Source: an uncultured Lachnospiraceae bacterium (GTDB lineage: Bacteria > Bacillota > Clostridia > Lachnospirales > Lachnospiraceae). From it: a stretch of DNA of 37,292 bases. A program made the translations under genes and the position numbers. The notes below the pieces were generated by a model. The model was not told the origin of the DNA. It made no database searches and saw nothing but the letters and a program-made list of their open reading frames with translations. The stretch spans positions 1 through 37,292 of the forward strand of contig CADBPC010000117.1 in assembly GCA_902796425.1 (NCBI GenBank), written 5' to 3'. Within the stretch, counting starts at the first letter, position 1, and each line of letters begins with the position of its first letter. This document shows, piece by piece, positions 1 through 37,292 of this stretch.

Positions 1-377
1 GCGGCAACCTTTTTATAATGCTCGTAAAGCTCATCCTGGGACGCCGCCGCAAAGGAAGGAGTGATTATGGAGAGGATGTCCGCGCCGAGGCTCTGCGCCA
101 TCTGCGACATGCGGATCGTGTCCCTCGTGGAAATACAGCCGGTTCCGGCATAGACAGGAACCCTGCCCGCCGCCTGCTCTATCACGGTCGCAAGGACCTC
201 TTCCTTTTCCTTATCGTTTAAAATGTATCCCTCGCCGTTTGTCCCGAATGCGAAGATTCCGTGCACCCCGCCGTCAATCATCCGGTCGACCTGCCTGCGG
301 AGCTCCTCGTGGTTTACGGTCTCATCCTCGTTCATGGGGGTGATAATCGGTACGATAATTCCTTTTAATTCACTCAT
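1..377 (-). CDS. DapA/NanA-family aldolase (class I, pyruvate-type), partial
   Basis: The first 125 codons are present; the rest lies beyond the window edge. The start ATG is at 377-375, with a GGAGGA ribosome site seven bases upstream. The N-terminus reads MSELKGIIVPIITPMNED, typical of the dihydrodipicolinate synthase / N-acetylneuraminate lyase family. The GTNGEG stretch at residues 45-50 matches the family's pyruvate-binding GTTGE motif. The Schiff-base lysine (near residue 160 in the family) is not in the window, so catalytic competence cannot be checked. It is the third gene of an operon behind a DUF1537 kinase and an iron alcohol dehydrogenase, with a 34-base gap. That context points to cleavage of a 2-keto-3-deoxy sugar acid rather than lysine biosynthesis; this role is inferred. 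Confidence 0.88.
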   Translation of the reverse strand, partial: MSELKGIIVPIITPMNEDETVNHEELRRQVDRMIDGGVHGIFAFGTNGEGYILNDKEKEEVLATVIEQAAGRVPVYAGTGCISTRDTIRMSQMAQSLGADILSIITPSFAAASQDELYEHYKKVA

Positions 378-411
378 CTGAATCCTCCGTGCCAGAGCTT
401 TGGCACTCTTT

Positions 412-1563
412 CTACACCAGAACCTCCTGATAGATTCTGCGCGCATCCTCGGGCGTCACTTTCTTGCGGTTGTTGTTCAAAAGCCTTGTAACCTGCATTC
501 CCGCCTCGACCAGGGTCTCCAGGTCATCCGGGGAAACATTGAACTCTCTTAAGGACTTCGGGATCTGAAGGTTTGTGATGATCTCACCCATCCTTTCGAT
601 CACGCGGTCCGCCTTGACCTCCGGATCCGCTGTCACATCGCCCATGTCAAGCGCGTCATGGATCTCGGCAAACTGGGGAAGGCAGGCGTCCTTGTTGAAC
701 TTCATGACCGGAAGGAGAAGAATCGCGTTGGATACGCCGTGCGCGATGTGATATTTTCCTCCCAGCGGATAGGACAGGGCGTGCACCGCCGTTGTACCGG
801 ATGCCGTAATTGCGGCGCCGCCGTAGAAGGCCGCGATCAGCATTTTGTTCTTTGCTTCCAGTGCGTCCCTGTCAAGGCACGCCGCCTCGATGTTTTTGAA
901 TATCAGCTTCATTCCCTCCATCGCGTACAGGTTGCTGAAGGTGTTGGCCTTGTTGGAGGTATAGCACTCTATGCAGTGCGCAAGTGCGTCGACTCCCGTC
1001 GCTGCCGCGATCTTAAGAGGGAGATTCTTTGTCATCTGCGCATCGAGGATCACTTCGTCGGCGATCATTTCGGGATTGACGATGCCGATCTTCAGTTCCT
1101 TTTCGGGGACAGCTACGATCGCGTTCGGGGTCGCCTCCGAGCCGGTTCCCGCCGTCGTGGGGATGAGGATTGTCCGCACGCTCTTTCTGCCAAGGAGCGG
1201 ATTGTCCAGAAGTTCCTTTACGCCGAATTCATCCGTCGATGCTATGGATGCGAGCTTTGTCGTGTCCATGACGCTCCCGCCGCCGATGGCGATCAGGCAC
1301 TCGGACCCTTCCTTCTTTACGCTGTCCACAACGTTCTGGACTTCGCTGTAGGTGGGTTCGGGCGGAATGGAGTCGATTACGATGATTTCCGCTCCGGCTT
1401 CGCGGATACATTCAAGAGCATGATCCGTAAGTCCTGCCGCCTCGATTCCCTTATCCGTAATTACGGTAACCTTCTTAACGCCCGCCAGCATACCTGTCAG
1501 ATTCTTTGTTGCGTCCTCGCCGCTGTATACTGCCTTGGGCATCCTCATGTTATACTGCATCAC
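412..1563 (-). CDS. Iron-containing alcohol dehydrogenase
   Basis: This 383-residue protein has the normal length for group III Fe-dependent alcohol dehydrogenases. The NAD(P)-binding loop IGGGSVMD ends at residue 100 and TTAGTGSE is at 136-143. The four metal ligands of the family can be placed at D192, H196, H261 and H275. The start is probably GTG at 1563, eight bases after GGGAGGA; ATG at 1560 is the alternative. It overlaps the end of the upstream DUF1537 kinase by 14 bases, which suggests translational coupling. In this position it probably oxidises or reduces a hydroxyl of a short-chain sugar acid before phosphorylation or aldol cleavage. The substrate is inferred from context only. 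Confidence 0.93.
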   Translation of the reverse strand: MMQYNMRMPKAVYSGEDATKNLTGMLAGVKKVTVITDKGIEAAGLTDHALECIREAGAEIIVIDSIPPEPTYSEVQNVVDSVKKEGSECLIAIGGGSVMDTTKLASIASTDEFGVKELLDNPLLGRKSVRTILIPTTAGTGSEATPNAIVAVPEKELKIGIVNPEMIADEVILDAQMTKNLPLKIAAATGVDALAHCIECYTSNKANTFSNLYAMEGMKLIFKNIEAACLDRDALEAKNKMLIAAFYGGAAITASGTTAVHALSYPLGGKYHIAHGVSNAILLLPVMKFNKDACLPQFAEIHDALDMGDVTADPEVKADRVIERMGEIITNLQIPKSLREFNVSPDDLETLVEAGMQVTRLLNNNRKKVTPEDARRIYQEVLV

Positions 1564-2809
1564 TGCCTGTTCCTCCCAAATGAATTCTGTTATACAAAGA
1601 AACGATCAGATCCTCTTTTCCAAAACCTCCGGACTTTGTCAGCACATTCAGCTCTCCGAAGTCGGAATACATTTTTGTAAGTACCGTGCCCTGCTCGGGC
1701 TCGCCGGTCAGCTCCAGCGCCTTGCAGTGAACTGCCTGCGAGAAGCTGTAGAGCGTGTCCCCGCCGATAATCATATATACGGCAGCCGGGTCCTCGCGGC
1801 ATACCATCTGCGCAAGCCTGCCTGCAGTGGCGGCGGCGCCGGGTCCTGCGGTGTTCTCCCCGGAGCTCTTTTCCGGCATTCTCTCACCGGTATCCAGCAT
1901 GCATACGCCGAAACGCCCGGCCGCATCAGCGACGGCACACGCGATATCCTTTGCTCTTTCCGAGGACAGGAAGTCCGGATCCGAGAGCTCGCGGCTCGTA
2001 AGTGAGATCAGCGGAAGCCCCGCCTTTTCGGCGCATGCGATCTGTCTTTTGGAAATATCGTTGATGCTGCCGCAGGCAACGATAAACCTGCTGCGGGGCA
2101 AAGGCTCTGCTGCCCCGCCCTTGCCGAACTCCCCGGCGATCACTCCCGCAAAGGACGCACATCCCGCATAGCAGCGTGTACCTTCTCTGTCCCTGACTGC
2201 CTGCCATATAGCCCTGACATCCTTTGCTGATGCCGAATCGAAGACTGCGATCCTGCGCCTTTCGCGGGGCGCCGCCTCATATTCGGAAGGGTTTTTGAAT
2301 TCCTCAGCGATTCCCGCGTATTCCCCGAACAGATCGACCACCCTGTCATGCAGCACCGGATTCTGCGGATCCTGTCCGAAAATACTCCGGCTCACCGGCA
2401 CATCGTCGATATAACTGATGCCGTCTCTGACCGTTCTGTTCATTTCCGGAAATGCCGGAACGAATATGCATTCCTCGCAGCCGCAGGCATCCATTACCGC
2501 CGGAATCTCATGGGAGAAGTTGCCGCGAAGGCCGGAATCGGTCTTTTTGTAAATAATTTCGATCCCGCAGTCCCTTGCCGCTTCGGCCAGTTCATACACG
2601 ATCCTGTAGGCTTCCTGCGCCCCCAGATGTCTGGTCTCCGTATCGACAATAATCACATCGGCCTTTTCACATGCCGCCCTGTCGAAGTGGTCTCTCCAGA
2701 GGAAAAGCGTTCTCGCCCCGGTCTTTGCGAACTGCATGCCCGTATCAAGGGCTCCTGTCAGGTCGTCCGCAATGACAAGCATTCTGTTTACTGTTCCGTT
2801 ATGAAACAT
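1550..2809 (-). CDS. DUF1537 / four-carbon acid sugar kinase family protein
   Basis: At 419 residues this is full length for the family that includes OtnK, DtnK and LtnK, ATP-dependent kinases of D-threonate, L-threonate, erythronate and related acids. The N-terminal domain carries ADDLTGA at 14-20, VDTETR at 55-60 and KKTDSGLRG at 88-96. The C-terminal nucleotide domain carries GGDT at 349-352 and a KSGGFGKED stretch near 393-401. The ATG at 2809 follows GAGGGG. Such kinases usually act with a PdxA-type or other dehydrogenase and an aldolase or decarboxylase; here the partners are an iron alcohol dehydrogenase and a DapA-type aldolase. A sigma-A promoter lies at 2871-2899. The exact acid is unknown. 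Confidence 0.9.
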   Translation of the reverse strand: MFHNGTVNRMLVIADDLTGALDTGMQFAKTGARTLFLWRDHFDRAACEKADVIIVDTETRHLGAQEAYRIVYELAEAARDCGIEIIYKKTDSGLRGNFSHEIPAVMDACGCEECIFVPAFPEMNRTVRDGISYIDDVPVSRSIFGQDPQNPVLHDRVVDLFGEYAGIAEEFKNPSEYEAAPRERRRIAVFDSASAKDVRAIWQAVRDREGTRCYAGCASFAGVIAGEFGKGGAAEPLPRSRFIVACGSINDISKRQIACAEKAGLPLISLTSRELSDPDFLSSERAKDIACAVADAAGRFGVCMLDTGERMPEKSSGENTAGPGAAATAGRLAQMVCREDPAAVYMIIGGDTLYSFSQAVHCKALELTGEPEQGTVLTKMYSDFGELNVLTKSGGFGKEDLIVSLYNRIHLGGTGSDAV

Positions 2810-2870
2810 ATTGCCCCTCTGAATACATTATTACCAGTCAGCGCGAACGCTCAGGTGTTTCAATACAGCA

Positions 2871-2899
2871 AATATACCAATTAATTTGCCCAATATCAA
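2871..2899 (-). promoter_or_regulatory. Sigma-A promoter of the kinase-dehydrogenase-aldolase operon
   Basis: On the minus strand TTGATA (2899-2894) and TATATT (2876-2871) are separated by 17 bases. The start codon is about 60 bases downstream. A TTGAAAC element follows the -10, and the inverted repeat at 2929-2943 lies just upstream. Confidence 0.7.
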
Positions 2900-2928
2900 G
2901 AAACTATCTACATTTTTTCGTTAAATAA

Positions 2929-2943
2929 GTTTCACGATGAAAC
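2929..2943. promoter_or_regulatory. Inverted repeat GTTTCA-N3-TGAAAC, candidate operator
   Basis: This is a perfect six-base inverted repeat with a three-base spacer between two divergent promoters. It lies 30 bases upstream of the minus-strand -35 and 25 bases upstream of the plus-strand -35, so one bound protein could act on both. TGAAAC half-sites recur just downstream of both the kinase promoter and the RraA-operon promoter. The cognate regulator is unknown; the PrpR-like protein at 6563-8347 is the nearest candidate. Confidence 0.5.
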
Positions 2944-2968
2944 AATTTAGTGGTTTTTACATTGGTTT

Positions 2969-2997
2969 TTGTTTTCATTGTGCGTTAGTGTTATTAA
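2969..2997 (+). promoter_or_regulatory. Possible promoter of the glycoside hydrolase-MATE pair
   Basis: TTGTTT (2969-2974) and TATTAA (2992-2997) are spaced by 17 bases in an AT-rich stretch. The start codon is 35 bases downstream, preceded by AGGAGG. Both boxes are imperfect, so the call is tentative. Confidence 0.4.
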
Positions 2998-3032
2998 AAG
3001 TGCTGTAGAGTCCGTACCCTCAGGAGGAAAAT

Positions 3033-5120
3033 ATGTCCATGACAATCGACAGTCTGCTGACAGGTGGAAACCGCAGGCTCCCCGCCAATCCGGAAAAGAT
3101 GCTGCTGGGCTGCACAGGCAGAAGGCTCTGGGTGGATGTCCTTGACCCCCGTCCGGGTTTTTGCGGCTGCATCGACTTTATTCATAAGATAAACATCCCG
3201 GTTCTGTTTGATATTACATGCGAAGGTCTCCCCGACTATCTGAGCGCCGAGGTCATCTGGCAGCCGAGCCATCTTCACATTTTTGCCGGGAAAAACGGCG
3301 TCTCCCTGTCCGAGGATAAGTTCATTCTCTGGGAGGATATCGCCGTCTCCTGCATCGAAGTCCGAAACAGCACAGATGAAGCCATAACGCTCACCGTAAC
3401 CCCCGGGACGCAGGACGGCACGTTTGCGACCACCTACAGCCGCACAATTCTGGCGTCCTTTTTTGTAAACGGCAATCCGCTGACGCAGGCCTTCCGCATC
3501 AGCATCCCGCCCCGGGAAACGTGCTCCCTCTGCGTCGGCGCGGCGCTTGTTCTGGAGCACGAAGAAAAGCGTCTCGAAGAAGCCCTTGCGTTCGCAGGTG
3601 AGAATCTGAAAGACCCCGCCGCAGCTCTTTCCCTGCAGAAGAAGAATTATCAGAAATGGTTTGACCATGCGCCGTCCTTCGCATCGGACGATGTCCTGAC
3701 GGACAAAACGTTCGCCTACAGATGGTATATCCTCAGATCCTGCGTGATGCAGCCGGAATGCGGTTTCCTGAAAGGCCCATTCCTCGGAGAGGGGAGGTCT
3801 CACAAGATGACCAAGACTCCCTGGCGCCCGGAGGGCTGGGAGTTCACGAAATTTATCCCCTTATGCGTTCCCATGCATCTTCTGGAAATGCGCTGGTACC
3901 ATGATCCTTCCATCGCAAGAGGCATCGCCGCACAGATGGAGGAGTGTCAGGACGGAGCCGGTGAATACCTGACAAGCTGGGTAAATCACCGCGGCAATCC
4001 GTACGCGAATTTTTTTGCCTTCTCCGTGCTGCAGTACTATCTGGTCACCGGGGACCGGGAGCTTCTTGTAAAGATCCTTCCGTCGCTCAAAAAGCAGCTT
4101 TCCGGCTGGAAGGAGCGCTACGGGAATGAGAACGACACTCTCCTTACACAGTATGTCCACCAGCTGACCGGCATGGAGTATCAGCCGAGCTTCTGGTATT
4201 TCCACAATTTCCCGGACGACATAAAGGATCCGGAGACCTATACTCCCGTAAAACGCGTCGACAAAAATGTTTATTACTATATGAATGCCCGCTCGGTCAG
4301 CACCATCTGCGACATCCTGGGCGACGATGACAGGAGAGACTTTGCCGCTCTTGCAGCAAAGATCCGGTCGGACATTCTGTCCCTTATGTGGGATGAAGAA
4401 TCCGGATATTTTTATGACCTTCACTATCAGACGAACGAGAAGGCCTTTGTAAAAAACCTCGTCGGTGTTTTCCCCTTCTTTGACGGCACTCTTGCAGGGG
4501 ATGAGCACAGGAAGGCGCTGGACTGCCTCTTCTCGGACGAGTTCTCAACGCCTTACCCGTTCCCTTCCGTCAGCACCAAATGCGAGGTATTTGCGCCGGA
4601 GGGCGGCTGGAAAGGGAATTTCTTCAAAGGAAGGAACGGCTGCATCTGGAACGGTCCCACCTGGCCCTTCTCCAACAGTATTGTCCTTGACATCCTGGGC
4701 AGCTACAGCCTTTCCCACAATTACAGCCTTGAGGATAAATTTGCGGAGTATTTCAGGAAATTCACGATGCTCCACTATGCCGGAGGAGACGGAAAGCTTC
4801 CCTTCCTGGTGGAGCACTATAACAGCATGACCGGGGAGTGCCTCAGCAACGAAGTCGATTACAACCATTCCTACTATATCGACCTTGTGATCCGCTATGT
4901 CGCGGGGCTTCAGGTCCGGGAAGACAGGATCGTCATAGATCCTCTCGATGTCGGCATGTCACACTTTAACCTTTCGAATATTCTGGTAAAGGGACACCGC
5001 TGCAGCATTGATTACAGCAGAAAAGAAGACTGCCTTCGCTTCACGGCAGGCGACAGAATCTTCACAGGCAGCATGCATCACAGAATTGAGGTACCGCTGA
5101 ATGCTCTTCAGGAAACGTAA
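3033..5120 (+). CDS. Glycoside hydrolase with MGH1-like (alpha/alpha)6 barrel
   Basis: The 695-residue protein has no signal peptide and is probably cytoplasmic. Residues 1-170 look like a beta-rich N-terminal domain. From about 210 onward the sequence is helical and Trp/Tyr/Asp-rich, as in trehalase / GH63 / mannosylglycerate-hydrolase-like barrels. The signature WNGPTWPFSN is near residues 539-548, WDEESGYFYD is near 453, and an HYNSMTGE motif comes later. The start ATG at 3033 follows AGGAGG. It overlaps the next gene, a MATE transporter, by 20 bases, and it is divergent from an acid-sugar operon. The fold is fairly clear; the glycosidic substrate is not, and an alpha-glucoside or mannosyl-acid compound is only a guess. 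Confidence 0.82.
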   Translation: MSMTIDSLLTGGNRRLPANPEKMLLGCTGRRLWVDVLDPRPGFCGCIDFIHKINIPVLFDITCEGLPDYLSAEVIWQPSHLHIFAGKNGVSLSEDKFILWEDIAVSCIEVRNSTDEAITLTVTPGTQDGTFATTYSRTILASFFVNGNPLTQAFRISIPPRETCSLCVGAALVLEHEEKRLEEALAFAGENLKDPAAALSLQKKNYQKWFDHAPSFASDDVLTDKTFAYRWYILRSCVMQPECGFLKGPFLGEGRSHKMTKTPWRPEGWEFTKFIPLCVPMHLLEMRWYHDPSIARGIAAQMEECQDGAGEYLTSWVNHRGNPYANFFAFSVLQYYLVTGDRELLVKILPSLKKQLSGWKERYGNENDTLLTQYVHQLTGMEYQPSFWYFHNFPDDIKDPETYTPVKRVDKNVYYYMNARSVSTICDILGDDDRRDFAALAAKIRSDILSLMWDEESGYFYDLHYQTNEKAFVKNLVGVFPFFDGTLAGDEHRKALDCLFSDEFSTPYPFPSVSTKCEVFAPEGGWKGNFFKGRNGCIWNGPTWPFSNSIVLDILGSYSLSHNYSLEDKFAEYFRKFTMLHYAGGDGKLPFLVEHYNSMTGECLSNEVDYNHSYYIDLVIRYVAGLQVREDRIVIDPLDVGMSHFNLSNILVKGHRCSIDYSRKEDCLRFTAGDRIFTGSMHHRIEVPLNALQET

Positions 5121-6501
5121 TGACGCACAGTTCAGGGAATTTGCTCTCTCCGGCAACATGTACCATGTCCTGCTCCAGGTCGGTACGCCGCTGGCATTTT
5201 ACAATTCCCTGGCTATCTTCTATCGAATGCTGGACACACTGATGGCTTCGCACATCAATGCGGAGACCGTCAGTGCCGTCGCGTATCTTACCCAGATCAA
5301 TGTCGCAGTCTCCTCCGTCGGGGCAGGTCTTGCCGTCGGCGCGGGATTAAAGATCAGCAAGGCTTACGGGGCAGGCGATTACTCCGAGGTTACAAGGCTC
5401 GTATCGACGCTCTATGCGCTCTGCACATTTTTAAACCTGTTTGTGCTGCTCCTGATTCCTGGAGCGCCTGTTTTCCTGCGCCTTTCGGGAATGCCTGAGG
5501 ATCTCATCCGGGTCGGGACCACGTATTTTCGCGTCGAACTGGCCGGCATGATCCTGACCTTCTTCAATAACGCCTACATGGCGATCGAGAGGTCCCGCGG
5601 CAATTCGGGAAGGATCTTCCTTCTCAATACGCTGGTCACCATAATCAAGCTCTCCCTGACCGCGTTTTTTGTTTATATCTTAAACAGCGGCGTCACCATG
5701 ATCGCCGTCGCAAGCGTTATTTCCCAGGCAGTGTTGTTTGTCGCCGGCCTGTTCTACATGTCGGGCAAAAACAGCAGCTTCCGCTTCTCGCCTGCAAGTA
5801 TTTCCCTCAAAAAAGAGACGCTGGCGCCCCTGTTTACCCTCTCCTTCCCCGTCATCATCGAGAGGGTCACTTTCGCCATCGGAAAGGTCATTGTCAACTC
5901 CATGTGCGGCGTATACGGGTCCCTGACCGTCGGTGCTCTCGGTATCTGCAACAACCTGACGGGCATTTACGCCAACGCAGAGAGCGGCTATGAAGAAGGC
6001 GGAAGCGCCATCATAGCCCAGAATATGGGTGCAAAAAAAGAAGCCCGGGCACTGGAAGCGCTCCGGGATACCTTTATTATCAACCTGGTCTTCGGGACCA
6101 TCGGCCTGATCCTCAGCATGCTGACCATCAACTGGTTCAGCACCGTTTATGCCACCTCCTCGCAGGGAATCAATCTCGAATTCCGTGATCTGATCAAGTC
6201 CATCTTCTATACCGACGCCCTGGGCACGATTATCCCATGGGGAATCGGCGCTTCCGTGACTGCCTTCCTTTACGGCATCGGAAAGACGAAGCAGATTCTT
6301 TTCATAAACTTCTGCAGACTGTTCATCTTCCGGATCGGATTCCTTGCTCTGCTGCAGAGATTCACCTCGCTTGGGAGCGAGTCCGTCGGTATCGTCATGA
6401 TGCTCTCCAACACTCTGACAGCCGTCCTTGCCGTGATCATGCTGATCCCGGAGCTTAGGTCGTTCCGTGCAAAATACGGGCTTGAGAAAGTGCGGGCGTA
6501 A
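5101..6501 (+). CDS. MATE-family transporter
   Basis: This 466-residue protein has about twelve hydrophobic segments arranged as two MATE half-domains. The first half has the family pattern of GTPLAFYNSL, VAYLTQINV and GAGLKISKAYGAGD; the second half begins near FTLSFPVIIERVTF. MATE proteins export cationic or polar small molecules using a sodium or proton gradient. The start lies inside the 3' end of the glycoside hydrolase gene (20-base overlap), so the two are very likely co-translated. Sugar genes normally pair with an importer, so a MATE partner is unusual; it could export a product or an aglycone released by the hydrolase. That role is inference. A terminator follows directly. Confidence 0.93.
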   Translation: MLFRKRNDAQFREFALSGNMYHVLLQVGTPLAFYNSLAIFYRMLDTLMASHINAETVSAVAYLTQINVAVSSVGAGLAVGAGLKISKAYGAGDYSEVTRLVSTLYALCTFLNLFVLLLIPGAPVFLRLSGMPEDLIRVGTTYFRVELAGMILTFFNNAYMAIERSRGNSGRIFLLNTLVTIIKLSLTAFFVYILNSGVTMIAVASVISQAVLFVAGLFYMSGKNSSFRFSPASISLKKETLAPLFTLSFPVIIERVTFAIGKVIVNSMCGVYGSLTVGALGICNNLTGIYANAESGYEEGGSAIIAQNMGAKKEARALEALRDTFIINLVFGTIGLILSMLTINWFSTVYATSSQGINLEFRDLIKSIFYTDALGTIIPWGIGASVTAFLYGIGKTKQILFINFCRLFIFRIGFLALLQRFTSLGSESVGIVMMLSNTLTAVLAVIMLIPELRSFRAKYGLEKVRA

Positions 6502-6508
6502 AAAAGTC

Positions 6509-6561
6509 AAAAAAGGGCGCGGCAGGTATCCGGCAAAGGTTCCTGTCCGCGCCTTTTTTAT
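6509..6561. terminator. Bidirectional rho-independent terminator
   Basis: The stem pairs GGCGCGG (6516-6522) with CCGCGCC (6547-6553) and continues through CAGG/CCTG with one bulged base. An A run precedes the stem and a T run follows it, so it can stop both the plus-strand MATE gene and the minus-strand PrpR-like gene, which converge here. Confidence 0.8.
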
Positions 6562-6562
6562 T

Positions 6563-8347
6563 TCACTGCTTCAGCAGCCTCCAGAGAGTCGTGCGCCCGA
6601 TTTTCAGCCGTTTTGCCGCAGCCGTCTGGTTGCCGCCCTCCTCCGCGAGCACCTGCTCGATGATTCTCTTAGTGATCTCATCGAGATCGCCGCTTAAATC
6701 CATCCGGGTATTCGCGGCGCCGTCGCCTCTCTTATACTCCGACTCGCGCTCCTCCGTCTTCAGGATGCGCGCCACACTTTCCCCGTCGATATATACGCCG
6801 TTGCATTCCGCAGCAAGGAGCTCGACCACCCTTTTTAACTGGTTGTAATTAAACGGCCATCCGAAAGCGGACATTTCCCTCGCCGCATCCTGGTCAAGTC
6901 CCGCGATTTCCTTTCCGGACTTTGCATTGTAGGAGGCGATCAGGAGATTGGCCATCATCGGAATGTACTCCGGCACATTCCTTAAGGGAGGAATTTCGAC
7001 CGTCGAACAGCCGAGCAGGTTTTTAATCCTGGTATAGCGTTCCGGATACGGCTCGCTGAGGACATGGTCCATGTCGAAAAGGCAGTAATTTCTGTGGTGG
7101 AAGCCGGTATCCTGAAGCGTGTGCACCAGCTCCAGGAATTTATTTTCAGACAGGCGCGCGATATCTCTGAACAGCACGGTTGTCCCCGTGTCGCTGAGCG
7201 GCGAATTGGTATCCTCCATAAGGTAGTCCCAGTGCTTTGAGCTCTCGAAACGGAGGCAGTCTATGACGGTCAGCGGGCTGGAGCTCCATTCACCCGTGAC
7301 ATAGAGATACTCGGCCAGCTGCTGCTTGTTGGCTCCGCGCTCCCCAAGGATGATGACAGGCGCGCCCGAGTAATTCCTGTCCCCGATGATCATATCGAGG
7401 AGCTTTCTCGGCGCATTGTTAAGGTAAAAGTTATCGCTCCCGGAGAGGATGTCCTCCCTGTTCAAATAGATAAAGCCGTTCTTAAGCAGCGTCATCGACA
7501 CCTTTTTGGCACTGATATAGAAGAAAACCAGTTCCTGGCTGTCGATCACTTTTATCGTGCCTGTGATCGTAAGGAAGCTCCCCTGGTACCTTCTGTAAAC
7601 CTTCTGCTGTCCCGTCGAGCGCACCTCGGGGATCATCGCAGCCAGTGCCTTCGAGAGATCTCTGTAATAGCTTTCCGTCTTCGAGCGGTACAGCAAAACG
7701 CCCTCGGTATCATAGATGAACACCTCGGACGGGTGCGAGGCAAGGATCTCCCTGTAGACCGCATTTTCATGGGAAATCTCCCTGCAGGCATTGCCGATGG
7801 CTACCGCCGTATCGAACGCCTCGTTCACACTCTCCGCCCCGGAGGTGATCAGCATGGAATTAAACTGGTATTTCAGCGCCGTCGTATAGCTGACCGAGTC
7901 GGTAAGGACCATGTCGCAGTCCGTGGATGTCAGGCCCGACAGGATCTGGTTGGCCTCACTGCTGCTGTTAATCGTAAAGACCCGGATGTTCCCGCGCATG
8001 ACAGACTGCAGGAGCCGCACGTTCTTCGTGATATTCGGGAAGCCGACAATCGCATATCGTTTCGATGACCTTTCGGCAAGCTCCACGCATCTGTAGATAT
8101 CATTTACGGAGAGCGCGATCTCCACCACAGGAATAATTGTCCTCTCTCTTATCATTCTCGCGGTACCGCCGCGGGATATGATGAAGTCAAAATCATCCCT
8201 GGAAAACCCTGCCGCGATCTCCGCGCCGTCCTCCAGGTCTCCCACATATGCCGTAAGCTCTATGTCGTCCCTTTTGAGCGCCTCCTGCTGCATCACCGCC
8301 TGCAGGCTCTGGTAAGGCGCGATCCCAAGGATTCTGTATTTGCGCAT
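6563..8347 (-). CDS. PrpR-like transcriptional regulator with degenerate AAA+ domain
   Basis: The 594-residue protein has the order PrpR_N sensor domain (about 5-185), PAS-like segment (about 195-300), AAA+-like domain (about 310-520) and a Fis-type helix-turn-helix at the C-terminus (GGNQTAAAKRLKIGRTTLW). In sigma-54 activators the AAA+ domain has a GxxGxGKE Walker A, a GAFTGA loop and a GGTLFLDEI Walker B. Here the Walker A is GERGANKQ, no GAFTGA is present, and the Walker B region reads TTVLFRDIA. It therefore probably cannot remodel sigma-54 polymerase and may act as a simple DNA-binding activator or repressor. ATG at 8347 is preferred over an upstream GTG because of GAGGTGG spacing. It is divergent from the RraA-UxaA operon, its likely target. 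Confidence 0.87.
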   Translation of the reverse strand: MRKYRILGIAPYQSLQAVMQQEALKRDDIELTAYVGDLEDGAEIAAGFSRDDFDFIISRGGTARMIRERTIIPVVEIALSVNDIYRCVELAERSSKRYAIVGFPNITKNVRLLQSVMRGNIRVFTINSSSEANQILSGLTSTDCDMVLTDSVSYTTALKYQFNSMLITSGAESVNEAFDTAVAIGNACREISHENAVYREILASHPSEVFIYDTEGVLLYRSKTESYYRDLSKALAAMIPEVRSTGQQKVYRRYQGSFLTITGTIKVIDSQELVFFYISAKKVSMTLLKNGFIYLNREDILSGSDNFYLNNAPRKLLDMIIGDRNYSGAPVIILGERGANKQQLAEYLYVTGEWSSSPLTVIDCLRFESSKHWDYLMEDTNSPLSDTGTTVLFRDIARLSENKFLELVHTLQDTGFHHRNYCLFDMDHVLSEPYPERYTRIKNLLGCSTVEIPPLRNVPEYIPMMANLLIASYNAKSGKEIAGLDQDAAREMSAFGWPFNYNQLKRVVELLAAECNGVYIDGESVARILKTEERESEYKRGDGAANTRMDLSGDLDEITKRIIEQVLAEEGGNQTAAAKRLKIGRTTLWRLLKQ

Positions 8348-8447
8348 TGCATCCACCTCGTCATGCCGGATTTAACATGTGCACCGGAACTATTTTAGCA
8401 TATGGAAAGCCCCTTCCGCACAGCGGCCTGACAGGATCGATATATCA

Positions 8448-8476
8448 TTGCAAGGGCTTCTGTGCGCACTTATAAT
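8448..8476 (+). promoter_or_regulatory. Sigma-A promoter of the RraA-UxaA-SDR-MATE operon
   Basis: TTGCAA (8448-8453) and a perfect TATAAT (8471-8476) are separated by exactly 17 bases. Two GAAAC repeats follow at 8478-8482 and 8487-8491, where a regulator could bind near the transcription start. The leader to the RraA start codon is about 58 bases. A sigma-A rather than -24/-12 promoter fits the loss of sigma-54 features in the divergent regulator. Confidence 0.78.
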
Positions 8477-8541
8477 TGAAACCGTCGAAACGATAACACC
8501 TGTTAAAACGCTGCCTCAGGGCGGCAGAAGAAAGGCTTTCC

Positions 8542-9249
8542 ATGAATCTTCAGGACAACAGTGCGGAGATTTTCGCACTGATGAAAGAAAAACTGTACAC
8601 GCCGGTCGTCGGCGATATCCTGGATCAGATGGGTTTTCGCCATCAGTTCCTCCCCCACTCGATAAAGCCGCTTGCGGCGATGGTTCCCTCGCAGCTGATG
8701 GGCGCCGTCTCCGGTGAGGAGAACCGGCTGAAGGTCGCAGGTTTTGCGTGCACGGTTCTGGAAAATGATATTTACGATGCGCCCGCAAAGCCCTTCGGGT
8801 ATCTCACGGAGGCGCTCGACCAGCTGAAAAAAGACGAGGTCTATATTGCGACCGGCGCGCACCACAGCGCGCTGTGGGGAGAACTGCTTACCGCCGCAGC
8901 CAGGGCAAGAGGCGCTGCGGGCGCTGTTCTCGACGGCTTTTCCAGAGACACGCCGCAGGTCCTGTCACAGAATTTCCCCGTTTTCTGCAGTGCCACCTGG
9001 GCCCAGGACTCCTCCGTCAGGACCTATGTATGCGACTACCGGTGTCCCATTGAAATCGGTCAGGTGACCGTTCACAGCGGGGATATCGTATTCGGCGACA
9101 TCGACGGTGTTCTCATCATCCCGCGCGACATAGCGGATGAAGTCTTTGCGCGCTCGCTCGAAAAGGCCGCCGGTGAAAAGAAGGTCCGCGCCGCAATTGA
9201 AAGCGGCATGAGCGCGACGCAGGCCTTCGCGGAGTTCGGTATTCTGTAA
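8542..9249 (+). CDS. RraA-family protein (HMG/CHA aldolase-like)
   Basis: The 235-residue protein belongs to the RraA-like fold shared by 4-hydroxy-4-methyl-2-oxoglutarate aldolases, oxaloacetate decarboxylases and the RNase E inhibitor RraA. The N-terminus has TPVVGDILDQMG. A GELLTAAARARGAAG stretch leads to DGFSRD, whose R135-D136 correspond to the catalytic Arg-Asp that bind the 2-keto acid and divalent metal. The C-terminal part has VHSGDIVFGDIDGVLIIPRD, also typical. It is first in an operon with a UxaA-type dehydratase and an SDR dehydrogenase, so cleavage or decarboxylation of a 2-keto sugar acid fits better than RNA regulation. The start follows GAAAGG. Confidence 0.9.
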   Translation: MNLQDNSAEIFALMKEKLYTPVVGDILDQMGFRHQFLPHSIKPLAAMVPSQLMGAVSGEENRLKVAGFACTVLENDIYDAPAKPFGYLTEALDQLKKDEVYIATGAHHSALWGELLTAAARARGAAGAVLDGFSRDTPQVLSQNFPVFCSATWAQDSSVRTYVCDYRCPIEIGQVTVHSGDIVFGDIDGVLIIPRDIADEVFARSLEKAAGEKKVRAAIESGMSATQAFAEFGIL

Positions 9250-9284
9250 ATTGCGCGGTCTTCGGGCTGTATCATCCATTAACT

Positions 9285-9707
9285 ATGTGTATGTTGACTG
9301 ATTCTGACAGCAGAAATATTTCCATACGGGCATTCCGGATCGACGGCAGGGACAATGTTGCGACTCTCCTGGATCCGGCAGCGCCGGGGGACCGTCTGAA
9401 ACTCCTCGGGGATACGGAACTTTCCGCGGCTCCGGCTTCGCCCGCAGGGAACGAGCCGTGTCCGGAAGAAACACCTGCTCCCGTCCTTGCCGCTCTGGAA
9501 CCCATCCCGGCGGGGCACAAAATTGCCCTGCGTGATATCGAGAGCGGCGAAGACATCATAAAGTACGGCGTTGTCATCGGGCGCGCGGCCGCTCCGATCC
9601 GCAGGGGACATCTCGTGCATATTCCGCTCATCCGCTCTCTGTACGACGAGAGATCCGGCCACCTTGATCCCGAAACCGGAAAGCCAAAGGACATAAGCTA
9701 TGAATAA
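9285..9707 (+). CDS. UxaA-family dehydratase small subunit (SAF domain)
   Basis: The 140-residue protein contains a SAF domain at about 60-105, with PIPAGHKIALRDIESGEDIIKYG in two adjoining stretches, the pattern of the N-terminal domain of altronate and galactarate dehydratases. The first 55 residues are less conserved. There is no strong ribosome site at ATG 9285; ATG 9291 is possible. The stop overlaps the large-subunit start by eight bases, so the two chains are probably made in equal amounts. In UxaA and GarD both parts form one chain; two-gene forms are known, including sulfolactate lyase SuyAB. The substrate is therefore open between sugar acids and sulfolactate-like acids. Confidence 0.85.
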   Translation: MCMLTDSDSRNISIRAFRIDGRDNVATLLDPAAPGDRLKLLGDTELSAAPASPAGNEPCPEETPAPVLAALEPIPAGHKIALRDIESGEDIIKYGVVIGRAAAPIRRGHLVHIPLIRSLYDERSGHLDPETGKPKDISYE

Positions 9708-10923
9708 CAAGACTCTTTCCTGGCCCGCATATCCGCGAAAAGACGGCCGGAAGGGAATCAGGAACATCCTGTTGATTGTCTATACCGTCAAATGTGCCGA
9801 GTTTGTCGCCCGGAAAATAGCCGCCTCCTTTGACTGTCCGGACGTCCAGGTCACAGGATTTGACGGCTGCACGGACAATCAATACGCCGTAAATCTCCTG
9901 ATCAGCCTGATCCGTCATCCGAATGTCGGCGCGGTTCTTACCGTCGGACTCGGCTGTGAGTATGTCCAGGCAAAGTGGCTGAGTGACATCGCCGCAGCGG
10001 AGGACAAGCCCTCGAAATCCATCTGCATCCAGGACGCCGGGGGAACAGGCGCTTCCGTGCGTGAGGGGATTTCCTGGTGCAGGGGCACTCTTGAGTTCCT
10101 GTCGTCCGCGCAGACTGTTCCCATGACCTTCTCTGAACTCGTTGTCGGCGCGGAGTGCGGGGGAAGCGACTACACCAGCGGACTTGCGGGAAATGTAGTC
10201 GCGGGAAGATTTTTCGACCGGCTGGTCGACGCCGGCGGTACCGCGATATTCGAAGAAATCGTCGAGGCAATCGGCCTTAAGAGTCTGCTCGTCCAAAGGG
10301 CTGCCACACCCGCAGCAGCCGCGCAGCTGGCTGACGTCTATGATAAAATGCTTGACTACTGCAGGTCTGTAGGGCAATATTCCATCAGTCCCGGTAATTT
10401 TGCGGGAGGCCTGTCCACCATAGAAGAAAAAAGCATGGGCGCCGTCATCAAAAGCGGATCCCGCCCGATACAGGGTGTGATCAAGGTATCTCAGAAGCCG
10501 CCCGGAAAGGGGCTGTGGCTTCTCGATTCCACGCCCGACCCGCACCCCGTTCAGTTCGGGATTACCAACCCGAATGACAGCGAGGGTCTCACCGCCCTTA
10601 CCTCCGCCGGGGCGCACATTGTTTTCCTCGTGACAGGAAGAGGAAGCGTTGTCGGCAGCGCCGTTGCCCCGTGCATAAAAATTACAGGAAATTCATCCAC
10701 CTTCGGCAGGATGTCGGAGGATATTGATTTCAATGCGTCAGAGGTCCTGGACGGAACCTGTTCCATGGCGCAGCTGACCGACAGACTCGTAAACGTCGTT
10801 ATCGAAACCGCCTCCGGAAAGCTCACAAAGGCAGAGAAGCTGGGACACTTCGAGTCATGGGTGCCCTACAAATACCAGGACACCGGAAGCGCCGGCACCC
10901 GCCGGTGTGAAGGGACGGAATGA
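9700..10923 (+). CDS. UxaA-family dehydratase large subunit
   Basis: At 407 residues this is the catalytic C-terminal part of the altronate/galactarate dehydratase family. It opens with YPRKDGRKGIRNILL, matching the family's RxDGRxGVRN start. Cysteines that may bind the metal or Fe-S centre occur in GFDGCTDN, GLGCEY and GAECGGSD. A late stretch, HIVFLVTGRGSVVGSAVAPC, matches the family's TGRGSxxGxxxxP pattern. It dehydrates a 2,3-dihydroxy acid to a 2-keto-3-deoxy acid. With the RraA-like protein upstream and the SDR dehydrogenase downstream it forms a short sugar-acid pathway in the cytoplasm. The identity of the acid is not shown by sequence. Confidence 0.9.
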   Translation: MNNKTLSWPAYPRKDGRKGIRNILLIVYTVKCAEFVARKIAASFDCPDVQVTGFDGCTDNQYAVNLLISLIRHPNVGAVLTVGLGCEYVQAKWLSDIAAAEDKPSKSICIQDAGGTGASVREGISWCRGTLEFLSSAQTVPMTFSELVVGAECGGSDYTSGLAGNVVAGRFFDRLVDAGGTAIFEEIVEAIGLKSLLVQRAATPAAAAQLADVYDKMLDYCRSVGQYSISPGNFAGGLSTIEEKSMGAVIKSGSRPIQGVIKVSQKPPGKGLWLLDSTPDPHPVQFGITNPNDSEGLTALTSAGAHIVFLVTGRGSVVGSAVAPCIKITGNSSTFGRMSEDIDFNASEVLDGTCSMAQLTDRLVNVVIETASGKLTKAEKLGHFESWVPYKYQDTGSAGTRRCEGTE

Positions 10924-10936
10924 GAGGAAAAGCCGT

Positions 10937-11710
10937 ATGTTATTTGATACCGCAAAATATTATGACCTGAGCGGAAAGACCGCCATTGTAACAGGGGGCG
11001 CGACTGGGCTCGGCCTTGCAATCACCAAATGCCTTGCAGGCGCGGGCGCGAAGGTCGCTGTCATCGGATCCTCCCCTTACGAAAAGGCTGAATCAGCACT
11101 TTCTCCCCTCGGGAATGCTGTGCGCTACTACCGTCACGACCTGACAAAGACAGGCGAAACCCCGGCTGTCATCTCGCGGATTGCGGATGATCTCGGGCGC
11201 CTCGACATTCTCGTCAGCAACGCCGGCAATCATTGCAAAAAGAGTCTCGAAGAGATGACCGTCGAGGACTACGAGAGCGTTTTAAAGCTCCACCTGTCCG
11301 GCGGCTTTGCAGCCGCAAAGGCAGCCGTCCCTTATATGAAGCAGGCGGGCGGCGGCAGAATCCTCTTCATGGCCAGCATGACCAGCTACATCGGACAGCC
11401 CTACGTTGCCGGCTACGCCTCCGCAAAGGCCGGGATTCTCGGCCTCGTCCACACGCTCACCGCGGAGCTTGCACCCTTTAACATTACCGTCAACGCCATC
11501 GCGCCGGGCTGGATCGATACACCGATGTTCCACAAGGCGACCGACAACGATCCGCCAAGACTCGCCAAAATCCTCGGCAGAATCCCTGCCGGAAGAGTCG
11601 GCGATCCCATGGACATCGGACTGTGCGCGGCATTTTTATGCAGCGACGCGGCATCCTATATCAGCGGCTCGTGCATTCCCGTAGACGGAGGAGCATTGAT
11701 CGGCTTTTAA
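10937..11710 (+). CDS. SDR-family oxidoreductase (gluconate/KduD-like)
   Basis: This is a classical short-chain dehydrogenase of 257 residues. The Rossmann motif TGGATGLG is at 19-26, NAG at 95-97, and the catalytic residues are S147, Y160 and K164 in YASAK. The end, ISGSCIPVDGGALIGF, is the usual SDR C-terminus. ATG 10937 is chosen because the homologous region (LFDTAKYYDLSGKTAIVTGG) begins there and GAGAGGAAAA precedes it; an in-frame GTG at 10907 would overlap the dehydratase gene by 17 bases. The N-terminus resembles 2-deoxy-D-gluconate 3-dehydrogenase / gluconate 5-dehydrogenase types, which suits the operon. The cofactor could be NAD or NADP. Confidence 0.93.
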   Translation: MLFDTAKYYDLSGKTAIVTGGATGLGLAITKCLAGAGAKVAVIGSSPYEKAESALSPLGNAVRYYRHDLTKTGETPAVISRIADDLGRLDILVSNAGNHCKKSLEEMTVEDYESVLKLHLSGGFAAAKAAVPYMKQAGGGRILFMASMTSYIGQPYVAGYASAKAGILGLVHTLTAELAPFNITVNAIAPGWIDTPMFHKATDNDPPRLAKILGRIPAGRVGDPMDIGLCAAFLCSDAASYISGSCIPVDGGALIGF

Positions 11711-11749
11711 GGACCCACGGGGCCTGCCCCGGCTTATTCAGGAGATAAT

Positions 11750-13126
11750 ATGACAGAAATACGCAGAAACAAAATGGGATATATGCCCGTAAAAAAGCTG
11801 ATCATCACGATGGCCCTGCCCATGATGATCTCCATGCTGGTCCAGGCGCTTTATAATGTAGTAGACAGTATCTTCGTCGCGCGGATCGAGGAAAGGGCTC
11901 TCACAGCGGTTTCCCTTGCTTTCCCGCTGCAGAACCTGATGATCGGCCTCGGCTCCGGTATGGGAGTCGGCATTAACGCCCTGCTTTCAAGGTCTCTGGG
12001 TGAAAAAAACTACGACAAGGCGGACGAGGCTGCCTGTACGGGTCTTATGATTACCGCCCTGCATTTTATCGTCTTCCTGCTGATCAGTATTTTCGTCGCA
12101 GGTCCCTTTATCAACGGCCAGACCGACGATCCCGTCATCCGCTCCTACGGAACAACCTATCTTAAGATCGTGTGCGGCTGTTCGTTCGGTCTCTTCTTCC
12201 AGATGACAAGTGAAAGACTGCTGCAGTCCACGGGGCGCACCGTCCACAGCATGATCCTGCAGGCAACCGGCGCGATCACCAATATTATCCTGGACCCGAT
12301 CATGATTTTCGGCCTGTTCGGCTGTCCGAAAATGGGTATTGCCGGCGCTGCCGCAGCGACCGTGATCGGCCAGTGCCTCGCTGCGACTCTCGGCATCTTC
12401 TTTAATTTGAAATTCAACAAGGATATCCGGATTACGATGGGGAAAATACTCAGGCCCACAGCGGATACCCTCCGGCAGCTCTACTCCGTCGGCATCCCTT
12501 CCGTCCTGATGATGGCTGTTGGATCCGTGATGTCATACCTTCTCAACCGGATCCTCATCTCCTTCTCAGCGACCGCAACCGCTGTCTTCGGCGTCTATTT
12601 CAAGCTGCAGAGCTTCTTCTTCATGCCGGTCTTCGGTCTCAACAGCGGCCTTGTGCCGGTTCTTGCCTTCAATTACGGCGCCCGCAGGAAAGACAGGATC
12701 ATGGAAGCGCTCCGCTTCTCCCTGATGCTCGCCGGAGGAATCATGTGTACCGGGCTTGTTATTTTCGAGCTGATCCCCCGCGAGCTCCTGGCCCTTTTCA
12801 ACGCGTCGCCTGAGATGGAGAGGATCGGCGTCGCAGCCCTTCGAATCATCGCGGTCAACTTCCCCGTTGCCTCCGTCTGCATCATCCTCGGCTCAACCTT
12901 CCAGGCATTCTCAAGGAGCATCTACTCGCTGATCGTTTCCCTCTGCCGCCAGCTCCTTGTACTCATTCCCGCCGCCTGGCTCCTTGCGCAGCTCGGCGAA
13001 GTCACCTACATCTGGTTTGCCTTCCCCATCGCAGAGACCGTATCCCTCGTGATATCCCTCCTGCTCTACCGGAAAATAAAAAGAGAAATTATAGACAAGT
13101 GCGTCCCGCAGGGCGAGCCCCTCTGA
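11750..13126 (+). CDS. MATE-family transporter (NorM/DinF-like)
   Basis: The 458-residue protein has twelve predicted membrane helices. Family patterns include PMMISMLVQALYNVVDSIFVA near the N-terminus, FGLNSGLVPVLAFNYGARRKDR in the second half and FPLQNLMIGLGSGMGVG in helix 2. It begins 39 bases after the SDR gene behind AGGAGAT and is probably the last gene of the RraA operon. It belongs to a different MATE subgroup from the protein at 5101-6501: that one lacks the PMMISMLVQALYN pattern. Its export role in a sugar-acid operon is not obvious. Directly after its stop codon, in the same reading frame, comes the tail of an unrelated binding-protein gene. Confidence 0.93.
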   Translation: MTEIRRNKMGYMPVKKLIITMALPMMISMLVQALYNVVDSIFVARIEERALTAVSLAFPLQNLMIGLGSGMGVGINALLSRSLGEKNYDKADEAACTGLMITALHFIVFLLISIFVAGPFINGQTDDPVIRSYGTTYLKIVCGCSFGLFFQMTSERLLQSTGRTVHSMILQATGAITNIILDPIMIFGLFGCPKMGIAGAAAATVIGQCLAATLGIFFNLKFNKDIRITMGKILRPTADTLRQLYSVGIPSVLMMAVGSVMSYLLNRILISFSATATAVFGVYFKLQSFFFMPVFGLNSGLVPVLAFNYGARRKDRIMEALRFSLMLAGGIMCTGLVIFELIPRELLALFNASPEMERIGVAALRIIAVNFPVASVCIILGSTFQAFSRSIYSLIVSLCRQLLVLIPAAWLLAQLGEVTYIWFAFPIAETVSLVISLLLYRKIKREIIDKCVPQGEPL

Positions 13127-13129
13127 CCC

Positions 13130-13624
13130 ATAACTCAGTCTCTGGTCGTCGGCCCCTTCACGTATTTCACCGGTAAGGATGAGAACGGCGTATGGCAGTC
13201 CATCACGGAAGAAGAGTCCCAGGCAAAGTTCGGCAAGGGCGCAGGCGAGCTTAAGAGTGCCAATGAAGTTCATGATCCGAAGCTGATCCTCTCCGACTAC
13301 TACAAGACAACCTTCAAGATGGAAGACCGCGCGATCGAGCGTCTCACAGACCTTTACGACTTCTGGATGCCTTACGTCACGGATGACTCCGTATTCCCGA
13401 TCGACTGCGTATATACTAAGGACGAGCTGGATGTCATCGATATGTACAAGACCGATTTCGAGAACACCATCTCCGAATACGAAGGAAAGTGGCTCAAGGA
13501 CGGCGGTCCGAGCGATGCGGAATGGGTAGCATTCAAGACTACCATGAAAGAAAGCTGCGGCGCAGACGAGCTTCTTGAAGTTTACAAGGCAGCTTATGCA
13601 AGATATAAGGACGCGGCGGAATAA
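13130..13624 (+). pseudogene. C-terminal remnant of LplA/YtcQ-type carbohydrate ABC binding protein
   Basis: An open frame of about 165 codons runs from just after the MATE stop to a TAA at 13622-13624, with no start codon or ribosome site near its beginning. ATG 13319 exists but would leave only 101 residues. The sequence ends with YTKDELDVIDMYKTDFENTI, a WVAFKTTMKES stretch and LLEVYKAAYARYKDAAE. That is the usual end of family-1 binding proteins for oligosaccharides (roughly 550 residues), with a signal peptide and about 380 residues missing. Codon use is that of a well-expressed gene. The simplest reading is a deletion or rearrangement that removed the rest of an ABC importer which once served the adjacent GH32 gene. 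Confidence 0.78.
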
Positions 13625-13630
13625 AAAAGC

Positions 13631-13650
13631 GGCTTTTGACATCAAAAGCC
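13631..13650. terminator. Hairpin after binding-protein remnant
   Basis: GGCTTTTGA and TCAAAAGCC form a perfect nine-base stem with a two-base loop, starting seven bases after the remnant's stop codon. It is followed by ATTTAT on the plus strand and by a clean T run on the minus strand. It is probably the original terminator of the lost binding-protein gene. Confidence 0.65.
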
Positions 13651-13667
13651 ATTTATAGCTAACATAA

Positions 13668-13701
13668 GCCCCATGGACCCTGCGAAACAGATCCATGGGG
13701 C
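13668..13701. repeat. Ten-base inverted repeat in the GH32 leader
   Basis: GCCCCATGGA and TCCATGGGGC are perfect inverted repeats 14 bases apart. They end 23 bases before the GH32 start codon and close to its ribosome site. There is no T run, so it is not a normal terminator. It could be an operator or an RNA stem affecting translation. Confidence 0.55.
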
Positions 13702-13724
13702 GATTTCAGATAAGAGGAGGCAGT

Positions 13725-15224
13725 ATGAACAGTCAGGCTCTGCGGGAAGCAAGGCGTTATGAAGAAATATTCGGACACCGGATTACTCAGGAGCAGCGGC
13801 CCGCATTCCACCTTTCCCCCCGCGTCGGCTGGATGAATGATCCGAACGGTTTCTGCCGGTACAACGGTGTTTACCACCTGTATTATCAATACTATCCCTA
13901 CGACTCGAAGTGGAACACCATGCACTGGGGACACGCCGTCAGCAAGGATCTTCTTCACTGGGAATATCTCCCTGCAGCCCTGGCGCCGGATGAGATATAT
14001 GACCGCGACGGCTGCTTTTCAGGAAGCGCCGTGGAACTTGAGAGCGGACAGCTTCTTCTGATGTACACCAGTGTCGTCAATGAGCGTGACAAAAACGGAA
14101 GGATCTGGGGAGTCCAGACCCAGAGCATCGCCATCGGCGACGGAACGGATTTTGAGAAGTATTCCGGAAACCCGGTTCTTACGGAAAAGGATCTTCCCGA
14201 GGGAGCAAGCCGTTTTGATTTCCGCGACCCAAAGATCATTCGCCTTAAGAGCGGCGGCTATGCATGCGTCGTAGGCTCCAGGCCCGCAGACAAAACCGGA
14301 CAGATCCTGCTGTACAGGAGCAGCGACTGCATCCACTGGGAATTCTGGCGCGTCCTGATCGCCAACAAAGGAAGATTCGGCAGGATGTGGGAGTGCCCGG
14401 ATTTCTTTGAGCTGGACGGACGACAGGTCCTGCTGACCAGCCCGCAGGATATGCTGCCGGAAGGCTTTGAATATCACAACGGAAACGGCACACTTGCACT
14501 GATCGGAAGCTGGGACGAGACCACCGGTGAATTCATTCCGGAAAAAGATCAGGCCATTGACTACGGAATTGATTTCTATGCTCCGCAGACGGTCCTTGCC
14601 CCCGACGGCAGAAGGATTATGATCGGCTGGATGCAGAACTGGGATGCGTGCGCTATCCGTGAAGAGGAGGAACCCTGGGCCGGCCAGATGTCTCTTCCCA
14701 GGGAACTGCACATAAGGGACGGAAGGCTGTATCAGCAGCCGGTCCGTGAGTTGGAGGGGCTTCGCCGGGGCGGCATCAGGAAAACCGACCTTACCGTATG
14801 CGGCGGGCTCTGCATAGGGGGAATTGAAGGAAGAACAGTAGAACTTCTGATCCGGATCCGTCCTCTGGACCCGGATAAGGTCTACCACAAATTTTCCGTC
14901 CGCTTTGCGGAGGATGAAAAGTACCACACCTCGGTCAGTTTCCGTCCCCACGAAAAGGTTCTTAAGATTGACAGGAAATTCTCCGGTTCAAGACGCGCGA
15001 TTATTCACCAGAGGCGCTGCCTTGTCCCCGAGAGTGAAAGCGGAGAAATCAACCTTCGGATTATTCTCGACAGGTACAGCTCCGAAATCTTTATCAACGA
15101 CGGCCGCCAGGTCGTTTCCGCGGCGATGTACACACCGCTTTCGGCAAAGGATATCTCCTTCTTTGCCGACGGGCAGGCCGTCATGGACATCGAAATGTAC
15201 CGGCTCGAGTCACAGACTCTCTGA
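13725..15224 (+). CDS. GH32 beta-fructosidase (sucrase/levanase-type)
   Basis: The 499-residue protein has all three GH32 catalytic signatures: WMNDPNG at 36-42 with nucleophile D39, FRDP at 166-169 with the transition-state Asp, and WECPDFF at 222-228 with acid/base E223. A five-bladed propeller domain is followed from about residue 350 by a C-terminal beta-sandwich that includes SSEIFINDGRQ. There is no signal peptide, so it acts in the cytoplasm on imported sucrose, sucrose-6-phosphate or short fructans. The ATG at 13725 follows GAGGAGG; an upstream in-frame ATG at 13695 lies inside the leader repeat and is not favoured. The neighbouring ABC binding-protein remnant suggests a former fructan locus. 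The gene ends 15 bases into the convergent minus-strand gene. Confidence 0.95.
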   Translation: MNSQALREARRYEEIFGHRITQEQRPAFHLSPRVGWMNDPNGFCRYNGVYHLYYQYYPYDSKWNTMHWGHAVSKDLLHWEYLPAALAPDEIYDRDGCFSGSAVELESGQLLLMYTSVVNERDKNGRIWGVQTQSIAIGDGTDFEKYSGNPVLTEKDLPEGASRFDFRDPKIIRLKSGGYACVVGSRPADKTGQILLYRSSDCIHWEFWRVLIANKGRFGRMWECPDFFELDGRQVLLTSPQDMLPEGFEYHNGNGTLALIGSWDETTGEFIPEKDQAIDYGIDFYAPQTVLAPDGRRIMIGWMQNWDACAIREEEEPWAGQMSLPRELHIRDGRLYQQPVRELEGLRRGGIRKTDLTVCGGLCIGGIEGRTVELLIRIRPLDPDKVYHKFSVRFAEDEKYHTSVSFRPHEKVLKIDRKFSGSRRAIIHQRRCLVPESESGEINLRIILDRYSSEIFINDGRQVVSAAMYTPLSAKDISFFADGQAVMDIEMYRLESQTL

Positions 15225-16868
15225 CTCGCGGCTGCGGCTCAGCACCGCAGCGGCTGCCGGTATCAGGCACAGCACATAGACGTACACATACTGCGACTTT
15301 GTTTCCGAAATCATATGGAAAGAGAATCCTCCTAGATAGTAGAGGACAAAGTACAGCATCACAGAATTCAGACGATCCATATGCTCCGGGGCAGAAACAC
15401 CGCCCGGAGCTTTTTTCATCAGTCGCGGCAGCTGCAGGGCCACCCCGGCGGCGCATACGCTGTACAGGAATATAATCATGCAGTCCTCAAAAAGCTCAAG
15501 TGCCCGGTAAACACTTCCTCCGCCATAGAGGCTTCGCAAAAATGCCGTCTTTGCAGGCTGTGCGCCCCACTCCTGCGTCGGCCCTGACCAGACGGACTGG
15601 AAGGTCGGGTCGCACCAGGTTGAAATCAGCTTTTTGTTAAAGAAATCTCTTGCAAAAACCGGATTCTGAATAAAGAAGGACACCCTCTCCTTAAAGTCCC
15701 TCATCCCGACTGCCGAAGCGGCTGCGGGATCATACCCCGCGCGCTTAAACTCCACCTCATTGTATCCGTCGACCCAGCCGCAGCATCTGCCCTCTGTCTG
15801 GTACGGATCCCCCTGAAGTCCCATCGTAACGTTCATAATGAGCGGCATTCCCTTAAGCCGGTACCCGCTCAGATGCTCATAGTAGCTGATCACCTCGCCG
15901 TGAATAGCGGTCACGGCAATCAGCACCGCTGCCGCAATCAGCAAAGGAAGCCGCCGTTTATAATTTACCATTTCCAGGACAAGGACGATGATCAGCGCGA
16001 TGCAGGCGACCTGATAGTTTTTCTTTGCCATGACCGCAAGGCCGAAAAGTATCGCCTATACTATAATCCTGATAATGCCGCCTTTTTCCCAGAAGCGCAG
16101 AAGCACCGTGACACCGGCCAGCATGAACAGAAGCCCCGGCGTTGTCCCATATATAAAGGTCAGGTACAAGAGTTCCGGCAGGAAAAGGTGCGTCAGGAGG
16201 ATCGTATAGTTCTGTGCCAAAATGCTGTGTCCGGTGGCAGACGCCGTAATCCTCCAGAGAAGAAAATTGATCCCGATGATCTCGAACAGGTTGATGAGCA
16301 TGAAAGCCCTGTGGCTGTACCCCGCCACAGACACAAGCCTTTCAAAGGTAAGGAGCCCCAGCTGGTCCGGCCACTCCCCCAGATACCGGTCGGGAGCGAG
16401 CACCGTATAATTGCCCGCGTTGATATGCTCAACCTCCTCGTAAATATACTCCTGGTCAAATTTCGCGACATGATCCACATTGTGGATGATATAGATTCCC
16501 AGAACCAGCCAGATCATCGAACACACCGCAAACAATACACAGGGCTTTACTCTCGTTAATACCCGGCCCGAAAACATGATAAGAGCTCCAAACAGTATTA
16601 CAAGACATAAGACAAGCGGCGAATTGCTTGTAAACACCGCATTCTCTTCCTTAAAAGTGATGAACACCCTGTACCGGATGGCAGATACGGCCAGAAAAGC
16701 AAGACTTACAGCCGCGATCAGAAGTATGACCGAAGCAGTGATTTTGACAAATAAATTCCTCACAGGAATCTCCCTCTGCCGGACGATACCTTCTCTCAAA
16801 GCACTGTATATCCAGTCCGGCCTCAACTCTTTATCAGCTATTATAGCCCTCCCCCGTGACTCACTCAT
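15210..16868 (-). pseudogene. Large multi-pass membrane protein (GT-C-like) interrupted by in-frame TAG
   Basis: Two open frames, 16868-16056 (270 codons) and 16031-15210 (273 codons), lie in the same reading frame. They are joined by eight sense codons (AILFGLAV) after a single TAG at 16058-16056. Read through, they give a 552-residue protein with about eleven hydrophobic segments and a large non-membrane loop (DPYQTEGRCCGWVDGYNEVE). That layout is typical of Clostridia GT-C-like or polymer-assembly membrane proteins; the family itself was not recognised. The segment ending at the stop (GGIIRIIV) and the segment after it form one continuous hydrophobic helix, which supports a single original gene. 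The start overlaps the hybrid kinase stop in ATGAGTGA. A nonsense mutation is most likely; readthrough or a sequencing error is possible. Confidence 0.72.
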
Positions 16869-18357
16869 AGACTGAGCCAGCGGATCCGGCGCTTACCGCG
16901 AGTGAGAGTGTCTCCATCATCTTTGCGATATCGATCGGCTTGGAGATGTGTCCGTTCATGCCTGCCGCCTTCGCGTTCATGATATCCTCCCGGAAGGCAT
17001 TGGCGGTCATGGCTACAATCGGGGTCCCGGCCTTTTCGGGATCCGGCAGCGCACGGATCTTTCCTGCTGCTTCATAGCCGTCCATGACAGGCATCTGGAT
17101 ATCCATCAGGATGACATCGTATTTTTCACCTTCTTCGACCTTCTCCACGGCGATTTTCCCGTTCTGGGCCGTGTCGACCTCGAACCCCGCCTGCAGAAGG
17201 ATTTCCGAGGCGATCTCGGTATTGACCGGGTTGTCCTCCACAAGAAGGACTCTTAAGCCGCCGGGAACTGTTGAGATTGTCTTCTTCCCGCATCCCGCAA
17301 AGGTCCCGTCCTGCTCCTTACAGGCAGGGAAAGAAATGCTGAGCGTAAATTCGCTCCCCTCCCCCTTCTTCGTCTTTACGCCGATGGTCCCGCCCATCAG
17401 GTCGGCGAGGTTCTTTGCAATGGACATCCCAAGGCCCGTCCCCTGGACCCTGCTGACGGTCGAGGTTCTCTCTCTTTCAAAGGGGGTAAACAGGTTCCTT
17501 ACGAATTCCTCGCTCATGCCGATCCCGTTGTCCCTGACCGTAAAGACATAAGAGACCTCATCTTCGGATGCGCTCTCTTCCTTCATGCCAAAGAAGACGC
17601 TGCCTCCCTCCGGCGTGTATTTATAGGCGTTGCTGATGAAATTCATGAGAATCCTTGAGAGACGGTTCCTGTCGCAAAGGACCTGCCTTCTTTCGACGCC
17701 CTCACGGGATCTTTCGAAGGTGATTTTCTTGCCCTGCATCTGAACGGCGAACAGCTCACTGACATGGTCAAACAGGCAGGTGAGTTCCACCGGCTCCGGA
17801 TTGAGCCTGATGTTGCCGGAGTCGATCCTGCTCATCTCGAGGACATCGTCGATGATCGCGATGATCTCCTTCCCCGAGTTTTCGATTTTTTCAATATAGT
17901 CCCCTCTCTCCTTTTCGGTCAGGCCTTCCCTTTTTGCCAGGGCGGTATAGCCCAGCACCGCATTGATCGGCGTTCGGATATCGTGGGACATGTTCGAAAG
18001 GAAAACCGTCTTTGCCCTGCCGGCCTTTCTCTCCGCTTCCAGCTCCGCCTCGAGGTGCTCGTGCTCGCGGATCTGTTCTGCGATCGCCTGCATCATCCAG
18101 ATAACAATCGCGACGAAGATACTGCCGCCGAGGAAAATCCCGGCGACAACCATGTCCGGCTTTCCGAACAGCGCAACCGTAAGATACCCCGCAAGGAACA
18201 GCACCAGCAGGACGACCGGAATATGAAGTGCCTTTTCCTGTCTCTGCCAGCTGCCGCTCTGCCGGATATATCCGGAAAAACGGTTATATCTGTAAATATT
18301 TGACACCATAAGGGCGCTGCCCAGATAAATCAGCACGTCTGCCAGTACACTGTTCAT
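16861..18357 (-). CDS. Hybrid sensor histidine kinase / response regulator
   Basis: Three membrane helices occupy about residues 5-22, 46-63 and 68-92. A short coiled coil (about 93-116) leads to the HisKA domain with SHDIRTP and phospho-acceptor H125. The HATPase domain has NFISNAYKYTPEGG, DNGIGMS and GTGLGMSIAKN. The receiver domain starts at about 370 with VLLVEDNPVN; D419 in LMDIQMPVMDG is the phospho-acceptor and GHISKPID holds the switch lysine. There is no sizeable extracellular sensor domain and no output domain, so it may sense the membrane or a partner. The ATG at 18357 follows AGGAGGAG. It lies 73 bases after the DMT gene and overlaps the interrupted membrane-protein gene by eight bases. 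Confidence 0.93.
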   Translation of the reverse strand: MNSVLADVLIYLGSALMVSNIYRYNRFSGYIRQSGSWQRQEKALHIPVVLLVLFLAGYLTVALFGKPDMVVAGIFLGGSIFVAIVIWMMQAIAEQIREHEHLEAELEAERKAGRAKTVFLSNMSHDIRTPINAVLGYTALAKREGLTEKERGDYIEKIENSGKEIIAIIDDVLEMSRIDSGNIRLNPEPVELTCLFDHVSELFAVQMQGKKITFERSREGVERRQVLCDRNRLSRILMNFISNAYKYTPEGGSVFFGMKEESASEDEVSYVFTVRDNGIGMSEEFVRNLFTPFERERTSTVSRVQGTGLGMSIAKNLADLMGGTIGVKTKKGEGSEFTLSISFPACKEQDGTFAGCGKKTISTVPGGLRVLLVEDNPVNTEIASEILLQAGFEVDTAQNGKIAVEKVEEGEKYDVILMDIQMPVMDGYEAAGKIRALPDPEKAGTPIVAMTANAFREDIMNAKAAGMNGHISKPIDIAKMMETLSLAVSAGSAGSVYE

Positions 18358-18430
18358 TGCTCCTCCTGTCGGTCTTTGGCACCGTAAAGAGCAGTCCTTT
18401 GTAAACTGCCGGCTTATGGGGACATACTGA

Positions 18431-19288
18431 TTATATTATAGACTGTTTGAGCCCTGCTGAGTGAAGATTATAGATAAGAATCGCTCCGACCACGATAACC
18501 GCGCCGGTGAGCGCAAGTCCGGAGACGGTTTCTTTATAGAAAAGTGCCACAAGAAGAGGATTGAGGACCGGCTCCATTCCGCTGACAAGGCTCGCCGTGA
18601 CGGGAGGCGTGTTCCTGATACCTGTGGAAAACAGGATGTACGCCCCGCCGACCTGGATCACTCCAAGGGCAAGGATGGCCAAAAGGACCGGCGCGGAAAA
18701 GTCCGTCTCATATGCGCAGAGAGGGGTAAACAAAATGCCGGCCGCGAGCTGTCCGAGAAAGGAGGAGGAGATCGCGTCCGCATTCTCTCCCGCATTCATC
18801 ATGAAGACTCCCGCGTAGCAGATCCCGGAGAGGATGGCGGCGATATTTCCATTCAGGTTCCCCTGCTGCAGCCCGTCGACAAAGAAAAGCACGACGCCCG
18901 CAAGGACGACGGCGCAGGTGATAAGATCCCGCTTTTTCGGCCTGGAGCCGTACAAAACCGCCATGAAAACAATGACAAAAACCGGCGCCGTGAACTGCAG
19001 CACAATCGCGTTTGCGGCGGTGGTCAGCTTATTGGCGACGGTAAACAGGCTTGTCACCCCTATGAGCGAGACGGCGCCGGTAAACACCTGCCTGCTGAAG
19101 ACAATCCTGTGGCGGGTGATAATAAGGTAAATCCCGATAACCGCCGCGCCGATCAGGTTTCTCGCTCCGTTGATCGCAAGCGCGGACCAGGGAATCAGCT
19201 TTATAAACAGTCCTCCCGTGCTGAAGCACACGGAGGCAAGGAATACGCACAGGACCGATACCTGTCTTGTCAGTTTCTTTTCATTCAT
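18431..19288 (-). CDS. DMT-superfamily (EamA) transporter
   Basis: The 285-residue protein has ten hydrophobic helices in two EamA repeats. The first repeat includes FSTGGLFIKLIPWSALAING and the second has VTASLVSGMEPVLNPLLVAL, both typical of drug/metabolite transporters. The start overlaps the histidine kinase stop by four bases (ATGA), so it belongs to the two-component operon. Its cargo is unknown; the family includes exporters of amino acids, nucleotides and toxic metabolites. Being co-transcribed with a two-component system suggests expression in response to the signal that system detects. TATAAT-like sequences in its last codons may drive the following hybrid kinase gene. Confidence 0.92.
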   Translation of the reverse strand: MNEKKLTRQVSVLCVFLASVCFSTGGLFIKLIPWSALAINGARNLIGAAVIGIYLIITRHRIVFSRQVFTGAVSLIGVTSLFTVANKLTTAANAIVLQFTAPVFVIVFMAVLYGSRPKKRDLITCAVVLAGVVLFFVDGLQQGNLNGNIAAILSGICYAGVFMMNAGENADAISSSFLGQLAAGILFTPLCAYETDFSAPVLLAILALGVIQVGGAYILFSTGIRNTPPVTASLVSGMEPVLNPLLVALFYKETVSGLALTGAVIVVGAILIYNLHSAGLKQSII

Positions 19289-20361
19289 CGGGCTTCCTCA
19301 GCGTCCCCGTCATCTTCAGGCACGCAGATAACAAACGCCTTGGTATAGTCTTCATAAGGCTGCTCCAGGGTGAGCTTCCAGCCGTGGAGCTCGGCCGCCT
19401 TCTTCGAGATGGAAAGTCCCAGGCCGCTCCCCTTATCTCCCGTGCGCGAGGAATCCGCCTTGACAAAGGGATCAAAGAGCTTTTCGGCGTCGCCTGCAAT
19501 CGGCAGTCCCGTATCCGCCACCGCTATATACTCAACGCCTGCAAGGTGCCTGACCAGCACGGCGATTTTTGTCCCTTCCGGATTATGCCGGACCGCATTC
19601 ATGAGGAGATTGTTCAGGATCCTGCCAGCCTGCGCCTTGTCCGCCATCACCGTAAACGGCGTCTCGGGAATATCCGCGGTCAGCTCCATCCCCGCTTCCT
19701 CGGCGTCCATATAGACAGCCGCCGCTGTTTCCGCCGCAAGCTCGTTGATATCACACTTCTTCAGGGTGAGCTTATAATCCAGGCTCCCCAGCTTTGCATA
19801 GTCAAAAAGCAGATTGATCAGCTCGCCCATGCGCTCCGATTTTCTGCGGATCGCGTCCAGATACTCCTCCTGCATGGCGGGATCCTCCACCATGTGGTCG
19901 CAAAGGGCCCGCGAATAACCCGTGATCGTCATGACCGGCGTCCTGAGGTCATGCGCGAAGTCGGAAAACATCAGGTTCCGTCTCTGCTCATATTCCAGGC
20001 GCTCGGCATCCCTGATCTTCTGGAGCTCGTCAAAACGCGCCGCCGCAAGGCGCACAAAAACGATGGTACCCGCAATCAGCGGGAGCATCAGGAGAATGCC
20101 GGAGAGAATCAGAAGGAAAGCAGCCCCCGAGCGGGCAAAAATCCCCAGTATCTCTCTCTGGCCGCCGCCGAAGAAAAGGCTCCTTAATATCAGGAGAATG
20201 TCCCCTCCGCTGAGGGGCCCGGGGGATTCATACGCGGCGGCCGACGCCGCAGCAGGCAAGAGAAGCTCCCTGACCGGGATCATAAGGAGGAGCTCCGCGA
20301 GGATACAGACCCCCGCGACTGCAAGAAGCCTTGTTACCAGTTCCCTTTCCAGCTGTTTCAT
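19285..20361 (-). CDS. Sensor histidine kinase (two-component system)
   Basis: The protein has 358 residues. Two membrane helices (about 10-36 and 79-105) flank a short extracellular loop of about 40 residues, the small-loop design of intramembrane-sensing kinases. HisKA has FAHDLRTP with H137. The catalytic domain has LLMNAVRHNPEG, VADTGLPI and KGSGLGLSISKK, close to the consensus. It overlaps the response regulator gene by four bases and the DMT gene by four bases. Its partner is the OmpR-type regulator immediately upstream. A cell-envelope signal is plausible given the small sensor loop, the DUF975 membrane protein and the transporter in the same operon, but this is inference. Confidence 0.94.
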   Translation of the reverse strand: MKQLERELVTRLLAVAGVCILAELLLMIPVRELLLPAAASAAAYESPGPLSGGDILLILRSLFFGGGQREILGIFARSGAAFLLILSGILLMLPLIAGTIVFVRLAAARFDELQKIRDAERLEYEQRRNLMFSDFAHDLRTPVMTITGYSRALCDHMVEDPAMQEEYLDAIRRKSERMGELINLLFDYAKLGSLDYKLTLKKCDINELAAETAAAVYMDAEEAGMELTADIPETPFTVMADKAQAGRILNNLLMNAVRHNPEGTKIAVLVRHLAGVEYIAVADTGLPIAGDAEKLFDPFVKADSSRTGDKGSGLGLSISKKAAELHGWKLTLEQPYEDYTKAFVICVPEDDGDAEEAR

Positions 20362-21128
20362 AAGCCGCCCCCGGCGTTTTTCTTCGGCGCCGTCTCCAGC
20401 CGGTATCCGAGCCCGCGGATCGTTGTGATGTATGCGGAAGGATCCTCGTCCAGCTTTGCGCGCAGCTTGCTGATGCAGACCATGATATTATTGTCCGCGA
20501 CGATGTATTCCTCGCCCCAGCCTCTCTCAAAAATCTGCTGCTTTGTAAAGACCTTTCCCGGGTGCTCCATGAACAGCTCCATGATGCGGAACTCCGAAGA
20601 GGTCAGGTCGATTCGTTCGCCGTCCTTAAAGAGGCAGCATGCGTCCAGGTCGAGGGCAAGGTCCCTGTGCTTTAAAAGAGCATGGCCTCCGGCAGGAAGA
20701 CCTTCGTCCGTGCCGCCCTGCATGGCTCCTTCCGTCCCGCCTTCCGAGCCCTTTCCGCGCAGCGTTTCATGATAGCGCCGCAGGTTCGAACGGACCCTGG
20801 CGAGAGCCTCCAGCGGGCTGAACGGCTTTACGATATAATCATCGGCTCCGAGGTCCAGCCCCAGGATCTTTTCTGCATCCGAATCCTTTGCGGAAATAAT
20901 AATCACCGGAATTCCGCTGGTTTTCCGCAGCGCCTGGAGCACATGGAAGCCGTCTATTTCCGGCATCATAATATCAAGCAGACAGAGACTTATGTCTCTG
21001 TCTGCAAGCTTTTCGATTGTTTCTTTTCCGTCCGCCGCCTCTTCGACCTCATACCCTTCCTTTTCCAGGTACAGTCTTAACAGGCTCCGGATTTCTTTCT
21101 CGTCATCGGCGATCAGTATCTTTTCCAT
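20358..21128 (-). CDS. OmpR/PhoB-type response regulator
   Basis: The 256-residue protein has a receiver domain at 1-118 with D52 in LLDIMMPEIDG, the switch threonine replaced by Ser in IIISAKD, and K in YIVKPFSP. The winged-helix DNA-binding domain occupies the last 95 residues, with SSEFRIMELFMEHPGKVFTK and a terminal TTIRGLGYRLE. The linker is long and low in complexity, rich in Gly, Glu and Thr (about 133-152), about 20 residues more than usual. It is the second gene of the operon, 17 bases after the DUF975 gene. Direct repeats with the 11-base period preferred by this family lie upstream of the operon at 22086-22102, so autoregulation is likely. Confidence 0.95.
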   Translation of the reverse strand: MEKILIADDEKEIRSLLRLYLEKEGYEVEEAADGKETIEKLADRDISLCLLDIMMPEIDGFHVLQALRKTSGIPVIIISAKDSDAEKILGLDLGADDYIVKPFSPLEALARVRSNLRRYHETLRGKGSEGGTEGAMQGGTDEGLPAGGHALLKHRDLALDLDACCLFKDGERIDLTSSEFRIMELFMEHPGKVFTKQQIFERGWGEEYIVADNNIMVCISKLRAKLDEDPSAYITTIRGLGYRLETAPKKNAGGGL

Positions 21129-21145
21129 GACCCTTCAGCTCTTCT

Positions 21146-21976
21146 TCAGAAATTCTGTGTATATGCAGCATCCGCTGTTCCATACGCGTTCGCGGGTCCC
21201 CTGCCGGTTCCGTACTCGAGCCTCTCGTAGAGTGCCGCGCTTGTCATATGGCGATAAGGATTGACATAGAAGATTCCGACGATTCCGCTGGTTATCAGTG
21301 ACACAATCTCCCAGCCGATGAAGGAAAGATCCAGAACGAATGTGTTCCACTTCTGACCCGACATCATTTCCTTACTCTTGCGGAAGACTTCCTGTGTCGG
21401 CATATCGGGGTGCTCCGAGAGGATGTACGGGATCATGCGGTACTCGTAAGCTTTTACAATACCCGGGATGATAAGGAGAAGGTACCAGAGGAAATTATAA
21501 AGATCCTTGAAAAACATTGTCTTTACAACATATCTGTAGCCGCTGTCAAAGCAGAACCCGAGCTCTCTGATCTGCGCCTTTGTATTCAGGTTCTTTACAA
21601 AGAACCTTGTCGCGCCGACCGACAAAGGATTCAGCAGGAAGATATCCACGCAGATCGCGATTAAGGATACAGCCAGTACAATGATACCGATGATTCCCGC
21701 CACAATCCCTGCACCTGCAGCTGATGCCGCTTCATTCAGGGCATCCTTCGCGGATTCGATCTGCTGAGGAATCGATGCCACTCCGGAAACACCGGGGATC
21801 TGGGTCTCAAACTGTACATCTTCATCCGACGGTTTATATGTCCCGCCGGCTCTTCCGCCTGCGCCGCCCGTTCCCGCGAGCAGGATCACGACGATCAGGC
21901 TCACCAGTACGGTCTTCCAGTAATTTGCAAGGAATGCTGCCTTACCCTTCTGCTTCAGTTCTTTTCTTGTCCACAT
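21146..21976 (-). CDS. DUF975-family membrane protein
   Basis: The 276-residue protein starts with MWTRKELKQKGKAAFLANYW, the usual cytoplasmic start of DUF975 proteins, followed by a first helix (about 24-40). A loop of about 60 residues follows, then four to five helices between 85 and 245. The tail is soluble, with RHMTSAALYERLEYG. DUF975 proteins are common in Firmicutes and have no established function. Its position as first gene of an operon with a small-loop histidine kinase and OmpR regulator suggests a membrane-stress or envelope role, which is inference. The ATG at 21976 follows GGAGATTT. The promoter with regulator repeats is at 22049-22102. Confidence 0.9.
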   Translation of the reverse strand: MWTRKELKQKGKAAFLANYWKTVLVSLIVVILLAGTGGAGGRAGGTYKPSDEDVQFETQIPGVSGVASIPQQIESAKDALNEAASAAGAGIVAGIIGIIVLAVSLIAICVDIFLLNPLSVGATRFFVKNLNTKAQIRELGFCFDSGYRYVVKTMFFKDLYNFLWYLLLIIPGIVKAYEYRMIPYILSEHPDMPTQEVFRKSKEMMSGQKWNTFVLDLSFIGWEIVSLITSGIVGIFYVNPYRHMTSAALYERLEYGTGRGPANAYGTADAAYTQNF

Positions 21977-22048
21977 GATAAATCTCCTTCTATTATCCAG
22001 TTACCAGTTTCCTGTTACTTTTTTCTTATTTCCTTTCCGGATGACAGA

Positions 22049-22102
22049 AGGATAGCATTCCAACCTTACTCTCAGACACGAAAAACCTTAACTTAACCTT
22101 AA
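22049..22102 (-). promoter_or_regulatory. Promoter with response-regulator direct repeats
   Basis: On the minus strand TTAAGG occurs twice (22102-22097 and 22091-22086) with an 11-base period, as in CiaR- or PhoB-type boxes. A TGC-TATCCT extended -10 is at 22054-22049, with only a poor -35 (GTCTGA, 22077-22072) just below the repeats. A weak -35 with an adjacent box is the normal layout of an activator-dependent promoter. Confidence 0.6.
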
Positions 22103-22128
22103 CATTAAATAAAACAGCACCATCGGGC

Positions 22129-22209
22129 TTATTTTTTCTTATATCCCGTGACCATGGTCAGCAGAAAACATGCGACGGTAAGCCACGCGAAGACTTTATG
22201 CAGCTTCAT
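22129..22209 (-). CDS. 26-residue single-helix membrane peptide
   Basis: ATG at 22209 is preceded by GGAAGGAG about ten bases upstream, and the frame ends with TAA at 22129. The peptide begins MKLHKVFAWLTVACFL, continues through a hydrophobic helix containing LLTMVTG and ends in Tyr-Lys-Lys-Lys. It therefore has positively charged ends around one membrane helix. It starts 29 bases after the P-type ATPase stop codon on the same strand and is probably the last gene of that operon. It resembles short single-helix proteins that I recall next to similar Clostridia ATPases. A role as a small ATPase subunit or regulator, like KdpF, is speculation. No homology could be tested. Confidence 0.6.
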   Translation of the reverse strand: MKLHKVFAWLTVACFLLTMVTGYKKK

Positions 22210-22238
22210 AGTAGTTCACTCCTTCCTTTCTGTCAAAA

Positions 22239-24143
22239 TCAGGGCCGGCTGTCCTTCTCCGGCAGCAGATCGGTCATGCAGTGCAGACCGGCAAATATTG
22301 TCGATGTGTTATGCAGCAGCGCGCTTGCCGCCGGCGGCAGGATCGCAGCCACGCCCAGAAGAATCAGTGCCGAGTTAAATGTGATAATAAAACGGTAATT
22401 GCTCCGGATTCTCTCCATCAGCTTTGTGCTGATTTCCCTTAAGAAAAGAATCTGGTACAGGCTGTCCTGCGTGATTGTGATATCCGCGACCTCTCTTGCG
22501 ATGGCTGCGCCGTCGCTCACGGCAACTCCGCAGTCCGCCTCGGAAAGCGCCGGCGTGTCGTTGATACCGTCTCCCACCATGATGACCCTGCGGCCGTTTT
22601 TGTGCTCCTGCGCTATAAAGGAAGCCTTGTCCTCCGGCAGGACCTCTGCCTGATAGACATCGAGGCGGATCCTGCGCGCGATTGCGGCAGCCGTGCGCTT
22701 ATTGTCTCCTGTCAGCATGCAGACCCTGTCAATCCCCAGCCTGTGAAGCCCCGCGATCACCTGCGCGGCCTCCTCGCGAAGAGGATCAAAAATGCACAGA
22801 ACCGCAATGACCGCGCCGTCCAGCGCAAGGTACAGGCGCGAGTATTCGTCGGGAAGGCCCTTAAGCTTATCCTGTTCGCCCTCCGGGACGGTACATTTCT
22901 CATCCTCGAACACGAAGTGATAGCTGCCGATTACGGCTTTCTTTCCCGCAATCGAGCTGGAGATGCCGTGCGCCACCACATACTGGACCTTAGAGTGCAT
23001 TTCATCGTGCTCGATGCCTCTTTTTTTCGCTTCATCCACAACCGCGTTGGCGACGGAATGCGGATAGTGCTCTTCAAGGCATGCGGCAATCCTTAAAGCC
23101 TCCTCCTCGCTGAATCCGCCGAAGGTCACAATCTGCACGAGGGCAGGCCTTGCGTGGGTCAGCGTCCCCGTCTTGTCAAAGACAATCGTGTCCGCCTGCG
23201 CCGCTGCCTCCAGGGATTTCCCGCCCTTTACGGTGATGCCGCGCAGTCCCGCCTCCCGGATTGCAGAGAGTACGGAGAGCGGCATGGAGAGCTTCAGCGT
23301 GCAGGAAAAGTCCACCATGAGGAAGGACAGCGCGCGGTTGACGTTCCGCGTAAGGAGAAAGACAATGCCCGCCCCTGCAAGAGACCAGGGAACAAGCCTG
23401 TCGGCGAGATGGTACGCCGCCGTCTCTGTCTCGGACTTCAGCTTTTCTGTCTCCTCGATCATCCGCACGATCTGGTCATATTTACCCTTGCCCGCAGTCT
23501 TTGTGATCTCTACGGTCAGCTCGCCGTGCTCGACGATGGTTCCCGCGTAGACATAGCCTCCGGCGGTTTTCTCCACCGGCTCGGACTCGCCCGTCATCGT
23601 CGACTGGTTCACCGTCGCCGCGCCTTCCACAACCCTGCCGTCAAGAGGGATGATGTTCGACGTGCGGACTACAATCCGGTCGCCCTGCTTTATACTGCTG
23701 ATATCCGCAAGCACATCGGCGCCGGATGTTTTGAGCCAGACCTTGTCGACCTTCAGCGACATGGACCTGGCAAGATTGTCCACGGACTTTCTGTGTGTCC
23801 ACTCTTCAAGCAGCTCGCCGAGCCCCAGAAGGAACATGACGGAAGAAGCAGTGGAATAGTCTTTTCTCAGTATGGATGCCAGAATCGCCGAGGCATCAAG
23901 GACCGGGACTTCAACCTTTCCCGACACAAGTGTCCGGATCCCCTCCAGCAGGTACGGAATACTCTCACAGACTGTCCAGATCACCTTCAGCGGATAGGGG
24001 AAAAAGAGCTGTCTTGCCGCTTTTCCGAGAACCTTCATCACGATTCTGCGCTCATAATACCGGTTCATTTCCCGGCCGGTATTCTCGGGCACCAGCGCCC
24101 TGATTTCCCTGTCCTGATATGAAAAACCTGTCCAGCTCCTCAA
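22239..24143 (-). CDS. Heavy-metal P1B-type ATPase, main part (split from its N-terminal HMA domain)
   Basis: The frame is 634 codons from a TTG at 24143; an internal ATG at 24068 is another possible start. P-type motifs are complete: TGES in the actuator domain, phosphorylation site DKTGTLTHA near 23175, a P1B HP-type motif in EHYPHSVANA, MLTGDN and GDGINDTPALSEAD. The metal-site helix reads DFSCTLKLSMPLSV, with no CPC motif, so it is not a standard copper, zinc or cadmium pump; manganese or iron export are possible. The residues before 24068 (SYQDREIRALVPENTG) look like the linker of longer ATPases that carry an HMA-like domain. That domain lies in another frame just upstream, and a one-base slip in a T run would join them into a 700-residue protein. 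Confidence 0.9.
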   Translation of the reverse strand: MRSWTGFSYQDREIRALVPENTGREMNRYYERRIVMKVLGKAARQLFFPYPLKVIWTVCESIPYLLEGIRTLVSGKVEVPVLDASAILASILRKDYSTASSVMFLLGLGELLEEWTHRKSVDNLARSMSLKVDKVWLKTSGADVLADISSIKQGDRIVVRTSNIIPLDGRVVEGAATVNQSTMTGESEPVEKTAGGYVYAGTIVEHGELTVEITKTAGKGKYDQIVRMIEETEKLKSETETAAYHLADRLVPWSLAGAGIVFLLTRNVNRALSFLMVDFSCTLKLSMPLSVLSAIREAGLRGITVKGGKSLEAAAQADTIVFDKTGTLTHARPALVQIVTFGGFSEEEALRIAACLEEHYPHSVANAVVDEAKKRGIEHDEMHSKVQYVVAHGISSSIAGKKAVIGSYHFVFEDEKCTVPEGEQDKLKGLPDEYSRLYLALDGAVIAVLCIFDPLREEAAQVIAGLHRLGIDRVCMLTGDNKRTAAAIARRIRLDVYQAEVLPEDKASFIAQEHKNGRRVIMVGDGINDTPALSEADCGVAVSDGAAIAREVADITITQDSLYQILFLREISTKLMERIRSNYRFIITFNSALILLGVAAILPPAASALLHNTSTIFAGLHCMTDLLPEKDSRP

Positions 24144-24342
24144 GAAGCTCCATGTACGTGCTGCCGGTTCTTGTAAATATGATTACCGCATCCTGCGTGT
24201 TCTCATAGACACTGGAGTCTTTTACATACGAAAGACTGCGCAGGAAATACTCAAGCGTGTCCGCCTGCGCCATCGTCATCCGGCTGCAGGCCATGTGGAT
24301 CCTGAGCCTTGACGAGGACTCATGTACAATCCGGTATCTCAT
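24052..24342 (-). CDS. HMA-like N-terminal domain of the P-type ATPase, separate frame
   Basis: The 96-codon frame starts at ATG 24342, overlapping the DUF6110 gene by four bases. It begins MRYRIVHESSSRLRIHMACS, with the RIVHxxxxRLRIH pattern of CXXC-less HMA_2-type metal ATPase domains, and has a ferredoxin-like beta-alpha-beta pattern to about residue 72. After TYMELLEELDRF the frame diverges into Gly/Gln/Arg-rich sequence unlike the family. If one T of the five-T run (plus strand A run 24122-24126) is dropped, it continues LDRFSYQDREIRALVPENTG into the ATPase. The gene is therefore probably the 5' part of one reading frame rather than an independent protein. Confidence 0.7.
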   Translation of the reverse strand: MRYRIVHESSSRLRIHMACSRMTMAQADTLEYFLRSLSYVKDSSVYENTQDAVIIFTRTGSTYMELLEELDRFFISGQGNQGAGAREYRPGNEPVL

Positions 24343-24659
24343 TCTTCGGCCGGTGCCTCGTCCTGCGCCTTCTGCTCCGCCTCATACTCCTCGATGACAG
24401 CCCTTGCGTCGGAAAGCTTCTGCGCAACCTTCTTCTGTGCGCGCTCCTCGTTGATATCATCCGCGTCCGCGTTAATATCACCGCAGTTCTCCTTCAGCGA
24501 TGTGTATACATCCATGACGGCATCGCCACCGCGCTTTGCGGCGGCTGTCACATGCGTATAGACGCGCTTTGCGTCCTCCGACTTAAGAATCGCGATGCCC
24601 GCAGTTCCGAATACGACTCCGCCCGCAAAAATACCCAGTTTTTTCCAGTTTAGTTTCAT
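24339..24659 (-). CDS. DUF6110-like small membrane-anchored protein
   Basis: The 106-residue protein begins MKLNWKKLGIFAGGVVFGTA with one short hydrophobic segment (about 9-24). A soluble, highly charged helical tail follows, containing SEDAKRVYTHVTAAAKRGGD and a glutamate-rich C-terminus. This matches my memory of DUF6110 proteins that sit directly before HMA_2-type metal ATPases in Clostridia. The function is not known; a metal-delivery or membrane-scaffold role beside the ATPase is inference. The ATG at 24659 follows AGGAGGA, and its stop overlaps the next start (ATGA). It is first in the operon, behind a promoter with a palindrome over the likely transcription start. Confidence 0.78.
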   Translation of the reverse strand: MKLNWKKLGIFAGGVVFGTAGIAILKSEDAKRVYTHVTAAAKRGGDAVMDVYTSLKENCGDINADADDINEERAQKKVAQKLSDARAVIEEYEAEQKAQDEAPAEE

Positions 24660-24727
24660 TGCCTGTCCTCCTGAAATATCTGTTCTCTAAACTCCCGTCC
24701 GCGGCGTCCATGTACGCGCTGCCGCGG

Positions 24728-24763
24728 TTAGTTTCCTCTAAGTTAGAGGTAATTAACACTATA
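24728..24763 (-). promoter_or_regulatory. Extended -10 promoter with overlapping palindromic operator
   Basis: TGC-TATAGT forms an extended -10 (TATAGT at 24763-24758, minus strand); no good -35 is visible. Directly downstream, CCTCTAA-G-TTAGAGG (24735-24749) is a perfect seven-base palindrome with a one-base centre. Partial symmetry extends it to 24728-24756. The position over the transcription start suggests a repressor, probably metal-responsive (DtxR/MntR- or Fur-like) given the metal ATPase genes. The family is inferred. Confidence 0.62.
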
Positions 24764-24789
24764 GCACAAATTGTCTTTTGCTGCACAGT

Positions 24790-24823
24790 AAAACAGGACA
24801 CAGAGCCGGTTCTCTGTGTCCTG
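24790..24823 (-). terminator. Rho-independent terminator after the dehydratase gene
   Basis: CAGGACACAGAG and CTCTGTGTCCTG form a perfect 12-base stem with a six-base loop, followed on the minus strand by TTTTA. It lies 43 bases after the IlvD-type gene and separates the nine-gene operon from the metal ATPase operon. Confidence 0.88.
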
Positions 24824-24865
24824 TCATTTAGTCCTGTATGACGATATCCGGAACTGCCGCCGTAT

Positions 24866-26644
24866 TCAGTCCCTGTAGTCCAGCCAGGCTCCGCGCATCG
24901 GGCTGACTGCGTGGTCGGAGAAAAGGCGCAGAGCCCCTCTCTTATAGCGGCGGGGCACCGGCTTCCAGGCAGCGCGACGCTCCTCGAGAATCTTTTCCAT
25001 CTCCTCCGGCGTTTTGCGCTCGCCCCGGACGCCGATGATATTCAGCTTTCTCTCAAAGACATCGAGCTCAATCAGGTCGCCCTCCTCGACAAGAGCGATC
25101 GGGCCGCCGTCCGCGGCCTCGGGCGAGCAGTGGCCGATAACAGGGCCGGTGGAGGCTCCGGAGAACCGTCCGTCGGTGATCAGCGCGATTGCGCGCCCCA
25201 GCTCTTTGTCGGAGCTGATCGCCTCCGAGGTATAGAACATCTCGGGCATGCCGCTCCCCTTCGGTCCCTCGTAGCGGATAAAGACAGCGTCGCCCTTCTC
25301 CACCCTGTGATGAAGCACGGCGTCCAGGCACTCCTCCTCGGAGTCGAACGGGCGGGCTCTCAGCACGGCCTTATACATTTCCTTCGGGCAGGCTGTGTGT
25401 TTGATGACGGCGCCCTCCGGGGCAAGATTTCCTTTAAGAACGGCGATGGAGCCGGCGGTTCCGATGGCCTTGTCGTACGGACGGATAATGTCCTCTTTTG
25501 TAATTCCGTTTTCAAAACCCTGCAAGGCCAGGACATCCGCATAGCGCCGGTTGAACTCCTGCAGCCATCCTGCGCACTTCTCATAAAAACCATTCTTTTT
25601 CAGCTCGTCCAGGTTTTCTCCAAGAGTCTTGCCGGTAACGGTCATGACATCCAGATGAAGGACATCACGGATCTCTTCCATAATGGCAGGAACGCCGCCC
25701 GCATAATAGAAGACCTCCGCGGGCCACCTGCCTGCGGGACGGACATCAAGGAGATAATGCGCTCCTCTGTGCAGCCTGTCGAACGTATCGCCGGTGATTT
25801 CAAGCCCGAGCTCATGCGCGATCGCGGGCAGATGCAGCAGCGTATTGGTCGAGCCGGAGATGGCGGCGTGCACCATGATGGCGTTCTCAAAGCTTTCCAT
25901 GGTGAGGATGGAAGACGGCTTCATCGAATCATCCCCCGCGATTTCCACCGCGCGCTCTCCGGAGCGGAATGCGTAGTCCAGAAGGTCCGGGCTGGTCGCC
26001 GGTATCAGGGCAGATCCGGGAAGAGACAGTCCCAGCGCCTCCGCCATGATCTGCATGGTCGAAGCGGTCCCGATAAAGGAGCAGGCGCCGCAGGAAGGGC
26101 AGGCGTTGCATTTGGCCCAGTCAAGCCTCTCCTCACTGATCTCGCCGCGCTCGTACTGGGCGCTGTACATGCCGAGCTGCTCGAGCGTCAGCATCTCGGG
26201 GCCTGCGTTCATGGTTCCACCCGCGACAAACAGGGAGGGAATATCAACGCGCAGCATGCCCATCAGGTTCCCGGGGCACCCCTTGTCGCAGCTCGCCAGA
26301 AAAACGCCGGCATCAAACGGCGTCGCGTTCGCCTGGATCTCGATCATGTTGGCGATCATCTCGCGGCTGACAAGGGAATAATTGATCCCGTCCGTCCCCT
26401 GGCTCTCGCCGTCGCACATATCCGTCGTAAAATATCTTGCTCCGCGGCCGCCTGCTGCTGCCGCACCTTCGCGCACCTTCTCCACCAGCTTATCCAGGTG
26501 GCCGCTCCCGGGGTGGGAATCGCCGAACGTACTCTCAATAAAGATCTGCGGCTTGGAGAGGTCCTCGGGCTTCCAGCCTGTCCCGATCCGCAGCGGATCC
26601 AGCTCCGGCGCCAGTGTGCGCATTTTCTGACTGATTAAATTCAT
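24866..26644 (-). CDS. IlvD/Edd-family sugar-acid dehydratase
   Basis: The 592-residue protein is in the Fe-S dependent dehydratase family that includes IlvD, 6-phosphogluconate dehydratase and xylonate/arabinonate dehydratases. Cluster and metal motifs are visible: MCDGESQGTDG with C77, SCDKGCPG with C119, and CNACPSCGAC with the remaining cysteine between 179 and 188. FSGASTGPVIGHCSPEA in the C-terminal domain matches the family's active-site serine region (ITDGRFSG). No isoleucine or valine biosynthesis genes are nearby. The gene is last in an operon with an ABC importer, a hydrolase and an MFS transporter, so a catabolic role on an aldonic or related acid is more likely than amino-acid synthesis. 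It starts 25 bases after the MFS gene. Confidence 0.9.
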   Translation of the reverse strand: MNLISQKMRTLAPELDPLRIGTGWKPEDLSKPQIFIESTFGDSHPGSGHLDKLVEKVREGAAAAGGRGARYFTTDMCDGESQGTDGINYSLVSREMIANMIEIQANATPFDAGVFLASCDKGCPGNLMGMLRVDIPSLFVAGGTMNAGPEMLTLEQLGMYSAQYERGEISEERLDWAKCNACPSCGACSFIGTASTMQIMAEALGLSLPGSALIPATSPDLLDYAFRSGERAVEIAGDDSMKPSSILTMESFENAIMVHAAISGSTNTLLHLPAIAHELGLEITGDTFDRLHRGAHYLLDVRPAGRWPAEVFYYAGGVPAIMEEIRDVLHLDVMTVTGKTLGENLDELKKNGFYEKCAGWLQEFNRRYADVLALQGFENGITKEDIIRPYDKAIGTAGSIAVLKGNLAPEGAVIKHTACPKEMYKAVLRARPFDSEEECLDAVLHHRVEKGDAVFIRYEGPKGSGMPEMFYTSEAISSDKELGRAIALITDGRFSGASTGPVIGHCSPEAADGGPIALVEEGDLIELDVFERKLNIIGVRGERKTPEEMEKILEERRAAWKPVPRRYKRGALRLFSDHAVSPMRGAWLDYRD

Positions 26645-26669
26645 AAGTAACCTCCCGATAACCCTGCTT

Positions 26670-27989
26670 TTATCCTTTAACCCTTCTCTCCCGCCTTATC
26701 CATGAAACCACAATGGACATGGCGCACACAAGAAACAGAATCCTGAAAACAGGATAATAGCTTCCCGCGGCATCCACCGCGGCTCCGACGAGAAAGAGAA
26801 TCAGCATCGTTGCGATGTTCCCGGCGGTGCTCAGATGCCCGTAGGGGACCTCATAATTTTCTTTGCCGTATTCGCGAAGGCACAGCGACGTCCATCCGAT
26901 GGTCGTAAAGCTGCAGGAGGCGCCCAGAAGGAAACCCGCAGCGCCGAGCGCTCCCGGCGACTTCTGAAGGAAAAGAAGAAGGTATCCTGCCAGCAGTATC
27001 ACGTAAAAGCAGCAGACGGTTTTCCAGACGCCGATCCTGTCCGCCGACACGCCATAGATGATTTTTGATATCAGATTGCCGATCATGAACGCCGAAACCA
27101 TCAGCGAGCTGATTTCAAGGGTATAACCGATCGAAATGGTAAACTGCGCCAGATAGTTGTTGAGCACCTGGCCGGTCAGGACGCCGCCCAGAATACCGAG
27201 GAAAATAATGACGCTGCGGATATCCTCTTTGTGATCCGCACCCTTTGCAGCCAACGTACCGGATGCCGGATTCTTAAAGTATCCGGCCTCTTCCGGCACC
27301 GGTGCACCGCTGCCCTGCCGCGCGCCGTAGGCCTGTTTTCCAGCCGCCTCCGGCGACCTCTCGGGGAAAAGGAAAGTACCTGCTGCCGTAACAGCAAGCG
27401 TAATAATTCCTACTACAAGGGCGGCCTGTCTCCAGCCCGCCGCGCGGATAAGACGCGATATCAGGGGGCTTGCCAGCGCAGCCGTAATTCCCGAGCCGGC
27501 AAAGCAGATACCCATGATGGTATTGGTCTTTTTCAGGAACCAGTTTTTGATCAGCGACGCGGTCATGATACTCGTCAGCGAAAGGACGATTCCGCAGATG
27601 ACCGCGGAGATATACCAGTGCCAGGGCCTCTGATAAAGGAACATCAGACCGTAGACGGCCGCACTCATCAGTATATAGACAATCCTGAAAATGCGGAAAT
27701 TCACTTTCAGGTAAATATGCGATGCAAAGGAAATAAAGACAGCGACGACCGCTGTCCGGATGGTGTAATAGAGGGACATGGAGGAGTTGGAAAAGCCGCA
27801 GTCCTCAAGAATGGCGGAGATAAAAAGTCCGGTGCAGTTGATAAGGACGCCTACAATGCATCCGTAGAGAAGAAAGCAACCCGCCATCACAAGCCACGGC
27901 GCAGCGCCCCCGGAGTTCCTTTCCCCGGGGCGTCCTGCATGGCCGGAAAAAGCTGGCTTTCTGCCGCCTCCTTCGCCGCCCGTGCTCAT
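26670..27989 (-). CDS. MFS transporter
   Basis: The protein has twelve predicted helices in 439 residues. A hydrophilic N-terminal tail of about 30 residues rich in Gly and Arg precedes helix 1 (WLVMAGCFLLYGCIVGVL). A charged central loop (about 210-245) separates the two halves. The second half has KIIYGVSADRIGVWKT, the repeated loop motif of MFS proteins. It resembles the monocarboxylate/oxalate-formate style of MFS. ATG 27989 overlaps the upstream stop codon as ATGA and has GAGGAG eight bases before it, so it is preferred over GTG 27995. With the IlvD-type enzyme downstream it may import the acid that enzyme dehydrates or export an end product. Confidence 0.9.
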   Translation of the reverse strand: MSTGGEGGGRKPAFSGHAGRPGERNSGGAAPWLVMAGCFLLYGCIVGVLINCTGLFISAILEDCGFSNSSMSLYYTIRTAVVAVFISFASHIYLKVNFRIFRIVYILMSAAVYGLMFLYQRPWHWYISAVICGIVLSLTSIMTASLIKNWFLKKTNTIMGICFAGSGITAALASPLISRLIRAAGWRQAALVVGIITLAVTAAGTFLFPERSPEAAGKQAYGARQGSGAPVPEEAGYFKNPASGTLAAKGADHKEDIRSVIIFLGILGGVLTGQVLNNYLAQFTISIGYTLEISSLMVSAFMIGNLISKIIYGVSADRIGVWKTVCCFYVILLAGYLLLFLQKSPGALGAAGFLLGASCSFTTIGWTSLCLREYGKENYEVPYGHLSTAGNIATMLILFLVGAAVDAAGSYYPVFRILFLVCAMSIVVSWIRRERRVKG

Positions 27990-28531
27990 TTCCACAACTC
28001 CTCGTACGGAATGGATTTCACAGTCCTGAAAACGGCGTACAGGAGCACTGCGACAGCAGCATAGCCCGCCGTCGCCGCGATATTATCACTCCCGAAGGCC
28101 TTCGCGCTTATCGTGAGCGCAAGGCTGATCACCGCCGTCGCCGCGCTGATAAACGTCCCGCACATGGCGCCGTACCGGGAATACTGGATTGTTCGCTCGT
28201 ACTGATCTCTCCGAAACGGTTCCTTGTAATAGGTGTACCGGACAAGCCCCCAGATAAGGAATGTCATCGCGACAAGGGCAAACCCTCCGACCATTCCCGC
28301 GGGGCCTCTTTTATTGACAAGCGCGTGCCGGCTGCCCGCAAAGACATAGAGCACGGCCGCGGCTGCCGTCATTATAAAGAGCTGCGCCTTTTTCCTGCGC
28401 AGCTCTTCGGGTTTTAGAAGACACTGAAACCGGGTCCCCCGGTAATGAAGAACCTTGATTTTATTGCCGTTCTCATCCAACTCTTCGACTTCGTCGTAGT
28501 CGGACTCATATCTCTTGTCGAAAATATTCAT
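27986..28531 (-). CDS. Small four-helix membrane protein, function unknown
   Basis: This is a 181-residue protein not recognised as a named family. Residues 1-48 are charged and cytoplasmic in character (MNIFDKRYESDYDEVEELDE). Four hydrophobic helices follow at about 50-68, 78-100, 120-142 and 150-168. The C-terminus (SIPYEELWK) is short. The ATG at 28531 follows GAGGA. It is placed between a CocE/NonD hydrolase and an MFS transporter whose start overlaps its stop by four bases, so it is likely co-translated with the transporter. It could be a small partner subunit, comparable to the small membrane component in other transporter pairs; there is no direct evidence. Confidence 0.8.
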   Translation of the reverse strand: MNIFDKRYESDYDEVEELDENGNKIKVLHYRGTRFQCLLKPEELRRKKAQLFIMTAAAAVLYVFAGSRHALVNKRGPAGMVGGFALVAMTFLIWGLVRYTYYKEPFRRDQYERTIQYSRYGAMCGTFISAATAVISLALTISAKAFGSDNIAATAGYAAVAVLLYAVFRTVKSIPYEELWK

Positions 28532-28566
28532 CAGCAGTCCTCAAATCAGTTCCGGGAAGGTTCTTA

Positions 28567-30267
28567 TTACTCCTCCGGAATCAGCGGGAACACGATGCAG
28601 GACTTTTCACCGCCGACGAAAACCTTCTGGTGCGCGATCTTCGTCTTATCGGCCAGGGCCCAGCAGCCCGGCGTATTGCTGTGCGCCGCATACTGGGGGA
28701 AATCCGCGGAAGCGATGTCCAGACGGATCCTGGAGCCCTTCGGGAACTTGTAGGCGATGTCCCACATGTCGATGGAAACAGGCACCTCTTCGCCCGGGGT
28801 GTAGCTGATCCTGTGGCTGCTGCCGTTCCTGTAGCCAAGCGTCGTTATACCGGTCCGGACATTGAATGCCTTCCCGTCCGGCGTAATCTCGCAGAGCTTC
28901 GCCGCAAAAGCCGTATCCTCGCAGTCCGTGGCAACGCTCAGCTGTACCCTGATCGTGCCGAGGACGGTAAAGTCCTCCTCCAGAGGTTCCGAAACAAAAC
29001 TCACCACATCGCTTCGCCAGTCCGGTCCGGGCTGGGTAAGGCTTCCCTTCAGCTCGGGAGTGCAAAGGCACGACTCCGCGCCGATGGTAGGCGTCGGATC
29101 CTCCGGATCGTAGGCATACTCAACCACGGCCTCATCCGGTGAGGGCGCCGCGGAAATACCCCTTCCCGACTCATTTACATTCAGGAAGAAACGCTTTTCC
29201 TTCTGGCCGCTGATCTCATACTCCGGACGGCTGTACCACGTATCGTCCCCGATAATATAGGTATCTACAGAGCCTTCCGGCTCCTTTCCCTCCACCAGGA
29301 TATCATACATCCAGTTGAAGGTTCTGAGAATATCATCGTTCCGGAAATCCTTACCGGTTCGGATGTGGTTCTCATCGGCGACATTAAAGCCGTGATCCCA
29401 GTCGCCGACAAGGAACTTGCTGTGTTTTTTGCATTCATCGGACAGGCTCTTCCATGTCTCGATCGCAGATCCGAGATGATGGTCGTACCACCCCTCTCCG
29501 AAATAGATGGGAAGGGTCACTCTCGAAGGGATCTCCTTGAGCAGCCCCCAGAAGCCGGTGTTCCAGTATTCGTCGTCCGCATCCGTAAGGGTCACCCACT
29601 TGCGGTACCAGTCGACTCTCTTTCCCCAGAGCTTCTCGTCCACCTCCACGTGAGGCCTGAACCTGCAGGACTCGATGTAGTCCGCAGTCACGGGGAACCC
29701 GGCGTTTCCCATCGCCCAGCCGGTAAGGACGTCGTGCCGGAACAAACCGTCCTTATAGGCCGATACGTGCCTGTGCGCGCCGTAGTGGGTCAGATACATG
29801 GTCTTTACCTTCTCCGGCAGAATATCCGAAATAACCCAGCCGGTAAGGGACAGGTAAGAGCAGCCGGCATAGCCGATGCACTTTACCCAGTCCTGCGCCG
29901 CAACCCAGTCGATGAACTTTTTGCCGTCCGCGCGCTCGTTGACGTTCGGTTCCCACTCACCTTCCGACTCACCGCTTCCGCGGCAGTACTGTATGCAGTA
30001 GTTGAACCCGCGGCGCGCGTACTCCAGCGCGGTAGCCCTCGTAATATAATCGCTGTCCGGATAGCAGGTCCTGACCGCAATCGTGGGGAGCGGCCCTTCA
30101 AGGTCCGGACGATAGACGATCATCTTAAGTCCCACGCCGTCGTCCATCTTCAGCATAAATTCATCTACGGAAATTTTATCGGTCAGCACCGGCCTGTCGC
30201 AGTCTGAAAAAGCCTTCTCGATCCTGCCGAGTTCAAATATCCGTTCTTCTTCGGGAGTCATTGCCAT
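28567..30267 (-). CDS. CocE/NonD-family hydrolase (S15 X-Pro dipeptidyl-peptidase-like)
   Basis: The 566-residue protein has an alpha/beta-hydrolase domain (about 35-340) and a C-terminal jelly-roll domain (X-Pro_DPP_C, about 345-555). Triad residues are visible: S137 in GCSYLS, D262 in GWYDHH and H292 in GDWDHGF. RGSGESEGEW near 96-105 is also a family motif. There is no signal peptide, so it is cytoplasmic. Known members hydrolyse cocaine-type esters, acyl-amino acid esters, beta-lactam esters or X-Pro peptides. It follows OppF-type ATPase by 11 bases, so its substrate is probably what the ABC system imports. Together with the IlvD-type dehydratase, an acylated sugar acid or amide is a reasonable guess, but unproven. 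Confidence 0.92.
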   Translation of the reverse strand: MAMTPEEERIFELGRIEKAFSDCDRPVLTDKISVDEFMLKMDDGVGLKMIVYRPDLEGPLPTIAVRTCYPDSDYITRATALEYARRGFNYCIQYCRGSGESEGEWEPNVNERADGKKFIDWVAAQDWVKCIGYAGCSYLSLTGWVISDILPEKVKTMYLTHYGAHRHVSAYKDGLFRHDVLTGWAMGNAGFPVTADYIESCRFRPHVEVDEKLWGKRVDWYRKWVTLTDADDEYWNTGFWGLLKEIPSRVTLPIYFGEGWYDHHLGSAIETWKSLSDECKKHSKFLVGDWDHGFNVADENHIRTGKDFRNDDILRTFNWMYDILVEGKEPEGSVDTYIIGDDTWYSRPEYEISGQKEKRFFLNVNESGRGISAAPSPDEAVVEYAYDPEDPTPTIGAESCLCTPELKGSLTQPGPDWRSDVVSFVSEPLEEDFTVLGTIRVQLSVATDCEDTAFAAKLCEITPDGKAFNVRTGITTLGYRNGSSHRISYTPGEEVPVSIDMWDIAYKFPKGSRIRLDIASADFPQYAAHSNTPGCWALADKTKIAHQKVFVGGEKSCIVFPLIPEE

Positions 30268-30278
30268 AATTCACGTCC

Positions 30279-31235
30279 TCATTCAAATTTGCTGCAGGCA
30301 ACCCAGTGGCCCGGCGTAACCTCTTTGAGCGGAATGTCATGTCCTGTGCACTTTTCTGTCGCATAGGGACATCTTGCCGCAAAACGGCATCCCGGCTTGG
30401 GCTCGATCGGGCTTGTCAGCTCACCTCTCATGACCTCGGTGGAGAGCTTCTTGCCCTTGAGCGTGGGCTCCGGAACCGCTGCGAGAAGTCCGTTGGTATA
30501 CGGATGCAGAGGATTATCGAACAGCTCGTCCGTGTTACAGTACTCCACGCACTGGCCGAGGTACATAACAACGATATCGTGGCTGATGTGCTTGACGACC
30601 GAAAGGTCATGCGTGATGAAAATATAGGTCAGGCCCTTGTCATCCTGCAGGTCCATCAGAAGGTTCAGAACCTGCGCCTGGATGGAAACATCCAGAGCGG
30701 AGACGGGCTCGTCGCATACGATAAACTCCGGATCCACGGCAAGAGCGCGTCCGATACCGATTCTCTGGCGGCGTCCGCCGTCCAGCTCGTGGGAGTAGCT
30801 CTCCGCGTAGCGCTCGGCAAGACCGACCGTCTTCATGATTTCCGCAACCTTGCTCTCATACGCATCCTTGCCGGAAGTCAGCTTGTAGTTCTTAAGCGGC
30901 TCGCCGATCAGGTCGCGGACGCATTTGCGGGGATCGAGGGACGCCTGCGGATCCTGGAAGATCATCTGCATCCGCTTGCGGTACTCTCTCATCTGCTTCT
31001 CATTAAAGTGAGTGATGTCCACGCCGTCGTAGAAAATCTGTCCGCCGGTGGACTCATGAAGATGCAGAAGGAGTCTTCCCAGTGTCGATTTGCCGCAGCC
31101 GGACTCGCCGACGACGCCAAGCGTCTTTCCCTTGCGGATCTTGAAATTAACCCCGTCCACAGCGTGAAGGTGTCCCTTGGGAGTCTTGAAATATTTTTTC
31201 AGGTCCTTTACTTCAACTAATACTTTATCTTCCAT
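30279..31235 (-). CDS. ABC transporter ATP-binding protein, OppF/DppF type
   Basis: At 318 residues this is full length for the family. Walker A is GESGCGKST near 45, Walker B is FIVCDEP near 168, the Q-loop is in MIFQDPQASLDP and the switch His is in ITHDLSV. The signature motif reads ELDGGRRQR instead of ELSGGQRQR, a variant I recall in other Clostridia OppF proteins. The C-terminal oligopeptide-transporter region has CRFAARCPYATEKCTG, which in the family may bind a cofactor or Fe-S cluster. It pairs with the OppD-type ATPase upstream (17-base gap) and the two permeases. Energises uptake of the ligand of the family-5 binding protein. Confidence 0.95.
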   Translation of the reverse strand: MEDKVLVEVKDLKKYFKTPKGHLHAVDGVNFKIRKGKTLGVVGESGCGKSTLGRLLLHLHESTGGQIFYDGVDITHFNEKQMREYRKRMQMIFQDPQASLDPRKCVRDLIGEPLKNYKLTSGKDAYESKVAEIMKTVGLAERYAESYSHELDGGRRQRIGIGRALAVDPEFIVCDEPVSALDVSIQAQVLNLLMDLQDDKGLTYIFITHDLSVVKHISHDIVVMYLGQCVEYCNTDELFDNPLHPYTNGLLAAVPEPTLKGKKLSTEVMRGELTSPIEPKPGCRFAARCPYATEKCTGHDIPLKEVTPGHWVACSKFE

Positions 31236-31252
31236 CTGTTACACCCCGCTTA

Positions 31253-32221
31253 TCAATCATACAGGTGGCACTTGACAAAGTGGCCTTCGCTGACTTCCTT
31301 CATCTGCGGCGCCGTTTTGCACTTATCCGTAGCATGCTTGCAGCGATCTGCAAAGCGGCATCCCTGCAGTTTTTCCGTGGGATCCGGCATCATGCCGTCG
31401 ATGGTCTCAAGGCGTCTTGCCTTGGAATCCAGCTTCGGGATTGCATCGAACAGGCCCTGTGTATACGGATGAAGATTGCCGACCGAGTCAAAGATCGCGC
31501 TGCAGGGGCCGTACTCGATGCACTCGCCCGCATACATGACCGCAACCTTCTCGCAGGTCTGCGCAACGACACCGAGGTCATGCGTAACCAGGATCATTGC
31601 CGTGTTGAGTTCTACCTGGAGCTCGTGGATCAGGCCCAGCATCTGCGCCTGAATGGTAACGTCCAGCGCGGTCGTGGGCTCGTCCGCAAGAATGAGCTTG
31701 GGCCTGCAGACCAGCGCGATCGCAATGACGATACGCTGCTTCATGCCGCCGGAGAACTGGTGCGGATACTCCACCTTTCTGTTCGCGGGGATACCGACCA
31801 TCTCCATCATATTGTCGACGGCCTTGCCAACCTCTTCACGCGTCATATTCGGGTTGTGTTCATGAAGAACCTCTGCGATCTGGTCGCCGACCGTCATGAC
31901 CGGGTTCAGGGCCGACATGGGATCCTGGAAAATCATGGAAACCGTGTGGCCGCGCAGCTCGCGCATTTTATCCTCGTGCGCCTTGACGATGTCAACGCCG
32001 TCCAGCTCAATGGAGCCGCTCGCGATTTCGCCGACTCCCTCGGGGAGCAGCTTCATGACGGAGAGACAGGTTGTGGTCTTGCCGGCTCCTGTCTCGCCGA
32101 CCAGTCCCAGCGTCTCGCCGTAATCCAGAGAAAGGGACAGTCCGTTGACAGCATAGACTGTGGCCATCTCCGTATTGTAGTTGATGCTTAAGTCCTTTAT
32201 CTCGAGTAATTTATCTGCCAT
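31253..32221 (-). CDS. ABC transporter ATP-binding protein, OppD/DppD type
   Basis: ATG 32221 (MADKLLEIKDLSINY) is chosen over 32236 because the GAGGG ribosome site lies eight bases before it and it avoids overlap with the permease gene; the protein then has 322 residues. Walker A is GETGAGKTT, the signature is FSGGMKQR, Walker B is LILADEP and the switch His is in LVTHDLGV. The C-terminal part has CRFADRCKHATDKC, the oligopeptide ABC extension. Forms a heterodimer with the downstream OppF-type protein on the inner face of the membrane. Sequence alone cannot tell peptides, nickel or oligosaccharides as cargo. Confidence 0.95.
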   Translation of the reverse strand: MADKLLEIKDLSINYNTEMATVYAVNGLSLSLDYGETLGLVGETGAGKTTTCLSVMKLLPEGVGEIASGSIELDGVDIVKAHEDKMRELRGHTVSMIFQDPMSALNPVMTVGDQIAEVLHEHNPNMTREEVGKAVDNMMEMVGIPANRKVEYPHQFSGGMKQRIVIAIALVCRPKLILADEPTTALDVTIQAQMLGLIHELQVELNTAMILVTHDLGVVAQTCEKVAVMYAGECIEYGPCSAIFDSVGNLHPYTQGLFDAIPKLDSKARRLETIDGMMPDPTEKLQGCRFADRCKHATDKCKTAPQMKEVSEGHFVKCHLYD

Positions 32222-32225
32222 TTGA

Positions 32226-33137
32226 TCAGCCCTCACTCTTTCCCGCTTTCGCCTTTTTCTTCTTCTTGCCGAGCGTTCCTCTCAGCTTGGGATCCATCGC
32301 ATCGCGCAGCGCATCGCCGATGATGTTGCAGCACAGAACGGTGATCATGATGAACAGGCCGGGAACGATCGCGATGATCGGGTCTCTGCTCATGTAGGTA
32401 TAACCGTCGTTAACCATGGAGCCCCAGCTTGCGGTGGGCGGATTGATGCCCATTCCGAGGAAGGAAAGCGCCGCCTCGTTCAGGATCGCGTTACCGATGT
32501 TCATGGTCATCAGGACCAGGTTTGCCGAGATACAGTTCGGGAAAATATGATCGATCGCGTTTTTGACCGTGGACGCGCCGCAGAGCGTTCCTGCGGTGAT
32601 ATAGTCCATCTGCTTGACCGTAAGGACGGATCCTCTTGTGACACGGGCGTAGTTCGGTATCATCGAAATACCGATCGCAAGGCAGATATTGCCGAGGCCC
32701 TTGCCGAAAATCGAGCCGAGGAACAGTGCCATGATGATCATGGGAACCGACATCATGGCGTCCATGACTCTCATGATCACGGCGTCAACAAAGCCGCCCG
32801 CCATACCGGAGATCAGTCCGAGGATCATTCCGATACCGCCGGCGATCAGGACGGAAACCGCGCCTACGACGAAGGATACACGGCCGCCGTAGATGATACG
32901 GCTCAGGACATCGCGTCCCATGGAGTCCGTACCGAAGATGTGCCCCGCCGTCGACCCCAGGAGCATGTTCTTCAGATCCTGCTTGTAGGGATCATAGGGT
33001 GACACAAGAGGGGCAAACACTGCCGCCAGGATCATAATCAGCAGGATGATCAACGCGACAATAACTGATTTTCTTGCCAGCATGACTTTCGTAATACGAG
33101 AGTCTTTTATTTTCTGAATCGTTGATTTTTTCTTCAT
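32226..33137 (-). CDS. ABC transporter permease, OppC/DppC type
   Basis: The 303-residue protein has six membrane helices. A cytoplasmic N-terminal stretch is rich in Lys (MKKKSTIQKIKDSRITKVML). The ATPase-coupling EAA loop reads EAALSFLGMGINPPTASWG, which is diagnostic of the DppC/OppC subgroup. VSPYDPYKQDLKNMLLGSTAGHIFGTDSMGRDVLSRIIYGGRVS is present across two stretches and matches the family's periplasmic-loop and helix-2 region. It lies 23 bases after the OppB-type permease gene and five bases before the OppD-type start, so expression is coupled. Confidence 0.95.
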   Translation of the reverse strand: MKKKSTIQKIKDSRITKVMLARKSVIVALIILLIMILAAVFAPLVSPYDPYKQDLKNMLLGSTAGHIFGTDSMGRDVLSRIIYGGRVSFVVGAVSVLIAGGIGMILGLISGMAGGFVDAVIMRVMDAMMSVPMIIMALFLGSIFGKGLGNICLAIGISMIPNYARVTRGSVLTVKQMDYITAGTLCGASTVKNAIDHIFPNCISANLVLMTMNIGNAILNEAALSFLGMGINPPTASWGSMVNDGYTYMSRDPIIAIVPGLFIMITVLCCNIIGDALRDAMDPKLRGTLGKKKKKAKAGKSEG

Positions 33138-33160
33138 AATTCCTACCTCTTACGCCTGTC

Positions 33161-34117
33161 TCAGTCATTTCTGATACGCGGATCGATGAAACCGTAGAGA
33201 ATATCTACGATCAGGTTACAGATAGCGACCGCAATGGAGATTACGAGAACGCCGTTGCAGACAACCATGAAGTCTCTTCCCTTGATGGAAGTGATCATCA
33301 GATTTCCGAGGCCGGGAACCACGAAAATACTTTCTACCAGTACAGTACCGCCGATCATGCCGCCCAGCGACATACCCATGACGGTAACGATCGGGATAAG
33401 CGCGTTTCTGAGCTGATGCTTGAAGGTAATCGCCCTCTGGCTGATTCCCTTTGCCTTGGCAGTCGTAACGTAATCCTGCCGGATAACCTCCAGCATGGAG
33501 GATCTCGTCTGTCTGGCAAAGGATGCCAGGGGATTCATGGCAATTACGATTGTGGGAAGGATCATATGCTTTGCAAATTCAGCAAAGCCGCCTTCCTGGA
33601 TCGAAATATAGCCGGAAGTGGGAAGTATGTGGAGATTGAGTGCGAATACAAGGATCAGGATCATGCCGAACCAGAACATGGGCATGGACATACCGATATT
33701 CGCGATAATGGAAATAACGGAATCAAGTGCGCTTCCTCTGTTCTTAGCCGCAACGATGCCAAGGAACACGCCTACGACAACCGCAAGAACAAATCCGGGA
33801 AGAACAAAGGAAAGGGTATTCTTCAGACGCTGGACGAGAATGGGTGCGATCTCGCTCTGCATTGCAACGGAGCGTCCCATTTCACCGCGGAACAATCCGC
33901 CGATCCACTTGAAATACTGGATCAGAACCGGCTGGTCGTAGCCGAACAGCTTTGTATAATACGCGATCTGCTCTTCCGTCGCGCTCGGGCCCAGGAAATT
34001 AACGATCGGATCGCCGGGAACCAGCTGCATCAGCAGAAACACAATCAGTGTCACGATAAAAATAACAATGACAGACTGGCCGATTCGACGAAGGATCATG
34101 TTGCCAATATTTTTCAC
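33161..34117 (-). CDS. ABC transporter permease, OppB/DppB type
   Basis: The 318-residue protein has six membrane helices. It starts MILRRIGQSVIVIFIVTLIV after a short lead, typical of DppB/OppB. The EAA-like loop is RQDYVTTAKAKGISQRAITF and the C-terminus YGFIDPRIRND is nearly invariant in the family. The permease pairs with the OppC-type protein to form the channel. It begins 79 bases after the binding-protein stop; a hairpin in that gap probably lowers transcription into the permease genes. ATG 34117 is preceded by AGGAGGA. Confidence 0.95.
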   Translation of the reverse strand: MKNIGNMILRRIGQSVIVIFIVTLIVFLLMQLVPGDPIVNFLGPSATEEQIAYYTKLFGYDQPVLIQYFKWIGGLFRGEMGRSVAMQSEIAPILVQRLKNTLSFVLPGFVLAVVVGVFLGIVAAKNRGSALDSVISIIANIGMSMPMFWFGMILILVFALNLHILPTSGYISIQEGGFAEFAKHMILPTIVIAMNPLASFARQTRSSMLEVIRQDYVTTAKAKGISQRAITFKHQLRNALIPIVTVMGMSLGGMIGGTVLVESIFVVPGLGNLMITSIKGRDFMVVCNGVLVISIAVAICNLIVDILYGFIDPRIRND

Positions 34118-34130
34118 CGGATTCCTCCTT

Positions 34131-34165
34131 TAAAAAGGGCCGCCACACGTTAAGTATGGCGGCCC
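34131..34165 (-). terminator. Intra-operon hairpin between binding protein and permease genes
   Basis: On the minus strand GGGCCGCCA and TGGCGGCCC form a perfect nine-base stem with an eleven-base loop, followed by TTTTTA. It looks like a leaky terminator, a common way to give more binding protein than membrane subunits. Confidence 0.75.
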
Positions 34166-34196
34166 GGATGATACTCTGACCTGTCAGAGACACCGA

Positions 34197-35864
34197 TTAC
34201 TTGTCAAGCCAAGCGTTTGCGATATCCCATGTGTTCTGATGGTAGGTCTTCCATCCTTCGTTCTTTACATAGTCATACTTGAAGCCGGGCTCATTCTGAA
34301 CGAACAGCGGTCTGCCGAACAGTGCGATGCCGTTCTCATGATCATACATCAAAGCCTGCATCTCATACTCGAGCTTGATCTTCTCTTCGTCTGTAGGAGC
34401 GGTTCTGATTGCTTCAAGAAGTTCCATTGCATCGTCCGGATGCTGGATGCCCTTTGCATAGAAAGCGCCTGCCTTGTCCAGATGACGGCCCATGTACAGA
34501 CCGAGGTCAGGAGAGATGGCTGCAAAGTGGCCCATGATACCGGACCAGTTGCCCTGGGAATACAGAGCGGACTGAGCGGACTCGTCAACGAGGTCGATTT
34601 CGCAGTGGATGCCGATTTCCTCAAGCATGTTAGCTGCAGCAGTGAACATATCCTTGTTGCCTGCGTCGGTTGTCAGTCTTGTGCTGAAGCCGTCGGGATA
34701 GCCAGCCTCTGCAAGGAGCTGTTTTGCATGCTCGGGATCATAGTGAACAGCGTTCAGATCGGGATCATAGGTAACAGCGCCGGGAACTGCCCACTGGTTT
34801 GTCTCCTGGATCATGCCGTAACCGAAAGCTTCGATCAGAGCCGGAACATCAAGGCCTTCTGCCATTGCAAGACGAACCTTGGGATCCTGGAAAGGACCTT
34901 CCTCAACAGAGTTCGGGATAAGACCTGTCATAACAGCGCCCTGTCCGGAAAGGTTCTTGCACATAACGATTTTGCCGATGGATGTGGAGCCGAGGGCTGC
35001 GATCTCTTCCGCAACTGCCAGGTTGTTCATACCGATGATATCGTACTCACCTGCCTGGAAAGCAGAGGATCTGGTTGTGGGCTCGTTTACGCAGTAGATT
35101 TCTACAGCGTCAAGATAGGGCTTGCCTTCCTGCCAGTAGTTCTCGTTCTTTACGAACTTGCAGGATACGCCGGGATCAAATTCCGCGATCTGGAAAGGGC
35201 CTGTGCCGCAGGATGTTGTGGCAAGTGCTTCGGGATCGATCTTGTCGGGTGCCATATAGTAGCAGAAGAATCCGATTCCTTCCAGAGTGGAGGAATTCCA
35301 GGATTTAAGCTTCATCTTCAGCGTATAGTCGTCGATGATTTCCATGGACTCTACGTTGGCAGTCTCTGTTCTTTCTCTGGACTGATACTCTTCGATATTG
35401 ATCTTGACCGCTTCCGCGTTGAAGGGCTCGCCGTCCGCGAACTGTACGCCCTGGCGAAGATGCCATGTAATCGAAGGCTCCGAAGCGTCGGTCTCCCAGG
35501 ATTCGGCGAGAACGCCGCGGAGTGTTCCGTCCTCATTGTAAGAGGTCAGGGACTCATATGCGATTGTCATGTATGTAAGAGAAGCGTTGTTGGTATTGGT
35601 CGGTGTGTAGCCGCCGAAGGGCTGGATGTGGGAAGCATAGCGAAGAGTTCCGCCATACTTTACCTCGCTGGCATCCGCGAGCTCATTGGTGTCGGCGGCT
35701 TCCGCTTCCATCTTCTGAGCAGCAGACTGTTCCTCGGCAGCCGGTGCAGCAGCATCTCCTGAAGCAGCGGGAGCAGCAGCCGGAGCGGCGCCGCCAGCGC
35801 AGCCTGCAAGAACTGATGCGGCCAGGACAGCCGTCATAAGTGTTGCCATAAGCTTTTTCTTCAT
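34197..35864 (-). CDS. ABC transporter substrate-binding lipoprotein, family 5
   Basis: ATG 35864 is chosen because GGAGGAG precedes it and a lipoprotein signal starts there: MKKKLMATLMTAVLAASVLA, then the lipobox LAGC with the lipidated Cys. An Ala/Pro/Glu-rich linker (about 27-60) anchors the mature domain. The SBP_bac_5 fold begins at YGGTLRYASHIQPFGGYT. Motifs such as ITWHLRQGVQFADGEPFNAEAV and YDPEHAKQLLAEAGYPDGF are characteristic of peptide, nickel and oligosaccharide binders. The mature size of about 535 residues is normal. It is first in the operon, divergent from the LacI-type regulator. A hydrolase and dehydratase in the operon favour a small conjugate rather than long peptides as ligand; this is inferred. 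Confidence 0.94.
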   Translation of the reverse strand: MKKKLMATLMTAVLAASVLAGCAGGAAPAAAPAASGDAAAPAAEEQSAAQKMEAEAADTNELADASEVKYGGTLRYASHIQPFGGYTPTNTNNASLTYMTIAYESLTSYNEDGTLRGVLAESWETDASEPSITWHLRQGVQFADGEPFNAEAVKINIEEYQSRERTETANVESMEIIDDYTLKMKLKSWNSSTLEGIGFFCYYMAPDKIDPEALATTSCGTGPFQIAEFDPGVSCKFVKNENYWQEGKPYLDAVEIYCVNEPTTRSSAFQAGEYDIIGMNNLAVAEEIAALGSTSIGKIVMCKNLSGQGAVMTGLIPNSVEEGPFQDPKVRLAMAEGLDVPALIEAFGYGMIQETNQWAVPGAVTYDPDLNAVHYDPEHAKQLLAEAGYPDGFSTRLTTDAGNKDMFTAAANMLEEIGIHCEIDLVDESAQSALYSQGNWSGIMGHFAAISPDLGLYMGRHLDKAGAFYAKGIQHPDDAMELLEAIRTAPTDEEKIKLEYEMQALMYDHENGIALFGRPLFVQNEPGFKYDYVKNEGWKTYHQNTWDIANAWLDK

Positions 35865-35927
35865 ATCATCTCCTCCATGTTGGTGGTTGCCGCTGCAATG
35901 AGTCGCGGGGGTCAGACCCTCCGACTT

Positions 35928-35941
35928 GTGCAACGATGTAC
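35928..35941. promoter_or_regulatory. LacI-type operator O1
   Basis: GTGCAACGATGTAC matches its own reverse complement at 10 of 14 positions and is centred on CG. It covers the predicted transcription start and first bases of the nine-gene operon's transcript, where a bound repressor would block initiation. Confidence 0.6.
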
Positions 35942-35948
35942 GTGTTTC

Positions 35949-35976
35949 ATTATACTCCCTGCATTCCTTTTGTCAA
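35949..35976 (-). promoter_or_regulatory. Sigma-A promoter of the nine-gene ABC-hydrolase-dehydratase operon
   Basis: On the minus strand TTGACA (35976-35971) and TATAAT (35954-35949) are both perfect consensus boxes, spaced by 16 bases. The predicted start lies near 35942, giving a leader of about 78 bases. Such a strong promoter flanked by operators implies that repression is the main control. Confidence 0.88.
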
Positions 35977-35986
35977 TTATTTAATG

Positions 35987-36000
35987 GTACAACGATTTAT
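35987..36000. promoter_or_regulatory. LacI-type operator-like site O2
   Basis: GTACAACGATTTAT shares ACAACGAT with the other sites but is the least symmetric. It lies just upstream of the -35 box of the minus-strand operon. Centre-to-centre distance to O1 is 59 bases. Confidence 0.4.
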
Positions 36001-36015
36001 TTTTTTCATTTATTG

Positions 36016-36037
36016 TGCACTTTAACGATTAAGTGCA
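36016..36037. promoter_or_regulatory. LacI-type operator O3
   Basis: TGCACTT and AAGTGCA are perfect seven-base inverted repeats around TAACGATT, with a CG centre. It lies between the two divergent promoters, 33 bases from O2 and 72 bases from O4 centre to centre, so looping or co-binding is possible. Confidence 0.6.
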
Positions 36038-36047
36038 ATTATCAGGC

Positions 36048-36075
36048 TTCACATAAGCAGAAATTATGCTACAAT
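36048..36075 (+). promoter_or_regulatory. Promoter of the LacI-family regulator gene
   Basis: TTCACA (36048-36053) and TACAAT (36070-36075) are 16 bases apart, and TGC directly before the -10 makes it an extended -10 promoter. O4 lies about 10 bases beyond the expected start. Confidence 0.65.
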
Positions 36076-36091
36076 TAGTTTAACTTATTTG

Positions 36092-36105
36092 GTATAACGT
36101 TTTAC
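36092..36105. promoter_or_regulatory. LacI-type operator O4 (autoregulatory)
   Basis: GTATAACGTTTTAC matches its own reverse complement at 12 of 14 positions, with the AACGTT core common in LacI-family operators. It lies in the regulator's leader, consistent with autorepression. Confidence 0.65.
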
Positions 36106-36175
36106 TTGTTGTCAGAAAATGGATTTTCCGACATCCCGGGATCAGACAGAATCTTGCTAAAAGGAAGTCAGGGAG

Positions 36176-37186
36176 ATGATTACCGTAAAAGAAATTGCAA
36201 AGCTGGCCGGTGTTTCTCCGAGCACTGTTTCCATAGTGCTGAATAACAAGTCAAAAGAGCGGAAACTCTCGGAGGAAACTGTATCAAAGGTTCTGGCCGT
36301 CGCTCAAAAGCACGGGTACCGTCCGAATGTACAGGCTGTCGGCCTGCGGGTCAGTCCGGACTCCGACAGATTCCGAATCATTATTTTCTGGACGGCGGAC
36401 TACCGCGCGTCAATGATGCTGCGCTTCATCAAGAGTATCGAAAGGGAAATCCTGGCGCAGCACTATACCTATGAAGTCCTGCTCAGGCCCTATAAGAACG
36501 GGCAGCTAAAGAATGCGCTTACAGAGGAGCTGATCCGCTCCTGTCACGGCGTTATTGTCTGCAATGCTTCGGAAGAGGATATGCAGTACCTTGACAGCAA
36601 CAGCTTCACAAGGCCGGTTGTTCTGTATAATCGTTATTCCAAACTCCATACCACCGCCAACGTTGACGATGCGGAGATCGGCGCTTTCCCGGCGGAAATT
36701 TTCATATCCCACAAAAAAAAGCATCCCGCCCTGGTCACCTATCCGGTAACCTTTAACGGGATGAATCTCAGAAATAATGTGTTCTGTTATAAATGCGAAG
36801 AAGCGGGGCTCCCCGCCCCGCCTGTCTATGTCGCGCCTGCCGGCCTCGAAGGCGGCTATCAGGCAACCCGGGATCTCCTGAAGGATCACCCGGAAACCGA
36901 CTGCATCTTCTATACCAGTGACATCCTAGCACTCGGATCTCTGAAATACTACGCCGAAAACGATATCTCTGTTCCGGATAAAATAGAGTTCATCGCAACG
37001 GGCAACTATGAGGACGACTGGTGCATCAACTGCTACCCGTCCGTATCCGTCGTCCGGATCCCCATTGAAGAGATGGGCGCCCAGTGCCTTCGCTCGCTTC
37101 ACAGTCTGATGACCTATAAGAAACAGGACAAAGAGTCTGTCAGACTCCCGGTGACCTATATTCCAAGAGACAGCTGTCCGAAATAA
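36176..37186 (+). CDS. LacI-family transcriptional regulator
   Basis: The 336-residue protein has an N-terminal helix-turn-helix (ITVKEIAKLAGVSPSTVSIV, residues 2-21) and hinge helix (about 50-58). A periplasmic-binding-protein-like effector domain follows. The C-terminal half contains DCIFYTSDILALGSLKYYAEND and IEFIATGNYEDDW, standard for the family. VLNNKSKERKLSEETVSKVL completes the DNA-binding domain. The ATG at 36176 follows AAGGAAG and AGGGAG. It is divergent from the nine-gene operon and four CG-centred sites lie between them, so it very probably represses that operon and itself. LacI proteins usually bind sugars or nucleosides, which hints that the operon's inducer is sugar-like. Confidence 0.95.
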   Translation: MITVKEIAKLAGVSPSTVSIVLNNKSKERKLSEETVSKVLAVAQKHGYRPNVQAVGLRVSPDSDRFRIIIFWTADYRASMMLRFIKSIEREILAQHYTYEVLLRPYKNGQLKNALTEELIRSCHGVIVCNASEEDMQYLDSNSFTRPVVLYNRYSKLHTTANVDDAEIGAFPAEIFISHKKKHPALVTYPVTFNGMNLRNNVFCYKCEEAGLPAPPVYVAPAGLEGGYQATRDLLKDHPETDCIFYTSDILALGSLKYYAENDISVPDKIEFIATGNYEDDWCINCYPSVSVVRIPIEEMGAQCLRSLHSLMTYKKQDKESVRLPVTYIPRDSCPK

Positions 37187-37211
37187 GTCGCGGCATCTGT
37201 CCCCCTGCGGT

Positions 37212-37292
37212 TTAGTCCGATACCCCGGCTGCGGCGAGTGCCGCGCCTGCCGCCGCCTCTTCAAGGCACCGGGGCAATATGAGCGGGCAGCC
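37212..37292 (-). CDS. C-terminal end of an unidentified protein (possibly FGGY-kinase-like), partial
   Basis: A minus-strand frame enters from the window edge and stops at TAA 37214-37212. The 26 visible residues include LPRCLEEAAAGAALAAAG, which resembles the EAAALGAAxLA segment of FGGY carbohydrate kinases; those proteins usually continue further, so this would be a shortened end. The match is too short to be sure, and the stretch may simply be GC-rich chance coding. It converges on the LacI-type regulator gene with a 25-base gap and no clear terminator. Confidence 0.3.
   Translation of the reverse strand, partial: GCPLILPRCLEEAAAGAALAAAGVSD

Follow-up and report, generated by a model that had tools for sequence, protein, structure and literature searches.

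Uptake of sugars and opines by peptide-type ABC transporters is already known. The opine transporters of Agrobacterium, with AgaA for agropinic acid (6hlx), MoaA for mannopinic acid (6tfq) and AccA for agrocinopine, likewise pair a family-5 solute-binding protein (SBP) of the Opp-type fold with a sugar-conjugate ligand, and Opp-type SBPs of Thermotoga, namely TM1223 for mannobiose (4pft) and the cellobiose-binding protein, use the same oligopeptide-type fold for sugars. The "new use of a peptide-type ABC system" suggested in the preliminary description of the operon studied here is thus too strong, since agropinic acid, mannopinic acid and mannobiose are all ligands of SBPs with this fold whose structures have been solved. 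AgaA and MoaA are only 21–23% identical, and TM1223 18% identical, to the SBP of the window (the whole 37,292-nucleotide stretch of an uncultured Lachnospiraceae genome that was analysed). The opine catabolic enzymes of Agrobacterium differ from those of the window, and we know of no CocE/IlvD pair with opine transporters. Sugar binding by Thermotoga oligopeptide-type SBPs is also recorded in a published account of these proteins (PMC3850815).

Among the enzymes, cocaine esterase CocE has the same domain layout as the hydrolase of the window, and its triad residues and Tyr align with it; unlike cocaine esterase, the latter is encoded in a LacI/Opp operon, as one of five CocE/NonD-type genes in its genome. 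In C. acetobutylicum, the IlvD-type dehydratase CA_C3604, encoded next to the gluconate symporter CA_C3605, is predicted in the pathway account to yield KDG for subsequent phosphorylation (PMC4179846). The IlvD-type enzyme of the window is of the same family as that of this clostridial gluconate pathway and, unlike it, has neither GntP nor GntR beside it, being placed under LacI with Opp and CocE genes.

The core genes, their order and the operator of the window recur in the LacI-SBP-OppBCDF-CocE-AtuA-CaiB-thiolase operons that gut Clostridia such as Blautia schinkii (L080) carry, which differ in having an acyl-CoA-type tail where the window has membrane protein, MFS and IlvD genes. We found no published description of the LacI-SBP-OppBCDF-CocE set in the open-access literature. 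DUF1446 is the older name of the AtuA family (PF07287). Where it is mentioned in one source, DUF1446 is called a protein of unknown function (PMC4682846).

Layout and predicted control of the operon

The window carries nine minus-strand genes, all present as open reading frames, opposite a divergent LacI gene:

36176..37186, plus strand: divergent LacI-family regulator (Pfam LacI, 9e-16; Peripla_BP_3, 2e-20)
36092..36105, no strand: operator-like site O3, GTATAACGTTTTAC (12/14), near the lacI promoter-like site
36048..36075, plus strand: lacI promoter-like site (10/12, TG ahead of the second hexamer; consensus match only)
35987..36000, no strand: operator-like site O2, GTACAACGATTTAT (11/14), 10 bases upstream of the -35 box
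35949..35976, minus strand: operon sigma-70 promoter, TTGACA-N16-TATAAT (12/12 consensus match)
35928..35941, no strand: operator-like site O1, GTGCAACGATGTAC (12/14), at the transcription start expected from the -10 box
34197..35864, minus strand: SBP_bac_5 protein (Pfam, 2e-65; lipoprotein-type N-terminus by eye; Ile replaces the DppA/OppA amino-group Asp)
34137..34165, minus strand: attenuator-like hairpin of 12 pairs with a run of five T, in the gap from SBP to OppB
33161..34117, minus strand: OppB-type permease (Pfam BPD_transp_1)
32226..33137, minus strand: OppC-type permease (Pfam BPD_transp_1)
31253..32236, minus strand: OppD-type ATPase (Pfam ABC_tran and oligo_HPY; NCBIfam)
30279..31235, minus strand: OppF-type ATPase (Pfam ABC_tran and oligo_HPY; NCBIfam)
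28567..30267, minus strand: CocE/NonD serine hydrolase (signal peptide absent on visual inspection; S137, D262, H292 and Y69 matched in the alignment to cocaine esterase)
27986..28531, minus strand: 181-aa protein with four predicted membrane helices, without a Pfam or NCBIfam family
26670..27995, minus strand: MFS transporter (MFS_1, 9e-30; weak resemblance to the MFS models for bile salts, lactate and oxalate/formate)
24866..26644, minus strand: IlvD/Edd dehydratase, of gluconate-dehydratase type by grouping (Pfam, 2e-110; motifs, tree)
24790..24823, minus strand: terminator hairpin with a stem of 12 pairs ahead of a short T run (sequence and RNA folding)

The order thus runs from the SBP through OppB, OppC, OppD, OppF, the hydrolase, the four-helix membrane protein and the MFS to the dehydratase, with intergenic gaps of 79, 23, -11, 17, 11, 35, -10 and 25 bases. 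The nine genes, short gaps, consensus promoter and divergent LacI gene support the single LacI-linked operon put forward earlier, whose gaps had been given as 0–80 bases and measure -11 to +79. Its promoter is likewise borne out by the 12/12 sigma-70 match; the promoter scan was overall at chance (11 found, 9.0 expected). The SBP most likely starts at the ATG at 35864, behind GGAGG, rather than at the TTG at 35933, which is 15 bases from the -10 box. At the far end, the hairpin at 24823–24790 is real: its 12-pair stem is followed by TTTTACTG, RNA folding adds two further pairs (-27.6 kcal/mol), and the terminator scan did not list it under that scan's rule; the stem agrees with its earlier rating as a strong terminator, the short T run less well. 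The hairpin at 34165–34137 is the first-listed of 19 terminator-like sites in that scan (11.7 expected), and read-through past the SBP gene may therefore be partial, such that the hairpin may uncouple the downstream genes from the SBP. This hairpin and the three operator-like sites are additions to the preliminary description.

The regulator combines the HTH and ligand domains of the LacI family, and the CG-centred palindrome predicted to be its operator, GTACAACGTTGTAC, is found at promoters: it is common to the CocE loci, and three variants of it lie in the promoter gap of the window. A 55% identical LacI homolog is divergent from an SBP operon in G189 and L021. With a consensus derived from the window and L006, L021, L071, L072 and L080, three of which are within the 80 CocE loci counted, 69 sites matching at 12/14 or better were found in those loci (1.19 Mb) versus 0–2 in ten shuffled sets. 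All but a few of these (63/69) lie at most 400 bases (600 for the SBP) upstream of an SBP, LacI, AtuA, CocE or CaiB match, and the operator is present in 27/27 loci with a LacI homolog. Across the 3.08-Mb genome of the window itself (assembly 92.55% complete, 4.56% contamination), CG-centred sites with at most two mismatches occur twice at this operon and twice before a paralogous SBP operon, which has GH43, GH3 and GH51 genes beside it; O2, with three mismatches, falls outside that scan.

A proposed conjugate pathway and the recurrence of its parts

We tentatively favour, as a reading close to evenly balanced, an operon under LacI repression that serves to break down a small conjugate of carbohydrate type, an ester (or amide), with an aldonate dehydrated by the IlvD/Edd enzyme. 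In the absence of ligand, the repressor would occupy both the operator at the transcription start and the one that precedes the -35 box, perhaps with looping between them, and with ligand present the operon would be transcribed. The SBP would then hand the intact conjugate to OppBCDF, and the cytoplasmic CocE-type hydrolase would cut an ester, which we take to be likelier than an amide. The IlvD/Edd enzyme would convert the aldonic (gluconate-type) acid to a 2-keto-3-deoxy-aldonate, which could enter glycolysis via a KDG-type kinase and a KDPG-type aldolase encoded elsewhere, while the MFS would export the released acyl acid or import free aldonate.

The dehydratase carries both motifs reported for the IlvD/Edd family, C-D-K-x2-P-[GA] and T-D-[GA]-R-x-S (PMC5770437), as C119-D120-K121 and T490-D-G-R-F-S495, with CDG, CDK and TDGRFS all seen. 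It scores below the cut-offs for dihydroxy-acid dehydratase (TIGR00110; 516 bits against 618.15) and 6-phosphogluconate dehydratase (TIGR01196, edd; 240.3 against 708.25). As a control, the ilvD of the same genome (the C133 gene), beside leuB on another contig, passes TIGR00110 at 788.7 bits, and because this true ilvD lies there, a gluconate-type sugar-acid role is supported over a biosynthetic one, in agreement with the initial assignment. In the tree, the window enzyme is sister to three GntP-linked enzymes with support of 91/94, which falls short of the 95/80 mark. Elsewhere in its output the program flagged two long branches of the tree, C133 and L057_0, which meet. The 52 IlvD matches in 50 genomes, own included, were represented by 20 stretches (18 from among the best-scoring, G439 excepted, and the hand-picked G259 and G229): GntP lies within 4 kb of the dehydratase homolog in 8/20, one of these passing the gluconate:H+ symporter cut-off (404.9 versus 292.75), and in 11/20, including four with 78–80% identical dehydratases, the same distance holds no match to GntP, GntR or a kinase. 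The genome probably also encodes a KDG kinase, judging from a PfkB-type kinase that shares 82% identity with a kinase whose gene adjoins that of such a dehydratase; its scores fall short of the cut-off in all KDG-kinase models listed (best 150.8 of 440). A KDPG-type aldolase (PF01081) is present too.

Gene neighbourhoods were compared in the best 80 of 166 confirmed CocE loci, many of them cut by contig ends, such that the gene tallies are lower bounds. An alignment-based scan yielded these loci, a single-protein CocE scan of genome contigs having returned no relative, and genes were tallied by tblastn, as a greedy-ORF tally missed those under long antisense ORFs (CocE in 69/80). Three of the 80 (L096, L099 and L116) apparently represent the same records as G198, G207 and G067, from which some of the reference genes came. 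OppF directly precedes CocE in 17 of the best 80 loci, its match ending 12–193 bases ahead of the CocE match, and in 7/7 loci whose CocE is at least 56% identical; SBP-Opp and CocE occur together in Blautia schinkii, Lachnotalea glycerini (L134) and Faecalibacterium gallinarum (L123), and an AtuA-CocE pair in Catenibacillus scindens (L116). Of the gene co-occurrence that the preliminary description proposed as a check, the CocE-SBP/Opp part recurs, and IlvD beside CocE was found in none of the best 80 loci by tblastn. The membrane-protein homolog is equally absent from them, and an MFS appears in one, at 24% identity. Weak homologs of the 181-aa protein, for which Pfam and NCBIfam searches returned no family, lie directly upstream of SBP_5-OppB-OppC genes in three relatives; for the MFS, a search of 391 other genomes from the order gave no match at E<=1e-40. 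The comparison thus divides the operon into an SBP-OppBCDF-CocE module and a membrane protein-MFS-IlvD module, and, the tail not having been seen in the 80 CocE loci, the hydrolase-dehydratase link rests on one operon in one assembly.

This distribution fits a different account, a real possibility if a somewhat doubtful one, in which two independent modules share one repressor: Opp-CocE would take in and cleave an acylated glycoside and leave its acyl part to AtuA/CaiB enzymes encoded elsewhere, and MFS-IlvD would handle free gluconate of the same diet, with no conjugate linking them. The absence of the tail from the best 80 CocE loci, bar that distant MFS, the many IlvD relatives with a gluconate symporter and without a hydrolase (the 8/20 above), and the presence in the same genome, where contig C87 ends, of an AtuA fragment and a CaiB-CitMHS-LysR cluster all point this way; against it, the gaps of 35, -10 and 25 bases suggest a single transcript, and internal promoters are no more frequent than chance. 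That the two parts were joined by a chimeric assembly of the MAG is improbable: the combination is confined to one assembly, but G+C is similar over the nine genes (0.50–0.61) and the membrane-protein and MFS genes overlap.

Ligand class of the transporter and hydrolase

The Opp/Dpp-type importer set is complete, with SBP_bac_5, two BPD_transp_1 permeases and two ABC_tran and oligo_HPY ATPases. In peptide binders, DppA D408 and OppA D419 clamp the peptide amino group. This Asp is absent from the window SBP by sequence alignment; its column holds Ile or Val in 17/17 SBPs (the window and 16 homologs), where the two E. coli controls have Asp, and again Ile or Val in the six SBPs of another alignment. 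The SBPs carry an Asp three residues further on, through which another binding geometry is possible. The predicted model of the window SBP matches the folds of peptide, nickel, glutathione, opine and sugar binders; we dropped the fold search as a ligand guide, peptide, metal, opine and sugar ligands not being separated by it.

The hydrolase (Pfam Peptidase_S15, 5e-33, and PepX_C) scores 251.7 bits against the CocE_NonD model TIGR00976 (cut-off 66.3). Cocaine esterase works through a Ser-Asp-His triad and an oxyanion Tyr, and the corresponding S137, D262, H292 and Y69 are invariant in nine aligned sequences. The best solved relatives of the hydrolase are cocaine esterases, in support of an esterase-type CocE. 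A system for ordinary peptide uptake, in which the hydrolase resembles an X-Pro dipeptidyl-peptidase and the tail genes are bystanders, would account for the Peptidase_S15/PepX_C domains, the Opp-type transporter and the peptide binders among the best fold matches of the SBP model. We nevertheless consider it a poor prospect, given these esterase relatives, a score of 27.2 bits against the Xaa-Pro dipeptidyl-peptidase cut-off of 642, the Ile/Val in the amino-group column, the LacI control and the glycosidase genes next to the paralogous operon. Uptake of a metal or metallophore, in the manner of NikABCDE, is highly improbable, as the nickel models that give the top NCBIfam matches of the SBP and both permeases stay below cut-off (SBP 149.8/393; OppB 301.8/350 and OppC 266.9/300, both close) and LacI control and apparently co-transcribed carbon-catabolic enzymes speak against it, despite several NikA fold matches of the SBP model.

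A candidate regulon of gut Clostridia

Returning to the favoured conjugate pathway, the earlier proposal that a conjugate is imported and cleaved and one half dehydrated as a sugar acid is plausible in light of the families, the esterase-type CocE, the gluconate-type grouping of IlvD and an SBP that lacks the amino-group Asp; the part not borne out is that the sugar acid lies within the conjugate. Counting against that part, AtuA and/or CoA-transferase III genes, found at 14/21 Opp-bearing CocE loci and, by Pfam, lacking in the window operon, would treat the acyl rather than the sugar half. A wider and more speculative idea, which we hold to be on the unlikely side, is that GTACAACGTTGTAC marks an undescribed family of LacI regulons in gut Clostridia, whose members import acylated carbohydrate conjugates whole via Opp and split them inside by CocE esterases. 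Most would burn the acyl half by AtuA, CoA-transferase and thiolase, and the window member would be rewired to the sugar-acid half by its gluconate-type dehydratase, with the MFS expelling the acyl acid.

If true, this would give gut bacteria a concrete route for importing and opening acylated conjugates of plant or microbial origin and would tie the AtuA family to a conjugate-uptake route, with the short operator as a handle for finding further members of the regulon. The window operon would be a natural place to test which of the two halves of the conjugate is the sugar acid, and the occurrence of the core genes in Blautia schinkii, Lachnotalea glycerini, Faecalibacterium gallinarum and Catenibacillus scindens opens the question to named strains.

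Operon layout and the putative LacI operator

ORF, domain and signal scans bear out the preliminary description of nine genes in this order with a promoter and an end hairpin, subject only to minor corrections. For the gene of the family 5 solute-binding protein (SBP), the ATG at 35864 is the most likely start codon, and neighbouring genes are separated by -11 to +79 bases. The terminator-like element that the scan lists first is at the SBP/OppB junction, not the operon end. With 11 promoter-like sites recovered in total, little more than the 9.0 expected, the scan gives no sign of an internal promoter.

Expression signals of the operon
35976-35949, minus strand: promoter, 12/12, the sole site of that score on this strand in the promoter scan
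34165-34137: hairpin (12-pair stem, T run) in the SBP-OppB gap, from the terminator-like site scan

We derived the operator consensus GTACAACGTTGTAC from the LacI-SBP gaps in the window and at five related loci, each of which contains a CG-centred palindrome. The 311-base gap of the window holds three operator-like sites, the first two 59 bases apart; among the best 80 of 166 named CocE loci, recurrent pair spacings are 53-56 bases (seven loci) and 13 bases (six loci).

Operator-like sites in the LacI-SBP gap
35928: 12/14, at the expected transcription start
35987: 11/14, immediately upstream of the -35 element
36092: 12/14, close to the lacI promoter-like site

Across these best 80 of 166 loci, 69 sites matching at 12/14 or better are spread over 40 loci, against 0 to 2 sites per set in ten dinucleotide shuffles of all 80, and 63 of the 69 lie at most 400 bases (600 for SBP) upstream of an SBP, LacI, AtuA, CocE or CaiB match. 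The operator is present in all 27 loci with a LacI homolog versus 13 of the 53 without one. Outside the gap, the window has one further 11/14 match, at 13859; the mean for shuffled versions of the window is 0.3 such matches. In the organism's own genome (3.08 Mb, assembled in 224 contigs), six places match the pattern when two mismatches are tolerated, of which four are CG-centred, two at the window operon and two before a paralogous SBP operon on contig C145, whose LacI is only 28% identical to that of the window. The paralogous region (L006; C145:25000-40925) has the order GH43-SBP-OppBCDF-CocE-GH3-LacI-GH51 and carries perfect-palindrome sites TTACAACGTTGTAA at L006:2848 and L006:2881.

The SBP-OppBCDF-CocE core across genomes

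The expected neighbourhood of CocE, SBP and IlvD genes stood in its first part and failed in its second: among the best 80 of 166 CocE loci, 21 have SBP, OppB or OppC and none has IlvD; the small membrane protein is likewise found in 0/80, and the MFS transporter in 1/80, at 24% identity. In 17 of the 80, a CocE match follows the end of the OppF match at a distance of 12-193 bases, and the same adjacency is seen in all seven loci with a CocE at least 56% identical to that of the window. AtuA-type genes (38/80), CoA-transferase III (27/80), LacI (27/80) and thiolase (18/80) are the further neighbours in this set, and AtuA or CoA-transferase III also occurs in 14 of the 21 Opp-bearing loci; the AtuA, AtuA-ferredoxin, CoA_transf_3 and thiolase family assignments were verified at one locus, L076.

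The own genome has five CocE genes, the four others being 42-51% identical to the window enzyme; that on C145 lies in the second SBP-OppBCDF-CocE operon, which GH43, GH3, GH51 and LacI genes adjoin. Matches at E<=1e-60 were found in four of 99 relatives' genomes, and at E<=1e-100 in three of 150 genomes from 150 genera of the family, the own genome included in both counts; CocE is therefore patchy within the lineage.

Gut Clostridia display recurrent LacI-SBP-OppBCDF-CocE(-CocE2)-AtuA-AtuA_ferredoxin-CaiB-thiolase sets, complete or partial, with the operator (e.g., L080:3221-15994 from Blautia schinkii and L076:1-11752). Acyl-branch genes (AtuA, CaiB) also occur in the own genome beyond the nine-gene operon: on C87 (L153:1-3970), an AtuA gene is truncated by the end of the contig, and upstream of it are CaiB, CitMHS and a divergent LysR.

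The binding protein and the hydrolase

Asp 408 of DppA and Asp 419 of OppA hold the bound peptide. When the window SBP and 16 homologs are aligned with E. coli DppA and OppA, with verified mature-position numbering, all 17 SBPs have Ile or Val in this column, as do 6/6 in a smaller alignment. Since an Asp is present three residues further on, within a PDLG block, the site appears remodelled, not just emptied; PDLGLYMGRHL or a one-residue variant is found in 16 of 19 SBP matches (two lack a recovered ORF and one is blank). An AlphaFold model built from 17 sequences (pLDDT 83.6) does not discriminate, as its fold matches include binders of peptides, nickel, glutathione, opines and mannobiose. 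Given the changed column, the ligand is likely non-peptide. The earlier claim of a new use for a peptide-type ABC transporter is untenable as worded because solved structures of the same fold bind opines and sugars.

Two stretches of the CocE/NonD hydrolase (P0002) align with cocaine esterase (E 6e-49), and S137, D262, H292 and Y69 fall within them. The enzyme scores 27.2 with the Xaa-Pro dipeptidyl-peptidase model, which requires 642. By eye it lacks a signal peptide, and should thus act in the cytoplasm on material imported by OppBCDF.

The dehydratase tail and the proposed pathway

The IlvD/Edd dehydratase carries the motifs that PMC5770437 describes for its family, and also a Cys-Asp-Gly motif, which that paper reports in 6-phosphogluconate dehydratases and not in pentonate dehydratases. 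It falls below both the DHAD and Edd cut-offs; a gene on C133 passes the DHAD cut-off (788.7 vs 618.15), as does the adjoining leuB its own (480.7 vs 353.2). A search of 295 genomes of the same order gave homologs 50-83% identical in 49 besides the own one. Among 20 homolog stretches, eight have GntP within 4 kb, one has a GntR-SDR-DHDPS set, and 11 have no marker gene in that range; one such GntP passes the gluconate:H+ symporter cut-off (404.9 vs 292.75). In a 23-row tree, three GntP-linked enzymes are the sister group of the window enzyme (support 91/94). A like pairing with a gluconate symporter is described in Clostridium acetobutylicum, where PMC4179846 gives CA_C3604 as a predicted gluconate dehydratase. 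Contig C105 encodes a PfkB-family kinase with 82% identity to one adjoining such a dehydratase in L054; this putative KDG kinase misses all the listed KDG-kinase cut-offs. The genome has one PF01081 (KDPG/KHG-type) aldolase, on C101.

A search of 391 other genomes gave no further match to the MFS transporter at E<=1e-40. For the 181-aa membrane protein, 98 other relatives yielded three weak homologs (25-29% identity), all directly upstream of SBP_5, OppB and OppC genes, which makes this protein a possible accessory of Opp uptake.

Unclassified four-helix membrane protein family
Window 27986-28531
L068:8799-9359
L069:8400-8936
L070:8276-8812

A second sugar-acid gene set lies at 3-2809 and 8542-11710 of the window, one part with DHDPS-like, Fe-ADH and DUF1537-type (SBD_N/NBD_C) kinase genes, the other with RraA/aldolase-type, galactarate/altronate dehydratase C-domain and SDR genes, all three below NCBIfam cut-offs. 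An MGH1-like (mannosylglycerate hydrolase type) glycosidase and a GH32 hydrolase are found near the operon (3033-5120 and 13695-15224).

Activator with the second sugar-acid set
6563-8356: PrpR-type activator

We propose that the repressor would control the core, through which a non-peptide conjugate would be imported and its ester then cleaved inside the cell, a reading we hold to be probable. That the conjugate is the source of a sugar acid is a tentative suggestion, slightly short of an even chance. The main evidence to the contrary is that none of the best 80 of 166 named CocE loci was found to have the IlvD tail. Within the open-access literature, as far as our searches reach, the operator-linked CocE operon family and its rewired member in the window are new.
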